Part shown: in pieces, positions 1-64,000 of the stretch
Layout of the letters: each line of letters opens with the position of its first letter
How positions within the stretch are numbered: the stretch's first letter is position 1
NCBI RefSeq assembly: GCF_000374305.1
Contig: NZ_KB894094.1
Coordinates: 479,077 to 543,076, forward strand
Origin: Actinomadura flavalba DSM 45200
GTDB lineage: Bacteria > Actinomycetota > Actinomycetes > Streptosporangiales > Streptosporangiaceae
Direction: 5' to 3'
Length of the DNA: 64,000 nucleotides
Position numbers and translations under genes: made by a program
Notes under the pieces: generated by a model
What the model was told of the DNA's origin: nothing
The model's database searches: none
The model's input: the letters and a program-made list of their open reading frames with translations, nothing else

Positions 1-85
1 CGCCCGACACGCAGCGCCGCCCGACACGCAGCGCCGCCCGACACGCAGCGCCGCCCGACACGCAGCGCCGCCCGACACGCAGCGC
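1..85. repeat. five perfect tandem copies of a 17-bp unit
   Basis: The unit CGCCCGACACGCAGCGC is repeated five times without a mismatch at 1-17, 18-34, 35-51, 52-68 and 69-85, and the array may continue left of the window. Seventeen is not a multiple of three, so the array does not encode a simple in-frame peptide repeat, and no coding frame with a start is visible across it. There are no spacers, so it is not a CRISPR array. It most resembles a GC-rich minisatellite beside the lepB end of the operon. Confidence 0.9.
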
Positions 86-409
86 CCGCTGCGCCCGCCC
101 GTAGCCCGCTGCACCCGGCTGTGACCGCCGCGACCACCGTGAGCACCGCGACCGCCGTGAGCGCCCGTGAGCGCCGTGAGCGCCGTGAGCGCCGCGAGCG
201 CCGCGAGCGCCGTGACGAGGATGGTGCCGGTCTGGGGCCTCGGTGGGGGTGGGGTTCTTGGCTGGTGTTCGTGGGCGAGGGCTGGTGGTCGTGGTGATGT
301 CAGGTGGGGAGTTGGGTCGCCGGGCCGTGCGATGGGGAGTGGGTCGCTGGGCGGTTCTGTGGGGGCGCCGGGGCTCGGTGGTGGGCCGTGACGGGGTTTG
401 GGTGAAGTG
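86..409. other. low-complexity intergenic stretch, no gene supported
   Basis: No credible gene was found here. Positions 86-215 are C/G-rich with irregular short repeats. From about 220 to 409 the top strand becomes strongly G/T-rich, a sharp change in strand composition. Short open frames on the plus strand translate to Gly/Val/Trp/Ser-rich low-complexity peptides with no ribosome binding site and no recognisable domain. Genes such as rnhB often lie beyond lepB in actinobacteria, but nothing of that kind is seen here; it may lie left of the window. Confidence 0.6.
153..214. repeat. degenerate 9-bp tandem repeat (GCCGYGAGC)
   Basis: Successive units of GCCGTGAGC and GCCGCGAGC, one of them with an extra C, run through this stretch. 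Being 9 bp long they leave reading frames open on both strands (Ser-Ala-Val on plus, Ala-Leu-Thr on minus), which explains a spurious short open frame here. Together with the 17-bp array this marks the left edge as repeat-prone. Confidence 0.75.
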
Positions 410-439
410 CGTGAGCCCCGGCTTTGGCCGGGGCTCACG
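410..439 (-). terminator. stem-loop downstream of lepB
   Basis: A perfect 13-bp inverted repeat (CGTGAGCCCCGGC with its complement) closes on a four-base TTTG loop, about 65 bp past the lepB stop codon. No T-tract follows on the minus strand, as is common for actinobacterial terminators. It is the natural end point of the rpsP-to-lepB transcription unit. Confidence 0.7.
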
Positions 440-502
440 GGGTCTCAGCGGCGGTGTCGGCGGCGGCCAGGACCGCTGACCTTCGTCCGCCGCCTGCCGG
501 TC

Positions 503-1429
503 TCAGTGGCGGTGGCGACGGTTGCGGCGGTGGCGGTTGAGGAGGGTGACGGGGAGGGCGCCTATCAGGCCGAGGGCTATCGGCGTGGCCGGGGTCGCCG
601 CGGCGGCGGCGGACTTCAGGGCCGGCTGGTCGAAGGTCTTCGGGATCGAGAGGACGCCGGCGTTGCCGACGGGCCAGACGATGACGAAGGCGCGGCCGAT
701 GACGCGGTCGATCGGGATGGTGCCGCCGCCCGGGTCGCTGCGGTGGTGCCGCGAGTCGAACGAGTACTCGCGGTGGTCGCCCATGACCCAGAGCTGGCCC
801 TTGCCGACGGTGACGTCGAAGTTCATCTCCGACGGGTCGTTGCGTTCGCCGGTGGCCCGGTCGGTGAACAGGTACGACCGCTCGTCGAGCGGGACGCCGT
901 TCACCGTCACGCGGCCCTGCGCGTCACAGCACTTGACGCGGTCGCCGGGGATGCCGATGACGCGCTTGATGTAGTCCTTCTCGTTGGACGCGACGCCGAA
1001 CGCCGACCCCACCCAGCGCAGCGCCTTGCCGACCGGGTTGGACGGCTTGGGGACCTCGGTCTCCTGGTCCCAGGAGTCGAGGCCGTTGAAGACGACGATG
1101 TCGCCCCGGGTGATGTCGCGCGTGTGGTAGACGATCTTGTTGACGAGGACGCGGTCGCCCACCTGGAGCGTGTTCTCCATCGACCCCGAGGGGATGAAGA
1201 ACGGCTGCACCGCGAACGCCTTGATGACCAGGGCGAGGACCAGCGCGACCCCGATGAGGATCGGCAGCTCCTTCCAGAACGAGCCCTGCTTCTTCTTCTC
1301 GTCCTTCTTCCGCTTGCCCTTTTTCTCCGAAGAGTCGGAATCTTCAGCGGGGGGAACGGTTTCCTGCTCTTCGGGCACCGCGCCCTCGGCCTCGGATCGC
1401 ACGTTTCTCCGATCGTCCTCGTCTGTCAT
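503..1429 (-). CDS. lepB: type I signal peptidase
   Basis: Membrane serine protease that removes signal peptides from exported pre-proteins. The 308-residue product has a charged cytoplasmic N-terminus with a Lys-rich run at 36-47, a membrane segment at about 54-75, then the catalytic boxes: PSGSM with nucleophile Ser83, and DYIKRVIGIPGD with the general base Lys155. A later GDHREYSFDSR box completes the Ser/Lys protease signature. A second hydrophobic stretch near the C-terminus, followed by an Arg/His-rich tail, suggests a further membrane anchor. The ATG at 1429 was chosen because the upstream extension has no family similarity. It follows rplS, the usual actinobacterial order; only one copy is seen here, although several lie in tandem in streptomycetes. 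Confidence 0.95.
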   Translation of the reverse strand: MTDEDDRRNVRSEAEGAVPEEQETVPPAEDSDSSEKKGKRKKDEKKKQGSFWKELPILIGVALVLALVIKAFAVQPFFIPSGSMENTLQVGDRVLVNKIVYHTRDITRGDIVVFNGLDSWDQETEVPKPSNPVGKALRWVGSAFGVASNEKDYIKRVIGIPGDRVKCCDAQGRVTVNGVPLDERSYLFTDRATGERNDPSEMNFDVTVGKGQLWVMGDHREYSFDSRHHRSDPGGGTIPIDRVIGRAFVIVWPVGNAGVLSIPKTFDQPALKSAAAAATPATPIALGLIGALPVTLLNRHRRNRRHRH

Positions 1430-1471
1430 CAGACCGCCAAGCCTAGCGGCGACGACCGCACGGAGCGGCGC

Positions 1472-1531
1472 GCGTTGCCGTGTCGCCGCCGAAACGGCAA
1501 CGCCCCGGGACCGCAGAGGGTTCCCGGGGCG
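1472..1531 (-). terminator. two tandem hairpins between rplS and lepB
   Basis: Two GC-rich perfect 10-bp inverted repeats sit end to end just past the rplS stop. GCGTTGCCGT pairs at 1472-1481 and 1494-1503, and CGCCCCGGGA pairs at 1501-1510 and 1522-1531. They share three bases, so the two stems are mutually exclusive. A terminator or attenuating read-through signal before lepB is likely. Confidence 0.65.
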
Positions 1532-1553
1532 TGCGCGGAGGGCGAGGGATGCC

Positions 1554-1907
1554 CTAGAAGTCGCGCTTCTCCTTGATGCGCGCGGCCTTGCCGCGCAGGT
1601 TGCGCAGGTAGTACAGCTTGGCGCGGCGGACGTCACCGCGGATCAGCACTTCGAGCTTCTCGATGTGCGGGCTGTTGAGCGGCCAGGTGCGCTCGACGCC
1701 GTAGCCGCCCTTGCTGATCTTGCGGACGGTGAACGTCTCCCGGGCGCCGCCGTTCTGGCGGCGGATGACGACACCCTCGAAGGGCTGGATACGGGTGACC
1801 TTGCCCTCGGTGATGCGCGCGTGGACGCGCACGGTGTCGCCGGGACGGAAGTCCGGACGGTCGGTCCGCAGCGCGGCCTGCTCGATCTCCTGGATCAGGG
1901 TGTGCAT
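1554..1907 (-). CDS. rplS: 50S ribosomal protein L19
   Basis: Component of the large ribosomal subunit at the 30S-50S interface. The 117 residues match the family length, with the conserved [16 protein letters not shown] and the [15 protein letters not shown] core, then the Lys/Arg-rich tail [19 protein letters not shown]. The ATG at 1907 gives the expected start MHTLIQEIE. It lies 133 bp past the trmD stop, in the standard rpsP-rimM-trmD-rplS order, and is followed by a double hairpin. Confidence 0.97.
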
Positions 1908-2040
1908 GGTTTCCTCATCGCTGATGCGCGGACGTCGAGAGGCCCCGGTGGGACTGCGGTGGGGGCGTCGCGCCGCGCGAGGTGAATCGCTCGGTACTTC
2001 GGTTGCGTCTGTGGCCGCGTGTGCGCGCACACGGGACAGT

Positions 2041-2823
2041 TCAGTGTGCCATATCTTCGCCGTGCACCGGAAAACCGGCGTCGGCGAGAGTGGCCAGGTC
2101 ATGCCGGTCGAGCGCGGCCGGATCGAGCCGCGCCAGCAGTTCGGGACGGTGCCGGGCGGTGCGCCGCAGCGCCTCGTCGCGGCGCCAGCGCGCGATGGCG
2201 CCGTGGTGCCCCGACATGAGGATCTCCGGGACGCCGCGGTCGCGCCAGACGGGCGGCTTGGTGAAGACGGGCCCCTCCAGCAGCGACTCCATGGATCCGG
2301 CGGCGAACGAGTCGTCGGCGACGGAATCGGCGTTGCCGAGCACGCCGGGGACGAGCCGTCCGATGGCCTCGACCATGACGAGCACGGCGACCTCGCCGCC
2401 GGCGAGCACGAAGTCGCCGAGGGAGACCTCGTCGACGCGCAGCCGCGTGGAGTACTCGGCGACGACGCGCGAGTCGATGCCCTCGTAGCGTCCGCAGGCG
2501 AACAGCAGCCAGGGTTCGGCGGCCAGCTCGGCGGCGGTCGCCTGGGTGAAGGGCCGCCCGCTGGGCGTGGGGACGATGAGCCGCGGCAGCTCCGGCCCGG
2601 GCGCGATGGCGTCGATCGCCTCACCCCAGGGTTCGGGTTTCATCACCATGCCGGGACCGCCGCCGTAGGGGGTGTCGTCCACGGTGCGGTGCCGGTCGTG
2701 CGTCCAGTCACGGAGGTCGTGGACGCGGACGTCGAGCAGCCCGGTGCGGCGCGCCTTGCCGAGCAGCGAGACGTCCAGCGGGGCGAAGTAGTCGGGGAAG
2801 ATCGAGACGATGTCGAGTTTCAC
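2041..2823 (-). CDS. trmD: tRNA (guanine37-N1)-methyltransferase
   Basis: SPOUT methyltransferase that transfers a methyl group from SAM to N1 of G37 next to the anticodon, preventing +1 frameshifts. The 260-residue product opens with [11 protein letters not shown] and carries the conserved [13 protein letters not shown] segment and the trefoil-knot motif [17 protein letters not shown] that binds SAM. Its GTG start overlaps the rimM stop in a GTGA junction, so the two are probably translationally coupled. Reading frame and length are normal. Confidence 0.97.
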
Positions 2824-3338
2824 TGCTCGTCCAGCAGACCGGGTGGGGGGTCCACCACGAGACGGCCCGCGTCCAGGTCGACGGACGGGACGAGGGCCGC
2901 CACGAAGGGGATGAGCGCGTCGCCGGCCGGGGGGCGGCCGACGACGAGGACGTCCTGACCGAGGTGCAGGACGTCGGTGACGGTGCCGACGTCCTCGCCG
3001 CCGACGGTCACGACGGACAGCCCGACCAGGTCCTGGTCGTGGAAGTCGTCGGGATCGTCGGAGACGAGGACGTCGTCGGGTCCGACGACGAGCCAGGTAC
3101 CGCGCAGCCCTTCGGCGGCGGTGCGGTCGTCGTGACCCGAGAAGCGCACGAGCAGGCGTCCGGAGTGCCAGCGGGCACGGTCCACGGTGAGGGGACCGGC
3201 CGTGGCGGGGTCGGTGAGGATCTCGGTGCCGGGGGCGAACCGGAGGTCCGGGTCGTCGGTTCGGACGTCGATCGTGATCTCACCGCGGACGCCGTGCGGC
3301 CGTCCGACACGGCCGATGACGAGCGGCTGCTCGGTCAT
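2820..3338 (-). CDS. rimM: 16S rRNA processing protein RimM
   Basis: Assembly factor for the 30S head that binds ribosomal protein S19. The 172-residue product begins with [15 protein letters not shown], the family N-terminal signature. The N-terminal RimM beta-barrel is followed by a C-terminal PRC-barrel (about 95-170, with [18 protein letters not shown]). It overlaps trmD by four bases. The 103-bp gap to the upstream KH gene is very GC-rich. Confidence 0.95.
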
Positions 3339-3441
3339 GCCGTGCCGTCGGGGGTGCTGAGGCCCGCCGCCCGCCGGAGGGCGGACGGCGGCGCCGGGCG
3401 CGGCCCGCGGCGCGGACGCCGCGGGAACCGGGGTGCCACGG

Positions 3442-3684
3442 CTAGCGGACCTCGTTGACGTCGAGCAGGTCGACGCGCACGTACCGGCCGCCCGAGAGGG
3501 CGGTGATCACGGTGCGCAGGGCCTTGGCGGTGCGACCGCTGCGGCCGATGACCTTGCCCAGGTCGTCGGGGTGCACGCGCACCTCCAGGACCCGGCCGCC
3601 CCTGAGACGACGGGCGCGGACCCGGACGTCGTCCGGGTTCTCGACGATCCCGCGTACCAGGTGCTCGAGCGCTTCTTCGAGCAC
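3442..3684 (-). CDS. khpA: KH-domain RNA-binding protein (KhpA type)
   Basis: Small single-KH protein of the YlqC/KhpA family, which binds RNA and is linked to cell division or ribosome biogenesis in Gram-positive bacteria. Of 80 residues, the centre carries the GxxG-type loop in DLGKVIGRSGRTAKALRTVI, the KH RNA-grip. A GTG start at 3684 lies one base from the rpsP stop, and the product starts MLEEALEHLVRGIV, as in relatives. Position between rpsP and rimM is the conserved one. Confidence 0.93.
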   Translation of the reverse strand: MLEEALEHLVRGIVENPDDVRVRARRLRGGRVLEVRVHPDDLGKVIGRSGRTAKALRTVITALSGGRYVRVDLLDVNEVR

Positions 3685-3685
3685 G

Positions 3686-4135
3686 TCAGCCCTCGCTCTT
3701 GACTTCGGTGTTCTCGTCGGCGGCCTCGGCCTTCTTCGGCTCGGCCTTCTTGGACTTGGCCTTGGTGGCCGGGGCCTCGCCGGCGGTGTCGCCCAGCGAC
3801 TCCTTGACGGCGGCCTCGAAGACGGCCTTCTTGTCGGCCTTGGGCTCGGCGACCTTGAGCGTGCCCTCGGCACCGGGCTCGCCCTTGAACTTCTGCCAGT
3901 CGCCGGTGACCTTGAGCAGGCGGACGACGGGCTCGGTCGGCTGCGCGCCGACGCCGAGCCAGTACTGCGCGCGCTCGGAGTCGATCTGGATGAGCGAGGG
4001 CTCCTGCTTGGGCTGGTAGACCCCGATCTCCTCGATGGCCCGGCCGTCACGCTTGGTGCGGGCATCGGCGACGACGATCCGGTACTGCGGGCTCCGGATC
4101 TTCCCCAGACGCTTGAGCTTGATCTTGACTGCCAC
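3686..4135 (-). CDS. rpsP: 30S ribosomal protein S16
   Basis: Small-subunit protein needed for 30S assembly, and first gene of the rpsP-khpA-rimM-trmD-rplS operon. The GTG at 4135 gives [21 protein letters not shown], the exact family start, with GGAG about ten bases upstream. The 149-residue product has the S16 core in its first ~85 residues and a Lys/Ala/Glu-rich C-terminal extension ending ENTEVKSEG, typical of actinobacterial S16. Confidence 0.97.
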
Positions 4136-4274
4136 GGGTGTGGTGTTCTCCAGACTTGATACAGGGTGTCCGGTCCGGACCAGGTGGGGAAACACCGGTG
4201 CCGGCCGGGCAAGGGATTCCCGGTCGCACAGGACGAGAGAGGGCGCCTTGCCGATCCGGGGTTTCCAGCCTGCC

Positions 4275-4305
4275 ATTCTGCCAGACGTTCGGCGTGAAAG
4301 TGCAA
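4275..4305 (-). promoter_or_regulatory. possible sigma-70-type promoter for rpsP
   Basis: Read on the minus strand, TTGCAC (4305-4300) is followed after 19 bp by CAGAAT (4280-4275). The match is partial and the spacing a little long, so this is a tentative call. It would leave an untranslated leader of roughly 130 bases before rpsP, long enough for feedback control. Confidence 0.3.
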
Positions 4306-4331
4306 TCGTGCGGTGACGCGCGGCACGCGTG

Positions 4332-4360
4332 GCGCGGGGGCGTCGAGGGCGCCCCCGCGC
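4332..4360 (-). terminator. ffh terminator hairpin
   Basis: Perfect 11-bp arms GCGCGGGGGCG and CGCCCCCGCGC around a seven-base loop lie eight bases past the ffh stop codon. There is no T-run. The position between ffh and the rpsP promoter region fits a terminator separating the two units. Confidence 0.75.
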
Positions 4361-4367
4361 GGTCGCG

Positions 4368-5933
4368 CTACTTCTTCTTGCGGCTTTCGAGCTTGCCGAG
4401 GTCGGGCATCTGGAAGCCGGGCGGAAGCTGGCCGGCGAGGCCGGGGGGAAGCTGGCCGCCGGCGAGGCCGGGGGGCAGGCCCTGCGGGGCGCCGTCCTGC
4501 TCGGGCGCGTCGGCGGCGCGCTGGCCGACGGCGCGCTTGCGCGGGTCGCCCGAGCGCTGCTTGCCCTTCTTCTTGGCGGCCTTCTGCGCCTGCTTGGCCT
4601 TGCGGCGGGCGGGCGTGCCGGGCAGGCCCATGCCGCCCGCCATCTGCTTGACCATCTTCTGCGCGTCGTAGAAGCGGGTGACGAGGCTGCTGACCTCGCC
4701 GACCGAGACGCCCGAGCCCTTGGCGATGCGGGCGCGCCGCGAACCGTTGATGATCTTGGGGTTCTCGCGCTCGCCGGGCGTCATCGAGCGGATGATCGCG
4801 GCGACGCGGTCGAGGTCCTTGTCGTCGATGTTGCTGATCTGGTCGCGGACCTGGCCCATGCCGGGCATCATCCCGAGCAGGTTGCCGATGGGGCCGAGCT
4901 TGCGGATCATCATCATCTGTTCGAGGAAGTCCTCAAGGGTGAAATTCTCCCCGGAGACGAACTTCGTCGACATCTTCTCGGCCTGAGCGGTGTCGAACGC
5001 CTGCTCGGCCTGCTCGATCAGGGTGAGGATGTCGCCCATGTCGAGGATGCGCCCGGCCATGCGGTCGGGGTGGAAGACGCTGAAGTCTTCCAGCTTCTCG
5101 CCGGTGGACGCGAACATGATCGGCCGGCCGGTGATGTGCCGGACCGAGAGCGCCGCGCCGCCGCGCGCGTCGCCGTCGAGCTTGGTCAGGACGACGCCGT
5201 CGAAGCCGACGCCGTCCATGAACGCCTGCGCGGTGTTGACGGCGTCCTGGCCGACCATGGCGTCGACGACGAACAGGACCTCGTCGGGCGAGACGGCGTC
5301 GCGGATGTCGATGGCCTGCTGCATCATCTCGGCGTCGACGCCGAGGCGGCCGGCGGTGTCGACGATGACGACGTCGTGCTGGGCCTGCCGGGCCTGCTCG
5401 ATGGACCGCCGGGAGACGGCGACGGGGTCGCCGACGCCGCTGCCGGGCTCGGGCGCGAAGACCGGGACGCCCGCGCGCTCACCGACGACCTGGAGCTGCT
5501 GGACGGCGTTGGGCCGCTGGAGGTCGGCGGCGACGAGCAGCGGGGTGTGCCCCTCGGCCTTGAGGTGCCGGGCGAGCTTGCCCGCGAGGGTGGTCTTGCC
5601 CGCGCCCTGGAGGCCCGCGAGCATGATCACGGTGGGCGGGGTCTTGGCGAACCGGATGCGCCGGGTGTCGCCGCCGAGGATCGCGACGAGCTCCTCGTTG
5701 ACGATCTTGACGACCTGCTGGGCCGGGTTGAGCGCCTGGGAGACCTCGGCGCCGCCGGCGCGCTCCTTGACCCGGGCGATGAAATCCTTGACGACGGGCA
5801 GCGCCACGTCGGCTTCGAGCAGCGCGATGCGGATCTCGCGGGCCGTCGCGTTGATGTCGGCCTCGGAGAGCCGGCCCTTGCTGCGCAGCGACGAGAAAAC
5901 CGTCGTCAAGCGGTCGGAGAGCGTCTCGAACAC
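4368..5933 (-). CDS. ffh: signal recognition particle protein (SRP54)
   Basis: GTPase that binds signal sequences on ribosomes and docks with FtsY at the membrane. The 521-residue product has the N-terminal helical bundle, the G domain with GLQGAGKTT at 107-115, later DTAGRLGVD and [10 protein letters not shown], and the methionine-rich M domain with repeated Met pairs ([23 protein letters not shown]). The C-terminal ~40 residues are an unusual tail in which LPPGLAG or LPPGF recurs three times before [11 protein letters not shown] start. SRP RNA is not in this window; ftsY lies about 4.4 kb away. Confidence 0.97.
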
Positions 5934-6011
5934 GTGTCTGGACCCGTCCTTGGAAAGCTGCTGGGATCACCCATCAGACTATCGGGTGAATCGCCGGGTG
6001 CCGCCCGCCTC

Positions 6012-8345
6012 TCAGCGCAGGGCCGCGAGGACGCGCTGCCGCACGTCGGACAGCACGGCGGGCTCGGACGGGGCGGCGCCCGAGCCGTCGACCACGTAGA
6101 AGACGTCCACGGCGTCGGCGCCGAGGGTGTCCACGCGGGCGGCGCGGACCTGGAGCCCGGCCGAGCCGATGGCCTGCCCGACGCGCCACAGCAGCCCGGG
6201 CCGGTCGTGCGCGCGGACCTCCAGCACGGTCGCGGACGCGGACGCCTCCTCCAGGACGGTGACGCGCGGCGGCGCGACCGGCACACCGGGCCGGACCCGG
6301 ACGGACCGGGCGCGGCGTTCGAGGCGTCCGGCGACGTCGAGCCGGTCGGCGAGCAATCGGCGCAGGTCGGCTTCGAGCGCGGCGGGCTCGGGCGGGGCGC
6401 CGAACTCGGGGACGGCGGTGAAGTCCAGGACGGCCGTGCCGTGCTCGGGCGCCGAGACGATCCGCGCGGTGCGGACGACGAGCCGGTGCAGCGCCAGCAC
6501 CCCGGCGGCCTTCCACAGCAGGCCGGGCCGGTCGGGGGCGGCGATCGTGACGCGCGACCCGGCGACGCGCACGGCGGCGCCGTCGTAGCGGGCGAGCGCG
6601 AGCCGTCCGGGTTCGGGCAGGTCGGGCGGCGGCAGGGTGCCGCCCGCGAGGGTGGCGGCGGCGCGGCGGGCCAGTTCGGCGACGGCCGACGCCTTCCACG
6701 CGCTCCACGCCGAGGGGCCGGTGGCCTGCGCGTCGGCGACGGCGAGGGCGGCGAGCAGGTCGATGATCTCGCGTTCGCGGCCGGGCACCGTGGACACGGC
6801 GGCGGTGACGGTCTCGACGGTGGCGGGGTCGTCCAGGTCGCGGCGGGTGGCGGTGTCGGGCAGCAGCAGGTGGTACCGGACCAGCGCCTCCAGCACGCGG
6901 ACGTCATCGGCGGGCAGGCCCAGGCGGGCGCCGAGGTCGCGGGCGACGACGGCGCCGGAGACCGAGTGGTCGCCGGGCCAGCCCTTGCCGATGTCGTGCA
7001 GCAGGGCGCCGATGAGCAGCAGGTCGGGCCGGGAGACGTCGCGGGTGAGCGCGGCGGCGCCGGCGGCGGCCTCGACGAGGTGCCGGTCGACGGTGAAGCG
7101 GTGGAACGGGTTGCGCTGCGGGCGGTTGCGGACGCGTTCCCAGTCGGGGACGAGCCGGACGATCAGCCCGGCCTGGTCGAGGGTCTCCCAGACGCCGATG
7201 GCGGCGGGCCCGGCGCCGAGCAGCGCGACGAGCGCGTCGCGGGCGGCCTCGGGCCACGGCGGCGACGGCAGGGCGGCGTGCCGGGCGAGCCGTTCGACGG
7301 TGGCGGGCGCGAGGGGCAGCCCGGCGTGCGCCGCGGCGGCGGCGACGCGCAGGACGAGCGCGGGGTCGGTGAGGTCGGCGCCGCGCGCCAGCACGACCTC
7401 GCCGTCCTGCTCGACGGCGCCGTCGCCGACGGGACGGCGTTCGACGGCGCGGTTCCCGGCGCGGCGCGGGGCGAGGAAGCGTTCGACGCGGTGCCACAGG
7501 TGGTCGCCCGCGTGGGCGATGGTGCGGGCGGCCTCGGCGGTGGTGCGCAGGAGCTGGTCGGCGTCCAGCAGGCCGAGCGCGGCGGCGACCGGCTGCTGTT
7601 CCTGGAGGACGAGCCGGTCGGCGCTGCGCCCGGTGTGCTCGTGCAGGGCGTGCCGGACGTCGAGCAGGAGGTCGTGGGCGGCGCCGACGCGGGCGTCGGG
7701 CGCGGACGCGACCCAGGACGCGGCGACGGCCCGCATGACGTGGACGTCGCGCAGCCCGCCGCGCGCCTCCTTGAGGTCGGGTTCGAGCAGGAACGCCAGT
7801 TCGCCGTGGGCGTCCCAGCGGTCGCGGGACATCGCGGCGAGTTCGGCCAGGCGGGTGCGGGCGTCGGCCCGCCAGTCGGCCAGGACGGCGGCGCGCAGCT
7901 CGTCGACGAGGGCGTGTTCTCCGGCGACGCGGCGCGCCGACAGCAGCCCGAGGGCGGCCTTCATGTCGGTGCGGGCGACCTCGCGAGCCTCGGCGAGCGT
8001 GCGGACGGAGTGGTCCAGGCGCAGGCCGGAGTCCCAGACGGGGTACCAGACGCGGTCGGCGAGGGCGGCGACGCCGTCGTCGCCGCGGTGCAGCAGGACG
8101 AGGTCGAGGTCGCCGCCGGGCGTCAGCTCGCGGCGGCCGTGGCTGCCGACCGCGAGCAGCGCCACCCCGGGCGGGACGGACGGGCCGGTGCCGGGCGTTC
8201 CCGAGCCGAGGAGCCCGGCGAGCCAGCCGTCGAGTTCGGCCGTGCGCGCGGCCCGCGCCGCCACGAGGGCTGCGCGGGCCGCGTCGACCGATCCGGCCGG
8301 GGCGGCCGGGGACCGCTCCCCGGCCGTTCCGTGGGCGAGGACCAC
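6012..8345 (-). CDS. glnD: PII uridylyl/adenylyltransferase GlnD
   Basis: Bifunctional sensor that modifies the PII protein when glutamine is low and reverses this when glutamine is high; in several actinobacteria the modification of Tyr51 is adenylylation. The 777-residue protein has the nucleotidyltransferase motif GSHGRRELTPGGDLDLV (about 68-84), a central helical region, an HD phosphohydrolase domain with LLHDIGKGWPGDHS, and two C-terminal ACT domains, each marked by DRPGLLW. The GTG start lies 12 bp past the glnB stop, making it the last gene of the amt-glnB-glnD operon. Confidence 0.95.
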   Translation of the reverse strand: MVLAHGTAGERSPAAPAGSVDAARAALVAARAARTAELDGWLAGLLGSGTPGTGPSVPPGVALLAVGSHGRRELTPGGDLDLVLLHRGDDGVAALADRVWYPVWDSGLRLDHSVRTLAEAREVARTDMKAALGLLSARRVAGEHALVDELRAAVLADWRADARTRLAELAAMSRDRWDAHGELAFLLEPDLKEARGGLRDVHVMRAVAASWVASAPDARVGAAHDLLLDVRHALHEHTGRSADRLVLQEQQPVAAALGLLDADQLLRTTAEAARTIAHAGDHLWHRVERFLAPRRAGNRAVERRPVGDGAVEQDGEVVLARGADLTDPALVLRVAAAAAHAGLPLAPATVERLARHAALPSPPWPEAARDALVALLGAGPAAIGVWETLDQAGLIVRLVPDWERVRNRPQRNPFHRFTVDRHLVEAAAGAAALTRDVSRPDLLLIGALLHDIGKGWPGDHSVSGAVVARDLGARLGLPADDVRVLEALVRYHLLLPDTATRRDLDDPATVETVTAAVSTVPGREREIIDLLAALAVADAQATGPSAWSAWKASAVAELARRAAATLAGGTLPPPDLPEPGRLALARYDGAAVRVAGSRVTIAAPDRPGLLWKAAGVLALHRLVVRTARIVSAPEHGTAVLDFTAVPEFGAPPEPAALEADLRRLLADRLDVAGRLERRARSVRVRPGVPVAPPRVTVLEEASASATVLEVRAHDRPGLLWRVGQAIGSAGLQVRAARVDTLGADAVDVFYVVDGSGAAPSEPAVLSDVRQRVLAALR

Positions 8346-8357
8346 TCGTCTCCTTAC

Positions 8358-10015
<1,658 letters not shown>

Positions 10016-10074
10016 CTCGGGGGCTTTCCCTCCTCGGCCACGGGATTGGATTGCTCCGAGACTCTGGCCTGGCC

Positions 10075-10188
10075 GTTTCGCGGGAAGGGCGAGGATGTTT
10101 CGGTGGTGTGAAACCACACCGGGAAGTGTTTCGTCGGTGTTTCGGTCCGCTCACCGGTGCCCGGGAAGGGGGTTCCGGTTGGTGTTTC
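10075..10188. promoter_or_regulatory. phased GTTTC/GAAAC box array upstream of amt (candidate GlnR sites)
   Basis: On the plus strand GTTTC occurs at 10075, 10097, 10128, 10139 and 10184, with GAAAC at 10110. Successive GTTTC starts are 22, 31, 11 and 45 bp apart, close to multiples of a helical turn. GGTGTTTCGGTC is repeated exactly at 10136-10147 and 10181-10192. On the amt strand this reads GAAAC, the conserved half of the GlnR box (gTnAc-n6-GaAAc), whose OmpR-type sites use 11-bp direct repeats. A separate inverted repeat, GGTGTG-AAAC-CACACC, lies at 10105-10120. Assignment to GlnR is inference; PhoP is the alternative. Confidence 0.55.
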
Positions 10189-10227
10189 GGTCACGGAAAA
10201 GTCACGAACTACTCGTGCACTCCTGAC

Positions 10228-10266
10228 AAAAAGACGTTCCCCCCGCCGAGGGCGGAGGGAACGTCT
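10228..10266 (-). terminator. rho-independent terminator of ftsY
   Basis: Perfect 10-bp arms AGACGTTCCC and GGGAACGTCT, with an inner CCGCC/GGCGG pairing, are followed on the minus strand by a run of five T. This is the most canonical intrinsic terminator in the window. It lies 18 bp past the ftsY stop and insulates ftsY from the amt promoter region. Confidence 0.92.
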
Positions 10267-10284
10267 GCGGGACCGAAAACGCCG

Positions 10285-11451
10285 CTAGTCGCCGAGGATC
10301 GCGTCCACGAAAGCGCCCGGCTCGAAGGGCGCCAGGTCGTCGGGGCCCTCCCCGAGGCCCACGAGCTTGACCGGGACGCCCAGCTCGCGCTGGACCTGGA
10401 CGACGATGCCGCCCTTGGCGGTGCCGTCGAGTTTCGTCAGGACGACGCCGGTCACATTGACGACCTCACCGAACACGCGGGCCTGCTGCATGCCGTTCTG
10501 GCCGGTGGTGGCGTCGAGGACGAGCAGGATCTCGTCCACCTGGGACTGCTTCTCGATGACGCGCTTGACCTTGCCGAGCTCGTCCATCAGGCCGGTCTTG
10601 GTGTGCAGGCGGCCGGCGGTGTCGACGATGACGGTGTCGTAGCCGCCGTCGACGCCCTGCTTGACGGCGTCGAACGCGACGCTGGCCGGGTCGGCGCCCT
10701 CGCCCTTGCGGACGACGGGGGCGCCGACGCGCGAACCCCACGTTTCGAGCTGGTCGGCGGCGGCGGCGCGGAAGGTGTCGGCGGCGCCGAGCAGCACGGT
10801 GCCGCCGTCGCCGACCAGGACGCGGGCGAGCTTGCCGCACGTGGTGGTCTTGCCGGTGCCGTTGACGCCGACGACCATCACGACCGACGGCCGGGTGCCG
10901 TGCGGCGCGGTGTGCAGCGAACGGTCCAGGTCGGGGCCGATCTGCTTGACCAGCTCCTCCTTGAGGAGCGCGCGGACCTCCTGCGGCGTGCGGGTGCCGA
11001 GCACCTGGACGCGGGTGCGCAGGTCGTCGGTGATCTGGCGGGCCACGGTGACGCCCATGTCGGCGCCGATGAGCGTGTCCTCGATCTCCTCCCACGCGTC
11101 GTCGTCGAGCGTGTCGCGGGACAGCAGGCCGAGCAGGGTCTTGCCGAACGTGCTCTGCGAGCGGGCCAGCCGGGCGCGCAACCGGACGAGACGGCCCGCG
11201 CCGGGCGGCGGCGTCTCGATCTCGACGGGCGGGACGACGGGCTCGGCCGTCGAGGGCGGGCCGCGCTGCGCGGGCGGCGCGGTGGCGGTGGCGTCGTCGA
11301 CGACGGTGGCGGTGCCGCCGGGCCGCTGCTCGGCCTGCTCCTGCGGTTCGGCCGGTGGAGCGGCCTTGCGGCGGCCGGGCCGCAGGAACATGACACCGCC
11401 GGCGACCAGCAGGAGGACGGCGAGCGCGGCGATCAGGATCACATATTCCAT
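10285..11451 (-). CDS. ftsY: signal recognition particle receptor FtsY
   Basis: Membrane-docking GTPase for SRP-ribosome complexes. The 388-residue protein begins with a true membrane helix (3-23, YVILIAALAVLLLVAGGVMF), as in actinobacterial FtsY, followed by a Pro/Ala/Glu-rich linker to about 85. The NG domain has GVNGTGKTTT around Lys201, then ADTFRAAAADQL, DTAGRLHTK, and TKLDGTAKGG, and ends GPDDLAPFEPGAFVDAILGD. ATG start; own terminator downstream. Confidence 0.97.
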   Translation of the reverse strand: MEYVILIAALAVLLLVAGGVMFLRPGRRKAAPPAEPQEQAEQRPGGTATVVDDATATAPPAQRGPPSTAEPVVPPVEIETPPPGAGRLVRLRARLARSQSTFGKTLLGLLSRDTLDDDAWEEIEDTLIGADMGVTVARQITDDLRTRVQVLGTRTPQEVRALLKEELVKQIGPDLDRSLHTAPHGTRPSVVMVVGVNGTGKTTTCGKLARVLVGDGGTVLLGAADTFRAAAADQLETWGSRVGAPVVRKGEGADPASVAFDAVKQGVDGGYDTVIVDTAGRLHTKTGLMDELGKVKRVIEKQSQVDEILLVLDATTGQNGMQQARVFGEVVNVTGVVLTKLDGTAKGGIVVQVQRELGVPVKLVGLGEGPDDLAPFEPGAFVDAILGD

Positions 11452-11542
11452 AACCCGACCAGTTTTCCAGACGCCTCACCCTGCGCCGACCACGGTCCGG
11501 CCTCGACCCGGCAACAACGGCGCGGCCGGTCAGGCCATCCGC

Positions 11543-11992
11543 TCAGGACCGGCCCCGGTCGCGCGTCCGCCGGACGCCGACGACGACCGGCGCCGGCGCC
11601 GTGACCGCCAGCAGCCCGCCGATGACGAACCAGCCGATCGTGGCCCCGGCTCCCGCGACGTCCGCGGCGACGACGTAGGTGCGCTCACCGACGTCCCAGG
11701 CGGGGATCGTCCGGCCCCTCGCCAGCGGCCCGTCGTACCGTTCGAGCCGCACCCGCCGCCGCGCCCCGTCGTCCGCGACGAAGACCCCGGTCGCGGTACA
11801 GCGGTCGTTGCGGCACTTCCAGCCCTCGACGCGGAACGAACCGTGGGTTCCGTCCCCCTGCCGGGCCCGCTCCGCGGCCCGCATGTCGCGCGCCGCGTAC
11901 AGCAGCGAGGCCGTCGCGAGCGCGAGCACCACCAGCGCCGCGGCGAACCACCGAGCGCCCGCCAGATACCGTTTCCGCCCGCTCGTCACCAC
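11543..11992 (-). CDS. small two-helix membrane protein, unknown function
   Basis: A 149-residue product not recognised as a named family; the layout resembles DUF3592-like proteins. A hydrophobic segment at about 15-32 (AAALVVLALATASLLYAA) is followed by a soluble stretch with GWKCRNDRCTATG, whose two Cys are five residues apart, and a second membrane segment near 115-137. Two adjacent GTG codons (11992 and 11989) could each be the start. It lies between smc and ftsY in the same direction, 21 bp past smc, so may be co-transcribed. Its extracytoplasmic domain likely contains a disulfide (inference). Confidence 0.6.
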   Translation of the reverse strand: MVTSGRKRYLAGARWFAAALVVLALATASLLYAARDMRAAERARQGDGTHGSFRVEGWKCRNDRCTATGVFVADDGARRRVRLERYDGPLARGRTIPAWDVGERTYVVAADVAGAGATIGWFVIGGLLAVTAPAPVVVGVRRTRDRGRS

Positions 11993-12013
11993 CGCATAGT
12001 GGCACGAAAGGGA

Positions 12014-15000
12014 TCAGGCGGGCTCGGGTTCGCGGAGCCGCTGGCTGATGACCTGGGTGACGCCGTCGCCGCGCATGGAGACGCCGTAGAGGGCGTCGGC
12101 GCCCTCCATCGTGCGCTTCTGGTGGGTGATGACGATGAGCTGGGACGACTCGCGCAGCTCCTCGAAGACGGTGATGAGGCGCTGGGTGTTGGTGTCGTCC
12201 AGCGCGGCCTCGACCTCGTCCAGCACGTAGAACGGCGAGGGGCGGGCCTTGAACACCGCGACGAGGAACGCGATCGCGACCAGCGAGCGTTCACCGCCCG
12301 ACAGCAGCGACAGCCGCTTGACCTTCTTGCCCGGCGGCCGGGCCGAGACCTCGACGCCGGTGGCGAGCATGTCGTCGGGCTCGGTCAGCGACAGGCTGCC
12401 CTCGCCGCCGGGGAACAGGCGGGCGAAGATGCGCTCGAACTCGCGCTCGGTGTCGGCGTAGGCGGACGCGAACACCTGCTGCACGCGCTCGTCGACCTCC
12501 TTGACGATGCCCTCCAGCTCGCGGCGCGTCTTCTTGAGGTCTTCGAGCTGCGTGGTGAGGAACGCGTGCCGTTCCTCCAGCGCCGCGAACTCCTCCAGCG
12601 CCAGCGGGTTGACCTTGCCGAGCTGGGTGAGCTGCCGTTCGGCGGTCTTGGCGCGCTTCTCCTGCGCGGCGCGGTCGTAGGGGGCGGGCGCGGCGTCCTC
12701 GGCGGCCTCGGGGCCGGGCGGGACGGGCTGGTCCGGGCCGTACTCGGCGACGAGCGCGGCGACCTCCAGGCCGAACTCCTCCAGCGCGCGCTGCTCGTAC
12801 TGCTCCAGCCGCAGCCGCTGCTCGGCGCGGGCGACCTCGCTGCCGTGCGCGACGTTGACGAGCCGTTCCAGCGTCGTCGACAGCTCCCGGACCTGGCCGC
12901 GCACCACCCGCAGCTCGGCGGTGCGCGCCTCGCGGGCCTGCTCGGCGGCCTCGCGCCGCGCGACCGCCTGCTCCAGCGACCGTTCGATGCGGTCCAGGGC
13001 GGTGCGGGCGCCCCGGTGCACGGCCGCCGCGACCCTGGCCTGCTCCTCGCGGCGGGCGCGGCGGGCGGCGGCCTGCGCGCGCTCCTCGCGTTCGCGGCGG
13101 GCGCCGCGCTCCAGGGCGTCGGCGCGGCCCGCGATGGCCTGCACGCGTTCCTCGGCGGTGCGGACGGACAGCCGCGCCTCCATCTCGGCCGAGCGCAGCT
13201 CCTGGCAGCGGGCGTTCAGCTCGTCGCGGGCGGCGGTGTCGTCGCCCGCGTCGTCAGCGACCTCGGCCGCCTCCTCCGCCTCTTCGAGCCGCATCGCCAG
13301 GTCTTCGGCGGCCTCGGTGTCGGCCTCCAGCGCCGACGACGCGGCGTCCAGCGACTTGGTGAGCCGTTCGACCTCGCCGCGCGCGGCGCGCGCGTCGGCC
13401 TCCAGCCGGGCGGCGCGGCGTGCCTCCTCCGCGACGGCCGCGTCGGCCTCGCGGACGCGGGAGCGGACGCGGTCCAGCGCGGCCTGCGCCCGGTCGACGC
13501 CGCTCTGCGCCTGCTGCGCGGCGGCCTGCCCGGCGTCCAGCGCGGCCTGCGCGGCCTGCTCGGCGGCGGCGGCCTCGTCCAGCGCGACGGCGGCGGTCTC
13601 GGCGGCGGTCTCGGCGGCGGCCAGACCGGCGATGGCCTCGTCGAGGGTGGCGCGCATCTCCAGGAGGCCGTGCGCTCCCCCGGCGGCGCCGCCCTGCGCC
13701 CAGTGCGCGCCGACCAGGTCGCCGTCGCGGGTGACCGCGCGCAGCTCCGGACGGGACCGCACCAGCGCGGCGGCGGACGCGACGTCGCCGGCGACGGCGA
13801 CGTCACCGAGCAGGTGGTCCAGCGCGGGACGGACGGCGTCGGGCACGGTCACCGCGTCCACGAGCGGCTCCACCCCGGCCGGGCGCGCCGCGCCGCCGGG
13901 CGCGCCGCCGACGAGCAGCCCCGCGCGTCCCGCGTCGCGGGCGCGCAGCAGCGCCAGCGCCGCTTCGGCCGTGTCCAGCGACCCGACCGCGACGGCCTCG
14001 GCCGCGTTGCCGAGCGCGGCGGCGACGGCCGCCTCGTACCCGGGCCGGACGGTCAGCAGCGACGCGACCGTGCCGAGCACCCCGGGCAGCGACCCGTCGG
14101 ACCCCGCCGTCAGCAGCGTCTCCCCGCCGTCGGCGGCGCTGGCCAGCGTCAGGTTCAGCGCCTCGATCCGCGCCTGCAACGCGGTGACGCGCTTCTGCGC
14201 GGCCTGGTCGGCCGAGCGGGCGGCGGCGACGGCGGCGCGGGCGTCCTTGAGGGCCTGCCGGGGGCCGTCGACGGCGGCGCGCGCGTCCTCGGCGGCGTCC
14301 CTGGCGGTGTGCAGGGCCTCCTGCGCGGCCTCGTGCTCGGCGGCCAGCTCCGGATCGGCGACGATGCCGGACTCGAACGCCGCGTGCTCGGCGGCGGCGG
14401 ATTCGGCGCGCCGCTCGGCCTCGGCGCGGGCCTCCCCGAGGCGGCCCAGCTCGGCCGCGCCCGCCTGGGCGCGGCTGCGCAGCGACTCCACCCGGGTCCG
14501 CAGCCGGGCGAGCTGGTCGCGGCGGTCGGCGGCGGCGCGGGCGGCGGCCTGCAACCGGCGTTCCTCGGCGGCCAGCGCCTCTTCGGCGGCGGACCGTTCC
14601 CGGACGGCGTCGTCGCGGCCCTCCTGCGCGAGTTCCAGGGCCTCGCGCAGCATGGCCTCCTGCTCGCGGATCTCGGCGGCCTCGCGCTCCATGTCGCCGG
14701 GGTCGCGGCCGCGCCGCTCCTCCCCCGCCTGCGCGGCGTTGTTGCGGCGCTCGGCCGCCAGGTCGGCGACGCCGCGCAGCCGCTCCTTCAGCGCCGACAG
14801 CTGGAACCAGGTGTCCTGCGCCTGGGTGAGCAGCGGCGCCGCGGCGGCCTCGTCGGCCTCCAGCAGCGCCTCGCGCTCCTGCGCCTCGGCCAGCGACCGT
14901 TCGGTGGCGGTGCGGCGCTCGCGGATCGCGGCCTCGTCGGCGGCCTCCTGGTCGAGCTTGGTGCGCAGCGTGACGAGGTCGTCGGCGAGGAGGCGGGCCT

Positions 15001-15676
15001 TGGCGTCGCGCAGGTCGGCCTGGATGACGGCGGCGCGGCGCGCGATCTCGGCCTGGCGGCCGAGCGGCTTGAGCTGGCGGCGCAGCTCGCCGGTGAGGTC
15101 CTGGACGCGGTTGAGGTTCGCCTGCATCGCGTCGAGCTTGCGGAGAGCCTTCTCCTTGCGCTTGCGGTGCTTGAGGACGCCCGCCGCCTCCTCGATGACC
15201 GCGCGGCGGCCCTCGGCCCCGGCGTGCAGGACGCGGTCGAGCTGGCCCTGCCCGATGATGACGTGCATCTCGCGGCCGATGCCCGAGTCCGACAGGAGTT
15301 CCTGGATGTCGAGCAACCGGCACGAGTCGCCGTTGATCGCGTACTCGCTGGACCCCGACCGGAACATCAGCCGGCTGATCGTCACCTCGGTGTAGTCGAT
15401 CGGCAGCGCGCCGTCGGAGTTGTCGATCGTCAGGACGACCTCGGCGCGGCCCAGCGGCGCGCGGTTCGCCGTCCCGGCGAAGATGACGTCCTCCATCTTG
15501 CCGCCGCGCAGCGACTTGGCGCCCTGCTCCCCCATGACCCACGCGAGCGCGTCCACGACGTTGGACTTGCCGGAGCCGTTGGGTCCGACGACGGCGGTGA
15601 TGCCGGGCTCGAACCGCAGCGTCGTCGAGGACGCGAACGACTTGAAGCCGCGCAGCGTCAGGGTCTTGAGATACAC
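12014..15676 (-). CDS. smc: chromosome segregation protein SMC
   Basis: Condensin ATPase that compacts and disentangles chromosomes. The 1220 residues give head, coil, hinge, coil, head. The Walker A is GPNGSGKSN at 31-39, with the Q-loop later (IIGQGQLD). Two long Ala/Glu/Arg-rich coiled coils flank a hinge around 510-660 with Gly-rich segments such as LLVGGAPGGAARPAG. The C-terminal head carries the LSGGERSLVAIAFL signature and the Walker B VLDEVEAALDD. GTG start. The coils are extremely Ala/Arg-rich, which opens long frames on the opposite strand. Confidence 0.97.
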   Translation of the reverse strand: MYLKTLTLRGFKSFASSTTLRFEPGITAVVGPNGSGKSNVVDALAWVMGEQGAKSLRGGKMEDVIFAGTANRAPLGRAEVVLTIDNSDGALPIDYTEVTISRLMFRSGSSEYAINGDSCRLLDIQELLSDSGIGREMHVIIGQGQLDRVLHAGAEGRRAVIEEAAGVLKHRKRKEKALRKLDAMQANLNRVQDLTGELRRQLKPLGRQAEIARRAAVIQADLRDAKARLLADDLVTLRTKLDQEAADEAAIRERRTATERSLAEAQEREALLEADEAAAAPLLTQAQDTWFQLSALKERLRGVADLAAERRNNAAQAGEERRGRDPGDMEREAAEIREQEAMLREALELAQEGRDDAVRERSAAEEALAAEERRLQAAARAAADRRDQLARLRTRVESLRSRAQAGAAELGRLGEARAEAERRAESAAAEHAAFESGIVADPELAAEHEAAQEALHTARDAAEDARAAVDGPRQALKDARAAVAAARSADQAAQKRVTALQARIEALNLTLASAADGGETLLTAGSDGSLPGVLGTVASLLTVRPGYEAAVAAALGNAAEAVAVGSLDTAEAALALLRARDAGRAGLLVGGAPGGAARPAGVEPLVDAVTVPDAVRPALDHLLGDVAVAGDVASAAALVRSRPELRAVTRDGDLVGAHWAQGGAAGGAHGLLEMRATLDEAIAGLAAAETAAETAAVALDEAAAAEQAAQAALDAGQAAAQQAQSGVDRAQAALDRVRSRVREADAAVAEEARRAARLEADARAARGEVERLTKSLDAASSALEADTEAAEDLAMRLEEAEEAAEVADDAGDDTAARDELNARCQELRSAEMEARLSVRTAEERVQAIAGRADALERGARREREERAQAAARRARREEQARVAAAVHRGARTALDRIERSLEQAVARREAAEQAREARTAELRVVRGQVRELSTTLERLVNVAHGSEVARAEQRLRLEQYEQRALEEFGLEVAALVAEYGPDQPVPPGPEAAEDAAPAPYDRAAQEKRAKTAERQLTQLGKVNPLALEEFAALEERHAFLTTQLEDLKKTRRELEGIVKEVDERVQQVFASAYADTEREFERIFARLFPGGEGSLSLTEPDDMLATGVEVSARPPGKKVKRLSLLSGGERSLVAIAFLVAVFKARPSPFYVLDEVEAALDDTNTQRLITVFEELRESSQLIVITHQKRTMEGADALYGVSMRGDGVTQVISQRLREPEPA

Positions 15677-15839
15677 GTGCCCCGCCGTCCTCCCCGTGGT
15701 GTGGCACCGGCCAGGGTCGAAACCCTACCGGCGCCGCACCTCGCGGACCGTCATCTCGGCACGGAACCGCCGAGGGCGGGCACACAGAAGGGACGCCGAT
15801 GAAAGCGTCCCCTTGTTCACTGCGAGTTGTGGGCGCCGA

Positions 15840-16037
15840 TCAGGTCAGCGCCGGTTCACGATCCTTCACTGCGAGCGACAGCACGTCGTCGCCGGCCGCC
15901 GTCGCGAGCGCGTCGTTCTCATCCTGAAGCCGAGAGAGTTCGGATTCGAGCTCACGTACGCGCCGCTGAAGGCGCCGCATCTCCGCGACCATCCGGGGGT
16001 CGGGACCGCCGACGTGGCCGAGTAGAGCCTTCGCCAT
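15840..16037 (-). CDS. small coiled-coil protein, actinobacteria-type, unknown function
   Basis: A 65-residue protein starting MAKALLGHVGGPDPRMVAEM, followed by a heptad-patterned helix (MRRLQRRVRELESELSRLQDENDAL) that should form a coiled coil. The ATG at 16037 was chosen because it has GGAGG just upstream and the Met-Ala-Lys start looks natural. I do not know a function; similar short proteins occur near smc in other actinobacteria as far as I recall. A role as a dimeric adaptor is only a guess. Confidence 0.65.
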   Translation of the reverse strand: MAKALLGHVGGPDPRMVAEMRRLQRRVRELESELSRLQDENDALATAAGDDVLSLAVKDREPALT

Positions 16038-16216
16038 GACTAAGGGTCCTCCACGCTGAGTCACCAGCAGGAATCGCGCCCGAGGAACAGAGATCAGTCG
16101 GTGCGCGTTGCATCTAGAGTCGCACCGGCGTGCGCCCGGGTCAAGATGGACATCACGGGCCGGTAACAACCTGTCGTATCCAGTTTAGCATCTGCCAACC
16201 GGCTTCCCCTACCCGG

Positions 16217-16519
16217 TCACCTCTCCTCGAAACCGCGCAGCCCCCCGCGCGGGGCGTCCCAGCGGACCGCCACGCCCGTGACCTGCCCGGGTCGCCCGGG
16301 AACGTCGGCGGCCTCCAGCGCGGTGAGAAGCAGATCACACGAACGCCGCTCCCCCTCGGCCACGACCTCGACCCGGCCGTCGCGCAGGTTGCTCGCCGAG
16401 CCGGTCAGCCCCAGCTCCAGCGCCCGCGACCGCGCCCACCAGCGGAAGCCCACGCCCTGCACGCGTCCGCGCACCCACGCGGTCATCCGCACGGCGCCGT
16501 CCGGCGCGCCCTGGTCCAT
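16217..16519 (-). CDS. acyP: acylphosphatase
   Basis: Hydrolyses acyl phosphates such as 1,3-bisphosphoglycerate. The 100-residue product has the signature [18 protein letters not shown], with the phosphate-binding loop and catalytic Arg, and then [19 protein letters not shown], containing the catalytic Asn. The ATG at 16519 has GGGGAG four bases upstream, favouring it over the internal Met12. It lies nine bases past mutM in the rnc-mutM-acyP unit. Confidence 0.92.
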
Positions 16520-16528
16520 CGAACTCCC

Positions 16529-17398
16529 CTAGAGCCGCGCGCGGCGCGGCATCGGCTGGCACACCGGGCAACTGTAGGACGACCGGTTCATGAACACGTC
16601 CCGCCGGATCGGCGCGCCGCACCGGCGGCACGGCTCGTCGCGGCGGCCGTAGGCGTCCAGGGAGCGGTCGAAGTAGCCGCTCTCGCCGTTCACGTTGACG
16701 TACAGGCTGTCGAAGGAGGTGCCGCCGGCGGCCAGGGCCGCCGCCATCACCGCGCGGACGCCGTCCACGATGCGGGCGACCTCCGGGCGCGTCAGCGTCT
16801 CGGTCGGGCGGGCCCAGTGCAGCTTCGCCCGCCACAGCGCCTCGTCGGCGTAGATGTTGCCGACGCCGCTGATGAGCGACTGGTCGAGCAGGGCCCGCTT
16901 GACGCCGGTGCGGCGGCGGCGCAGGGCGCGGTGGAAGGCGTCCTCGTCGAAGGCGTCCTCCAGCGGGTCGGCGGCGATGTGCGCGACCGGCTCCGGGACG
17001 CGGCCGAGCGGGCCGTCCACGAGGTCGGTCACGAGCAGGTGGCCGAAGGTGCGCTGGTCGACGAACCGCAGCTCCTGGCCGCCGTCGGCGAACGCGACGC
17101 GAACTCGCAGGTGCTTCTCCGGTTCGCGCCCGGGGTCGGCCACCAGGAGCTGACCGCTCATGCCCAGATGGGCCAGGACGGCCTCGTCGCGGCCGTCCAC
17201 CGGCAGCCACAGGTACTTGCCGCGCCGCTGCGGCGCGGCGAGCGTCGCGCCCGCGAGGCGCCCGGCGAACTCGTCCGGCCCGCCGGGCTGGCGGCGCACC
17301 GCGCGCGGATGCAGCACCCGCGCGGACGCCACCGTGCGGCCGGTGGTCCACCGCTCCAGCCCGGCGCGGACGACCTCGACCTCCGGCAGCTCAGGCAC
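16529..17398 (-). CDS. mutM: formamidopyrimidine-DNA glycosylase
   Basis: Base-excision repair enzyme that removes 8-oxoguanine and Fapy lesions and cleaves the strand. The 289-residue product begins [15 protein letters not shown], placing the catalytic Pro2 and Glu3 directly after the initiator. A helix-two-turn-helix region precedes the C-terminal zinc finger, [21 protein letters not shown] followed by PVC, with four cysteines. GTG start overlapping the rnc stop by eight bases. Confidence 0.96.
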
Positions 17399-18149
17399 CG
17401 GCGGCGTCCGGCGCCTGCGCGGCGGCGCTCTCGTGCCGCCGCACCGCCTCCTCCCGGATGGCGTTCCAGGCGGCCTCGGCGGCGTGCTGCTCGGCCTCCT
17501 TCTTGCTGCGGCCCTCGCCCGACCCGTAGGTGGCGCCGCCGACGCGCACCGAGGCGCGGAACGTCTTCTGGTGGTCGGGGCCGCTCTCGGCGACGTGGTA
17601 CTCGGGGACGCCGAGTTCCTCCACCGCCGTCAGTTCCTGGAGCGAGGTCTTCCAGTCGAGCCCGGCGCCCAGGCCCGCCGAGCGGGTGATGAGCGCGTCG
17701 AACAGCCGGTGCACGAGCGCGGCGGCCTCGTCCAGGCCCCGGTCGAGGTAGACGGCGCCGATCAGCGCCTCCAGCGTGTCGGCGAGGATCGACGACTTGT
17801 CGCGCCCGCCGGTGCCCTCCTCGCCGCGGCCGAGCCGGATGTGCGCGCCGACGCCGAGCGCCCGCGCGACCCCGGCCAGCGCCCGCATGTTGACGACGGC
17901 GGCGCGCAGCTTGGCGAGCTGTCCCTCGGGCAGGTCGGGGTGGCCGCGGAACAGCGTGTCGGTGACGACGAGGCCGAGCACGGAGTCGCCGAGGAACTCC
18001 AGCCGCTCGTTGGTGGGCAGCCCGCCGTTCTCGTAGGCGTAGGACCGGTGCGTGAGCGCGCGGTCCAGCAGGGCGGGTTCGATCTCGACGCCCAGCGCGC
18101 GGGCCAGCGCCGCGCTGTCGGTGGCGTGACCGGGCTTCTTGCCGCTCAC
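17391..18149 (-). CDS. rnc: ribonuclease III
   Basis: Double-strand-specific endoribonuclease for rRNA precursor processing and mRNA decay. The 252-residue product contains the signature [18 protein letters not shown], then [13 protein letters not shown] with the second acidic metal site, and a C-terminal dsRNA-binding domain ([10 protein letters not shown] through [17 protein letters not shown]). The GTG at 18149 was chosen because AAGGAGG stands five bases upstream; the open frame extends further without similarity. First of rnc-mutM-acyP. Confidence 0.96.
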
Positions 18150-18359
18150 GTGGCCCTCCTTGAGGAGACCGGGGCGCCCACGGGACGCGGACGCCGGTGA
18201 TGCGCGTGACGGCGTGGCGGCGGACGGAACTCCGGAAGGTCCACGAAGGCGAGGTGCGCGCCGGTCGGGAATGACTTCCCGGCGTGCACCACGGCTCCGG
18301 GCGGCTCCCGGACGGTACGGCCGCGGCTCCGGCGTCACCCGCCGGTGGATGGTCCGGTG

Positions 18360-18427
18360 CGGGCCGCGCGGCGCGGCCCGTACCCGGTGCGTCCGGAGGG
18401 GCGGCCGCGCGCCGCGCGGACCGCCCC
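18360..18427 (-). terminator. two GC hairpins downstream of rpmF
   Basis: The 295-bp gap between rpmF and rnc holds two strong stems. CGGGCCGCG / CGCGGCCCG lies at 18360-18380 with a three-base loop, and a GGGGCGG / CCGCCCC stem with an inner CGCGCG pairing lies at 18398-18427. Both lie downstream of the rpmF stop, so they probably end the coaD-yceD-rpmF transcripts. No other gene is seen in the gap. Confidence 0.6.
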
Positions 18428-18444
18428 CCGGGATGCGTGTGCGA

Positions 18445-18624
18445 TCAGGCCGACGGGGTGATGACCTGCCGGCGGTCGTAGGTGCCGCACGTCGCGCAGG
18501 CGGTGTGGGGCAGCTTCTTGTCGCGGCACGTGGGGCACTCGACCAGGGTCGGCGCAGCGGTCTTCCACTGCGAGCGCCGGTGCCGCGTGTTGCTGCGCGA
18601 CTTCTTCCGCTTCGGGACGGCCAT
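18445..18624 (-). CDS. rpmF: 50S ribosomal protein L32
   Basis: Large-subunit protein of 59 residues with the family start [20 protein letters not shown] and a zinc-ribbon type four-cysteine set, CPTC and CATC twelve residues apart. That makes it the zinc-containing (C+) form, which in some actinobacteria has a zinc-free counterpart elsewhere. It follows yceD with a one-base gap. Confidence 0.97.
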
Positions 18625-18625
18625 C

Positions 18626-19264
18626 TCAGCCTTCCTGCCTTCGTTCTCGTCGGTCGGTTCCGCGAGGGCCAGGGCCCCCGCTCCCCCCGGTGGGGGAGGC
18701 CGGTGCGGACGGAGCGGACTCCGCATCGCCGCCGGTCAGTTCGTGCAGCGCCGCCCACCGGGGGTCGGCGACGTCGTGGTGGTGGTCCGGCTCGGCGTCG
18801 GCGAGCCGCACACCGCACTCGGCGCACAGTCCGGGACAGTCGTCCCGGCACAGCGGCGAGAGCGGCAGGGCCAGCAGAACCGCGTCGCGGAGCACCGGTT
18901 CGAGGTCGATCAGGTCGTCCTCAAGGCGGTACTCGTCGTCTTCGGCGTTGCCGCCGGAGCGGGTGTCAGGATAGACGAAGAGTTCCTGGAAGTCGGCCTC
19001 GAACGTGTCGGAGATCGGGTCGAGGCAGCGGGCGCACTCCCCCTCCAGGGGGACGGTCGCCGTGCCGGTCACCAGGACGCCCTCCAGCACCGCCTCCAGC
19101 CGCAGGTCGAGTTCGATCACGGCGCCCGCGGGCACGCCGACCATCTCGACGCCGAAGTCCTCCGGGGCGGGCACGCGCGGGGTCTCGCGGCGCGAGGTGC
19201 CCGGCTGCCGTCCCAGAGCCCGGGTGTCGAGCACGAGGGGCGCGTGCGGATCGAGGCGTGACAG
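18626..19264 (-). CDS. YceD/DUF177 family protein, probably CTG-initiated
   Basis: DUF177 proteins sit beside rpmF across bacteria and are linked to 23S rRNA accumulation. The product has the expected opening [22 protein letters not shown], a CARCLDPI segment and a C-terminal [13 protein letters not shown] cysteine cluster that may bind zinc. No ATG, GTG or TTG lies near the conserved N-terminus in this frame. A CTG at 19264 has GGAG six bases upstream and gives 212 residues, so I place the start there; a sequencing error or a frame-shifted ATG upstream (near 19301) is the alternative. The C-terminal tail is Ser/Pro/Gly-rich. Confidence 0.85.
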
Positions 19265-19380
19265 TGGGAACTCCAGCGCGAGGAAGAGGCATGGGTGTGA
19301 CGGCCGTGGTTCGGGGCCGGTGTACCAGGGTAACCGACCTGGCCGCACGCACCCAACTCGCGCGGAAGGGCCGGGACCTC

Positions 19381-19860
19381 TCAGGATTCCTGGAGGCGGG
19401 CGGCGAGGCGCTCGTGGATCAGCTCGGGGATCAGGCCGGACACGTCGCCGCGGTACTTCACGATCTCCTTCATGAGGCTGGAGGAGAGGTAGGAGTACAG
19501 CGGGTTGGTGGACATGAACATCGTCTCCACGCCCGCCATGCGGTGGTTCATCTGCGCCATCTGCAACTCGTACTCGTAGTCGCTGACGGCGCGCAGCCCC
19601 TTGACGATGACGGGGATGTCGTTCTGCCGGCAGTAGTCGACCAGGAGGCCGTGCCAGGTGTCGATCCTGACGTTGCCGTACTCCTTGGTCACCTCCGTCA
19701 GCATCTCGACGCGCTCGTCGATCGTGAACAGGCTCTTCTTCGTCTTGTTGATGAGGACCGAGACGACGACCTCGTCGAACAGGCGGGAGGCCCGGCTGAT
19801 GATGTCGAGGTGGCCATTGGTCACTGGGTCGAAAGATCCGGGACATACGGCGCGGCGCAC
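19381..19860 (-). CDS. coaD: phosphopantetheine adenylyltransferase
   Basis: Penultimate step of coenzyme A synthesis: adenylates 4'-phosphopantetheine. The product has the nucleotidyltransferase signature AVCPGSFDPVTNGHLDII and the later NPLYSYLSSSLMKEI motif. The GTG at 19860 was chosen over an ATG four codons upstream because GGAG lies six bases before it and family members start MRRAVCPG; this gives 159 residues, the normal size. Separated by 116 bp from yceD. Confidence 0.95.
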   Translation of the reverse strand: MRRAVCPGSFDPVTNGHLDIISRASRLFDEVVVSVLINKTKKSLFTIDERVEMLTEVTKEYGNVRIDTWHGLLVDYCRQNDIPVIVKGLRAVSDYEYELQMAQMNHRMAGVETMFMSTNPLYSYLSSSLMKEIVKYRGDVSGLIPELIHERLAARLQES

Positions 19861-19968
19861 GGGCGGCTCCATCCTGGCTGCGCTTTCGCGGTGGGACTTC
19901 GTTCGTGCAGGTCGGCACCCTGCGGCGCGACGGTACCAAACGGCGATCACGGACGTCCTACCCGGGTT

Positions 19969-21417
19969 TCAGTCCGCCAGGGCAGCGAGGACGCGCGCGG
20001 CGCCGGTGCCGGACTCGATGCCGTAGCCGTCGGCCTCGGTCAGCACCGCGACCGCGTACCTGGGGTCGTCGGGCGGGCCGAATCCGATGAACCAGCGGTC
20101 GTTGTAGGAGACGCCGTCGATGTCGGCGGTGCCGGTCTTGCCGCCCGCGACGGCGCTCCCCTGGAGCCGTTCGCCGGTGCCGGTCCGCACGACCTCGCGC
20201 ATCATCCGGTTCATCTGCCGGGCCTGCGCCCGGGTGAGGGCGCGGGTGAGCGGACGCGGGTTCGCGCGCTCGACGGTGGAGCCGTCGGCGCCGCGCAGCC
20301 GTTCGACCAGGTAGGGCGACATGACCTCGCCCTCGTTGACGGACGCGGCGGCGACCAGCGCCATCTGGAGCGGCGTCGCGACCGTGCTGCCCTGGCCGAT
20401 CGCGCCGAGCGCGCTCAGCGACGGCTGGTCGGTGTCCGGGAACGAGCTGGGCGCGGCGGACATGCCGCGCTCGATCTCGATGCGCTCGTAGAAGCCGTAG
20501 CGGCGGGCCGCGGTGACGAGCGCCGCGTTGCCCGGCTGCTCGGCGCCCATGTACGCGAACGTGGTGTTGCACGACTCGGCGTAGGCGTTGAGCAGCGGGA
20601 CGGCCGAGCGGTCGCACAGGCCGCCGATGTCGCCCTCGTCGTTGTTGATCGCCTGCCCGGCCCCGGCGGGCCGGTAGGAACGGCCCGCGCGCACCCGGGT
20701 GGACGGGTCGTCGCCCGCGGCGAGCGCGGCGGCGGCGCTGATCGTCTTGAACGTGGAGCCGGGCGGGAACAGCTCGCCGGTCGCCTTGTTGAGCAGCGGG
20801 CGGCGGGGCGCGGCGTTGAGCCGGTCGAAGGCGCGCTCGGCGTCCCGGGAGCTGAGCGTGGCGACCGTGTTCGCGTCGTAGGAGGGATAGGAGGCCATCG
20901 CGACGATCGCGCCGGTGGCGGCGTCGAGCGCGACGACCGCGCCGCGCCGGGCGCCGCTGTCGCGCAGCACGGCGTAGGCGGCGCGCTGCGCGTCGGGGCG
21001 GATGGTCGTCTCGACCGTGCCGCCGGGGATCTTCCGGCCGAGGACGCGGTCGAGAAGGCTGGTGGTGACCAGGCGCGGGTCGCTGCCGTCCAGAATGTGG
21101 TTCTCGGCGTTCTCCAGCGCGGTCTGGGTGAACAGCGAGAAGTGACCGGTCACCGGAGCGAAGGTCTCGCTCTCGCGGTAGCGCCGGACGTACCGGCCGT
21201 CCCCGGCGGGCTCCGACCACGCCAGCCGGACGCCGCCCGCGACGATCGGCCCCCGCTGGACGCGGTTGCGGTTCTGGTACTGGCGCGAGTTGAGGGCGTC
21301 GTCGCGCAGTTCCCCGGCCTGGAAGCCCTGGACGTAGGTGACGTTGGCCAGGAGCGCCAGGATCATGACGAGCGTCACGAGCCACGTCCGTCTGAGCGCC
21401 TTGTCGGTCCCGAGCAT
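19969..21417 (-). CDS. class B penicillin-binding protein (PbpA-like)
   Basis: Peptidoglycan transpeptidase anchored by one N-terminal helix (11-29). All three active-site motifs are present in 482 residues: SxxK as Ser221-Thr-Phe-Lys224, SxN as Ser282-Cys-Asn284, and KTG at 427-429. The size and the absence of a long N-terminal domain resemble PbpA rather than FtsI. PbpA normally lies with rodA and the pknAB kinases; here it stands alone between rsmD and coaD, so it may be a paralogue. ATG start, with an inverted repeat just upstream. Confidence 0.9.
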   Translation of the reverse strand: MLGTDKALRRTWLVTLVMILALLANVTYVQGFQAGELRDDALNSRQYQNRNRVQRGPIVAGGVRLAWSEPAGDGRYVRRYRESETFAPVTGHFSLFTQTALENAENHILDGSDPRLVTTSLLDRVLGRKIPGGTVETTIRPDAQRAAYAVLRDSGARRGAVVALDAATGAIVAMASYPSYDANTVATLSSRDAERAFDRLNAAPRRPLLNKATGELFPPGSTFKTISAAAALAAGDDPSTRVRAGRSYRPAGAGQAINNDEGDIGGLCDRSAVPLLNAYAESCNTTFAYMGAEQPGNAALVTAARRYGFYERIEIERGMSAAPSSFPDTDQPSLSALGAIGQGSTVATPLQMALVAAASVNEGEVMSPYLVERLRGADGSTVERANPRPLTRALTRAQARQMNRMMREVVRTGTGERLQGSAVAGGKTGTADIDGVSYNDRWFIGFGPPDDPRYAVAVLTEADGYGIESGTGAARVLAALAD

Positions 21418-21436
21418 GCCCGGCCGCCTCCGTGGA

Positions 21437-21458
21437 GATGATCAGTCCGTCGATCATC
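21437..21458. promoter_or_regulatory. inverted repeat upstream of the PBP gene
   Basis: GATGATC and GATCATC are perfect complements separated by eight bases, in the 62-bp gap between the PBP start and the rsmD stop. It could be an operator for the PBP gene or a weak hairpin after rsmD; no T-run is present. Confidence 0.35.
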
Positions 21459-21479
21459 TTCTGCCCGGCGGGCGGGCCG

Positions 21480-22043
21480 TCAACCGGTGGCGCGCCCGTA
21501 CCAGAACACGGCCTCGCCGTAGCGGCGGTCGCGTTCGGCCTCGTAGCCGTCCGGCCAGGCCAGTGCGGGGCCGCGTACCGAGCGCTCGACGGCGACCAGG
21601 GCGTCGGCGGCGAGCCAGCCGTGGTCGCGCAGGTCGTGCAGCAGGGCGAGGACGGCGTCGTCGGCGAGCGCGTAGGGCGGGTCGGCGAACACCAGGTCGT
21701 AGGGGGCGTCCGGCGCGCGGCGCACGACGCGTTCGACGCGGTCGGCCACGGCGACGGCGCCGGGCAGGCCGAGCGCCGCGATGTTCTGCCGGACGACCTT
21801 GACGGCGCGCGGGTGCGACTCGACCAGCAGCGCGTGCGCGGCGCCGCGCGACAGCGCCTCCAGCCCGACGGCGCCCGACCCGGCGTACAGGTCGGCGGCG
21901 CGCAGCCCGTCCAGCGGGCCGAGCAGCGCCTGCACGGTCGAGAACAGGCCCTCGCGGGCGCGGTCGCTGGTGGGCCGGGTGTCCCTGCCGGACGGGACGG
22001 CGAGCCGCCGTCCGCCCGCGCTGCCCGCGATGACCCTGCTCAT
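21480..22043 (-). CDS. rsmD: 16S rRNA (guanine966-N2)-methyltransferase
   Basis: SAM-dependent methyltransferase acting on G966 of 16S rRNA. The 187-residue product begins MSRVIAGSAGGRRLAVPSG, as in relatives, followed by TRPTSDRAREGLF, the SAM-binding DLYAGSGAVGLEALSRGA and the catalytic FADPPY. The ATG at 22043 was chosen because the upstream extension is not conserved. rsmD, coaD and recG are usual neighbours. Confidence 0.95.
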   Translation of the reverse strand: MSRVIAGSAGGRRLAVPSGRDTRPTSDRAREGLFSTVQALLGPLDGLRAADLYAGSGAVGLEALSRGAAHALLVESHPRAVKVVRQNIAALGLPGAVAVADRVERVVRRAPDAPYDLVFADPPYALADDAVLALLHDLRDHGWLAADALVAVERSVRGPALAWPDGYEAERDRRYGEAVFWYGRATG

Positions 22044-22178
22044 GCCGCCCAGTATCCCGGAGATCGGCTGTTCGCCGGACGGGCGGAGCGTCCCCACCCC
22101 GAGGCGCTCCGCCCGCCGGCGACCGGCGGCGGCCCGGGAGTCCGGGGGAGGGCCGCGGCCGGGTCCAGGGGGTGCGTC

Positions 22179-23126
22179 CTAGGCGAGCGCCCAGCGGGCC
22201 TGCGTGCGGACGCCCGGGTCGGGGTCGGTGAGCAGTTCGGTGAGGGCCGTCAGGACCTCGGGCCGGTCGACCCACTGCTCCAGGGACTGCACGGTGGTGC
22301 GGCGGACGTCGACGATCGCGTCGCGCAGCGCGCGGAGCAGCGGCGGCACGGCGGTCTCCGGGTCGGCGGTGGCCAGCGCGAGCGCGGCGCGGCGGCGCAC
22401 CTGCCAGCTCGGGTCGTCCACCGCGCGGGCGACGCGGGCGGCCAGCCCCGCCGGGACGGCGAGGTCGGCGGCGGCGTCGAGCGCGGCCATGCGCACGACG
22501 GGGTCGTGGTCGGTCACCAGGTGCGCGAGGGCGTCGTGCCCGGCGGCGGTGCCGAACCGGGCCAGGCCCTCGGCGACGGCGACGCGGACCTCGCGGGACG
22601 GGTCGTCGGCGGCCTGCGCGACCTCCGGCCCGGCGCGCAGCGCGATGAGGCCGAGGACTGCCTGCACGCGGACCTGCGGCTCGTCGTCCTGGAGGCCCTG
22701 CGCGTACAGCTCGGCGGCGCCGGAGGTGAGGGCGGCCAGCAGCGCGGCGGCGGACTCGCGGGTGGCGCGGTCGCGGCCCCGGCGGGCGGCGAGCAGCAGC
22801 GCGCTGACGCCGTCCTCCCCCAGGTACAGCTCGGGCAGGTCGCGCAGGTATCCGGCGGCGAGGCGGCGGATGCCGGCGTCCTCGTCGGCGAGGGCCCAGG
22901 CGATGGTGTCGCCGGTGTCGCGGGCGGCGACGCCGTGGCGGGCGGCGCGGCCGAGGGCGCGGACGGCGGCGGCGCGGACCTCGGGCTCGGGGTCCGAGAG
23001 CTGCTCGCGGACGTCGTCGGGCGTGGGGGCGTCGAGCCGGTGCAGGTCGAGCACGCGGTCGAGCGGCGCGGTGCGGCGGTGGGTACGGCGGGTGCGGGTG
23101 ATGGCGTGGTCGTGGGTGAGCGTCAT
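22179..23126 (-). CDS. HEAT-repeat protein
   Basis: A 315-residue alpha-solenoid made of at least six HEAT/PBS-lyase type repeats. Each has the pattern D-P-(E/S)-x-x-V-R-x-x-A-(A/V)-x-A-L, for example DPEPEVRAAAVRALGR, DDEPQVRVQAVLGL, DDPSREVRVAVAEGL and DDPSWQVRRRAALAL. There is no signal peptide or membrane helix and the N-terminal 35 residues are His/Arg/Thr-rich. HEAT solenoids are protein-binding scaffolds; the target is unknown. It sits between rsmD and recG. The 135-bp gap to rsmD shows no gene. Confidence 0.88.
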   Translation of the reverse strand: MTLTHDHAITRTRRTHRRTAPLDRVLDLHRLDAPTPDDVREQLSDPEPEVRAAAVRALGRAARHGVAARDTGDTIAWALADEDAGIRRLAAGYLRDLPELYLGEDGVSALLLAARRGRDRATRESAAALLAALTSGAAELYAQGLQDDEPQVRVQAVLGLIALRAGPEVAQAADDPSREVRVAVAEGLARFGTAAGHDALAHLVTDHDPVVRMAALDAAADLAVPAGLAARVARAVDDPSWQVRRRAALALATADPETAVPPLLRALRDAIVDVRRTTVQSLEQWVDRPEVLTALTELLTDPDPGVRTQARWALA

Positions 23127-23276
23127 GGCGGCCTCCGGTCGGCGCGTCGGATCTCCGTCAGGGTCGGGATCGGCGCCGGGGACACAGGGCGCTCGCCTGC
23201 CGCCGGAGATCGACGTGGCGGCGAGCGGTGAGGAGTTCGCTCAGGTTCACGACTCCATCGTGACCCTGCCGAGGGG

Positions 23277-23290
23277 TTAAGTCAACTTAA
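23277..23290. promoter_or_regulatory. AT-rich palindrome TTAAGT-CA-ACTTAA
   Basis: A perfect 6-bp inverted repeat with a two-base spacer stands out as an AT-rich island in a GC-rich region, about 150 bp upstream of the HEAT-repeat gene and just past the recG stop. It includes a TTGACT hexamer on the minus strand that could be a -35 element, so the palindrome may be an operator over a promoter. The bound protein is unknown. Confidence 0.5.
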
Positions 23291-23317
23291 TAAGTAGGAA
23301 ATATGAAGAGGCGAGGA

Positions 23318-25513
23318 TCACGTCTTCTCCAGGTACTCCGCCCGCTCCTCGTCCAGCAGCGCCGCCAGCTCGGCGGCCAGCCCGGGATGGGAGGACAGGT
23401 CCGGATCGCGGGCGACCAGCTCGGTCGCGGCGTCGCGGGCCGCGCGGATCGTCTTCTCGTCGCGGTTGAGCCGCAGCAGCCGCAGGCTCGACGCCCGCCC
23501 CGCCTGCGCCGCGCCCAGCACGTCGCCCTCGCGGCGCTGCTCCAGGTCGAGCCGGGACAGCACGAACCCGTCCGTCGTGGAGGCGACCGCGTCGAGCCGC
23601 TCGCGCGCCTTGCTCCCCGGCTCGGCGTCGGTGACCAGCAGGCACAGGCCCGGCAGCCCGCCGCGCCCGACGCGGCCGCGGAGCTGGTGGAGCTGGGAGA
23701 CGCCGAAGCGGTCGGCGTCCATGATGACCATCACCGTCGCGTTCGGGACGTCCACGCCGACCTCGATCACCGTGGTCGCGAGCAGCACGTCCAGCTCGCC
23801 GTCGGTGAAGCGGCGCATCACCGCGTCCTTCTCGTCGGGGACCAGACGGCCGTGCAGCACGCCGATGCGCAGGCCCGGCAGCAGCTCGTCGAGCTGCGGG
23901 CGCAGCTCCACGATGCCGAGCGGCGAGCGGCGGGCGCCCTCGTCCACCGGGACGTCGCCCTCGTCGCCCTCGGCCTCCCCGATGCGCGGGCACACGATGT
24001 AGATCTGCCGGCCCGCCCGCGCCTCCTCACCGATGCGCTCCCAGGTGCGGGCCAGGAACGCGGGCCTCTCCGGCGGGACGACGACCGTCTGGATGCCCGC
24101 CCGGCCCGCCGGAAGCTGCCCGAGCACCGACGTCTCCAGGTCGCCGAAGACCGTCATCGCGACCGTGCGCGGGATGGGCGTCGCCGTCATGACGAGCACG
24201 TGCGGGCGCCCGCCGCCGACCTTCTCGCGCAGCGCGTCGCGCTGCTCGACGCCGAACCGGTGCTGCTCGTCCACCACGACCAGGCCGAGTTCAGCGAACT
24301 GCACGCGATCTTGCAGGAGCGCGTGCGTGCCGACGACGATCCCGGCGTCGCCGGACGCGGCCTCCAGCAGCGCCGCCTTGCGCGCCTTGGCGCCGAGCGA
24401 GCCGGTGAGCAGCGCGACGCGGGTCGCGTGCTCGGCGCCGCCGATCTGCCCGGCCTGCGCCAGATCACCGAGCAGCGCGACGATCGAGCGGTAGTGCTGC
24501 TGCGCCAGCACCTCGGTGGGGGCGAGCAGCGCCGCCTGCCCTCCCCCGTCGACGACCTGGAGCATCGCGCGCAGCGCGACGACCGTCTTGCCCGCGCCGA
24601 CGTCGCCCTGGAGGAGGCGGTGCATCGGATGCTCAGCGGCCAGGTCGGCGGCGATCTCCTCCCCCACCTGGCGCTGGCCGTCGGTGAGGGTGAACGGGAG
24701 CCGGGCGTCGAACGCGTCGAGCAGGCCGTCCTTGCGCACCGGGCGCGGCTGGGCGGGCAATGCGCGCGCGGCGCGGCGGCGCTGCGCCAGCGCGATCTGC
24801 ACGACGAACGCCTCGTCCCACCGCAGGCGCTTCTTCGCGCGGTCAAGCTCGTCCCAGTCGCGCGGCCGGTGGATGCCGTCGTACGCCTCGCGCTGCCCGA
24901 CGAGCCCGCGCGCGGCCAGCAGGTCGGCGGGCAGCGGCTCGGCGCCGAACTCCACCTGATCCAGGACGGTCTGCACGGACTTGGTGATCGCCTCGATGTC
25001 GAGGCCCTTGGTGGACGGATAGATCGGGATGATCTCGTTGGCCCACTCCGCCGCCGTCGCCTCGCCCGCCCGGTCGGGCACGACCTTGTACTGCGGGTGG
25101 GTGAGCTGCCGCTGCGGGCGCCCGCTGCGCGGCCGGTACGTGCTGATCTTCCCCGCGAACAGGCCGCGCGTGCCGGGCGACAGGTCCTTCTCGGCCACGT
25201 ACGAGCCGCGCCGCCCGAAGAAGCTCAGCTTCAGCTCGCCGGTGCCGTCGGTGACGGTGATCTCCAGGACGTAGCCGGGGCTGCGCGACAGCGTGCGGCC
25301 CTGCACCTTCACGACCTCGGCCATGACGGTGACGTGCTCGCCGTCCTCCAGCCCGCTCAGCGGCGTCAGCTCGCCGCGATGGGCGTAGCGGCGCGGATAG
25401 TGGTGCAGCAGGTCTCCGACCGTGTGCAGGTCGAGGCCCTTGGCCAGCACCTTCGCGGTCTTGTCGCCCAGCGGCTTGGACAACGGTTCAGCGAGATTCA
25501 CCACGGACCCCAT
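23318..25513 (-). CDS. recG: ATP-dependent DNA helicase RecG
   Basis: Branch-migration helicase that remodels stalled forks and recombination intermediates. The 731-residue product has the N-terminal wedge/OB domain, then Walker A LLQGDVGAGKTVVALRA, the RecG-specific Walker B VVDEQHRFGVEQR, TATPIPRT, and LRGRVGRGG of the second RecA fold. The start at ATG 25513 has no convincing Shine-Dalgarno and a GTG three codons in (MVNLAEPLSKPLG) is equally possible. Confidence 0.96.
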   Translation of the reverse strand: MGSVVNLAEPLSKPLGDKTAKVLAKGLDLHTVGDLLHHYPRRYAHRGELTPLSGLEDGEHVTVMAEVVKVQGRTLSRSPGYVLEITVTDGTGELKLSFFGRRGSYVAEKDLSPGTRGLFAGKISTYRPRSGRPQRQLTHPQYKVVPDRAGEATAAEWANEIIPIYPSTKGLDIEAITKSVQTVLDQVEFGAEPLPADLLAARGLVGQREAYDGIHRPRDWDELDRAKKRLRWDEAFVVQIALAQRRRAARALPAQPRPVRKDGLLDAFDARLPFTLTDGQRQVGEEIAADLAAEHPMHRLLQGDVGAGKTVVALRAMLQVVDGGGQAALLAPTEVLAQQHYRSIVALLGDLAQAGQIGGAEHATRVALLTGSLGAKARKAALLEAASGDAGIVVGTHALLQDRVQFAELGLVVVDEQHRFGVEQRDALREKVGGGRPHVLVMTATPIPRTVAMTVFGDLETSVLGQLPAGRAGIQTVVVPPERPAFLARTWERIGEEARAGRQIYIVCPRIGEAEGDEGDVPVDEGARRSPLGIVELRPQLDELLPGLRIGVLHGRLVPDEKDAVMRRFTDGELDVLLATTVIEVGVDVPNATVMVIMDADRFGVSQLHQLRGRVGRGGLPGLCLLVTDAEPGSKARERLDAVASTTDGFVLSRLDLEQRREGDVLGAAQAGRASSLRLLRLNRDEKTIRAARDAATELVARDPDLSSHPGLAAELAALLDEERAEYLEKT

Positions 25514-25535
25514 TCAAGCCCATCGGGGTGACACC

Positions 25536-27134
25536 TCACTCCACTCCGAACAGCAGGGGGTAGAGGACCTGGCCGCCGTCGTACACGCCGACCTCCACGT
25601 CGGGGTGCCCGGCGCGCAGGTGCTCCTCCAGCGCCCCGGCCAGGCCCGGTTCGGCGTGCGCACCCGCGACGAGCGTCACCAGCTCGCCGCCGCCCGACAG
25701 CATCCGGTCCAGGACGCGGCGCGCCGCCGTGATCTGGTCGCCCTCGATGAGCGCCACGTCGCCCTCGATGAGGCCGAGGACGTCGCCCGGCGCGCAGATC
25801 CCGGCCGAGGTGACGGCCTCCTGCGCGGCCACTTCGAGCTGCCCGAACCGGGTCGCGCCCGCCGCCCGCGTCATCGCGATGACGTCCTCGGCGAACCGCC
25901 GCATCGGGTCGTGCACGGCCAGCGCCGCCAGCCCCTGCACCGACGCCTTCGTCGGAACGACCGCGATCCGGCTGCCCGTCTCGCGGGCCCGCTCGGCGGC
26001 GGCCTCGGCCAGCGCCAGCACCTCCGGCTCGTTCGGCAGCACCACGACCTCCTCCCCCGCCGCCAGGATCGCCTCGGCCAGCACCGCCAGCGGCGGCACC
26101 GCCCCCGGCTCGCGCCGCACCACCCGCGCGCCGACGCCCTCGAACAGCGCCGCCAGCCCCTCGGCGGCCGTGACGGCCACGACCGCGCGGCCGTCGTGCG
26201 GAGCGGCCTGGTCCGGCGCGGACGGCGCGTGCAGGTACGTCACCCGGATGCGGTGGGCGTGCCCGGCCGACAGGCCCGCCTCGATCGCGGCGCCCGCGTC
26301 GTCCACATGCACGTGCACGTTCCACAGCCCGTCGCCGCCGACGACCACGAGCGAGTCGCCGAGCGCGTCCAGCCGTTCGCGCAGTCCCGCGACCGCCGCG
26401 TCGTCGGCGTCGAGCAGGTACATCACCTCGTAGCCGGGGCCCGGCCCGTCGGCCTCGCGGGGCTGGACGGGGGCGAAGCCCTCGGTGCGGGCCGGGATCA
26501 CGTACCGCTCGGGGTACTCGTCGGTGACGACGGCGACGAGCGCGTCCAGCACGACGCACAGCCCCGCGCCGCCCGCGTCGACCACGCCCGCCTCGGCCAG
26601 CACGCCGAGCTGGCCGGGCGTGCCGCGCAGCGCCGCGCGCGCCCCGGCCGCCGCCGTCCGCACCACGTCCGCCAGCGGCGCGCCGTCCGGCACGGACCCG
26701 GCCGCCGCCTGGAGGACGCTGAGGATCGTGCCCTCGACGGGATGCTCCACCGAGCGGCGGGCCAGCCCGGACGCGTAGCGCAGCGCGGCGCCGAACCGGT
26801 CGCCGCCCGCCGGGGGGCCGTCGGGGCCGAGCCGGTCGGCGAGGCCGCGCAGCACCTCGCTGAGGATGACGCCGGAGTTGCCGCGCGCGCCGAGCAGCGC
26901 GCCGCGCGCGAACGCCCGCCACGCCTGGGACGCGCCCGCGCCGTCCGGCAGCTCGGCGACGGCGTCGGCGGCGGTCAGCAGCGTGAGGTGCAGGTTCGTC
27001 CCGGTGTCGCCGTCGGGCACGGGGAAGACGTTGAGGGCGTCGATCTCGGCGCGGACGGCGCCGAGCGCGTCCGCGGCGAGCCTGCTCCACCGCCGTACCG
27101 CCGGGCCGTCCAGGACGTCGAGCACTTCCGCCAC
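25536..27134 (-). CDS. DAK2-domain protein (YloV/FakA-like)
   Basis: Resembles the DegV-associated fatty acid kinase FakA and the dihydroxyacetone kinase ATP-binding DhaL domain. The 532-residue product has the DhaL Mg-ATP signature NVFPVPDGDTGTN near 35-47 followed by LLGARGNSGVILSE, a middle DegV-like-binding domain, and a long C-terminal domain. The GTG at 27134 (MAEVLDVLDGPAVRRW) was preferred; GGAAGGGGA lies upstream. Between rpmB and recG is its conserved place in actinobacteria. Lipid acyl-phosphate production is a family-based inference. Confidence 0.88.
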   Translation of the reverse strand: MAEVLDVLDGPAVRRWSRLAADALGAVRAEIDALNVFPVPDGDTGTNLHLTLLTAADAVAELPDGAGASQAWRAFARGALLGARGNSGVILSEVLRGLADRLGPDGPPAGGDRFGAALRYASGLARRSVEHPVEGTILSVLQAAAGSVPDGAPLADVVRTAAAGARAALRGTPGQLGVLAEAGVVDAGGAGLCVVLDALVAVVTDEYPERYVIPARTEGFAPVQPREADGPGPGYEVMYLLDADDAAVAGLRERLDALGDSLVVVGGDGLWNVHVHVDDAGAAIEAGLSAGHAHRIRVTYLHAPSAPDQAAPHDGRAVVAVTAAEGLAALFEGVGARVVRREPGAVPPLAVLAEAILAAGEEVVVLPNEPEVLALAEAAAERARETGSRIAVVPTKASVQGLAALAVHDPMRRFAEDVIAMTRAAGATRFGQLEVAAQEAVTSAGICAPGDVLGLIEGDVALIEGDQITAARRVLDRMLSGGGELVTLVAGAHAEPGLAGALEEHLRAGHPDVEVGVYDGGQVLYPLLFGVE

Positions 27135-27371
27135 GCTGGTGTCCCCTTCCCGTCCGCCTCCGCTTACCCCGGCGTATCCCTCTGTACCGTGCGCGGTGGC
27201 CTCTTGGGAACGGCCCGGCGCCGATTCGCGCCGGTGACGAGCCATCGGCTACTCTGATCCCTGCGCCTCGTCCCGAGGCGTCTTCTGCGAGCGCACCGGC
27301 CGCCCCGTCCCTCGGGCCCGGCTCACCGGAGCGCTCCGGCTCACAGCATCGACACCCACTTGGAGTTTCCC

Positions 27372-27566
27372 GTGGCTTCCGTCTGCGACGTCTGCGGCAA
27401 GGGACCCGGTTTCGGCATGCGCGTCTCCCACTCGCACCGCCGCACCCCGCGCCGCTGGAACCCCAACATCCAGCGCGTGCGCGCCGTCGTGAACGGTGCC
27501 ACCAAGCGCGTCAACGTGTGCACCTCGTGCCTCAAGGCCGGCAAGATCGTCAAGCCGACCGTCTGA
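27372..27566 (+). CDS. rpmB: 50S ribosomal protein L28
   Basis: Large-subunit protein of 64 residues, transcribed opposite to its neighbours. The GTG at 27372 (GGAG six bases upstream) gives MASVCDVCGKGPGFGMRVSHSHRRTPRRW, with CDVC and a later CTSC forming a zinc-ribbon set. It is therefore the zinc-containing form, like L32 above. Confidence 0.97.
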   Translation: MASVCDVCGKGPGFGMRVSHSHRRTPRRWNPNIQRVRAVVNGATKRVNVCTSCLKAGKIVKPTV

Positions 27567-27581
27567 CGCCCCGCGACCTTC

Positions 27582-27609
27582 CCGGCCCATCGGTTCACCG
27601 GTGGGCCGG
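27582..27609 (+). terminator. rpmB terminator
   Basis: A 12-bp stem with one mismatch (CCGGCCCATCGG against CCGGTGGGCCGG) and a TTCA loop lies 16 bp past the rpmB stop, followed by the T-rich TTCTGTCGTTT. It also faces the opposite-strand small gene downstream, so may act in both directions. Confidence 0.8.
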
Positions 27610-27632
27610 TTCTGTCGTTTCCGGGGGTCCGC

Positions 27633-27866
27633 TCAGTCCGTGCGGGCGGCGAACCGCGCCTCGGGCCCCGGGTCGGCCGGGCCGGGCGTGACCTGCGCGG
27701 GCGTGGGGCCGTCCGGGCGTCCGACGCCCGCGTCGCGCGCGAGCACGGCGAACGCCACCGCACAGGCGACCAGCAGGACGACGAGCAGCACGCCACCGCG
27801 CAGCGCCGACTCCTCGGCGACCTCACCGCCCTCGGCGGCGTCCACCACCGCAAGCATGTCCTGCAC
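27633..27866 (-). CDS. putative small single-pass membrane protein
   Basis: A 77-residue open frame from a GTG at 27866 preceded by GAAAGGGG. It has a short acidic N-terminus, one strong membrane segment (GGVLLVVLLVACAVAFAVLA) and a Pro/Gly-rich tail. It is not recognised as any family. Supporting it are the Shine-Dalgarno and the clean hydrophobic helix; against it are its small size and lack of conserved motifs. The 244 bp between it and thiD show no gene. Confidence 0.45.
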   Translation of the reverse strand: MQDMLAVVDAAEGGEVAEESALRGGVLLVVLLVACAVAFAVLARDAGVGRPDGPTPAQVTPGPADPGPEARFAARTD

Positions 27867-28110
27867 GCCCGCCCCTTTCGCAGGGGCGACTCCCCTGGCG
27901 TGGCCGATCATCGCACGGCGCCGGGAACGATCCTTGTCACCGAACGCAGCCTTCCCACCCCCCGCGACTCACCCAGGTGAGCCCCCGACAACGCACCGCC
28001 CGCAGACCCCGGCGCACCCCCACCGGAAGGCGCCGCGGCCACCCGGCCGCAACCGCCACACGGTGGGCACCCGGCGGAATGCCGAGCGCGGGCAGCGTGG
28101 GGCGTGGTGG

Positions 28111-28926
28111 TCAGTGGGGTGGGCGGAGGTGCCAGGCGTGGTCGACGGGGCCTATGCCGGTGCCGAGGGGGAAGCCCGCGGCGATGGCGCCGGTGACGTA
28201 GTCCTTGGCGGCGGCCACGGCGGCGGGCAGGTCGGCGCCGAGCGCGAGGTGGGACGCGATGGCCGAGGCGAGGGTGCAGCCGGTGCCGTGGGTGTGGCGG
28301 TTGTCGTGGCGGGGCGCGGTGAAGCGGTGCTCGGTCTCGCCGTCGAAGAGCAGGTCGGCGGGCTCGCCGGGGAGGTGGCCGCCCTTGATGAGGACCCAGC
28401 GGGGGCCGAGCGCCTTGACGGCCTCGGCGGCGCCGCGCAGGCCGCGCTCGTCCACGACCTTGACGCCGGTCAGCAGCTCGACCTCCCACAGGTTGGGGGT
28501 GACGAGCGTCGCGACGGGCAGCAGGGCGGAGCGGACGGCGTCCACGGCGTCGGGCGCCAGCAGCGTGTCGCCGTGCTTGGAGACGCCGACCGGGTCGACG
28601 ACGACGGGCGCGGAGACGTCCGCGAGCGCCTCGGCGACGGTCTCGACGAGCGCGGTGGAGGCGAGCATGCCGGTCTTGATCGCGTCGGCGCCGATGTCGG
28701 ACAGGACCGAGTCGAGCTGGGCGCGGACGGCCTCGGGCGGCAGTTCCCAGTAGCCCTGGACGCCCAGCGAGTTCTGCGCGGTGACGGCCGCGACGACGCT
28801 CATCCCGTGCGTGCCGAGGGCGAGCATGGTCTTCAGGTCGGCCTGGATTCCGGCGCCTCCGCCGGAGTCGGACCCGGCGATCGTGAGCACGAGCGGCGGG
28901 GCCTGGCCCCCGGAGGTCTGCGGCAT
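28111..28926 (-). CDS. thiD: hydroxymethylpyrimidine/phosphomethylpyrimidine kinase
   Basis: Phosphorylates HMP and HMP-P in thiamine synthesis. The 271-residue ribokinase-fold protein has [19 protein letters not shown] near the start, [22 protein letters not shown] and the anion-hole motif [16 protein letters not shown] with the catalytic Cys/Gly loop. ATG at 28926. thiL lies about 0.7 kb away, with an unrelated gene between. No TPP riboswitch-like element was recognised upstream. Confidence 0.95.
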
Positions 28927-28955
28927 GCCGCCTAGTTTACGGGGGTCTGACCCGC

Positions 28956-29549
28956 TCAGACGCGGGTGCACTCCTCGCGGTTGAGCACGCAGGTCCGCGG
29001 TCCGCCCGCCGTCCCGGCGGCCCGGAAGACGATCTTCACCGACTGGCCCGGCTCCAGCGCGGGCGCCCCGGCGGGGCTGCGGACCCAGCCGCGGCGTCCG
29101 GTCTCCACGACCTCGCCGCCCTGCGCGGAGCGCACGGTCGCGTCCGGGAGGGCGAACGCGAGCGACCAGCGCGCCACCGGCGCGCTGCCCCGGTTGGTGA
29201 TCGTCGCGGTGCCGGTGAACCCGGTCGCGCCGCGCTCGGCGAGCCGGAAGGCGACGACGAGCCCGCTGCCCCGGCCCGCGTCGCGGCTGGCGCGTTCCCC
29301 CTGGTCGCGCTCGGCGAGCCGGCCGCCCTGCGCGGTGTCGGTCAGCGGCTCGTGCGCGGGCGCCGCGAAATTGAGCGAGATCTGCTGGGTGCTGAAGGCG
29401 TAGGAGACGACGCCGCCCGCGACCACGAGCGCGAAGATGGGGAGCAGGGGGACGGGAATGCGCGGCCGGTTCGGGCGGTCGCCGGAGGCCGGTTCGGCGT
29501 CCGGCGCGGCCTCGTGGCCGGGCTCTGGAGTTCTGGTGTGTCGTCCCAT
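28956..29549 (-). CDS. membrane-anchored protein with CBM2-like domain
   Basis: The 197-residue protein has a cytoplasmic Pro/Arg/Glu-rich N-terminus, a membrane segment (about 33-50, [19 protein letters not shown]) and an extracytoplasmic region. From about 100 the sequence [25 protein letters not shown] resembles carbohydrate-binding module family 2, ending in CVLNREEC, with two cysteines. The tryptophans typical of cellulose-binding CBM2 are mostly missing (one at WSLAF, one at GWVRS), so binding to cellulose is doubtful. GAGG precedes the ATG. A TATACA box lies about 25 bp upstream of the start. Confidence 0.75.
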
Positions 29550-29620
29550 CCCATTCCTCTTCGATCAGAGGATGTATACCAAACGGGCCTCAAAACTGCC
29601 TACCGGATGAGCAAAGCCAA

Positions 29621-29630
29621 ACCGTACGGT
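29621..29630. promoter_or_regulatory. perfect 10-bp palindrome ACCGTACGGT
   Basis: Located in the 101-bp gap between the CBM2-like gene and the thiL stop, roughly 70 bp upstream of the CBM2-like start. Its compact perfect symmetry is typical of TetR-type operators. No regulator gene is adjacent, so the assignment is tentative. Confidence 0.4.
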
Positions 29631-29650
29631 AGGGGGCGTTTTACCTGCGC

Positions 29651-30568
29651 TTAACGCCGGAAGTGATCCCAGCCACCCGACGTCACGGCGCGCCCGTCCA
29701 CGACGACGCCGTCGCCCCGGGCCACGCGGCCGATCGCGCGCCACGACGACGGTACGGCACCGGAGGGGAACGCGGCGGCGAACGCGTGGTCCTCACCGCC
29801 GGTCAGTGCGAAGCGCAGGCCGTCCCCGCCCGGTACGCCGGGAATCTCCAGCGCGGCGGCGTCGATCTCGATCCGCACGCCCGACGCCGCCGCGACGTGC
29901 CCGAGGTCCTGGACGAGCCCGTCGCTCACGTCGATCATCGCGGTCGCGCCCGCCGCGCGCGCCTCCGCGCCCGCCGCGTACGGCGGCCGGGGGCGGCGGT
30001 GGGCGTCCAGGAACGCGGCGGGGCCGTCGGCGCCGCGCTCCAGCAGGTCCAGGCCCGCCGCCGCGTGGCCGAGCCGCCCGCGCACCGCGACAACGTCGCC
30101 GGGGCGCGCTCCCGACCGGGTGAGCGGCGCGCCGCCGCCGAGGTCGCCGAGCGCCGTGACCGCCAGCATGAGCGCCGGGGCGCCGACGACGTCCCCGCCC
30201 GCGACGCCCGCGCCCGCCGCCATGCACTCGTCGGCCAGCCCGTCGTACAGCCGCTCCAGCCACTCCACGGACGTCTCCGGGGGCACCGCGAGGCCGACGA
30301 GCAGCGCGGTCGGGCGGGCGCCCATCGCGACGACGTCGGCGAGGTTCTGCGCGGCGGCCTTGTGCCCGATGTCCTCGGGCGCGGACCAGTCGGTGCGGAA
30401 GTGACGGCCCTCGACGAGCAGGTCGGTCGTGGCGGTGACGCGGCCGTCCGGCGCGGCGACGACGGCGGCGTCGTCGCCGGGGCCGAGCGGGACGTGCTCC
30501 CCGCGCGGCAACCGCGCGGTCAGCCGCTCGATCAGCCCGAACTCCCCCAGGTCACCGACGTTCTGCAC
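29651..30568 (-). CDS. thiL: thiamine-monophosphate kinase
   Basis: Phosphorylates thiamine monophosphate to thiamine pyrophosphate. The 305-residue product has the PurM/ThiL signatures GPGDDAAVVA, TTDLLVEGRHFRTDW, KAAAQNLADVVAMGARP and MIDVSDGLVQDLGH, plus the C-terminal TGGEDH. Start taken at GTG 30568 (MQNVGDLGEFGLIERL); the Shine-Dalgarno is weak. It is divergent from the AsnC-type gene. Confidence 0.95.
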   Translation of the reverse strand: MQNVGDLGEFGLIERLTARLPRGEHVPLGPGDDAAVVAAPDGRVTATTDLLVEGRHFRTDWSAPEDIGHKAAAQNLADVVAMGARPTALLVGLAVPPETSVEWLERLYDGLADECMAAGAGVAGGDVVGAPALMLAVTALGDLGGGAPLTRSGARPGDVVAVRGRLGHAAAGLDLLERGADGPAAFLDAHRRPRPPYAAGAEARAAGATAMIDVSDGLVQDLGHVAAASGVRIEIDAAALEIPGVPGGDGLRFALTGGEDHAFAAAFPSGAVPSSWRAIGRVARGDGVVVDGRAVTSGGWDHFRR

Positions 30569-30682
30569 GATCCCGCCCGTCCGTTCGCGGGGCCCCGCGT
30601 CGCGACCCCGGCCACCCCGTGTGGCGGGTGACACGATACGGTGGCCGGTTGTTGACCCAAGTCTCCGCCCGGGGAGGACGTG

Positions 30683-30916
30683 ATGGTGCACGCCTACATC
30701 CTCATCCAGACCGAAGTCGGCAAGGCCGCCGACGTCGCCGCCACCATCGCCGCGGTCGAGGGCGTGCTGAAGGCCGAGGACGTGACCGGCCCGTACGACG
30801 TGATCGTCCGCGCCGAGGCGCGCGACGTGGACGAGCTCGGGCGTCTCGTGGTCGCGCGCATCCAGACCGTCGAGGGCATCACGCGGACGCTGACCTGCCC
30901 GATCGTGCGCATCTGA
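30683..30916 (+). CDS. stand-alone Lrp/AsnC ligand-binding (RAM) domain protein
   Basis: A 77-residue protein consisting only of the effector-binding domain of Lrp/AsnC regulators (MVHAYILIQTEVGKAADV, ending in RTLTCPIVRI), with no helix-turn-helix. Such proteins oligomerise and may bind amino acids or modulate full-length Lrp. GGGGAGG five bases before the ATG at 30683 fixes the start over a GTG one codon upstream. It belongs to the thiL-DUF3515-ddl neighbourhood in actinobacteria. Confidence 0.9.
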   Translation: MVHAYILIQTEVGKAADVAATIAAVEGVLKAEDVTGPYDVIVRAEARDVDELGRLVVARIQTVEGITRTLTCPIVRI

Positions 30917-30926
30917 GGACCGTTTC

Positions 30927-31391
30927 ATGTTCGGGGGAACGCTGCGGCCGTCCGCCGCCGTGCTGGTGGCCGCCGGCCTGCTCGCGGGCTGCGCCGAGGG
31001 CGCCGTCCGGGTTCCGGCGCCCGCCGCCGACGCTGCGGCGGCCCGGCTGTGCGAGGGGCTGCGGCTGCCCGAGTCGGTCGCGGGCCAGAAGCGCCGCGAC
31101 ACCGACCCGGATTCGGCGCTGACCGCCGCGTGGGGGAAGCCCGCGATCGCGCTGCGCTGCGGGGTGCCGCGCCCGGCGGCGCTGCGGCCGGAGTCGCAGC
31201 TCCAGACGATCAACGGGCTCGACTGGTTCGGGCTGCCCGCCGACCGTCCCGTCACGTGGACGGCCGTCGGGCGCCAGGCGTATGTGGAGGTGACGGTCCC
31301 CGCGCGGTACGCACCGCCCGGCGACGTGCTCATCGAGCTCGGCGACGCCATCACCTCCACCGTTCCTCCCCGTCCCGAGGGCGAGCTGTGA
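30927..31391 (+). CDS. DUF3515 family lipoprotein
   Basis: A 154-residue exported protein with a hydrophobic leader and lipobox LLAGC at Cys22, followed by the DUF3515 core (AWGKPAIALRCGVPRPAAL, GLDWFGLPAD, YAPPGDVLIELGDAI). Function unknown. It follows the AsnC-type gene by ten bases, so is probably co-transcribed. In related genomes ddl is close by; here 4.5 kb of other genes intervene. Confidence 0.88.
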   Translation: MFGGTLRPSAAVLVAAGLLAGCAEGAVRVPAPAADAAAARLCEGLRLPESVAGQKRRDTDPDSALTAAWGKPAIALRCGVPRPAALRPESQLQTINGLDWFGLPADRPVTWTAVGRQAYVEVTVPARYAPPGDVLIELGDAITSTVPPRPEGEL

Positions 31392-31397
31392 CCGCAC

Positions 31398-31715
31398 TCA
31401 GCCCGCGGCCAGCTTGAGCGCGAGCACTCCGCCGAGGATCGCCGCGAATGACAGCAGCTTCGACGTGGTGATGCGCTCCTTGAACAGCACGGCGCCGAAG
31501 ACGACCGTGCCGATCGCGCCGAGGCCCGTCCAGATCGTGTAGCCGACGGCGACGTCGAGTTCGCGCAGGGCCAGGCTGAGGGTGAAGATGCCGCCGGCCG
31601 CCGCGAGCAGCGTGAACACCGAGGGCCAGAGCCGGGTGAAGCCGCGGGTGCTGTTGGTGCCGAGGGCGAAGGCGATCTCGAAGACGACGGCGATGCCGAG
31701 GAAGATCCATTCCAT
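31398..31715 (-). CDS. SMR-family efflux protein, subunit B of a pair
   Basis: Small multidrug resistance/Gdx-type exporter of 105 residues with four membrane helices. The essential proton/substrate glutamate is in helix 1 (Glu13 in FLGIAVVFEIAFALGTN). The conserved segments GFTRLWPSVF, VGYTIWTGLGAIGTVVFG and ILGGVLALKL are intact. It is encoded 32 bp past a second SMR gene, an arrangement seen for hetero-dimeric SMR exporters. Substrate could be quaternary ammonium compounds or guanidinium; no guanidine riboswitch was seen. Confidence 0.92.
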   Translation of the reverse strand: MEWIFLGIAVVFEIAFALGTNSTRGFTRLWPSVFTLLAAAGGIFTLSLALRELDVAVGYTIWTGLGAIGTVVFGAVLFKERITTSKLLSFAAILGGVLALKLAAG

Positions 31716-31747
31716 GGTGGGGCTCCTTGCGCGAGGTGGGGCGGGGG

Positions 31748-32116
31748 TCAGGCGGAGACGGGCTCGGGCAGCGGACGCTCGTCCGGCACGGGCTCGGCGG
31801 CGCGGTCGCTCAGCTTGAGGCCGAGCACGCCGCCGATGATGAGGACGAACGAGGCCGCCTTGGCGAGCGTCATCGGCTCGTCGAAGATCAGCGTGCCGAA
31901 GACGACGGTGCCGACCGAGCCGATGCCGACCCAGACGGTGTAGCCGACGCCGACGTCGAGGGTCTTGAGCGCGAGGCTGAGGAAGAAGATCCCGAGCCCG
32001 GCGGCGCCCGCCGTCAGCAGGGACGGCCAGAGCTGGGTGAAGCCGTCGCTGGCGTTGGTCGCGAGGGCGAAGACGACCTCGAAGACGGCGGCGATGAGCA
32101 GGTAGATCCAGGCCAT
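31748..32116 (-). CDS. SMR-family efflux protein, subunit A of a pair
   Basis: Second SMR member, 122 residues, starting MAWIYLLIAAVFEVVFALATN with the conserved Glu13, followed by GFTQLWPS, VGYTVWVGIGSVGTVVFG and IIGGVLGLKLSD. A charged tail of about 20 residues (ending PEPVSA) is absent from its partner, which may set membrane orientation in a heterodimer. It leads the two-gene operon, is divergent from marR, and its promoter overlaps the twin palindromes at 32134-32181. Confidence 0.92.
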   Translation of the reverse strand: MAWIYLLIAAVFEVVFALATNASDGFTQLWPSLLTAGAAGLGIFFLSLALKTLDVGVGYTVWVGIGSVGTVVFGTLIFDEPMTLAKAASFVLIIGGVLGLKLSDRAAEPVPDERPLPEPVSA

Positions 32117-32133
32117 GGGTCCGCACTCCTTAT

Positions 32134-32181
32134 TTGCATGTACGTGCAACTGCGTGGTGAAATCATTGCATGTACATGTAC
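32134..32181. promoter_or_regulatory. twin MarR-type operators between the SMR pair and marR
   Basis: Two copies of TTGCATGTAC, at 32134-32143 and 32166-32175, each start an imperfect palindrome. The first is TTGCATGTACGTGCAA; the second contains the perfect 10-mer CATGTACATG. They are 32 bp apart, three helical turns, inside the 101-bp divergent promoter. Overlap with both promoters suggests the MarR protein represses itself and the exporter until it binds a ligand. Confidence 0.8.
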
Positions 32182-32217
32182 CTTGGTGTCAAGTCGGATC
32201 GAGCGAAAGGCCGGGAG

Positions 32218-32643
32218 ATGAACAGCACGCCGGACACCGCCGTCTGGGACGGCGTCGTGGCCCTGCACGCCCACGTCGAACAGCGGCTCGCGGCGGCGCT
32301 CCAGCGCGGCCACGGCCTCGGCCTGTCGGAGTACCGCGCGCTCGGCCACCTGGCCGTGGCGGAACGCAGCGAGCTGCGGATGCAGGAACTCGCCGCGAAG
32401 ATCGGCCTGAACCAGAGTTCGGTGACGCGCCTGGCCGGACGCCTCGTCGCGGCCGGGCTGGCCGTCCGCGACGACTGCCCCGACGACCGGCGCGGCGTCT
32501 ACGCCGTCCTCACCGACGCGGGACGCGAGCGGCACGCCGCGGCCGGCGCCACCTACGGCGCCACGCTGGCCGAGGCGCTGGACGACGCCGCCGCCGACCC
32601 ATCCCTCGCGCCGACCGTCGCCGCGCTGCGCCCGTCCGCGTAG
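32218..32643 (+). CDS. MarR-family transcriptional regulator
   Basis: A 141-residue winged-helix regulator. The core LSEYRALGHLAVAERSELRMQELAAKIGLNQSSVTRLAGRLVAAGLAVRDDCPDDRRGVYAVLTDAGR contains the recognition helix and the DxRG wing motif (split here as DDRRGVYAVLT). ATG at 32218 was chosen; AAAGG lies seven bases upstream. It is divergent from the SMR pair with two candidate operators between, so is the likely local repressor. Confidence 0.93.
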   Translation: MNSTPDTAVWDGVVALHAHVEQRLAAALQRGHGLGLSEYRALGHLAVAERSELRMQELAAKIGLNQSSVTRLAGRLVAAGLAVRDDCPDDRRGVYAVLTDAGRERHAAAGATYGATLAEALDDAAADPSLAPTVAALRPSA

Positions 32644-32744
32644 CGCCGGGGTCGGCGCGAGACCAAGAGTCCTTGGCACGCGCCGGGAGGTGGACCGGGC
32701 GGCGGCGGGGAAGGGGGTAAGGGAAAGCCGAGAGGGAGGCCGCT

Positions 32745-33104
32745 GTGAACCACCGTGTCGCGCCGGAGACCGAGGAACTGTGGGACGAGTTCCACCGCGC
32801 CGTCAACATGAGCTCGGAGGAACTGCGGCCCTGGCTGCTGACCGACGCGTCGGGCACCGACGGGATGCCCGCCGAGCCCGACCTCGGCGTCCCCGAGATG
32901 GGCCGCCACGTCGTCCGCATCCTGCGCAAGCGCAAGGTCGACCTCACCGAGGACGACCTGGACGCCATGCGCCAGGTCGTCGACCGCGTCAACGACCTGC
33001 TGGCCCACCCGCCCGGCACCGGCGCCTCCAACGAGAAGTGGCGCCACTCCCTCATGGACCTCGGCCACGACCCCCTCAAGCCGGACGAGCACGGCGACGA
33101 CTGA
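32745..33104 (+). CDS. DUF3140 family protein
   Basis: A 119-residue cytosolic protein matching DUF3140: ETEELWDEFHRAVNMSSEELRPWLL near the N-terminus, then GRHVVRILRKRKVDLTEDDLDAMRQVVDRVNDLL and EKWRHSLMDLGHDPLK. The GTG start has GGGAGG upstream. Function is unknown; the charged helices and small size suggest a nucleic-acid or protein-binding role, but this is not shown by the sequence. Confidence 0.85.
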   Translation: MNHRVAPETEELWDEFHRAVNMSSEELRPWLLTDASGTDGMPAEPDLGVPEMGRHVVRILRKRKVDLTEDDLDAMRQVVDRVNDLLAHPPGTGASNEKWRHSLMDLGHDPLKPDEHGDD

Positions 33105-33116
33105 GGCGGCCGGGCG

Positions 33117-34163
33117 CTAGAGGTCGAGCGTCAGGCGTCCTCCCGAGGCGCGTGAGACGCAGACCAGCAGGCCGGACTCGTCGGCGTCGGAGACGGCGCG
33201 CTCGTCGGCGTGCCCGGCGACCAGGCCGACGCGGCACGTGCCGCAGAACCCCTGCCGGCACGAGTAGGCGACGCCGGGGACGGCCTCGCGCAGCACGTCC
33301 AGCGCGGAGCGGTCCGCCGGGACGGGCAGCACGACGCCGCTGCCGCGCAGCTCGATCTCGAACGGCTTGCCGTCCACGATCGGCGCCGGGGCGAAGCGCT
33401 CGAAGTGCAGCGTGGAGCCCGTTCCGGCGGGGAACGCGGCGCGCACGCCGTCGATCATGGCGGCGGGGCCGCAGCAGTAGACGGCCGTGCCGGGCGCGGC
33501 GAGGCTCAGCAGCTCGGCGCAGTCAGGCACGCCGTCGACGTCGTCGGTGCGGACGGTGACGCGTTCGGCGGGCAGTTCGTCCAGGAACGGCAGCGTCGTC
33601 CGGGACCGGCCCGTGTAGACGAGCCGCCAGTCCGCGCCCGCGCGTGCGGCGGCGTGCACCATCGGCAGGATCGCGGTGATCCCGATGCCGCCCGCCAGGA
33701 ACAGGTACCGCTCCCCCGCCAGGAACGGGAACGCGTTGCGCGGTCCCCGGACCCGTAGCGCGTCGCCCTCCGCGAGCCCGTGCGCCTCCACCGAGCCGCC
33801 CGCCCCGGCGGGCAGCGCGCGCACCGCGATCCGGTAGGTGCGGCGGTCGGCGGGGTCGCCGCACAGCGAGTACTGACGGCGCCGCCCGGACGGCAGCAGC
33901 ACGTCCAGGTGGCAGCCGGGCTGCCAGGCGGGCAGCACGCGGCCGTCGGCGGCGGCCAGGCGCAGGCTGACGACGTCCGCCGCCTCGCGCCGCACTTCGC
34001 GCACGACCATCGCCAGGTCGCGTTCGACCGGCCGCACCGGCGGCAGCACCGGCTGCCGCAGCCGCCGCACCCGGTGGATGCCGCCGAACACGGCGCTCAC
34101 CGCGACCCAGAACGGGTCGCGGTCGCGCCGCCCGTTGAGCGACGGCGGGATCGGCGCCGTCAC
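33117..34163 (-). CDS. flavin/2Fe-2S oxidoreductase (phthalate dioxygenase reductase type)
   Basis: Electron-transfer protein of 348 residues. A ferredoxin-NADP reductase fold occupies about 48-260, with the flavin motif RRQYSLCGDP, GPRNAFPFL and the NAD-binding LFLAGGIGITAILPM and YCCGPAAMID. A C-terminal plant-type 2Fe-2S domain has Cys302, Cys307, Cys310 and Cys335 (C-x4-C-x2-C-x24-C). Its GTG start overlaps the stop of the PF10118 gene in a GTGA junction. It very probably supplies electrons to that partner. Confidence 0.92.
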   Translation of the reverse strand: MTAPIPPSLNGRRDRDPFWVAVSAVFGGIHRVRRLRQPVLPPVRPVERDLAMVVREVRREAADVVSLRLAAADGRVLPAWQPGCHLDVLLPSGRRRQYSLCGDPADRRTYRIAVRALPAGAGGSVEAHGLAEGDALRVRGPRNAFPFLAGERYLFLAGGIGITAILPMVHAAARAGADWRLVYTGRSRTTLPFLDELPAERVTVRTDDVDGVPDCAELLSLAAPGTAVYCCGPAAMIDGVRAAFPAGTGSTLHFERFAPAPIVDGKPFEIELRGSGVVLPVPADRSALDVLREAVPGVAYSCRQGFCGTCRVGLVAGHADERAVSDADESGLLVCVSRASGGRLTLDL

Positions 34164-35041
34164 CGCAGCGCCGCCTGCGCCGCCGGGGACGACGCCAGGT
34201 ACGCCAGCGCCTGCTCGGTCGAGCCCTCCCCGAGCGGGCTGTAGTCGCGGCGCAGGTAGCGGCGGATGGACGGCAGCAGCAGCCGCCCCGACGGCGTCAG
34301 CCCGGCGGGCCCGGTGCGCCGGAAGTGGTGCAGCCCGCCCTTGACGCGTCCGCCGACCTGCGGGTCGGCCCACATCAGGTAGCGGTGCCCGCGCTGCCAC
34401 AGCGCCAGCAGCATCGTGACCGTCTCGCCCATCGCGCGCACGCGGGGCACGTAGCGGCCGTCAAGATGCATGTAGAGGTCGTGCGCGACGTGCCGGTGCT
34501 CGACCTCCTCGGCGCCGTGCCAGCGCAGCAGGTCGAGCATGGTCGGGTCGGCCCCGGCCCGGTCCAGCGCCTCGGCGTTGAGGATCCAGTCGCCGAGGAC
34601 GCCGGTGAAGTGCTCGATCGCGGCGATGAGGGAGATCCGCTCGTACAGCCACGCCCGGCCGCGTTCGCCGGTCACGCCTCGGTCACCGAGCAGGCTCTCG
34701 AACATGAACTCGACCTGGCGGACGAACGGCCGCACGTCCAGGCCCTGCGCGGCGAAGTGGTCGAGGACGCCGTCGTGGGAGGAGGCGTGTACCGCCTCCT
34801 GGCCGATGAAGCCGAGGACGTCCTCGCGCAGGCGCTCGTCGCGCACGAGCGGCAGCGCCTCGGTGAAGACGCGGACGAACCACTCCTCACCGGCCGGAAG
34901 CAGCAGGTGCAGGACGTTGACGAGGTGGGTGGCCACCGGATCGCCGGGAATCCAGTGCAGCGGCACTGCGGACCAGTCGAAGTGGACGTCGCGGGCCTGG
35001 AGGACGAGGTTGTCCGGCTCGTGGAGCCTCGGGGTGGTCAT
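34160..35041 (-). CDS. PF10118 'metal-dependent hydrolase', likely diiron oxygenase-like
   Basis: A 293-residue all-helical protein of the family labelled predicted metal-dependent hydrolase. Spaced carboxylate/histidine motifs are visible: GEEWF (Glu52/53), GQEAVHASSHD (Glu82, His85), AAIEHFTG (Glu143, His144) and GAEEVEHRHVAHDLY (Glu178, His182). This E...ExxH...E...ExxxH layout resembles ferritin-like diiron oxygenases. Overlap with a flavin/2Fe-2S reductase supports an O2-activating hydroxylase or desaturase; substrate unknown. The 135 bp between it and the amidase-like gene show no gene. Confidence 0.85.
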   Translation of the reverse strand: MTTPRLHEPDNLVLQARDVHFDWSAVPLHWIPGDPVATHLVNVLHLLLPAGEEWFVRVFTEALPLVRDERLREDVLGFIGQEAVHASSHDGVLDHFAAQGLDVRPFVRQVEFMFESLLGDRGVTGERGRAWLYERISLIAAIEHFTGVLGDWILNAEALDRAGADPTMLDLLRWHGAEEVEHRHVAHDLYMHLDGRYVPRVRAMGETVTMLLALWQRGHRYLMWADPQVGGRVKGGLHHFRRTGPAGLTPSGRLLLPSIRRYLRRDYSPLGEGSTEQALAYLASSPAAQAALR

Positions 35042-35176
35042 GGCTCTCCCCCATTGAACAGGGCATACCGACTATTGACGGCGCGTCCAGAACGTATCTC
35101 CGAGGACGTCACCCGGCAACCGGGCCCCCTGGTGAGCCTGGTCACCCGCGTCGGCGCGGTGGAGAGCGGCGGCCCG

Positions 35177-35848
35177 CTACAGCGTGGGCGCCGGGTTCGG
35201 CATCAGCATCGGGCCGGTGACGCGGAAGCGCTCGACCCCGCGACGGGTCAGGTTGACGCGCAGGTCGATCCAGCCGGGCAGCCCCGGCACGGCGCAGTCG
35301 GGCTCGGCGCGCTCGGGGAAGTGCAGATCGCCGACGGACAGCTTCGCGCCCGGCACCTGCACCGGCAGCAGGATGCGGGAGCCGGGGGTCAGCGGCGCGA
35401 TGACGCAGCCGCCGATCGTCCGGCCGCGCGCCGCGCTGCGGACGGCGCCCGCCGCCGCGCCCGCGTAGCCGGGCAGGCCGGGCGCCAGGCCGCCGAGCAG
35501 CGGCGCGGCGGCGTCCGGTTCGTCCGTCCGGGCGGTGGCGTGCAGCGCCGCCGCGTCCGGCGCGCAGCCGATCACGCCCGGATGCCCGGACCGCACCGGG
35601 CGCCCGTCGGCGCGGCCGATCCCGACGACGTCCACGACGATCACGTCGCCCGGCTCGGCGCCCACGACCACGAGCGGCCCGCACAGCACCGCGTCGGCGC
35701 ACGGCTCGCGCCCCTGGCAGTCCAGCCGCACCGAACCGCCCGTGATCACCTCGGCGGCGCCCGGGATGTCGGGATGCCACCGGTCATGCCCGGGGACGGC
35801 GCGCGCCTCGGCGGCGCGCGGACGGTACAGGGTCGGCGAGGAGAGCAA
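35177..35848 (-). CDS. short acetamidase/formamidase-family protein, possibly degenerate
   Basis: Related to FmdA/AmdA amidases, shown by VPGHDRWHPDIPGAAEVITGG, VVGAEPGDVIVVDVVGIG, SGHPGVIGCAP, GSRILLPVQVPGAKLSVGDLHFPE and GWIDLRVNLT. It has only 223 residues, against roughly 300-400 for working members. The segment after GEPGD is cut short, the usual acidic GDGE...C..IE segment after GDLHF reads RAEPDCAVPG, and the C-terminal ~80-100 residues are absent. It may be a compact variant or a frame-preserving remnant. ATG at 35848; nothing similar lies downstream before the next gene. Confidence 0.7.
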   Translation of the reverse strand: MLSSPTLYRPRAAEARAVPGHDRWHPDIPGAAEVITGGSVRLDCQGREPCADAVLCGPLVVVGAEPGDVIVVDVVGIGRADGRPVRSGHPGVIGCAPDAAALHATARTDEPDAAAPLLGGLAPGLPGYAGAAAGAVRSAARGRTIGGCVIAPLTPGSRILLPVQVPGAKLSVGDLHFPERAEPDCAVPGLPGWIDLRVNLTRRGVERFRVTGPMLMPNPAPTL

Positions 35849-35945
35849 CGAGGGCGTCCTTCCGGCGGGTTCCGCTGTCAGGACGATCTTGCCGGGAGAC
35901 CTGTTTCCGAGCTGTTTCGCCGAGCTGAAAGTTGCGTAAGGAGCG

Positions 35946-37058
35946 CTACCGCAGCCCGACCGGGCGCCGCAGCGCCGTCTGGACGAGACGGTCGACCAGC
36001 GACGGGTAGTCGAGGCCGGACGCCGCCCACATCTGCGGGAACGCCGACGTCGGCGTGCAGCCGGGCATCGTGTTGATCTCGTTGAGCAGCCAGCGGCCGT
36101 CGTCGGTGTAGAAGAAGTCGACGCGGGCCAGCCCCTCGCAGTCGAGGGCGTCGAAGGCGCGGACGGCGAGGGCCTGCATCTCCTCCACGGCGCCGGGCGG
36201 CAGCTCGGGCGGGATCGCCATCGTCGTCGTGCCGTCGAGGTACTTGGTCTCGAAGTCGTAGAAGGCGTGGTCGCCGCCGACGAGCACCTCGGCGGGCAGG
36301 CTCGCCTCGGCCGGTCCGTCGGCGAGGCCCTGGAGGACGCCGCACTCGATCTCGCGGCCCGTCACGGCCGCCTCCACGATGACCTTCGGGTCGTGCTCGC
36401 GGGCGTGCTCGACGGCCGCCTCCAGCTCCGCCTCGGCGGTCACCCGGGTGATGCCCATGCTCGACCCGGCGCGGGCCGGCTTGACGAACACCGGCAGGCC
36501 CAGCTCCTTGATCTCGTCGAGCTTGCGCTTGCGCTCGCGGCGCCACTCGCGGTCGCCGACGAGCACGTACGGCCCGACGGGCAGGCCCCGCGCGCCCCAC
36601 ACGAGCTTCATGAAGCCCTTGTCCATGCCGACGGCGCTGGCCAGCACCCCCGCGCCGGTGTAGCGCACCCCGGCCATCTCCAGCAGGCCCTGGATCGTGC
36701 CGTCCTCGCCGTAGGGGCCGTGCAGCAGCGGCACGACGACGTCAACCTCGCCCAGCGCGCGCGGCACCTCGCGCGGCTCCAGCACGACCATGCCCCGGTT
36801 CGCGCCGTCCATCGGCAGCGCCAGCGGAGCGCCGGCGCCGTCGACCTCGGGCAGGCGCCCGTCCTCGATGGCGAGGCTCGCCGCGGACTCCACCAGGACC
36901 CAGCGGCCGTCGCGCGCGATGCCGATCGGCACCACGTCGTAGCGGTCGCGGTCCATCGCGGCCATCACCGCGCCCGCCGTGACGCACGAGATGCCGTGCT
37001 CGGAGCTGCGCCCGCCGAACACCACGGCCACGCGGATCTTAGGAGATACCTCGGACAT
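35946..37058 (-). CDS. ddl: D-alanine--D-alanine ligase
   Basis: ATP-grasp enzyme that joins two D-Ala for peptidoglycan. The 370-residue product has VVFGGRSSEHGISC at the N-terminus, LHGPYGEDGTIQGLLEMAG, VFVKPARAGSSMGI, the omega loop YDFETKYLDGTT and NEINTMPGCTPTS. The omega loop carries Tyr-Asp-Phe-Glu-Thr-Lys-Tyr, the signature of D-Ala-D-Ala rather than D-Ala-D-Lac ligases. ATG at 37058; 64 bp upstream is the gpsA stop. Confidence 0.96.
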   Translation of the reverse strand: MSEVSPKIRVAVVFGGRSSEHGISCVTAGAVMAAMDRDRYDVVPIGIARDGRWVLVESAASLAIEDGRLPEVDGAGAPLALPMDGANRGMVVLEPREVPRALGEVDVVVPLLHGPYGEDGTIQGLLEMAGVRYTGAGVLASAVGMDKGFMKLVWGARGLPVGPYVLVGDREWRRERKRKLDEIKELGLPVFVKPARAGSSMGITRVTAEAELEAAVEHAREHDPKVIVEAAVTGREIECGVLQGLADGPAEASLPAEVLVGGDHAFYDFETKYLDGTTTMAIPPELPPGAVEEMQALAVRAFDALDCEGLARVDFFYTDDGRWLLNEINTMPGCTPTSAFPQMWAASGLDYPSLVDRLVQTALRRPVGLR

Positions 37059-37122
37059 GATCCCCGACCCTACCGGGGATCGTCCGCCCCGGCGACGGTC
37101 CGCGCGCAGGTGGACGCGCCGC

Positions 37123-38133
37123 TCAGATGCCGTACCGCTCCGCCTTGGGCGACCGGGAGATGAGCGACACGGCCGCCTCCTTGATCGGCATGCCGTGGTA
37201 CAGCACGGCCGCGACGGCCTCCGCGATCGGCATCTCCACGCTGTGCTTGCGGGCCAGCTCCAGCACCGCCTCCGACGACTTGACGCCCTCGGCGGTCTGC
37301 TTGGTGACGGCGATGACCTCGTCCAGCGTCATGCCCCGGCCCAGGTTCTCACCGAACGTCCGGTTCCGCGACAGCGGCGACGAGCACGTGCCGATGAGGT
37401 CGCCCATCCCGGCCAGGCCCGCGAACGTGTGCTCGTCCGCGCCGAGCGCGATGCCGAGCCGGGTGATCTCGGCGAGTCCGCGCGTCATCAGCAGCGCCTG
37501 CGTGCTGTCCCCGAACCCGAGCCCGACCGCCATCCCGACGCACAGCGCGACGATGTTCTTGACGGCGCCGCCCAGCTCGCAGCCGACGACGTCGGTGGTG
37601 GTGTAGACGCGGAAGTACGCCGTCATCGTCGCGGCCTGGAGCCGCTGCGCGACGTCCTCGTCGGCGCACGCCGCGACGGCTGCGCCCGGCTGCCCGGAGG
37701 CGATCTCCCGGGCCAGGTTCGGGCCGCACAGCACGGCGATGCGGTCCTCGGGGACGTCGGCGACCTCCTGGATCACCTCCGACATGCGGCGCGTCGTGCC
37801 CAGCTCGACGCCCTTCATCAGGCTGACGAGCACCGCGTCGGCGGGCAGGTGCGGCGCCCAGGCGGTGAGGTTCGCGCGGAGCGTCTGCGCGGGGACGGCG
37901 ATCGCGACGAAGTCGGCCCCGGCCATCGCCTCGGCCGGGTCGAGCGTGGCGCGCAGACCGGCCGGCAGCCCGATGCCGGGCAGGTAGTCGGGGTTCTCGT
38001 GCCGCTCGTTGACCGCCTCGACGACCTCGGGGCGCCGCGCCCACAGCGTCACCTCGCCGCCCGCGTCGCAGAGCAGCTTGGCGATCACCGTGCCCCAGGA
38101 CCCGCTCCCCATGACGGCCGACCGGAACGTCAC
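37123..38133 (-). CDS. gpsA: glycerol-3-phosphate dehydrogenase (NAD(P)+)
   Basis: Makes sn-glycerol-3-phosphate for phospholipids. The 336 residues begin with the dinucleotide fold VMGSGSWGTVIAKLL, followed by KGVE, LCGPNLAREI, ELGGAVKNIVALCVGM with the catalytic Lys, and GMGDLIGTCSSPLSRNRTFG. The GTG at 38133 overlaps the plsC stop by four bases, so lipid precursor and acyltransferase genes are coupled. Confidence 0.96.
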   Translation of the reverse strand: MTFRSAVMGSGSWGTVIAKLLCDAGGEVTLWARRPEVVEAVNERHENPDYLPGIGLPAGLRATLDPAEAMAGADFVAIAVPAQTLRANLTAWAPHLPADAVLVSLMKGVELGTTRRMSEVIQEVADVPEDRIAVLCGPNLAREIASGQPGAAVAACADEDVAQRLQAATMTAYFRVYTTTDVVGCELGGAVKNIVALCVGMAVGLGFGDSTQALLMTRGLAEITRLGIALGADEHTFAGLAGMGDLIGTCSSPLSRNRTFGENLGRGMTLDEVIAVTKQTAEGVKSSEAVLELARKHSVEMPIAEAVAAVLYHGMPIKEAAVSLISRSPKAERYGI

Positions 38134-38954
38134 CGTGTCCCCTTCCGCTCGTCGTCGCCGCCCTCGGCCTCGGCCGGGGCGGGCTCGGTCAGGCCCGCCT
38201 CGCGGCGGCGCTCCCGCACGACCCGATGGTGGTCGTACAGCTCGGCGGGCGGCGTCTCGCCGCGCAGCTCGCCAGTGAGGCGGGCGATCTCGCGCATGAT
38301 GTCGTCGGTGGCGGCGCGCAGGACGTCGCGGGTGAGCGGCTCGCCGGCGTACTTCGACAGGTCGACCGGGGGGCCCGCCGCGACGCGCATCGTCTTGCGG
38401 GGGAAGGGGTGGAAGCCCTTCTTCAGCGAACCCGCCAGGCCCGTCTTGGGACGCTTGGCGTAGGGCAGCAGCTCGTGCGCGCCCCAGGACGCGACCGGGA
38501 TCACGGCGGCGCCCGTCGTGAGCGCCATGCGCGCCGCGCCGGTCTGGCCGGTCATCGGCCACATCTCCGGGTCGCGGGTGCAGCTCCCCTCCGGATAGAA
38601 CATCAGGCACTCGCCGCGCCGCAGCGCGTCGGCGGCGTCGCGCAGCGCCAGCGAGGCGTCCTTGGTGTCGCGGTAGACGGGGATCTGCCCCGTTCCGCGC
38701 AGGATCGGGCGCAGGACCGGGATGCCGAACAGCGACGCCTTGGCCAGGTACACCGGGTAGCGCCCGGCCTCGTAGACGAAGTGGGCCAGGGCCAGCGGGT
38801 CGGTCTCGGAGATGTGGTTGGCCGCGATGATCAGGCCGCCCTCGCGCGGGACGTTGCCGCGTCCGCGCCAGTCGCGCTTGAGCGCTCCATAGAGCAGCGG
38901 GCGCAGGATGACGATCGTGAACCTTCGCCAGGCCGGCGAATAACCGTCGGTCAT
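38130..38954 (-). CDS. plsC: 1-acyl-sn-glycerol-3-phosphate acyltransferase
   Basis: Acylates lysophosphatidate. The 274-residue product has the acyltransferase motif NHISETD (His47, Asp52), the glycerophosphate-binding YPEGSCTRDPEMW, and GAAVIPVASWGAHELL. An N-terminal hydrophobic stretch probably associates with the membrane; the C-terminus is charged and disordered. First of a plsC-gpsA-ddl run; divergent from cofC. Confidence 0.93.
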   Translation of the reverse strand: MTDGYSPAWRRFTIVILRPLLYGALKRDWRGRGNVPREGGLIIAANHISETDPLALAHFVYEAGRYPVYLAKASLFGIPVLRPILRGTGQIPVYRDTKDASLALRDAADALRRGECLMFYPEGSCTRDPEMWPMTGQTGAARMALTTGAAVIPVASWGAHELLPYAKRPKTGLAGSLKKGFHPFPRKTMRVAAGPPVDLSKYAGEPLTRDVLRAATDDIMREIARLTGELRGETPPAELYDHHRVVRERRREAGLTEPAPAEAEGGDDERKGTR

Positions 38955-39036
38955 GCCCGTCCCTCCTCGCTGGCCCCGCGTGGCGGCGCGGGTGCCCCCA
39001 AGTGTCGCGGTTACGTGCGCATAGTGTCGAGTTGAC

Positions 39037-39702
39037 ATGTCTACAGCAGAGCGCGGCGCGCCTTCTCCTCCCTGGTCGCTCGTGGTGCCGGTCAAGGTAC
39101 TGGCCCGCGCCAAGACCCGTATGTCCGCCCTCGCCGGTCCGCACCGGCAGGAACTGGCCCTCGCCGTCGCGGCCGACACCGTCGCGGCGGCGCTGCGCTG
39201 CCCGCGCGTCGGCGCCGTCGTGGTCGTCACCGACGATCCGCGCCCGGCCGCCGAGCTGGCCGCGCTGGGCGCCCGGATCGTCCCGGACGAACCGGACGCC
39301 GGGCTGAACCCGGCCCTCGTGCACGGCGCCCGCCGCGCCCGCGAGTCCGCCCCGGACGCGCCGGTCGGCGCCCTGTCGGCCGACCTGCCCGCGCTGCGGC
39401 CCGCCGAACTCGCCCGCGCCCTGGACGCCGCCGCGACGGTGCCCGAGGCGTTCGTCGCGGACGCGCCCGGCATCGGCACGACGCTCTACACGGCGGGCCC
39501 CGGCGTGCCGTTCTCCCCCGCGTTCGGCGGCGCGTCCCGCGCGGCGCACCGCGCGCGCGGCGTCCGCGAGCTGACGCTGCCGGGGCTGGACAGTGTCCGC
39601 CGCGACCTGGACACCCCCGGCGACCTGGCCGCCCTGCGCGCCCTCGGCCTCGGCCCCCGCACGGCGGCCGTCGCCGCGCTGCTGCCCGATCCCGCCCGAT
39701 AA
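39037..39702 (+). CDS. cofC: 2-phospho-L-lactate guanylyltransferase
   Basis: Activates 2-phospholactate (or phosphoenolpyruvate in actinobacteria) with GTP for coenzyme F420. The 221-residue product has WSLVVPVKVLARAKTRM, VVVVTDDPRPAAEL, GLNPALVHGARRA, LSADLPALRP and the FSPAFGGASRAAH segment of the family. No Shine-Dalgarno precedes the ATG at 39037. A CATAGT box about 12 bp upstream would put the transcript start at or near the start codon, so a leaderless mRNA is likely. Confidence 0.92.
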   Translation: MSTAERGAPSPPWSLVVPVKVLARAKTRMSALAGPHRQELALAVAADTVAAALRCPRVGAVVVVTDDPRPAAELAALGARIVPDEPDAGLNPALVHGARRARESAPDAPVGALSADLPALRPAELARALDAAATVPEAFVADAPGIGTTLYTAGPGVPFSPAFGGASRAAHRARGVRELTLPGLDSVRRDLDTPGDLAALRALGLGPRTAAVAALLPDPAR

Positions 39703-39712
39703 GGTCGGCGCC

Positions 39713-39919
39713 ATGCAGGCAACGGTGCGTCACTACGATCCCGCCACCCGCTCGGGCAGCGTCCTCCTCGACGACGGCACCGAACTCCCCTTCGCCGCCC
39801 CGGCGTTCGACGCGGGCGGCCTGCGCCTCCTGCGCCTGGGCCAGCGCGTCAACCTGGCCGTGGACGCCTCCGGCGCCGTCACGGTCGTCACCCTGGGGAC
39901 CTTCCCGCTGCCTTCCTGA
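39713..39919 (+). CDS. small cold-shock-like (OB-fold) protein
   Basis: A 68-residue protein starting MQATVRHYDPATRSGSVLLDDGTELPF, resembling the first strands of cold-shock proteins but lacking the RNP1 (KGFGFI) and RNP2 (VFVHF) aromatic residues. The rest (LRLLRLGQRVNLAVDASGAVTVVTLGTFPLP) fits a compact beta-barrel. It starts ten bases past cofC with AAGG across the gap, so it is co-transcribed with it. RNA binding is not assured because the aromatic patch is missing. Confidence 0.8.
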   Translation: MQATVRHYDPATRSGSVLLDDGTELPFAAPAFDAGGLRLLRLGQRVNLAVDASGAVTVVTLGTFPLPS

Positions 39920-39938
39920 CGCACGACGCGCCGGAACG

Positions 39939-39979
39939 CATCAGCGCCCGGTGCCGTGAGACGGCACCGGGCGCTGATG
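39939..39979. terminator. 19-bp perfect hairpin between convergent genes
   Basis: CATCAGCGCCCGGTGCCGT and its exact complement are separated by only GAG. The element lies between the small OB-fold gene (plus) and hup (minus), seven bases from the hup stop, so it should end transcripts from both sides. No T-run is present on either strand. Confidence 0.85.
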
Positions 39980-39986
39980 GAATGAC

Positions 39987-40265
39987 CTACTTCTTCCCGG
40001 CGACCAGGTTCTTGAAGTCGGCGCCGGCCTTGAACTTCGGCACCGACGTCGCGGGAACGTCGATCGTCTTGCCCGTTGCGGGGTTCCGGGCCGTACGGGC
40101 AGGCCGGTCGGCCTTCTCGAACGAACCGAACCCCGTGATCGCGACCTTGTCGCCCTTGGCGACGGTGGCCTGGATGGTCTCCAGGATCGCGTCTACGGCC
40201 TCGGCTGCGGCCTTCTTGCTGCCCAGCCGGTCAGAGATCGCGTCGACCAGCTCACGCTTGTTCAT
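39987..40265 (-). CDS. hup: DNA-binding protein HU
   Basis: Histone-like dimer that bends DNA. The 92 residues begin MNKRELVDAISDRLGSKKAAAEAVDAIL and contain ITGFGSFEKADRPARTARNPATGKTIDVPATSVPKFKAG, the beta-arm region. This is the short form without the Lys/Ala-rich tail of mycobacterial HU. GAGGAG lies seven bases before the ATG. Confidence 0.97.
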   Translation of the reverse strand: MNKRELVDAISDRLGSKKAAAEAVDAILETIQATVAKGDKVAITGFGSFEKADRPARTARNPATGKTIDVPATSVPKFKAGADFKNLVAGKK

Positions 40266-40423
40266 GGGTTACTCCTCTAGTTCCCCCCTTGCCCGAACGA
40301 AACTAAGGGAGCCTTGGCGGCGACACAATCACCTGCACCGAGAACCTTCCGTGTCGCAGGCGTTTTTGTCGGCCTCGCCCCCGTCTCGCCCGGGCGCCGG
40401 ACCGAATCCGGCCACCCGGCACG

Positions 40424-40657
40424 CTATCGGGCACCGGGCGTCCTGTGAAACTCGGCCAGGAAGGCGTCCAGGCGCCGACCGGCCAGCGCGGTGTCGCGTT
40501 TGGCCAGGTCGGTGATCGCCAGCAGGTGCCGGATGTGCCTGCGCCGGTCCGCCGCGGCCAGCGGCGCGACGAGCCGGTGCGCCTCGCGCAGCCGGTGCGC
40601 GAGGCGGGTCAGCTCCGGGTCGTCCCAGCCCGGTCCGGACCAGGGAACCGTGCTCAC
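40424..40657 (-). CDS. small conserved-looking helical protein, unknown function
   Basis: A 77-residue product (MSTVPWSGPGWDDPELTRLAHRLREAH onwards) rich in Arg, Leu and Ala with helices predicted throughout and no membrane segment. Start set at GTG 40657 with GGGGAG eight bases upstream. Located between leuD and hup in the same direction. I do not recognise the family. Confidence 0.6.
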   Translation of the reverse strand: MSTVPWSGPGWDDPELTRLAHRLREAHRLVAPLAAADRRRHIRHLLAITDLAKRDTALAGRRLDAFLAEFHRTPGAR

Positions 40658-40761
40658 GTGTGCCACTCCCCACCCCTGCCTGTCTTCCTTCCCACCGACG
40701 ATTGTGTCCCGTGGAGCGGAAGACATGCGGGGGCGGGGGTGGTTTCCGCGCCGGGCGGTGC

Positions 40762-41349
40762 TCAGACGGTGGTGGGCAGCCACCCCGCGCGGTCCTGCTC
40801 GAACGCCGCGATGTCGTCGGCGTGGCGCAGCGTGAGGCCGATGTCGTCCAGGCCCTCCAGCAGCCGCCAGCGGGTGTAGTCGTCGATGTCGAAGGCGACG
40901 GTGAGATCGCCCGCGCGGACCTCGCGGCGCTCCAGGTCGACGGTGATCTCCGCCGCCGGGTCGCGCTCGGCGCGCGTCTGGAGCGCCTCGACGGTCTCGG
41001 CGGGCAGGACGACCGGCAGCAGCCCCATCTTCGTCGCGTTGTTGCGGAAGATGTCGCCGAACCGGGGCGCGACGACGACGCGGAACCCGTACTGCTGCAA
41101 CGCCCACACGGCGTGCTCGCGCGACGATCCGGTGCCGAAGTCGGGCCCGGCCAGCAGCACGCCCGCGCCCGCGTACTCGGGCTTGTTCAGGACGAACTCC
41201 GGGTCCTCGCGCCAGGCGGAGAACAGGCCCTTCTCGAAGCCGGTGCGGCTGACCTGCTTGAGCCACACCGCCGGGATGATCTGGTCGGTGTCGACGTTGC
41301 TGCGGCGCAGCGGGACGCCCCGCCCGGTGTAGGTGGTGAACGCTTCCAT
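40762..41349 (-). CDS. leuD: 3-isopropylmalate dehydratase small subunit
   Basis: Swivel domain of isopropylmalate isomerase in leucine synthesis. The 195 residues contain [37 protein letters not shown] and [17 protein letters not shown], the substrate-binding set. ATG at 41349 lies 11 bp past the leuC stop. It ends [11 protein letters not shown]. Confidence 0.97.
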
Positions 41350-41360
41350 GGCGGGTCTCC

Positions 41361-42758
41361 TTACAGGTCGGCGGGGGCCGACAGGCGGCCCGTGACGGCG
41401 GTGGCGGCGGCGACGGCGGGCGACACGAGGTGCGTGCGGCCGCCGGGGCCCTGCCGTCCCTCGAAGTTGCGGTTCGACGTGGACGCGCTGCGCTCGCCGG
41501 GCGTCAGCTTGTCGGGGTTCATCGCCAGGCACATCGAGCAGCCGGCCTCGCGCCACTCGGCGCCGGAGGCGGAGATGACCTCGTGCAGGCCCTCCCGCTC
41601 GGCCTGCTGCTTGACCTTCATCGAGCCGGGCACGACCAGCATCCGGACGCCGTCGGCGACCCGGCGGCCGGAGAGGACGTCGGCGACGGCGCGCAGGTCC
41701 TCGATGCGGCCGTTGGTGCAGGACCCGACGAACACGGTGTCCACGGCGATCTCGCGCAGCGGCGTCCCGGCGGTGAGCCCCATGTACTCCAGGGCGCGTT
41801 CGGCGGCCTGCCGGGCGTCGGGGTCGGCGTAGGACGCGGGGTCGGGCACGGCGTCGCCGAGCGGGAGGCCCTGGCCGGGGTTGGTGCCCCAGGTGACGAA
41901 CGGCGTCAGGGCGGCCGCGTCGATGACGACCTCCTTGTCGAAGACGGCGTCGTCGTCGGTGACCAGCGACTTCCAGTACGCGACGGCGGTGTCCCAGTCG
42001 GCTCCCTGCGGCGCGTTGGGGCGGCCCTTGAGGTAGGCGAACGTGGTCTCGTCCGGGGCGATCATCCCGGCGCGGGCACCGGCCTCGATGGACATGTTGC
42101 AGACCGTCATGCGGCCTTCCATCGACAGCGCGCGGATCGCCTCGCCGCGGTACTCGATGATGTGGCCCTGCCCGCCGCCGGTGCCGATGCGGGCGATGAT
42201 GGCGAGGATGAGGTCCTTGGCGGTGACGCCGGGCGGCAGCGCGCCCTCGACGGTGACCGCCATCATCTTCGGCTTGACCTGCGGCAGCGTCTGCGTGGCC
42301 AGGACGTGCTCGACCTCGCTGGTGCCGATGCCGTGCGCGAGGGCGCCGAACGCGCCGTGCGTGGAGGTGTGGGAATCGCCGCAGACGACCGTCATGCCGG
42401 GCTGGGTCAGGCCGAGCTGCGGGCCGATGACGTGCACGATGCCCTGGCCGTCGTCGCCCATCGGGTGCAGCCGGACGCCGAACTCGGCGCAGTTCTTGCG
42501 CAGCGTCTCGACCTGGGTGCGCGACACGGGGTCGGCGATGGGCTTGAGCAGGTCGGTGGTGGGGACGTTGTGGTCCTCGGTGGCGATCGTGAGGTCGGGG
42601 CGGCGGACGGGCCGGTCGTTCAGCCGCAGCCCGTCGAACGCCTGGGGGCTCGTCACCTCGTGGACGAGGTGCAGGTCGATGTAGAGCAGATCCGGTTCGC
42701 CTTCGGCACGTCGCACGACGTGCGCGTCGTACACCTTCTCGGCCAATGTGCGGCCCAT
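41361..42758 (-). CDS. leuC: 3-isopropylmalate dehydratase large subunit
   Basis: Aconitase-fold catalytic subunit with a 4Fe-4S cluster. The 465-residue protein has [35 protein letters not shown] and [12 protein letters not shown], which supply the three cluster cysteines. It starts [15 protein letters not shown]. It forms the leuCD operon and is divergent from the IclR regulator gene, its probable controller. Confidence 0.97.
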
Positions 42759-42828
42759 CGCTCCACCTCACCTGATGTCGTGTCCCGGCGCGCCGGTGCG
42801 CCGGGGGTTTCCGTCACCCCGACTTGCA

Positions 42829-42843
42829 TCTCATATGACGAGA
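42829..42843. promoter_or_regulatory. candidate NdgR operator between leuC and ndgR
   Basis: TCTCAT-ATG-ACGAGA is an interrupted inverted repeat (arms TCTCRT/AYGAGA) in the 100-bp divergent gap, 16 bp before the ndgR start. NdgR/AreB regulators control leuCD from this position in other actinobacteria. The precise site is inferred from symmetry only. Confidence 0.55.
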
Positions 42844-42858
42844 CGGCAATATCAAGGC

Positions 42859-43578
42859 ATGGACAACTCTAGCGGAGTCGGCGTACTTGACAAAGCGGTT
42901 CTCGTCTTGAACGCCCTGGAGGCCGGTCCGGCGTCCCTCGCCCAGCTCGTCTCGACCACCGGACTGGCCCGTCCGACGGCGCACCGCCTCGCCGTCGCGC
43001 TGGAGCACCACCGGCTCGTGCACCGCGACACGCAGGGCCGCTTCATCCTCGGCCCGCGGCTGGCCGAACTCGCCGTCGCCGCCGGGGAGGACCGGCTGCT
43101 CGCCATCGCGCAGCCGATCCTCGCCCAGCTCCGCGACCTGACCGGCGAGAGCGCGTCGCTGTTCCGGCGGCAGGGCGACGTGCGGGTGTGCGTCGCGTCC
43201 GCCGAGCGCACCAGCGGCCTGCGCGACACCATTCCGGTCGGCGCCGCCCTGCCGATGACGGCCGGTTCCGCCGCGCAGATCCTGCTGGCCTGGGAGGAGC
43301 CGGACCGGATGCACCGGGGCCTGCGCGGCGCCAAGTTCGAGGCGACGACGCTGGCGTCGGTGCGCCGCCGGGGCTGGGCGCAGAGCGTCGGGGAGCGCGA
43401 GCAGGGCGTCGGCTCGGTCTCGTCGCCGATCCGGGGGGCCAACGGCCGCGTCATCGCCGCCGTCTCGGTCTCCGGACCCCTCGAACGCCTCACCCGCTCT
43501 CCCGGCCGCATCCACGCCGGTCCCGTCGTCGCCGCCGCCGACAAGATCTCCGAGGGGATGCGCCGCACGGCCACCTGA
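42859..43578 (+). CDS. ndgR: IclR-family regulator of leucine/nitrogen genes
   Basis: A 239-residue regulator with an N-terminal winged helix (GVLDKAVLVLNALEAGPASLAQLVSTTGLARPTAHRLAVALE) and a C-terminal effector domain (SLFRRQGDVRVCVASAE, LPMTAGSAAQILLAW, SVSSPIRGANGRVIAAVSVSGP). Opening MDNSSGVGVLDKAV and position divergent from leuCD match NdgR/AreB of streptomycetes. The ATG at 42859 was taken; AAGG sits immediately upstream. Confidence 0.92.
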   Translation: MDNSSGVGVLDKAVLVLNALEAGPASLAQLVSTTGLARPTAHRLAVALEHHRLVHRDTQGRFILGPRLAELAVAAGEDRLLAIAQPILAQLRDLTGESASLFRRQGDVRVCVASAERTSGLRDTIPVGAALPMTAGSAAQILLAWEEPDRMHRGLRGAKFEATTLASVRRRGWAQSVGEREQGVGSVSSPIRGANGRVIAAVSVSGPLERLTRSPGRIHAGPVVAAADKISEGMRRTAT

Positions 43579-43587
43579 GCGCGGGCG

Positions 43588-44925
43588 TCAGACGGTGTCG
43601 GGCACCCAGCTTCCGTGGAAGCCGATGGGGACGCGGACGGGCAGGTGCACGGTCGCCAGGGGGCGGGCCGTGAAGTCCTGGGCGGACAGGATGACGAGGT
43701 CGGTGGCCGACCGGCCGGGGTCGTGGGCGAAGGCCATGAGGTAGCCGTCGTCCTCGGCGGCGTCGGGCGCGGTCGGGATGAACACGGCCTCGCCGACGCC
43801 GCAGCCGCCGGGCAGGTCGTGGCGCTCGCGGCGGCCGGTGAGGTAGTCGTGCTTCTCCAGGGCCTCCCCGGCGCGGCCGGAGCCGAAGAAGTCCGACGAG
43901 GTGACCGTGTACCCGTAGCGGTGCCGCTGCCCGGTCAGCCGTTCGTCGATGCGGGGGAACTCCTGCGGGGTGTCGTCCAGCGTCTCCTGGAGGACCTTGC
44001 CGGACGTGGTGTCGAGCGTCCACCGGTCGAGCACCGGGGTGGGCCCCGCGAGATGGCCGCCGACCATCAGCTTCGGGTACTTCACCAGGTCGATGACGAC
44101 GCGGTCGCCGTCCTCGTGCGCGTTGAGCGTGTGGAACACCCAGCACGGGTCGATCTCGAACCAGCGCACCTGCTCGGCGGTGCCGTTGCGGGGCAGCAGG
44201 CCGACGCGGGCGGGATGGGCGTCGTTCCACGCGTAGGGGACGCTCACCCCGGCCTCGGCCCGCTCCATGCTGAACGTGACGGGGAGGTCGTAGATGACGA
44301 CGTACCGCTCGGTGAGCGCCAGGTCGTGGATCATCGGGCCGTCCTCGACCGGGATGTTCACCGTGCGCGTGACGCGCCCGGCGGCGTTCAGCACGATGTG
44401 CTGCACGTACTCCCAGCCGAAGAAGTAGGCGATGGCGTGCAGGTCGCCGGTGGCCGGGTCGCGCATGCTGTGCGCGGAGTAGCCGCCCGGCAGCGTGCCG
44501 TCGAAGTCGCAGGCGCCGACGGTGTCGAGGTCGTAGGTCAGCTCGTAGGGGCGGAACCCGCCCTCGACGAGCGCGAACGTGCGTCCGGCGTGCCCTCGGA
44601 CGTGGGTGTTCGGGGCGAGGTCGAAGTTCTCGACGGCCGGGCCGCCGGGCCACTCCTCACCGAGCTTCGCGGCGACGTCCCGCGAGCGGACCCAGCGGTT
44701 GCGGTACCACTCGGCGCGGCCGTCGCGAATCCGGACGCCGTGCACCATGCCCTCGCCGCCGAACCAGTGGTAGGTGCTCGCGTCCTCGGAGCCGAGCGGG
44801 TTGGGGCCGATGCGCAGGTACCGTCCGGACAGCTCCGGCGGGATCGTCCCGGTGACGGGCAGGTCGTGCGCGGTGATCTCTTCGGTGACGGGGGCGAACA
44901 GTCCTTCGAGGAACATGTTGCTCAT
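43588..44925 (-). CDS. carotenoid cleavage oxygenase family protein
   Basis: RPE65/CCD family seven-bladed propeller with a four-histidine non-haem iron. The 445 residues show the N-terminal GRYLRIGPNPLG and FGGEGMVHGVRI, and candidate iron-binding histidines in GYSAHSMRDP, MIHDLALTE, FHTLNAHEDGD and the C-terminal IGFHGSWVPDTV. It would cleave a carotenoid, apocarotenoid or a stilbene-type double bond with O2. It lies ten bases past a TetR gene and is probably repressed by it. No carotenoid synthesis genes are in the window. Confidence 0.92.
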   Translation of the reverse strand: MSNMFLEGLFAPVTEEITAHDLPVTGTIPPELSGRYLRIGPNPLGSEDASTYHWFGGEGMVHGVRIRDGRAEWYRNRWVRSRDVAAKLGEEWPGGPAVENFDLAPNTHVRGHAGRTFALVEGGFRPYELTYDLDTVGACDFDGTLPGGYSAHSMRDPATGDLHAIAYFFGWEYVQHIVLNAAGRVTRTVNIPVEDGPMIHDLALTERYVVIYDLPVTFSMERAEAGVSVPYAWNDAHPARVGLLPRNGTAEQVRWFEIDPCWVFHTLNAHEDGDRVVIDLVKYPKLMVGGHLAGPTPVLDRWTLDTTSGKVLQETLDDTPQEFPRIDERLTGQRHRYGYTVTSSDFFGSGRAGEALEKHDYLTGRRERHDLPGGCGVGEAVFIPTAPDAAEDDGYLMAFAHDPGRSATDLVILSAQDFTARPLATVHLPVRVPIGFHGSWVPDTV

Positions 44926-44935
44926 GCGCGGTGTC

Positions 44936-45550
44936 TCATTCCGTGAGGGGAGTGAACAGCAGGCCCCGGCCCAGGGCGGCGATCGCCGTCTCCAGGACGC
45001 CGCCGGCGTCGTCGATGAGGCCGGCGAGGTCGAGTCCGACGATGCCGTGCATGGTCGCCCACAGCAGTTCGGCGACCTGGACGGGATCGGCGTCCTCGGG
45101 GAGGTGCCCGGCCGCGCCGCAGTCGGCCACGGCGCCCCGCAGGACGTCGAACGTCTCCAGGGCGTGCGCGGTCGCGTCGGGTCCGGGCTCGAAACCGGGG
45201 AGGGGACGGCCGAACATCAGGCCGTAGTAGTTGCTTTCCGAGCGGGCGTTCGCGAGGTAGGCCCGGCCCATGGCAGCGAGCCGGAGCCGCGGGTCCTGGT
45301 CGGCGGGCACGGCGACGAGCCGCGCGCGGAACCGCGCGAACCCCTCGACGTAGAGGGCCTCGGCGAGGCCGTCCTTGCCGCCGAACATCCGGTACAGGAC
45401 CGTGGTGGAGCATCCCACCTCGTGCGAGATCCGCCGCATCGTCAGGGCGTGCGGCCCCTCGGCGGCGAGCAGCCGGCTCGCCGCGTCCAGCAGGGTCGTG
45501 CGGAGCACGTCGTCTCCCTGCCGGACGGCCAGTTCGTACGCGGTGGACAC
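44936..45550 (-). CDS. TetR-family transcriptional regulator
   Basis: A 204-residue repressor with the TetR DNA-binding domain (LLDAASRLLAAEGPHALTMRRISHEVGCSTTVLYRMFGGKDGLAEAL) and a helical ligand domain. GTG start at 45550 with GGAGG five bases upstream. It leads the TetR-carotenoid oxygenase operon and is divergent from the GH3 gene, with palindromes directly upstream of its start. Confidence 0.93.
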   Translation of the reverse strand: MSTAYELAVRQGDDVLRTTLLDAASRLLAAEGPHALTMRRISHEVGCSTTVLYRMFGGKDGLAEALYVEGFARFRARLVAVPADQDPRLRLAAMGRAYLANARSESNYYGLMFGRPLPGFEPGPDATAHALETFDVLRGAVADCGAAGHLPEDADPVQVAELLWATMHGIVGLDLAGLIDDAGGVLETAIAALGRGLLFTPLTE

Positions 45551-45559
45551 CGGAACCTC

Positions 45560-45595
45560 CAGTAACGCCGTTATTGTCAGGAAACAACGTTACTG
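45560..45595. promoter_or_regulatory. candidate TetR operators
   Basis: TAACG-C-CGTTA is a perfect palindrome at 45563-45573. CAGTAACG (45560-45567) is also exactly complementary to CGTTACTG (45588-45595). The element begins ten bases before the tetR start codon, fitting autorepression, and lies in the 134-bp gap that also holds the GH3 promoter. Confidence 0.7.
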
Positions 45596-45684
45596 CACCT
45601 CGCGTCAACCCCCGCGCCGGACGGTTATCCACAGGCTGCGGGGTGACGTCGCGGGACGGTGGCCGCCGGGGTACGTTGCCGAGC

Positions 45685-48000
45685 ATGACGACGATCGACG
45701 AGGAGGAGCTGCGGCGGCGGCTCGCGCGGCTCACCCTGCACGAGAAGGTGACGCTGCTCACCGGCGCCGACATGTGGTCGCTGCCCGCCCTGCCCGGCAT
45801 CGGGCTGCGCCCGGTCGTCATGTCCGACGGGCCGAGCGGCGTGCGCGGGCGCGCCTGGGACGAACGCGACCCGGGCCTGCTGTTCCCGTGCCCGTCGGCG
45901 CTGGCGGCGTCCTGGTCGCGCGGCGTCGCGGTCGGCGCCGGGTTCCTCAACGGCGTGCAGGCGCAGGCCAAGGGCGTGCACGTGCTGCTGGCCCCGGCCG
46001 TCAACCTGCACCGCACGCCGTTCGGCGGGCGGCACTTCGAGAACTACTCCGAAGACCCGCTGCTGGCCGCCCGCACGGCCGCCGCGTTCGTCGTCGGCCT
46101 CCAGTCCACCGGCGTGGCCGCCACGGTCAAGCACTTCGTCGGCAACGACTCGGAGACCCAGCGGCTCTCCTACGACGCCCGCGTCTCCCCCGACGTGCTC
46201 AGCGCCCTGTACCTGCGGCCGTTCCGCGAAGCCGTGCGGAACGGCGCGTGGGCCGTCATGGCCGCCTACAACGGCGTCAACGGCTCCCGCATGACCGAGA
46301 ACCGGGCGCTGCTGACCGGCCTGCTCAAGGACGCCTGGGAGTTCGACGGCGTCGTCGTGTCCGACTGGTTCGCCGTGCGGTCGGTGGACGCGGCGGCGGC
46401 CGGCGTCGACGTCGAGATGCCCGGCTCACCGCACGCCCGCTGGCGCGACGCGCTCCGCGACGCCGTCGAGGCGGGGCGCGTCGACGCGGCCGACATCGAC
46501 GACAAGGTGCTGCGCGTGCTGCGGCTCGCCGCCCGCGTCGGCGCGCTCGACGGCCTGCCCGCGCCGCGCCGCGAGGAGATCCCCGGCAACGTCCGCGCCA
46601 AGCTGCGCATGTTCGCCGCGAACGGCATGGTGCTGCTCGCCAACGACGGCACGCTCCCGCTCGCCGCCCCGCGCCGGATCGCCCTGCTCGGCCCGAACGC
46701 GCGCCGGTTCAGCGCGCAGGGCGGCGGCAGCGCCCACGTGACGCCCGCGCACGTCGTCACCCCCGCCGAGGGCCTGGAGCGGGCCCTGCCGGACGCGGAG
46801 ATCACCGTCCTGGACGGCGTGCGGGCGCACGCCCGGCTCGCGCCCGTCCCGCTCGGCCTCATGACCGACCCGGAGACCGGCGCGCCGGGCCTGCGCCTCG
46901 ACCATCTCGGCTCCGGCGACGTGGTGACGAGCGAACTCCGCGCGGCGTCCGACTTCACGTTCTTCGGCCTGCCGCCCGGCGTCACCGCGCTCACCGCCCG
47001 CACCGTGCTCACGGTGGCCGAGGCGGGCGCGCACTCGCTGTCGGTGGCGGGCGTCGGCACGTTCGAGCTGGTCGTCGACGGCACCGTCCACGCGGTGACG
47101 CTCGACGTCCCGCCGCACAGCGACCCGGTCGACGCGCTCATGCGCCCGCCGGAACACCGCGTCGAGATCACGGCCGACGCCGGGCAGCGGATCGCCGTCG
47201 AGCTGCGGCTGCTGCGGTTCCCGTCCCGGCTCGGCCCCCGGCTCGCGCTCGGCTACCGGCCTCCGCACCTGCCCGACGAGGAGGAGTTCGCGGCGGCCGT
47301 CGCGGCGGCGCGCGCCGCCGACGTCGCCGTGGTCGTCGTGGGCACCAACGACGACGTGGAGTCCGAGGGGTTCGACCGCACGACGCTCGCGCTCCCCGGC
47401 CGCCAGGACGAACTCGTGCACGCGGTCGCCGCCGTCAATCCCCGCACGGTCGTGGTGGTGAACGCGGGCGCGCCCGTGCTGCTGCCGTGGCGCGACGAGG
47501 TCGCGGCCGTGCTGTGGGCGTGGCTGCCCGGGCAGGAGGGCGGCGATGCCATCGCGGACGTCCTCACGGGCGCCGTCGAACCCGGCGGGCGGCTCCCGAC
47601 CACCTTCCCGGCCCGCGAGGGGGCCGCCCTGTCCCCCGTCCCGTCCGGCGGCGTCCTCGACTACGCCGAGGGCATGAACATCGGCTACCGCCACTACGCC
47701 CCGGCCGACGTCGCCTACCCGTTCGGCCACGGCCTCGGCTACACCACCTGGGAGTACGAGCACTTCGACGTCGTGGACGGCACCGCCACCGTCACCCTGC
47801 GCAACACCGGTGCCCGTCCCGGGAAGGAGATCGTCCAGATCTACGCCGATCCCGGCACTCCGAACGTCTCCCTCGCGGGCTGGGGGTACGCCAACCTCGC
47901 GCCCGGCCGCTCCACCACCCTGCGCGTCCCGCTCGACCGTCCCGCCGCCGCGTACGCCGCCGGTTCGTCCCTCACCGACCTCCGCCTGACCACCGGCTGA
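45685..48000 (+). CDS. glycoside hydrolase family 3 beta-glucosidase
   Basis: Cytoplasmic (no signal peptide) beta-glycosidase of 771 residues. The (beta/alpha)8 domain carries MSDGPSGVRG, KHFVGND with the transition-state Lys/His pair, and VVVSDWFAV with the nucleophile Asp227. A beta-sandwich follows, interrupted by a PA14-like insertion at about 405-505. A C-terminal fibronectin-type III-like domain ends the protein (YRHYAPADVAYPFGHGLGYTTWEY, ARPGKEIVQIYAD). The ATG at 45685 matches the domain start. It is divergent from the TetR operon. Confidence 0.94.
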   Translation: MTTIDEEELRRRLARLTLHEKVTLLTGADMWSLPALPGIGLRPVVMSDGPSGVRGRAWDERDPGLLFPCPSALAASWSRGVAVGAGFLNGVQAQAKGVHVLLAPAVNLHRTPFGGRHFENYSEDPLLAARTAAAFVVGLQSTGVAATVKHFVGNDSETQRLSYDARVSPDVLSALYLRPFREAVRNGAWAVMAAYNGVNGSRMTENRALLTGLLKDAWEFDGVVVSDWFAVRSVDAAAAGVDVEMPGSPHARWRDALRDAVEAGRVDAADIDDKVLRVLRLAARVGALDGLPAPRREEIPGNVRAKLRMFAANGMVLLANDGTLPLAAPRRIALLGPNARRFSAQGGGSAHVTPAHVVTPAEGLERALPDAEITVLDGVRAHARLAPVPLGLMTDPETGAPGLRLDHLGSGDVVTSELRAASDFTFFGLPPGVTALTARTVLTVAEAGAHSLSVAGVGTFELVVDGTVHAVTLDVPPHSDPVDALMRPPEHRVEITADAGQRIAVELRLLRFPSRLGPRLALGYRPPHLPDEEEFAAAVAAARAADVAVVVVGTNDDVESEGFDRTTLALPGRQDELVHAVAAVNPRTVVVVNAGAPVLLPWRDEVAAVLWAWLPGQEGGDAIADVLTGAVEPGGRLPTTFPAREGAALSPVPSGGVLDYAEGMNIGYRHYAPADVAYPFGHGLGYTTWEYEHFDVVDGTATVTLRNTGARPGKEIVQIYADPGTPNVSLAGWGYANLAPGRSTTLRVPLDRPAAAYAAGSSLTDLRLTTG

Positions 48001-48065
48001 CCTTTCGCCCATCGCACAATTCCGGCTACAAAGGTGGGTTAACCAGGGCGTTTATCATGTGCGCC

Positions 48066-48449
48066 ATGGACTCCCCCGAACGTCGCGGTGCCCGCTGGGC
48101 CGACCGTCTGCTGGCCGAGGGGGACGACCCGGACCCGCGTTTCACGCTCGCGAACGAGCGGACGTTCCTGGCGTGGATTCGCACCGCGCTGGCGCTCATC
48201 GCCTGCGGCGTCGGCGTCACCGTCGGCGGGCGGCACCTCATGGCCGACCCGCTGCGCGTCGTCCTCGCCGTGGCGCTGTCGGCGAGCGGCGCGCTGGCCG
48301 CCGCGCTGGCGTTCCGGCGCTGGCTCCGGACCGAACGGGCCCTGCGCCGCGCCGAGACGCTGCCGCTCCCCCGCCTCGCGCCGATCATGGCCTACGGCCT
48401 GGCCGTCCTCGCCGTCGTCCTGCTCGCCGCCCTGCTGGCGACGTCGTGA
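48066..48449 (+). CDS. DUF202 (YidH-like) membrane protein
   Basis: A 127-residue protein with the DUF202 signature LANERTFLAWIRTALALIACGVGV and three membrane helices, ending RLAPIMAYGLAVLAVVLLAALLA. Function unknown. A TATCAT box ends eight bases before the ATG, and no Shine-Dalgarno is present, suggesting a leaderless transcript. It overlaps the next DUF202 gene by four bases. Confidence 0.88.
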   Translation: MDSPERRGARWADRLLAEGDDPDPRFTLANERTFLAWIRTALALIACGVGVTVGGRHLMADPLRVVLAVALSASGALAAALAFRRWLRTERALRRAETLPLPRLAPIMAYGLAVLAVVLLAALLATS

Positions 48450-48754
48450 CCCTCTGGGACCCGGGCGCCCAGCCCGAACGCACCACCCTCGCCTGGTCCC
48501 GCACAACCCTCGCCCTGATCGCGGCGGGCCTCCTCTGCGTCCGCCTGGCAACGACCCCCCTCCAAGCCACCCTCGCGGCCCTGGCCGTCTGCGGCGCCGC
48601 AACTCTCCAGTTCCACCGCACCCGCCACCAGCACCACCACCGCGTCCGCACCCTCCCCACCAACACCCGAGTAGCCAACCCGACCTCCATCCTCCTCACC
48701 ACAGCCGCCACCCTGACCCTGGCCACCACAGGCATAGTCCTCGGCCTAGGCTGA
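48446..48754 (+). CDS. second DUF202 membrane protein
   Basis: A 102-residue relative whose GTG start overlaps the preceding stop (GTGA). It has PERTTLAWSRTTLALIAAGLLCVRL, the DUF202 signature in a shorter form, and two further hydrophobic helices, with a His/Arg/Thr-rich loop between them. The tandem coupled arrangement suggests a two-subunit membrane assembly of unknown role. Confidence 0.85.
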   Translation: MTLWDPGAQPERTTLAWSRTTLALIAAGLLCVRLATTPLQATLAALAVCGAATLQFHRTRHQHHHRVRTLPTNTRVANPTSILLTTAATLTLATTGIVLGLG

Positions 48755-48773
48755 CCTCGGGTTGGATGGGGGG

Positions 48774-49568
48774 ATGGGCTTCGTCAGTTTGACGACGGAT
48801 TTCGGGGCCGGTTATACCGGTGTCTGCCAGGGGGTGATCTTGCGGATCGCTTCTCGGGCGCGGGTGCTCGTGGTGTCGGACGAGGTGGCGCCGTATCAGG
48901 TCGTGGAAGGTGCCTGCCTTCTGGAGCAGGCGCTTCCGTATCTGCCGGAAGGGGTGCATGTCGCCGTCGTGGACCCCGGGGTGGGGACCTCGCGGCGGCC
49001 GATCGGGATCGCCACGGCGCGCGGTGATGTTCTCGTCGGGCCCGACAACGGGCTGCTGACGCTCGCCGCCGATGCTCTCGGGGGTGCCGTCCGCGCGCAC
49101 GAACTGGCCGAGCCCGCTTACCGCCTGGCCGCCGTCTCGTCGTCGTTCCACGGGCGCGACATCTTCGCTCCGGCCGCCGCGCACCTCGTGAACGGCGCCG
49201 AGCTGGCCGACTTCGGTCCCGCGATCACGCCGCTACCGCTGGACGTCGCGCCGGTGCGTCGAGCGGACGGCGCCCTCGTCGCGTCCGTGCTGTACCTCGA
49301 TCGCTACGGCAGTGCCGTCCTCACCGCGACGCCGGACGACCTTCCCGTCCCCTTCGGCACTCCGGTCACCGTGTCGTGGGGCGGCGGCACGCTCGACCTC
49401 GTCTACGCCGAGACCTACGGTGCCGTTCCGGTGGGTGTGCCGGTGCTCTGGCCGGACTCGTCCGGGCGGCTCGGGCTCGCCGTCAACCAGGGGTCGGCGG
49501 CGGAGCGGTACGGGCTGGTGGCGGGGGTCGAGCTGCGGATCGTGCACGATACTGGCGACCGTGCCTGA
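48774..49568 (+). CDS. SAM hydroxide adenosyltransferase (DUF62) family protein
   Basis: Member of the family that also holds fluorinase and chlorinase and which splits S-adenosylmethionine to adenosine and methionine with hydroxide. The 264 residues include SLTTDFGAGYTGVCQGVI, VHVAVVDPGVGTSRRPI, VGPDNGLL, SSTFHGRD-like SSSFHGRDIFAPAAAHL and the C-terminal NQGSAAERYG. The Asp-His-Arg set of the hydroxide enzymes appears present; the ~23-residue fluorinase loop is not evident. ATG at 48774; it overlaps the NUDIX gene. Confidence 0.88.
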   Translation: MGFVSLTTDFGAGYTGVCQGVILRIASRARVLVVSDEVAPYQVVEGACLLEQALPYLPEGVHVAVVDPGVGTSRRPIGIATARGDVLVGPDNGLLTLAADALGGAVRAHELAEPAYRLAAVSSSFHGRDIFAPAAAHLVNGAELADFGPAITPLPLDVAPVRRADGALVASVLYLDRYGSAVLTATPDDLPVPFGTPVTVSWGGGTLDLVYAETYGAVPVGVPVLWPDSSGRLGLAVNQGSAAERYGLVAGVELRIVHDTGDRA

Positions 49569-49962
49569 CCTCGACGTCGTCGCCTGGATCCACGTGGACG
49601 CCGGACGCCTCCTGGCCGTCCGGTCCGGCGCCCGCGACCTGCTCTACCTGCCCGGCGGCAAACGCGAACCGGGCGAGGACGACGCCGCCGCCGTCAGCCG
49701 CGAGGTCCGGGAGGAACTGGACGTCTCGCTCGACCGGTCCACGATCCGGCTCCTCGGCACCGTCCGCGAACCGGCCCACGACCAGCCCGCGTTCTCCCAC
49801 GTCCGCATGGCCTGCCTGACGGCCCGGCACCGGGGCGTCCTCCGGCCGCAGGCGGAGATCACCGAACTCCGCTACGTCCCGCCCGAGGACGCCCGCCTGC
49901 TGGCGCCCGCCTCCCGCGCGGCGCTCCGGCTGGCGCTCGCGCACGGCCTGCTCCGCCCCTGA
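49561..49962 (+). CDS. NUDIX hydrolase
   Basis: Hydrolyses nucleoside diphosphate-linked compounds. The 133-residue protein has the NUDIX box GGKREPGEDDAAAVSREVREELDV, fitting G-x5-E-x7-REUxEE, with Asp in place of the usual final Gly. The GTG start overlaps the end of the SAM hydrolase gene by eight bases, so both are probably co-translated. The pair may clean up adenosyl or nucleotide by-products, which is inference. Confidence 0.88.
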   Translation: MPDLDVVAWIHVDAGRLLAVRSGARDLLYLPGGKREPGEDDAAAVSREVREELDVSLDRSTIRLLGTVREPAHDQPAFSHVRMACLTARHRGVLRPQAEITELRYVPPEDARLLAPASRAALRLALAHGLLRP

Positions 49963-49969
49963 GCGCGGG

Positions 49970-51202
49970 TCACTCGCGGGCGGAGAGGGGGGCGGTGGGG
50001 TCGGCCCAGCGGGTGTTGGGGACGGTGGGGTACCAGCCTTCGCGGCCGGGGTCGCGGTCGTAGGGGTAGTCGCCCAGTTCGCGGTAGAGGTCGGCGTACC
50101 GGGCGACCTTGGCGGGGTCGAGGCGGACGCCGAGGCCCGGGCCGGACGGCACGCGGATGCGGCCGTCGCGGTAGGGCAGGGGGCCGCCCTCGATGACGTC
50201 GTCGGTGAGATGGTGGTAGTGGGCGTCGGCGGCGTAGGTGAGGTTGGGCAGCACCGCGCCCAGGTGGAGCATGGTGGCGAGCTGGATCCCCAGTTCGCCT
50301 GACGAGTGGACCGAGACGTCCACCTGGAACGTCTCGCAGACCCCGGCAGCCTTGATACAGGAGCGGATGCCGCCCCAGAACGTCGTGTCCAGGAGCACGA
50401 CGTCCACGCCCCGCCGCAGGACGTTCGCCGCCAACTGCTCGAAGTTGACCACGACCGTGTTGGTGGCCACGGGGACCGCCACGCGTTCGCGGATCTGGCG
50501 CAGGCCCTCCAGCCCCCAGGTGGGGTCCTCGAAGTAGTCGTTGTCCAGATCCTCGATGGCCTTCCCGAAACGGACGGCCTCGGCCATGCTCAGCACCGAG
50601 TTGGGGTCGTAGCGCAGGCGGTCGCCCGGGAAGGCGTCCGCCAGGGCGCGGTAGCAGTCCAGCTCGTGGGACGGCGGGAACACGCCGCCCTTGAGCTTGT
50701 GGACGGTGAAGCCGTGCCGGTCCCGGAGCACGCGGGCGTGCTCCACGAGCTGGTCCGGGGTGCGGATCTCGCCGTGCGCGCCGGACGCGTACCGGAAGAA
50801 CAGGTACGACGCGAACGGCACCTCGTCGCGGACGCGTCCGCCCAGCAGGTCGTGCGCGGGGACACCCAGGTGCTGGCCGACGAGGTCGATACAGGCGAAC
50901 TCGATGGCCGCCAGGAGCTGCGTGCGGTTGTTGTACAGCGACGCGGTCGGGTTGGCGATCTTGAAGCGGAGGTTCTCCAGCTCGAACGGGTCGTGGCCGC
51001 GCAGGTAGGGCAGCAGTCCCCGGACGGCCTGCTCGGCGCTCTCACCGCCGCCGCCCAGCTCACCGAGACCGACCAGGCCGGTGTCGGTCTCGACTTCCAC
51101 GAGGGTGCGGACGAAGCGGCCCCAGTGCGCGCCGTTGCTGTGCAGCAGCGGCGCTTCCAGGGGGACGGCGACGGTGGTGGCGCGGATGTCGGTGATCCTC
51201 AC
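49970..51202 (-). CDS. enolase-superfamily dehydratase, glucarate dehydratase type
   Basis: Removes water from a sugar acid to give a 2-keto-3-deoxy (or 5-keto-4-deoxy) acid. The 410 residues retain the glucarate-dehydratase active site: Lys169-x-Lys171 in FTVHKLKGG, metal ligands Asp199 (RYDPN), Glu225 (YFEDP) and Asn248 (VATN), and His299 in [12 protein letters not shown] resembles the family's FWTMQGS segment. The usual HSNNH reads HSSGE, so the substrate may differ from glucarate. GTG start overlaps the glycosidase stop by four bases, making it the last gene of the importer operon. Confidence 0.88.
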
Positions 51203-54200
51203 GCGGCACCGTCCAGGGCGACGGCGACCACGGCGATGCCGCAGCCGGGCAGGCGCACGGTCACCGCGCCGTCGCGGACCGGCAGCTCGTCCGGATCATG
51301 CTCCAGGCCCGCACTGGCCCACGCGCGGCGGGCGCCGGGGACGGTCAGCGTCGTCTCCACCGGCCCGGACGCCAGCGACCGCAGCCGGACCAGCAGGTCG
51401 TGGCCGTGCCGTGAGCGGCCGACGGACGTGACGAGCACGTCCGGGTCGTCCGCCGTCACCAGGACGCCGTCCGCCTCGGCCGTGCCCGGCCCGGTCGCGA
51501 GCGTCGCGACGAACGCGTCGGTGAGCCCGGCCGCCGTCACCGCGCCGAGCCGCCGCCCGGACCCCGCGTCCTGCGGGGCCGCCGACGCCACCGCGTACCG
51601 GAACGTCGTCTCGCCCTGCTGCTGGGACGGGAAGTTGGTGTCCCAGATGTTGTTCAGCGCCCACGAGTACAGCGTTCCGGGCTCCTCGCCGAGCGTCGGC
51701 GGGAACGGCGCGTACGGCATGTGGATCGACCCGAACTGGACGAGCGGCGCCTCCAGCGTCGCCCACGCGACGGTCAGCGCGGGGTCCTCGAACGCGACCC
51801 AGTGCCGGATCGGCCGCATGTGCTCGGCCGACCCCGGCACGCTGGGCACGGCCGTGCCGCCGACGCCGCCGGTCAGCTCCCAGGCGGCGGGGGCGTCCGG
51901 CACCGCGAACGGGAACGCGAAGAACACCGCCTCCTTGGCGGGCGTGGGCTGCTTGGCGATCCGGTGCGTGAGGTCGAGGCGCGGGACGCCCGCGTACAGC
52001 TCGATCGTCGTGCGGATCCAGTCGACGCCCTTGGCGTGCTGCTCGACGACGAGCCGTTCCCCGACCGGCGTCCGCTCGGCCGTCACGACGGTGGCGGCGC
52101 CGCCGATGGCGCGGTCGCCGAGCAGGGCCGTGTCGTGCACGAGGACGTGCCCGGACAGGTGGTTGAAGTGCGGCGCGGTGGCGTACCGGTCGTAGACGTA
52201 CTGCCCGAAACCGCCCGCCGCGTCGGCCGCGACCAGCTCGCGCCCGGCGCGCTTGTCGAACACCGACGCGATGTGCCCGCGCCGCGTGTCGTACTCGACG
52301 CGGTAGAACTCGTTCTCGACGACGGTGCCGTCCAGCTCGGCCGGGACCGGCGCGGGCGCGTCGGCGCGCACGACGTCCACCCGGACGTGCCCGTGGCCGG
52401 GGACGTCGGCCAGCACGGCCGACAGGTGCCGTCCGATCGGCCGCGTCGGCCACTCGGCGGGGTCGACCTCGACCTCGTGGTGCGCGATGTCCTCGCCGGT
52501 CCGCGCGTCGACGAGCCTGACCGGGACGTCCACCGCGACGACGTCGCGCGGCAGGAACGCCCGCACGACGTCGGTCCGCGCGGCGGTCCCGGGGTTGACG
52601 ACGACGAACGACGCCGGCGCGCCCTCCCCCGCCGCGAACGTGGCCCCGAACCGGTACGCGGCGGTGTTGACCAGCTCGTGCGCGGCGTCGTGCGCGCGGT
52701 AGGCGAAGGCGGACTTGTGGCCCCACTGGAGCCCGCCCGAGTCGCCCGCCTCCTCGGCGTCCTCCCACGGGTTCGCGGCGCCCCAGGTGTGCTCGTCGAA
52801 CATCGCGGCGTCGTCGTAGGCGGCGTCGATCGCGTCGGCGGCGCCGGTGGTCTCGCCGCTGCGCGCGTCGGCGAACGCGTGCAGCGTCTCGGCGGTGCGC
52901 AGCAGGCTCTGCGCCCGCCGGACGTAGCCGAGCGGGCGCGCGCCCGAGCCGAGCCCGTCGGCCCACCAGTCGGTCCAGTCGCCCTCGTGGGTGTCGAGCC
53001 GGTCGCCGTGCTCGCGCTCGACGTGCTCGAAGAAGTCGGAGTTCGTCGCGGTGCGGACGCGCGGGTACGCCCACGTCTCGTTCCAGCGGCGCGCGATCGA
53101 CGCGGGCAGCAGCGACGGCCCGGCGTTGTCGGCGTGCGCGCCCTGCACCCGCAGGTGGACGGCGTCCAGCGCGTCGGGCGCCTTGGCCGCGCCGACCTGG
53201 CCGGGCGCGGCGTACCAGCCGAACGTGCCGGGGCCGTAGGGGTAGGGGCTGTCGGAGAGGGCGCGCAGGTAGCGGGGCAGCAGGTCCTCGGTGAGGTCGT
53301 AGCCGTCCACGAGCCCGACCGTGTTGCCCTCCATGTACGCCATGCCGTGCGGGGTGTCGGTGAACCAGACGAGCAGTTCCCGGCCGGACGGCGCCCGCCA
53401 CCGGAACGGCCGGGCGAGCCGGTCGCCGCCCGTCACGTACGGCACCGAGCGGCCCGCCCAATTGTGCGCGGCCGACAGGTACCGGACCCCGGCGGCGCTG
53501 AGCGCGTCCACGACGCCGACGACGGCGCCCGGGATGTCGGTGTGCATCGCGGAGCGGACGTCGATGCCGTGCCGCTCCCGCAGCCCGGCGACGTGCCGGA
53601 GCTGCCGGTACAGCTCCTCGTCCGAGCACGCCTCGGTGTGGAGCTGCATCGGGAACGCGGTGACCTCGATCTGCCCGGCGCGGGCGGACGCGGCGAACTC
53701 CGCGACGGCGTCGGCCGGGCGGGTCGCCAGCCAGCGCAGCGCGGGCAGCGACGACTCCACCGACCAGCGGAACCGGGCGTCGTCGGGCCAGTCGGCGGTC
53801 TCGCGGCTGAGCCGGACGGCGGCGTCGAGGTAGTCGAGGTGGTGGCGCAGGACGGTGGCCTGCGGGTCGGTGTAGCCGATGTCGAGGTGCGAGTGGTGAA
53901 CGACGAACACCGTCCACTTGCGCTGCGGGGTGACGTCGACGGGCGCCGCGCCGACGAGCCCGGCGTCGTCGTGGACCTCCAGCGTGAGCCGCCGCGTCGC
54001 GTCCACCTCGGGGACGAGGAGCGTCGCGGTGCCCGAGCCGTCCGGGTTCGCGGCGTCCACCGGCGGTCCGCCGGGTTCGCGCAGGGTCAGCCGCAGGCCC
54101 GCCGCGGGGCCGCCGGTCACCGTGATCCGCACGGCCTGGCGCAGCGTCCCGGCGTCGTCGCGGCGGAACAGCGGCAGCACGGCGGCGCGGACGGCGAGCC

Positions 54201-54315
54201 CGCGCACGGCGAGGACCTCGGCGGAGGTGTCCTCCCGCAACGCGGCGCGGATGCGGTCGTAGTCGGGGGAACCGAGGCTTTCCTGGAGCAGGCGACTGGT
54301 CATCGTCGCGGTCAC
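51199..54315 (-). CDS. divergent GH38-type glycosidase
   Basis: A 1038-residue cytoplasmic protein without signal peptide. The first ~130 residues form a beta-rich extra domain. The catalytic domain starts at [11 protein letters not shown] (140-150), where His-x-His-x-Asp replaces the classical HTHWD metal motif. Asp260 in AMHTDIPGA is the candidate nucleophile, and HNWAGRS and [12 protein letters not shown] supply further active-site residues. C-terminal beta domains fill 560-1038. It resembles GH38 alpha-mannosidases and the related DUF5054-like proteins. Start is GTG 54315 or ATG 54303. It sits in an importer operon, so acts on imported oligosaccharide. Confidence 0.85.
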
Positions 54316-54334
54316 ACCTTCCGGAGGGAGGGGG

Positions 54335-55168
54335 TCAGATCTGGGTCAGCGAGAGGCCGCGCGTGAACAGCCGCTGGGTGAGCAGGAACAGCGCGACCGT
54401 GGGGAGCGACACGACGAGCCCGGCGGCGAGCGCGATCGGGACGGGCGTGCCGGCGTAGACGTCGGTGGTGAGCGCCGCCAGTTCGGTCATCGCGGGCCGG
54501 ACGGTCTCGGACTGGGTCAGCGTGAGGCCGAACAGCAGGTCGTTCCAGACGAACGTGAACTCAAGGATGAACACGGCGGCGAGCGCGGTCCACGACAGCG
54601 GCAGGTGGATGCGCCAGAAGATCCGGAACGTGGACGCGCCGTCCATCCGCGCCGCCTCGAAGATCGAGATCGCGATGCCGCCGAAGTAGTTGCGCAGGAC
54701 GAGCGCCGCGAGCGGCACGTTGATCGCCGCGTAGACGAGGACCATGCCGAGCCGCCCGTCGTACAGCGACATGCGGCTGTAGCCGAGGAACAGCGGCACC
54801 AGCAGCATCTGCAACGGGAACACGGTGCCGCCGAAGATCAGCATGAACCAGGCGAACCCGTACCTGATGCGCAGCACGACGATCGCGTAGGCGGCGAGCG
54901 CCCCGACGAGCACCGCGAGCAGCGGGGAGACGAGGCTGTACAGCAGCGAGTTGGCGAGCCCGGCGGCCAGGTCGGTCCGCTCGAACACCTCGCGGACGTT
55001 GGCGAACAGGCCCAGCTCACCGGAGGGTTTCAGCGCCTCGCCGGGCCGGTAGTCCTCGGCCGGGCGGAAGGCGTTGACGAGGATCAGGTACGTCGGCACC
55101 AGCCACAGCAGGCCGAGCACGGCCAGCACGGCGCGCCGCAGCGTCGCCGACAGGTTCCGGGCGCGCAT
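54335..55168 (-). CDS. carbohydrate ABC transporter permease (MalG type)
   Basis: Inner-membrane subunit of 277 residues with six helices, starting LRRAVLAVLGLLWLVPTYLILVNAF. The EAA loop that docks on the ATPase is EAARMDGASTFRIFWRIHLPL at about 175-195. Its start shares one base with the stop of the partner permease (TGATG). No ATPase gene is in the operon; a shared MsiK-type ATPase elsewhere is the usual solution in actinobacteria. Confidence 0.93.
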   Translation of the reverse strand: MRARNLSATLRRAVLAVLGLLWLVPTYLILVNAFRPAEDYRPGEALKPSGELGLFANVREVFERTDLAAGLANSLLYSLVSPLLAVLVGALAAYAIVVLRIRYGFAWFMLIFGGTVFPLQMLLVPLFLGYSRMSLYDGRLGMVLVYAAINVPLAALVLRNYFGGIAISIFEAARMDGASTFRIFWRIHLPLSWTALAAVFILEFTFVWNDLLFGLTLTQSETVRPAMTELAALTTDVYAGTPVPIALAAGLVVSLPTVALFLLTQRLFTRGLSLTQI

Positions 55169-56088
55169 CAGTGCGTCTCCTTCCTCGCCTGGTGGCGCAG
55201 ATAGGCGTAGGAGGCGAGCCCGGTGATCGTCGTCAGCAGGACCGCGACGGCCGAGCCGTAGCCGTACTGGTCGGCGTTGAACACGTCGCGGTACATGGTG
55301 ACGGCGAGCGTCTCGGAGTTGCGGCCCGGTCCGCCCTGGGTCATGACCCAGACGATGTCGAACGTCTTGAGGCTGGCGACGAGCGCGAGCCCGACGACGA
55401 CGGTGGTCAGGGGCCGCATCAGCGGCCAGGTGACGTGCCGGAACAGCGACCAGCCGGACGCGCCGTCGAGCCGGGCGGCCTCGATCGGCGCGCGCGGGAT
55501 CGACTGGAGGCCGACGGCGAACAGCAGCATGTTGACGCCGAGCTGCTGCCACGTCCACACGGCGATCATCGCGAACGTGTTGCCGGGGGCGTCGGCGAGG
55601 AACGAGGCGTCGCCCCCGGGCATGCCGAGGAACGTGAGGATCTGGTTGGCGACGCCGTCGGGTTGCAGGATGAAGCCCCAGACGAGGCCGAGCCCGGCGC
55701 CCGACAGCGCGTACGGGAGCAGGAACGGGAGCCGGAGCCAGGCGCCGCCGCGCAGGTCGTGCGAGAGGACGGCGACCAGGAGGCCGAGCCCGACGGGGAG
55801 CAGCGTCGTCCCGGCGACCCACAGCAGCGTGTTGCGCAGGGACGTGAGCAGCGCCGGGTCGTCGAGCAGCTTGGCGTAGTTGTCCAAGCCGGTGAAGACG
55901 GGCGAGCCGAGGCCGTCGTAGCGGGTCATGCTCAGGTAGACCGTCCACAGGAACGGCAGGTAGAGCAGGACGGCGACGACGATGACGGCGGGCGACAGGT
56001 AGCCGAACCGCAGCCGCCCGAAGAGCCGGAAGCCCGCGGGGGCGCCGCGCGCGGGACGCGCGCGGGCCCGCTTGCCGAGTGCGGTCAC
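55168..56088 (-). CDS. carbohydrate ABC transporter permease (MalF/UgpA type)
   Basis: A 306-residue permease, first of the pair, with six helices and a charged N-terminus. The EAA loop reads PIEAARLDGASGWSLFRHVTWPL. GTG start at 56088 lies seven bases past the binding-protein stop. Typical CUT1 family, which import oligosaccharides rather than monosaccharides. Confidence 0.93.
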   Translation of the reverse strand: MTALGKRARARPARGAPAGFRLFGRLRFGYLSPAVIVVAVLLYLPFLWTVYLSMTRYDGLGSPVFTGLDNYAKLLDDPALLTSLRNTLLWVAGTTLLPVGLGLLVAVLSHDLRGGAWLRLPFLLPYALSGAGLGLVWGFILQPDGVANQILTFLGMPGGDASFLADAPGNTFAMIAVWTWQQLGVNMLLFAVGLQSIPRAPIEAARLDGASGWSLFRHVTWPLMRPLTTVVVGLALVASLKTFDIVWVMTQGGPGRNSETLAVTMYRDVFNADQYGYGSAVAVLLTTITGLASYAYLRHQARKETH

Positions 56089-56095
56089 GGGGGGA

Positions 56096-57370
56096 TCAGC
56101 CTCCCGCGCCCTGGGTCTTCCAGTACTCCTCGTTCGCCTTCTGGATGTCGGCGAGGACCTTCTGGTAGGTGTCCGGCTTGGCGAGGAATCCGCTGAGGCC
56201 GTCGAGGGCGGCGGTGAGCACCGGTGCGGGGACCAGCTCGAAGAACCGCAGTGCCAGCCGGTTCTTGGAGTCCGCCGCCTGCTTGGTGATCGCGCTGAGT
56301 TCGGGGTCGGCGGCCTTGACCTTGGGGTTGCCCGACACGTCGCCGCGCGAGTTGGACCACTTCTCCTGCGCCTCGGGGCTGATCCACCACTTGAGGTAGC
56401 GTTCGCTGGCCTTGGGGTCGGGTGCCTTGGTGAGCGAGCACAGCGGCCCGCTCTCGAAGATCAGCGACGTCTTGGGCAGCGCCGGTTCGACGTTGGGGAC
56501 GAAGAAGAACCCGTAGTCGTCGCCCTGCTTGAGGCCGCGCTGGGTCATGCTCGTGTTGAACCACGTGCCCGACATGACCATCGCGGCCTTGCCGGACTTG
56601 AAGTGGTCGGCGGGGTCGGCCTTGTCGCCGGGGTTGGCGAACCAGCCCGCGTCGATCATGGACTTCCAGCGCTCCATGACCTTGACGACGCGCGGGTCGG
56701 TGAAGGACGCCTTGCCGGTGCCGAGCTGCTCGTACAGGTCGGGGTCGGTGCCCGCGACCATCTGCCCGAACCAGACGAAGGAGAACAGCGACGAGGGCGT
56801 GGTGTGGTGGAACGGGACCTGCCCGGCGCCCTTCAGTGTCTCGGCGATCTTCGTCAGCTCGTCCCAGGTGGTGGGCGGCTTGAGGTTGTGCTGGGCGAAG
56901 ACCTTCTTGTTGTAGAACATGCCCCAGTAGGCGGTGTTCAGCGGGACGCAGTACTGCTTGCCGTCCACCGTGTAGTACTTGGCGAGGTCGGCGGTGAGGT
57001 CGCCCGAGCCGATGGCCTGCTTCCACAGCGCGGTCGTCTCGGCCACCTGCTTCTGGCCGACGATCTCGTTGAGGCGGCCGCCGGTCGTCCAGGTGAACAG
57101 GTCCGGCTTGACCTTGGTGCGAAGGGACGCCTTGATGAAGGCGGTGTAGGTGGGTTCGTCGGTGTAGCCGACGGGCTTCATGCCGAGCCCGATGCTCTGC
57201 TTGGACAGGGCCCCCATCTGGTCGAAGTACTCCGACCAGGCTCCCTTGTCGTTGTAGAGCTTCAGTTCGGACTTGCCGCCGGCGGAGTCGCCGCCGGAGG
57301 AGCAGCCGGTCAGCGCGACCAGGACGGCGCCGGTGGACAGGGCGGTCACCCGCAGACGCGTCGACAGCAT
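56096..57370 (-). CDS. extracellular sugar-binding lipoprotein (CUT1 family)
   Basis: A 424-residue solute-binding protein. The leader MLSTRLRVTALSTGAVLVALTGC ends in a lipobox with Cys23, so it is lipid-anchored outside the membrane. Cluster 1 features follow, including NTAYWGMFYNKKVFAQHNLKPPTTWDELTK and KAAMVMSGTWFN. AAGGAGG lies five bases before the ATG at 57370. It heads the importer-glycosidase-dehydratase operon, whose promoter holds two LacI-type palindromes. Confidence 0.94.
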   Translation of the reverse strand: MLSTRLRVTALSTGAVLVALTGCSSGGDSAGGKSELKLYNDKGAWSEYFDQMGALSKQSIGLGMKPVGYTDEPTYTAFIKASLRTKVKPDLFTWTTGGRLNEIVGQKQVAETTALWKQAIGSGDLTADLAKYYTVDGKQYCVPLNTAYWGMFYNKKVFAQHNLKPPTTWDELTKIAETLKGAGQVPFHHTTPSSLFSFVWFGQMVAGTDPDLYEQLGTGKASFTDPRVVKVMERWKSMIDAGWFANPGDKADPADHFKSGKAAMVMSGTWFNTSMTQRGLKQGDDYGFFFVPNVEPALPKTSLIFESGPLCSLTKAPDPKASERYLKWWISPEAQEKWSNSRGDVSGNPKVKAADPELSAITKQAADSKNRLALRFFELVPAPVLTAALDGLSGFLAKPDTYQKVLADIQKANEEYWKTQGAGG

Positions 57371-57418
57371 GGGGGCCTCCTTGCAGGGGTGGTGGTGCAG
57401 GGGGGTGGGCGGTGCCAG

Positions 57419-57460
57419 GGAACGTTCCATGCCGCGTTCCACGTCGTTGTGGAACGTTCC
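57419..57460. promoter_or_regulatory. two LacI-type operators GGAACGTTCC upstream of the binding-protein gene
   Basis: The perfect 10-bp palindrome GGAACGTTCC occurs at 57419-57428 and 57451-57460, 32 bp apart (three turns). A further inverted repeat, CGTTCCAC-n6-GTGGAACG (57435-57456), overlaps the second. The first site begins 49 bp before the start codon. Such central-CG palindromes are typical of LacI-family repressors of sugar genes, but the adjacent regulator gene is GntR type, so the binder is probably encoded elsewhere. Confidence 0.75.
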
Positions 57461-57508
57461 GCGCGGAGAATGGGATCGGAGGGACGGGACGGTCGGCGCC
57501 CGGCGGTG

Positions 57509-58192
57509 TCAGCCGAGGCGGGCTTCGATGACGTGCTTGACGTCGGTCAGGTGGGCGCGCATCAGGCCCTCGGCGGCCGAGGCGTCGCCCGCCTCGATCG
57601 CGGTGAAGATGGCCTGGTGCTCGGCGTGGTCGCGGACGCGGTCGTCGAAGAGGCGGAGTATCTCCCGCTGCTCGGCGGCGTGCAGCGACAGCAGCGAGGC
57701 GACGACCTCGTCCAGGACGCCGTTCCCGGCGGCCTGGGCCACCGCGCGGTGGAAGGTCATGTTCGTCTCGTGGAGTTCGGCGTCGGCGCCGTCCAGGTGG
57801 CGGCCGGCGCGCTCCAGGATGGTGCGCAGGGCGGCGGTGTCGGCGCGGCGCGCGGCCATCGCGGCGAGCGGGGGCTCGATGACGAGCCGCGCGTCGAGGA
57901 GCTGGAGGAGCTGGTCTCCGGCCAGCTCGCGGACGTTGGGGTTGGGGATGACGACGCGTTCCAGGTCCGAGCCGACATAGATGCCCGAGCCGTGCCGCAT
58001 CTGCACGGCGCCGGTGGCCTCCAGCCGGCGCAGCGCCTCGCGCAGCGTCGGGGTCGTCACCGAGAACCGCTGGGACAGTTCACGCGCGGTGGGGAGCCGG
58101 TCCCCCGCGTGCAGTCCCTCCGACCTGATCAGCTCCAGGACGCGCTCGGTGAGCGTGTCGGAGAGGGTCGGCCGGGCGAGTTCCTGGGACAT
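57509..58192 (-). CDS. GntR-family regulator, FadR subfamily (FCD domain)
   Basis: A 227-residue regulator with an N-terminal winged helix (RVLELIRSEGLHAGDRLPTARELSQRFSVTTPTLREALRRLEATGAVQMRHGSGIYV) and a helical FCD ligand domain. The FCD domain has the metal/ligand histidine region HETNMTFHRAVAQAAGN and HAEHQAIFTAIEAGD. FCD regulators often sense sugar acids such as gluconate, glucarate or galactonate, which fits the adjoining dehydratase and aldolase. Its own promoter carries one candidate operator, repeated at the aldolase promoter. Confidence 0.93.
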   Translation of the reverse strand: MSQELARPTLSDTLTERVLELIRSEGLHAGDRLPTARELSQRFSVTTPTLREALRRLEATGAVQMRHGSGIYVGSDLERVVIPNPNVRELAGDQLLQLLDARLVIEPPLAAMAARRADTAALRTILERAGRHLDGADAELHETNMTFHRAVAQAAGNGVLDEVVASLLSLHAAEQREILRLFDDRVRDHAEHQAIFTAIEAGDASAAEGLMRAHLTDVKHVIEARLG

Positions 58193-58218
58193 GTGGTGTA
58201 CCTCACTGAGAAGAAGTC

Positions 58219-58235
58219 AAGTCATCTAATCACTT
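58219..58235. promoter_or_regulatory. GntR-type operator upstream of gntR
   Basis: AAGTCATCTAATCACTT is an imperfect inverted repeat (AAGTnAT-n3-ATnACTT) lying 27 bp before the gntR start and overlapping the 3' end of the esterase gene. It shares GTCATC and ACTT with the palindrome at 63419-63435. Confidence 0.6.
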
Positions 58236-59144
58236 ATCCGGAGAGCTGTCCAGCGCCCGCCGCAGCGCCCGGTACTGCGCCTCCAATGCCTCGCGTCCGA
58301 CCGCCGCGCCGGGCACCGTGTCGAAGCCGTGGTAGGCGCCCGGGACGTGCAGCAGCCCGGTCGGCACCCCCGCGCGGACCAGCCGCACCGCGTGGTCCAG
58401 CGCCTCGTCGCGCAGCGGGTCGATCTCGGCGACGAGCACGAACGCGGGCGGCAGCCCGCGCAGGTCGGCTGCGCGGGCGGGCGCGGCGTACACCGGCGCC
58501 TCGGCGTCGCCGCCCAGGTAGTGCCGCCACATGTGGTCCACGTCGCCGCGGTTGAACAGCGGCGGCGCGGTGTAGGCGCGCATCGACGCGGTGGCGCGGC
58601 GGTCGTCCAGCACCGGGTACAGCAGGAGCTGGAACGCCAGCGGCGGGCCGTGCTCGTCGCGGGCGCGCAGCGCGAGCCCGGCGGCCAGGCACCCGCCCGC
58701 GCTGCCGCCGCCCACCGCGAGCCGGGACGGGTCGCCGCCGAGCCCGGCGGCGTGCGCGGCCGTCCAGCACAGCGCGGTGTAGGCGTCCTCGAACCCGGCC
58801 GGGAAGGGGTGCTCGGGCGCCAGCCGGTAGTCCACCGACACGACCAGCACGCCCGCCTCGGCGGCGAGCCCGACGCAGCGGGCGTGCTCGGTGTCCAGGC
58901 CGCCGGTGCAGAACCCGCCGCCGTGCAGGTAGACCAGGACGGGCACCGGCCCCGGCGCGTGCCGGGGCCGGTAGATCCGCACGGGCACCCCGTCCGCCCG
59001 GCGGTCCGCGACCTCGACCCGGGGGTCGGCGGCGGGACCGCCGAGCGTGCGGGCCAGCTCCTCCATCGCGACGCGCGCGGCGCGCGGATCGGCCAGGCCG
59101 ACGTACGGCAGCGCGGGCAGCGCGGCGGCGAGCTGGGCGTCCAT
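58230..59144 (-). CDS. alpha/beta hydrolase, HSL-type esterase
   Basis: A 304-residue cytosolic esterase of the hormone-sensitive lipase family. The oxyanion-hole motif HGGG occurs in LVYLHGGGFCTGG, the nucleophile in GGSAGG (the usual GDSAGG has Gly for Asp here), the acid in AEIDPLRDEALD and the His in GAYHGFD. GAGGAG lies seven bases before the ATG. Within a glycan locus it may remove acetyl or other acyl groups from imported sugars (inference). Confidence 0.88.
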   Translation of the reverse strand: MDAQLAAALPALPYVGLADPRAARVAMEELARTLGGPAADPRVEVADRRADGVPVRIYRPRHAPGPVPVLVYLHGGGFCTGGLDTEHARCVGLAAEAGVLVVSVDYRLAPEHPFPAGFEDAYTALCWTAAHAAGLGGDPSRLAVGGGSAGGCLAAGLALRARDEHGPPLAFQLLLYPVLDDRRATASMRAYTAPPLFNRGDVDHMWRHYLGGDAEAPVYAAPARAADLRGLPPAFVLVAEIDPLRDEALDHAVRLVRAGVPTGLLHVPGAYHGFDTVPGAAVGREALEAQYRALRRALDSSPDK

Positions 59145-59163
59145 GCGGATCTCCTCTACCGGG

Positions 59164-60342
59164 TCAGCCCGAGACCGGGACGTCCACGAAACGCGGCCGG
59201 TAGATCGACACGTTCCGGTACACGTCGTTGTTCGGGCCCGCCTGCATGTCCAGCGTGTTGACGTTGTACGACACGACGAGCTTGCCGGACGTGTTCATCG
59301 ACGCGTGGGCGTGGGCGTTGTAGGTGTAGACGTCCGGGTCGCCGTAGCTGCCCCAGGGGCCGCCGTCCGGCGTGGAGTAGACGGTCTGCTCGGCCGTGAA
59401 GGGACCGTGCGCCGCGCACGACAGGTGCGCGTCGATCTGGGCGCTGAACGCCTCCTTGGTGTCCTGGTTGATCATGATGTAGTGCGAGCCGCGCTTGCTG
59501 ACGCTCAGCTCGTTGGACACGCCGCTCATCAGCCGCACCGAGGCCGTCTCGCTGGTCGACCAGCCCGACGCCGTCCGGTACTCCCACGTGCCGCGCAGGT
59601 CGGTGCCGGTGACGCGGGCGACGCGCAGGTACTTGTCCGCGCCGCGGTCCTCGGTGCCGTAGACGTAGGTGTAGCCGCCGTCCTTGAGCAGCGCCGACCC
59701 CCACATCGTGCCGGTGGCCGACGGCAGCGCCGTCACGCTGACGGGCTGGTTGAGGTTGCCGGTGGAGAACCGGGCCAGGACGTTGCGGTCGAACGCGATG
59801 TCCCACGGGCCGGAGCCGGTCTTGACGTACTCGCGGTAGGGCTGCTGCACCTCGTTGCCGTGCGTGATCATGTCGCCCGCCCAGTAGACGCGGCCCGGCC
59901 CGCTCGGCGGCAGCAGCGCCGTCGGCGCCGATGCGGTGCCGCCGCGCGCCGTCGTCAGCGTCCCCGAGGTGGACTGCACGACGAACGTGTTGTTCAGGAA
60001 CGGGGTCGTGCCGCCGTCGGAGATGACGACGGGCCGGGAGCCGTTGGCGTTGATCGTGCCGAGGAAGGTGTCGGAGAAGCCGAACACGATGCGGCCGTCG
60101 GCGAGCTTGACCGAGTAGGTGCTGTCGGCGCCCGTCCAGTCGTCGAGGCGGGCGTTGCTGTTGCCGTAGGTGGTGAACCTGGTGTTGAGCGTGGTGTTCG
60201 GCGCGGCGGTGCCGAACACCGGGGCGGCCTTGCCCGCGCAGGTCGGGCCCGCCGCCGCGCTCGCCTGGCCGGGGACGGCGAGTGCGGCGGCGGCGAGCAA
60301 CGCCGAGGTGAGGAGTGTCCGGACGCGAACGGTGCCGTGCAT
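59164..60342 (-). CDS. secreted propeller-fold protein (DUF4185/DUF5005-like), copy 1
   Basis: A 392-residue exported protein with a Sec signal peptide cleaved near ASA-AAG. The mature part resembles five-bladed propeller glycosidases: FSDTFLG, GGTTPFLNNTFVV, YWAGDMITHGNEVQQPYREY, and the C-terminal YTYNAHAH, VVSYNVN and NVSIYRPRFVDV. Two cysteines (CAGK near the mature N-terminus, LSCAAHGPF later) are shared with copy 2. The ATG at 60342 has GGAGGG seven bases upstream. Function is unproven; arabinan-, sialic- or galactan-type exo-hydrolase activity is possible. Confidence 0.85.
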   Translation of the reverse strand: MHGTVRVRTLLTSALLAAAALAVPGQASAAAGPTCAGKAAPVFGTAAPNTTLNTRFTTYGNSNARLDDWTGADSTYSVKLADGRIVFGFSDTFLGTINANGSRPVVISDGGTTPFLNNTFVVQSTSGTLTTARGGTASAPTALLPPSGPGRVYWAGDMITHGNEVQQPYREYVKTGSGPWDIAFDRNVLARFSTGNLNQPVSVTALPSATGTMWGSALLKDGGYTYVYGTEDRGADKYLRVARVTGTDLRGTWEYRTASGWSTSETASVRLMSGVSNELSVSKRGSHYIMINQDTKEAFSAQIDAHLSCAAHGPFTAEQTVYSTPDGGPWGSYGDPDVYTYNAHAHASMNTSGKLVVSYNVNTLDMQAGPNNDVYRNVSIYRPRFVDVPVSG

Positions 60343-60376
60343 CGTTCCCTCCAAGGGGGAATCGGGTCGGGGCGGG

Positions 60377-61174
60377 TCAGTCTTCGGGGAGGACGGCCGG
60401 GTTGCGGGCGAGCAGCCCGCCGTCCACGCGGTGGTCGGTGCCGGTGACGAACGAGGCGCGCGGCCCGGCGAGGAACGCGACCATCTCGGCCACCTCGGCG
60501 GCCCGCGCGACGCGGCCGAGCGGGTGCGCCCGGCCCCAGGCGGCGATCTGGTCCTCGCGCGGGGTGTCGCCGCGGAACAGGTCGGCGGCCCAGCGCAGCA
60601 TCGGCGTCTCGACCGAGCCGGGGCAGACGGTGTTGGCGCGGATGCCCTCGCGGGCGTGGTCGATGGCGACCGCGCGGACGAGCCCGTTGATCGCGGCCTT
60701 GCTGGCGGTATAGGCGGCGACGCCGCGCTGCGACACGAACGCCTGCACCGACGACACCGCGACGATCGCGCCGCCGCCGCGCTCGCGCAGGGCGGGGATC
60801 GCGGCGCGGCAGGCCAGGAAGACGCCGGTGAGGTTGACGCCGAGGACCTCGTCCCACAGCTCCTGCGACGTCTCCTCCACGGTGCCGTAGCGCTGGACGC
60901 CCGCCGAGGTGACGAGCACGTCCAGGCCGCCGTGCCGCATGACGGCCGTCGCGACGAGCCCTCGCATCGCCTCGGCGTCGGTGACGTCGGCGACGACGCC
61001 GGTGACGTCGTGGCCCCGGTCGCGCTCGTCCTGTTCGGCGGCGCGGACCGAGTCCTCGTCGGCGCCGCACAGCACGACGGCGGCGCCGTCGGCGGCGAGC
61101 CGTTCCACGACGGCGCGGCCGATGCCCAGCGACCCCCCGGTCACCACGGCGACGCGTCCGGTGTACTCCCCCAT
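60377..61174 (-). CDS. short-chain dehydrogenase/reductase
   Basis: A 265-residue NAD(P)-dependent oxidoreductase of the classical SDR type. The nucleotide motif is TGGSLGIG (12-19), with Ser142, Tyr155 and Lys159 forming the catalytic set in VSSVQAFVSQRGVAAYTASK. The C-terminus carries DHRVDGGLLARNP. Located between two propeller genes and coupled by a one-base overlap to the mutarotase-like gene. It probably oxidises an imported sugar or its acid for the dehydratase (inference). Confidence 0.93.
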   Translation of the reverse strand: MGEYTGRVAVVTGGSLGIGRAVVERLAADGAAVVLCGADEDSVRAAEQDERDRGHDVTGVVADVTDAEAMRGLVATAVMRHGGLDVLVTSAGVQRYGTVEETSQELWDEVLGVNLTGVFLACRAAIPALRERGGGAIVAVSSVQAFVSQRGVAAYTASKAAINGLVRAVAIDHAREGIRANTVCPGSVETPMLRWAADLFRGDTPREDQIAAWGRAHPLGRVARAAEVAEMVAFLAGPRASFVTGTDHRVDGGLLARNPAVLPED

Positions 61175-62205
61175 CACGGTTCCTCTCTGATCTCGGCGCT
61201 CAGCCACAGCGCGACCCGCTCGCGCGGGGCGAGGGTGCGCGCGGTCCCGGCGGCGGCGGCGCGGGCGAGGCCGTCGGTCGGACGGCCCGCGAACGGTTCG
61301 AGGCCGACCACGTACGCGCGGCCCCACCAGGGATGATCCCGGGAGGCGCCCAGCTCCTGCCACATCCACAGCCACGGCAGCACCGACGCGTCCCAGCGGA
61401 CGCCGAGCCCGGCGCCGCGCGCGGGGTCGTCGATCGCGTACCGGCCGCCGGTTCCGGCGAGGTACAGCATCTCGCTCGGCTCCCCCGGCTCCGGGACGAC
61501 GCTGAGATCGACGGTCCCGCCGTCCGGCGCGGGGACATGCGGCCACGTCCCGCCCGCGCCGACCCGGCGGCCCCCGGGACCGACCGGCGTCGCGTGCGGG
61601 ACGACCTCGGTGCCCGGGTCGAGGGTGATCCGGTGGCCCGGCTTCAGGAACGGCGCGCCGAACACGATGTGGTGGCCCCACATGACGTCCAGCGGCACGT
61701 CCGCCTCGTTGGACAGTTCCTCCTCGACGCGCAGGGCGGGTTCCCCGGCGGCGAGCAGGAACGTCTTCTCCACCCGCAGCGGCATCCGCCGCGCGCGGAC
61801 GGTGAGGCGGACCGCGACCTCGGCCGGGTCGTCGCGGACGATCTCGGCGTCCCACGGCAGCCCGGCGACCTCGCCGTGCTGCGCCAGCGCCGCGCCCCGG
61901 TACCGGCCCGGCGCGCCGCCGTTGGGCAGCACCTCCTGCCAGCCGCCCTCGTAGTGATCGTGGAAGGCGCCGACGTCGTCGGCGGCGGCCCCGGCGACGT
62001 CGGCGGGCGCGCGGACGCCGTCCGGGTTGAGCCAGACGTAGTCCAGGTCGCGGCGCTTGTCGAGCAGTTCCACCAGGTCGCCGCCCTTGCCGGTGAGGAC
62101 GGTGACGCGCAGCCGCTCGTTCTCCAGCACGACGGCGGGCATCCCCCACCACGTCGTCTCGTGCAGGCGCGCGCCCCAGTTGCGCGCGGCGCGGTGCCGG
62201 CGCAT
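61174..62205 (-). CDS. galactose-mutarotase-like protein (aldose 1-epimerase fold)
   Basis: A 343-residue beta-supersandwich protein without signal peptide, resembling aldose 1-epimerase/DUF4432 proteins. Visible features are NERLRVTVLTGKGGDLVELLDKRRDLDYVWLNP at the N-terminus, GGWQEVLPNGG, MWGHHIVFGAPFL with a His pair where the mutarotase catalytic His lies, and WQELGASRDHPWWGRAYVVGLEPFAG near the end. It likely interconverts sugar anomers, or binds the sugar. Starts three bases after the second propeller gene. Confidence 0.85.
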   Translation of the reverse strand: MRRHRAARNWGARLHETTWWGMPAVVLENERLRVTVLTGKGGDLVELLDKRRDLDYVWLNPDGVRAPADVAGAAADDVGAFHDHYEGGWQEVLPNGGAPGRYRGAALAQHGEVAGLPWDAEIVRDDPAEVAVRLTVRARRMPLRVEKTFLLAAGEPALRVEEELSNEADVPLDVMWGHHIVFGAPFLKPGHRITLDPGTEVVPHATPVGPGGRRVGAGGTWPHVPAPDGGTVDLSVVPEPGEPSEMLYLAGTGGRYAIDDPARGAGLGVRWDASVLPWLWMWQELGASRDHPWWGRAYVVGLEPFAGRPTDGLARAAAAGTARTLAPRERVALWLSAEIREEP

Positions 62206-62208
62206 CGG

Positions 62209-63369
62209 TCAGCCGGTCCGGACGGTGATGAAGCGCGGCCGGTAGATGCTGACGTCGCGGTAGTGATCGGTGTTCACCAGGCTGTTGACGTTGTAGGAGA
62301 CGACCAGCGAGCCCCGGCGGCTCAGCTCGGGATGCGCGTGGGCGTTGTAGGTGAAGACGTTCGGGTTGCCGTAGGTGCCGGACGCGCCGGTCTCGGGCGT
62401 GCGGTACACGGGCGTCTTGGCGGTGAACGGGCCGCGCGGCGCGCACGCGTAGTACGCGACGATCCTGTCGCTGAACGCCTCGGTGGTGTCCTGCGTGAGC
62501 AGCAGGTAGCCGGTGCCGTGGCGGGTCACGCTGTACTCGTTGGCGACGCCCGGCATGATCGGCGCCGCGTCGCGCTCCGACCTCGACCAGCGGCCGTTCG
62601 CGGCGGCGTACTCCCAGCGTCCGCGCAGGTCGCCGCCCTTCACGCGGGCCAGGTGCATCGACTTGACCGCGCCCCCGTCCTCGACGCCGTAGACGTAGAT
62701 GTACGGACCGGAACGCTCCAGCCAGGACGCCCACGCGACGCCCTCGCCGGACGGCAGCGGGGTGACGCTCACCGGCTTGCCGAGCCGGTCCGGGCGGAAG
62801 CGGGCCAGCACGTTGCGCGACCAGCGCCAGTCCCAGATGCCGGGGCCGAACCGCTCGTACTCCTGGTAGGTGGCCTGCACGTGGCCGTCGGACGTGATCG
62901 CGTCCCCGGCCCAGTACCAGTGCTCGTCATCGCGCGGCGGCATCGCCGCCCGCGGTTTCTCCGGCGTGCCGCCGGTGACCGTGGTGAGCCGGTCGCCGGA
63001 CTTGACGACGAACGTGTTGTTGAGGAACGGCGTCGTGCCGCCCTCTTCGATGACCTTGGAGCGTCCGCCGTCGGCGTCGACCTTGCCGAGGAAGGTGTCG
63101 GAGAAGACGAACGCGACCTTTCCGCCGGGCAGCGCGGTGGAGTAGGTGCCGTCGGCGCCGGTCCAGTCGTTCGTGCGGCGGTTGTCGTTGCCGTAGCGGG
63201 TGAACAGGCGGTCCAGCTCGGCGTTCGGGGCGGCGCCGCGCACGGCGGGGAGCTGCTTCCCGGCGCAGACCGGCGGCGCGGGCGGCGGGTCGGCGAGGGC
63301 GACGGGGGCGGCGAGGGTCAGGGTGAGGGGGGCGGCCAGCAGGGCGCTCAGCAGGCGTCGTCTCGGCAC
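62209..63369 (-). CDS. secreted propeller-fold protein (DUF4185/DUF5005-like), copy 2
   Basis: A 386-residue paralogue of the protein at 59164-60342, with the same order of motifs: CAGKQLP, FTRYGNDN, NDWTGADGTYS, FSDTFLG, GGTTPFLNNTFVV, YWAGDAITSDGHVQATYQEY, FTYNAHAH, VVSYNVN and DVSIYRPRF. A Sec signal peptide ends near ALA. GTG start with GGAGG five bases upstream. It leads a minus-strand operon (propeller, mutarotase, SDR, propeller, esterase) and its promoter contains a GntR-type palindrome shared with the aldolase gene. Confidence 0.85.
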   Translation of the reverse strand: MPRRRLLSALLAAPLTLTLAAPVALADPPPAPPVCAGKQLPAVRGAAPNAELDRLFTRYGNDNRRTNDWTGADGTYSTALPGGKVAFVFSDTFLGKVDADGGRSKVIEEGGTTPFLNNTFVVKSGDRLTTVTGGTPEKPRAAMPPRDDEHWYWAGDAITSDGHVQATYQEYERFGPGIWDWRWSRNVLARFRPDRLGKPVSVTPLPSGEGVAWASWLERSGPYIYVYGVEDGGAVKSMHLARVKGGDLRGRWEYAAANGRWSRSERDAAPIMPGVANEYSVTRHGTGYLLLTQDTTEAFSDRIVAYYACAPRGPFTAKTPVYRTPETGASGTYGNPNVFTYNAHAHPELSRRGSLVVSYNVNSLVNTDHYRDVSIYRPRFITVRTG

Positions 63370-63418
63370 CGGGTCCTCCAGGGAGGCGATCGGGGTGGAT
63401 GATCGTCGCCCTGAAGTC

Positions 63419-63435
63419 TGGTCATCAGATGACTT
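63419..63435. promoter_or_regulatory. GntR-type operator in the propeller/aldolase divergent promoter
   Basis: GTCATC-A-GATGAC (63421-63433) is a perfect palindrome in the 92-bp gap between the second propeller gene and the aldolase gene. The 17 bases around it match the gntR upstream site at 13 positions. It is 27 bp before the aldolase start, so one protein bound here could control both directions. Confidence 0.7.
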
Positions 63436-63461
63436 ATTGTCTAGATGTATGGTGCGGAAGC

Positions 63462-64000
63462 ATGAATGTTCTCGCTGAGATCGGACGCGCCGGGGTGCTT
63501 CCCGTCATCCGGCGCGCGTCGGCGGACGAAGCGGTCACGCTGTGTACGACGTTGCTCGACCTCGGGGCGCCCGTCCTGGAACTGACCGCGACCACGCCCG
63601 GCTGGCCCGACGTGCTGGCGTCCGTCCGGGCGCTCGCCCCGGCCGTGCCGCTCGGCGTCGGGACCGTCACCGACGCGCGGACGGCGCGGGACGCCGTCGC
63701 GGCGGGCGCCGACTTCCTCGTCAGCCCCTACCCGGCCGACGCCGTCCGCGCCGTCGCGGACCGGGCGATCGTGCCGTTCGTCGAGGGCGGGTTCACGCCC
63801 GGGGAACTGGCCGGGATCGTGCGGCGCGGGGGCGTCGCCAAGCTGTTCCCGGCGGCGTCCGGCGGGCCGGGGCACCTGCGGGCCGTCCTGGACGTGCTGC
63901 CCGGGGCGCGGATCATCCCGACCGGCGGCATCGCGGTCGCGGACGTCCCGGCGTGGCTCGCGGCGGGCGCGTTCGCGGTCGGGGTCGGGTCCGCGCTCGC
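63462..64000 (+). CDS. KDPG/KHG aldolase family protein (partial)
   Basis: Class I aldolase that splits 2-keto-3-deoxy sugar acids to pyruvate and an aldehyde. The 179 residues visible show VLPVIRRASADEAV, VLELTATTPGW, LGVGTVTDARTA, FLVSPYPADAV, PFVEGGFTPGEL, the Schiff-base Lys in VAKLFPAASGGPG and IIPTGGI. The Arg of the canonical EVTLRT motif is Thr here, as in some KHG-type members. The gene runs off the right edge, about 25-30 codons short. GCGGAAG precedes the ATG. Confidence 0.92.
   Translation, partial: MNVLAEIGRAGVLPVIRRASADEAVTLCTTLLDLGAPVLELTATTPGWPDVLASVRALAPAVPLGVGTVTDARTARDAVAAGADFLVSPYPADAVRAVADRAIVPFVEGGFTPGELAGIVRRGGVAKLFPAASGGPGHLRAVLDVLPGARIIPTGGIAVADVPAWLAAGAFAVGVGSAL

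Follow-up and report, generated by a model that had tools for sequence, protein, structure and literature searches.

The question raised by this locus is which glycan its products degrade and by what route the released sugar is burnt. In the 64,000-nucleotide stretch of DNA analysed here (the window), eleven minus-strand genes lie together at positions 49970-63369 alongside a divergent KDPG-type aldolase gene. Every domain that the initial annotation had listed for this contiguous block was found (enolase, GH38, permeases, SBP, GntR-FCD, esterase, propellers, SDR, DUF4432 and aldolase), as were the gene overlaps it reported, for example that between the enolase and GH38 genes at 51199-51202. 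When the sequence to the right was read, as that annotation had suggested, the block was seen to extend past the window end at 64000, with a KDG kinase gene followed by a PhyH gene.

Gene content and proposed route

The features are collected in Table 1. Most reading frames were chosen by a GC3 screen; permG, the SDR and the KDG kinase went unpicked there and are based on homology.

Table 1. Features of the locus, with positions in window numbering (continued past 64000 for the last genes)
Feature	Position	Strand	Basis
Enolase-superfamily dehydratase, GlucD-type active site, proposed D-mannonate dehydratase	49970-51202	-	Pfam MR_MLE_C 188.5 bits
GH38-type protein, divergent, proposed alpha-mannosidase	51199-54315	-	Pfam GH38N 45.3, GH38C 33.8 bits
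CUT1-type permease	54335-55168	-	Pfam BPD_transp_1 53.4 bits; start is a chosen one
CUT1-type permease	55168-56088	-	Pfam BPD_transp_1 54.5 bits
Solute-binding lipoprotein	56096-57370	-	Pfam SBP_bac_8 117.7 bits; chosen start; lipobox by eye
GntR-FCD regulator	57509-58192	-	Pfam GntR 66.4, FCD 72.7 bits
Putative operator palindrome, upstream of GntR gene	58219-58235		0 mismatches to AAGTSATYWRATSACTT
Abhydrolase_3 esterase, accessory	58230-59144	-	Pfam 227.7 bits
Propeller 1, DUF5005-like, probably secreted	59164-60342	-	Pfam DUF5005 43.1 bits
SDR, proposed D-mannose 1-dehydrogenase	60377-61174	-	Top PDB sequences 3vtz, 2dtd, 2zk7
DUF4432 mutarotase-like protein	61174-62205	-	Pfam 86.5 bits
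Propeller 2, five-bladed, probably secreted	62209-63369	-	Pfam DUF5005 47.8, DUF4185 42.3 bits
Putative operator palindrome, propeller/aldolase divergent gap	63419-63435		2 mismatches
KDPG/KHG aldolase	63462-64000, on to 64040 beyond window	+	Pfam Aldolase 95.9 bits; alternative upstream start 63399
KDG kinase	64037-64960, beyond window	+	NF052444 288.4 bits, PfkB 157 bits
PhyH gene	64935-65777, beyond window	-	PhyH 130.6 bits

The observations are the gene set and how far it is conserved, the palindrome, and the relationships of the proteins by sequence. On these we consider it fairly likely that the locus serves a mannose-containing glycan under GntR control, and that mannose would be burnt through mannonate and an Entner-Doudoroff branch, each enzyme activity being predicted from sequence. 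This reading draws in particular on the closest PDB relatives of the SDR, the gene run around a relative of the enolase (locus L205), the GH38 and GH92 neighbours, the kinase together with the aldolase, and the palindrome. In the proposed route, the secreted propellers would cut the glycan outside the cell and the CUT1 importer, borrowing an ATPase, would take in the pieces (alpha-mannoside), from which the GH38 protein may release D-mannose, a role suggested by its family and context. The DUF4432 protein, which we take to be mutarotase-like, would interconvert anomers; the SDR would oxidise D-mannose to mannonolactone, which would open spontaneously or by the action of any SMP-30 lactonase present; the enolase would dehydrate D-mannonate to 2-keto-3-deoxygluconate; and KDG kinase and KDPG aldolase would then yield pyruvate and glyceraldehyde 3-phosphate.

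Candidate oxidative enzymes and glycosidases

Among 177,635 distinct PDB sequences, the top three for the SDR were 3vtz (197 bits), 2dtd/2dte/2dtx (172) and 2zk7 (167), with a fourth, 4ni5 (162.5 bits), close behind the second and third, which is a point against the mannose reading. The entries 3vtz, 2dtd and 2zk7 were deposited as glucose 1-dehydrogenase or related, and we take 3vtz, 2dtd/2dte/2dtx and 2zk7 to be Thermoplasma aldohexose dehydrogenases. The SDR misses the NCBIfam cut-offs, its best match being PRK06138 (238.9 of 312) and its second the 'aldose dehydrogenase' model PRK06398 (232.2 of 341); missed cut-offs of this kind count against the mannose reading. In the open-licence literature no paper on an aldohexose dehydrogenase structure was found, and DUF4432 returned unrelated papers only.

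The best PDB relatives of the enolase were 4it1, 3vc5 and 3vdg. It belongs to a clade of 75 of the 105 distinct sequences (support 0.991), whose members are all at least 63% identical to it, and the GlucD-type catalytic positions (KxK, D-x-N, E, N, D and H, each with its presumed role) are found in 75/75 clade members and in 30/30 sequences outside the clade. It scores under the NCBIfam cut-off for each dehydratase model listed, including the GlucD equivalog TIGR03247 (164.1 bits against 828.7) and the ManD equivalog NF043051 (83.9 bits against 550). At L205, the locus of a clade member, the enolase gene has ABC permease genes on one side and UxaE (461 bits) on the other, and further along come UxaC (504.6 over 387), a D-mannonate oxidoreductase-family SDR (374.9 over 281), a kinase of the PfkB family and an aldolase of DapA type. 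It can be seen that the enolase is the sole dehydratase recognised in this hexuronate gene run, on a contig cut at both ends; UxuA was absent from nine of the ten genomes searched, the L205 and window genomes among them, in a search that covered UxuA but not ManD-type enolases in the L205 genome.

Both domains of the GH38 protein score above the Pfam cut-off of 25, and no signal peptide was seen by eye. Its divergence counts against the mannose reading; phmmer found no PDB relative by sequence (E 0.01), and its structure model was poor (pLDDT 58.4). At locus L199, enolase and SDR genes are followed in line by a mannose-isomerase-like gene (418.8 under 600) and a GH92 gene (347.7 over 249.55), and at L147 a GH92 gene adjoins a fused propeller. 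In the enolase set L181-L212 the neighbour in 20 of the 32 loci is a 700-residue protein that is not a known mannosidase, a further point against mannose. This protein, which replaces GH38 in family f19, matched no Pfam or NCBIfam family and gave no useful PDB match, and one homologue has a weak MGH1-like GH match (23.4 bits, under the cut-off of 27). No paper bringing together GH38, GH92 and mannonate was found in the open-licence literature.

It is unlikely, in our estimation, that the same chemistry serves a free aldose other than mannose (glucose, galactose, a deoxy sugar or an O-methyl sugar), with the enolase dehydrating the corresponding acid. The SDR and enolase families are broad, and relatives of the enolase occur in varied contexts (L201 and L202 have an MFS porter plus a galactonate-dehydratase-like gene, L203 and L206 carry genes for TctABC and an HpaI-type aldolase), so that their substrates may differ; in addition, a PhyH gene adjoins several Actinomadura-type cassettes and its product could act on a modified sugar. 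The L205 gene run, the closest solved relatives of the SDR and the GH38 and GH92 neighbours argue against such a substrate. L201 and L202 are two-SDR clusters, which prompted the thought of L-fucose or L-rhamnose oxidation.

The two propellers (55% identical to each other) both exceed the Pfam cut-off for DUF5005 (29.6), which scores higher for each than DUF4185, whose cut-off of 39.5 is passed by propeller 2 and missed by propeller 1 (35.8 bits). The nearest solved folds to the AlphaFold2 model of propeller 2 (pLDDT 91.9) were 4hbs (DUF5005, Z 34.0) and then the GH183 enzyme EndoMA1, 8ic1 (Z 28.6). The essential acids of EndoMA1 are D33, D51 and E243. Of these, E243 aligns with propeller E278, kept in 38/41, and D33/D51 share their 18-residue spacing with propeller D73 and D91 (41/41), a pairing made by spacing with no residue map. 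We take the propellers to be probably secreted and probably retaining glycosidases, which would act outside the cell. Solitary propellers occur in Jiangella, Nocardia, Gordonia, Mycobacterium bohemicum and Verrucomicrobia, where inspection of the neighbours by eye gave no substrate hint. The importer was described in the initial annotation as lacking its own ATPase, and indeed no such gene was found in it. At other places in the window genome there are three genes of MalK type (OB_MalK).

EndoMA1, the nearest characterised relative of the propellers, cuts D-arabinan, and this too counts against the mannose reading. A D-arabinan locus (for mycobacterial-type arabinogalactan or lipoarabinomannan), with the propellers as endo-D-arabinanases and D-arabinose as the sugar burnt by the SDR, enolase and aldolase, nevertheless appears quite unlikely. 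It would fit the fold match and the matching acids (partly by spacing), and also the Microbacterium D-arabinan locus (GH183, GH172 and GH116), which has the same layout, with secreted five-bladed propeller glycosidases of GH183, an ABC importer with an SBP_bac_8 protein, and intracellular exo-enzymes (PMC10509167). That locus differs in having a putative isomerase and kinase where the window has a predicted oxidative sugar pathway, and the window genome has GH38 instead of GH172. GH172 (DUF2961) was not found in five of the seven cassette genomes, the window genome included, and is present in G003 and G435 (GH116 lay outside the search). D-arabinose or D-arabinan had been our initial idea from the GH183 likeness, and was rejected on this result for the window genome and because what was found for the enolase and the SDR pointed in another direction. 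Mannose is indicated by GH38 and GH92 and by the relationships of the SDR and the enolase; moreover, EndoMA1 Arg198 has no counterpart in the propeller alignment, and the other GH183 structure listed, 8an0, gave only Z 19.2, level with unrelated propellers.

Returning to mannose, we put forward tentatively, and with somewhat less than even confidence, the following reading. The secreted propellers would form a new family of glycoside hydrolases, structurally close to GH183, that cuts a mannose-containing polysaccharide. They would work alongside an oxidative pathway for mannose in bacteria, and the D-mannonate dehydratase of this pathway would have arisen among the GlucD-type enolases, separately from UxuA and ManD.

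Lower branch and described pathways

Candidates for the dehydrogenase, dehydratase, KDG kinase and KDPG aldolase are all encoded at the locus, which would make up a semi-phosphorylative Entner-Doudoroff set. The aldolase is above the Pfam Aldolase cut-off (27.8) and misses NCBIfam TIGR01182 (119.9 of 156.05). For the kinase, NF052444 was the best of 18 families, below its cut-off of 400, as is the kinase of genome G098 (307.2 bits). Just outside the window the kinase and aldolase genes share 4 bases; in the window genome the branch is therefore most likely semi-phosphorylative, and not non-phosphorylative as had been proposed. A fully non-phosphorylative route, in which the aldolase would cleave KDG directly, seems very unlikely given this overlap and the presence of the kinase gene at the cassette in the window genome, G098 and G013, although seven of the ten genomes with the cassette enolase are without a kinase of the window type (other kinase families lay outside the search) and all ten have an Aldolase-family gene. 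The occurrence of the kinase in only three of the ten counts against the mannose reading, as does the detection of the cassette-side aldolase gene of the window type only in the window genome and G013. SMP-30-like genes, whose homologues are Pfam SGL, are found in 8/51 cassette loci.

Like the proposed mannose route, the enteric glucuronate pathway (UxaC, UxuB, UxuA, KdgK and Eda) leads from D-mannonate through KDG and KDPG to pyruvate and triose phosphate; unlike it, entry is from a uronate, and here the enolase would replace UxuA. The oxidative mannose route of Thermoplasma acidophilum likewise has mannonate and KDG as intermediates, and its aldohexose dehydrogenase is, on our presumed identity of the entries, closest to the window SDR among solved structures. 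In contrast to that route, the proposed dehydratase of the window belongs to a clade of GlucD-type enolases and scores too low for the ManD model, and the locus encodes a KDG kinase and a KDPG-type aldolase, adjoins a glycan importer and lies in a bacterial host. The Thermoplasma enzymes are AldT, which oxidises mannose to mannonolactone, ManD and KDG aldolase (PMC6901390). For Natronoglomus, beta-mannan-using haloarchaea, a semi-phosphorylative mannose route has been predicted (PMC10963439). As in our reading, glycan would be cut outside the cell, oligosaccharides imported, mannose oxidised and mannonate dehydrated, with KDG kinase and KDPG aldolase to follow; the predicted route differs in acting on beta-mannan with GH5/GH26/GH2 and ManD, where the window has GH38, propellers and a GntR gene. 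In the light of these two routes, one described and one predicted, the statement that the gene set matches no described pathway was too strong: the type of route is already known, and the apparent novelty lies in the dehydratase clade, in the glycosidases and in the regulon. If the mannose reading is true, the oxidative mannose route, archaeal in the papers found, extends to bacteria, and three uncharacterised groups (DUF5005-like propellers, the GlucD-like enolase clade and DUF4432) together gain a testable substrate.

Conservation and the putative operator

Many genomes of Nonomuraea and several of Actinomadura carry members of the enolase clade. In a 100-genome family sample, an enolase of at least 77% identity occurs in four other genomes, and exactly the same four carry a propeller of at least 53% identity on the same contigs, which bears out the expected co-occurrence of the gene set. 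GH38 is present in 48/51 cassette loci and the esterase in 10/51; the grouping of all these genes as one catabolic unit stood for the propellers, the importer, GH38 and the SDR-dehydratase-aldolase chain, and the esterase is not core.

The shared operators that had been claimed correspond to one 17-base palindrome, with two matches in the window (0.03 expected in shuffles), one upstream of the GntR gene and one between the divergent propeller and aldolase genes. All 51 cassette loci of named genomes have it, 48 of them with a site near the propeller start, and it lies near the GntR start in 15/16 (the control with the reversed pattern gave 0). The same palindrome before the importer half and the propeller half argues against the halves answering different signals, and the locus looks like one GntR-controlled regulon, the regulator being predicted to bind this palindrome. 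That the halves are two unrelated units, neighbours by chance, is hardly conceivable given this shared palindrome and their joint conservation across genera and families, even though in Nonomuraea they are convergent and not one transcript. The motif offers a handle for finding unlinked regulon members, and was also found in 16 of the 21 cassette loci of two further families, f19 and f47.

Gene order and conservation of the locus

The window corresponds to positions 479077-543076 on a contig of 778,726 bases in an actinobacterial genome of 6.17 Mb, and the features of the locus and its flanks are listed in the table. In the DNA right of the window, the aldolase gene overlaps a gene for a PfkB kinase by 4 bases. 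As the window ends 36 bases short of the kinase start, this gene was not visible to the initial annotation, which had classed the pathway as non-phosphorylative; the finding of a gene resembling those for 2-keto-3-deoxygluconate (KDG) kinases at this position changes that class.

Features of the locus and its flanks (positions in window numbering)
Feature	Position	Strand or orientation	Remarks
RPE65-family carotenoid oxygenase	43588-44925		left of locus
GH3 enzyme	45574-48000	opposite strand	left of locus
SAM hydroxide adenosyltransferase	48762-49568		
Run of 11 genes	63369 to 49970	-	in this order: propeller 2, DUF4432, SDR, propeller 1, esterase, GntR-FCD, solute-binding protein, two permeases, GH38, enolase
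Enolase	49970-51202	-	GlucD-type
Palindrome site	58219		before GntR gene
Propeller 1	59164-60342	-	
Propeller 2	62209-63369	-	
Palindrome site	63419		propeller/aldolase gap
KDPG/KHG aldolase	start 63462 or 63399	divergent from the run	
PfkB kinase	64037-64960		right of window; best model a KDG kinase, 288.4 bits, below cut-off of 400
PhyH-type dioxygenase	64935-65777	convergent, after kinase	right of window; same gene as L009:8012-8854

In a family sample of 100 genomes, the window genome included, enolases of 77-84% identity were found in four other genomes (G098, G064, G003 and G013), and propellers of 53-69% identity in exactly these four and on the same contigs, in keeping with the co-occurrence that the initial annotation had proposed as a check. 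The remaining enolases among the matches listed were at most 47% identical, and the propellers of all other genomes at most 43%. Gene order is reshuffled in the four relatives and much of the set is retained; no kinase, aldolase or PhyH gene was found near the cassette, as we term the conserved gene set, in G003 and G064. Across the class, 23 of 394 genomes encode an enolase scoring at least 735 bits, and below this score the search returned two fragments in one genome (G119), second copies at 710-722 bits, and otherwise scores of 396 or less.

Scanning named genomes with a propeller alignment gave 74 loci, 51 of which hold a cassette, taken as an SDR together with DUF4432 or GH38; these come from Actinomadura, Nonomuraea, Streptosporangium, Thermoactinospora and one Streptosporangiaceae MAG. 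Two of the other 23 loci (L104 and L127) hold part of the set. GH38 and DUF4432 each occur in 48 of the 51 cassettes, both counts being partly fixed by this definition, and enolase occurs in 43 and the two permeases in 37 and 46. The binding protein (26 cassettes), GntR (16), KDG kinase (12), esterase (10), SMP-30 (eight), PhyH (seven) and aldolase (one) are less frequent; many of the loci stop short of the cassette end. We conclude that the gene set is a conserved unit. The PhyH gene is kept next to several Actinomadura-type cassettes, where it possibly has a role with a modified sugar.

A proposed route from D-mannose

Four lines point to D-mannose as the free sugar, namely the SDR, the enolase, the glycosidases and the genes of the lower route. 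When the SDR was compared against 177,635 distinct PDB sequences, its best three matches were 3vtz, 2dtd/2dte/2dtx and 2zk7, with 4ni5 close behind. The PDB entries of the first three name a glucose 1-dehydrogenase or a related enzyme, and we take them to be Thermoplasma aldohexose dehydrogenases. Thermoplasma AldT converts mannose to mannonolactone (PMC6901390).

For the enolase, a tree was built from 136 sequences, or 105 after removal of identical ones, and 75 of these form one clade (support 0.991), whose members are at least 63% identical to the window enolase, those outside being at most 47.3% identical. The GlucD-type catalytic residues are retained in all 75, and positions 21, 274, 301 and 330 differ between clade and outgroup in nearly every sequence, a combination that fits a different substrate. 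Since C2/C3 of D-mannonate corresponds stereochemically to C5/C4 of D-glucarate, a GlucD-type site would suit D-mannonate. At L205, the locus of one clade member, the enolase gene comes after one binding-protein gene, one ATPase gene and two permease genes, and is followed by genes for a tagaturonate epimerase, a glucuronate isomerase, an SDR of the D-mannonate oxidoreductase family, a PfkB kinase that a KDG kinase model matches best, though below cut-off, and a DapA-type aldolase. Because the enolase is the sole dehydratase recognised in this stretch, the contig being cut at both ends, and no match to UxuA was found in that genome, it is likely, judging by gene content, to be the D-mannonate dehydratase there. 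In the tree L205 is placed apart from the bulk of the clade, with a support of only 0.579 at the node above it, and the other contexts of clade members (L201-L203, L206 and L207) leave room for substrate drift. A trio of SMP-30, SDR and enolase is found at L204.

Among the glycosidases, GH38 is present at the window locus; at one locus (L199) genes for a GH92 enzyme (over cut-off) and a mannose-isomerase-like protein directly follow the enolase and SDR genes, and at L147 a GH92 gene adjoins a fused propeller. Against mannose, the neighbour of the enolase in 20 of the 32 loci L181-L212 is a protein of about 700 residues and not GH38. This protein (L190:7447-9543; homologues in L181-L194, L196-L198 and L210-L212) occupies GH38's place beside the enolase; it matched no Pfam or NCBIfam family and gave no useful PDB match, and is possibly an uncharacterised exo-glycosidase.

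The kinase, aldolase and SMP-30 genes would complete the route from mannose. A kinase of the window's type was found in three of ten genomes and an aldolase-family gene in all ten, so that the lower branch may vary among genomes. Several family-model cut-offs were missed by proteins of the locus, which counts against the reading. The proposed chemistry would mirror that of the Thermoplasma mannose route and of the semi-phosphorylative mannose route predicted for haloarchaea (PMC6901390 and PMC10963439). Compared with those routes, a GlucD-type enolase here replaces ManD or UxuA, GH38 is present and not beta-mannanases, propellers are added, and a GntR-linked palindrome is found, in bacteria. 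Searches of open-licence literature found no published description of the complete gene set.

Fold and possible substrate of the propellers

Both propellers carry a leader peptide, as read by eye. An AlphaFold2 model of propeller 2, built from 41 chosen sequences, was confident (pLDDT 91.9). Among its best 50 matches, the closest solved fold was the uncharacterised DUF5005 protein 4hbs, with a Z score of 34.0, and EndoMA1, a GH183 endo-D-arabinanase, came next at 28.6 and 28.5; none of the other 47 exceeded 20.3, including the GH183 enzyme 8an0 at 19.2. EndoMA1 requires D33, D51 and E243 (PMC10509167). E243 aligns to propeller E278, which is kept in 38 of the 41 sequences, and D73 and D91, invariant in all 41, were paired with D33 and D51 by their identical 18-residue spacing. 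No counterpart was matched to Arg198, which holds the sugar in EndoMA1. From this fold and the matching acids, the propellers are probably retaining glycosidases, and with Arg198 unmatched their substrate perhaps differs from that of EndoMA1. D-arabinan itself is a possible substrate, and the layout of the window locus mirrors that of the Microbacterium D-arabinan locus.

In Micromonospora inaquosa (L147:2196-7616) the propeller is fused with subtilase and fibronectin type III domains, with the GH92 gene alongside, and in Streptomyces propellers of the same family form fusions in which a DNase NucA/NucB domain comes first (L134:4814-7504 and L138:8426-11146).

A palindrome shared by both halves of the locus

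A 17-base palindrome was derived from upstream regions of five genomes, and occurs twice in the window, where 0.03 sites are expected. At up to two mismatches the five genomes hold 14 distinct sites, 10 of them inside cassettes, and all seven sites with at most one mismatch fall in cassettes; a control pattern gave two sites, one in G064 and one in G013. This search is partly circular because the pattern came from those genomes. In G013 one site precedes PhyH and not GntR directly.

In the named genomes the palindrome is present in all 51 cassettes, three of which (L094, L097 and L146) are apparently from genomes used to derive the pattern. It lies near the propeller start in 48 of the 51 and near the GntR start in 15 of 16, and the reversed pattern had no match in the 1.4 Mb of named loci. 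In two other families, f19, which we infer to be Jiangellaceae, and f47, it precedes the GntR gene in 16 of 21 cassette loci, compared with its absence from 11 other enolase loci. Joint control of both halves of the locus by this predicted operator would be the simplest reading.

Four Jiangella propellers have no cassette nearby; the palindrome was found with one or two mismatches at L087 and L089, and with three at L084 and L086. At L087:5656 and L089:9974 it stands just upstream of the lone propellers, which are set among housekeeping-type genes.
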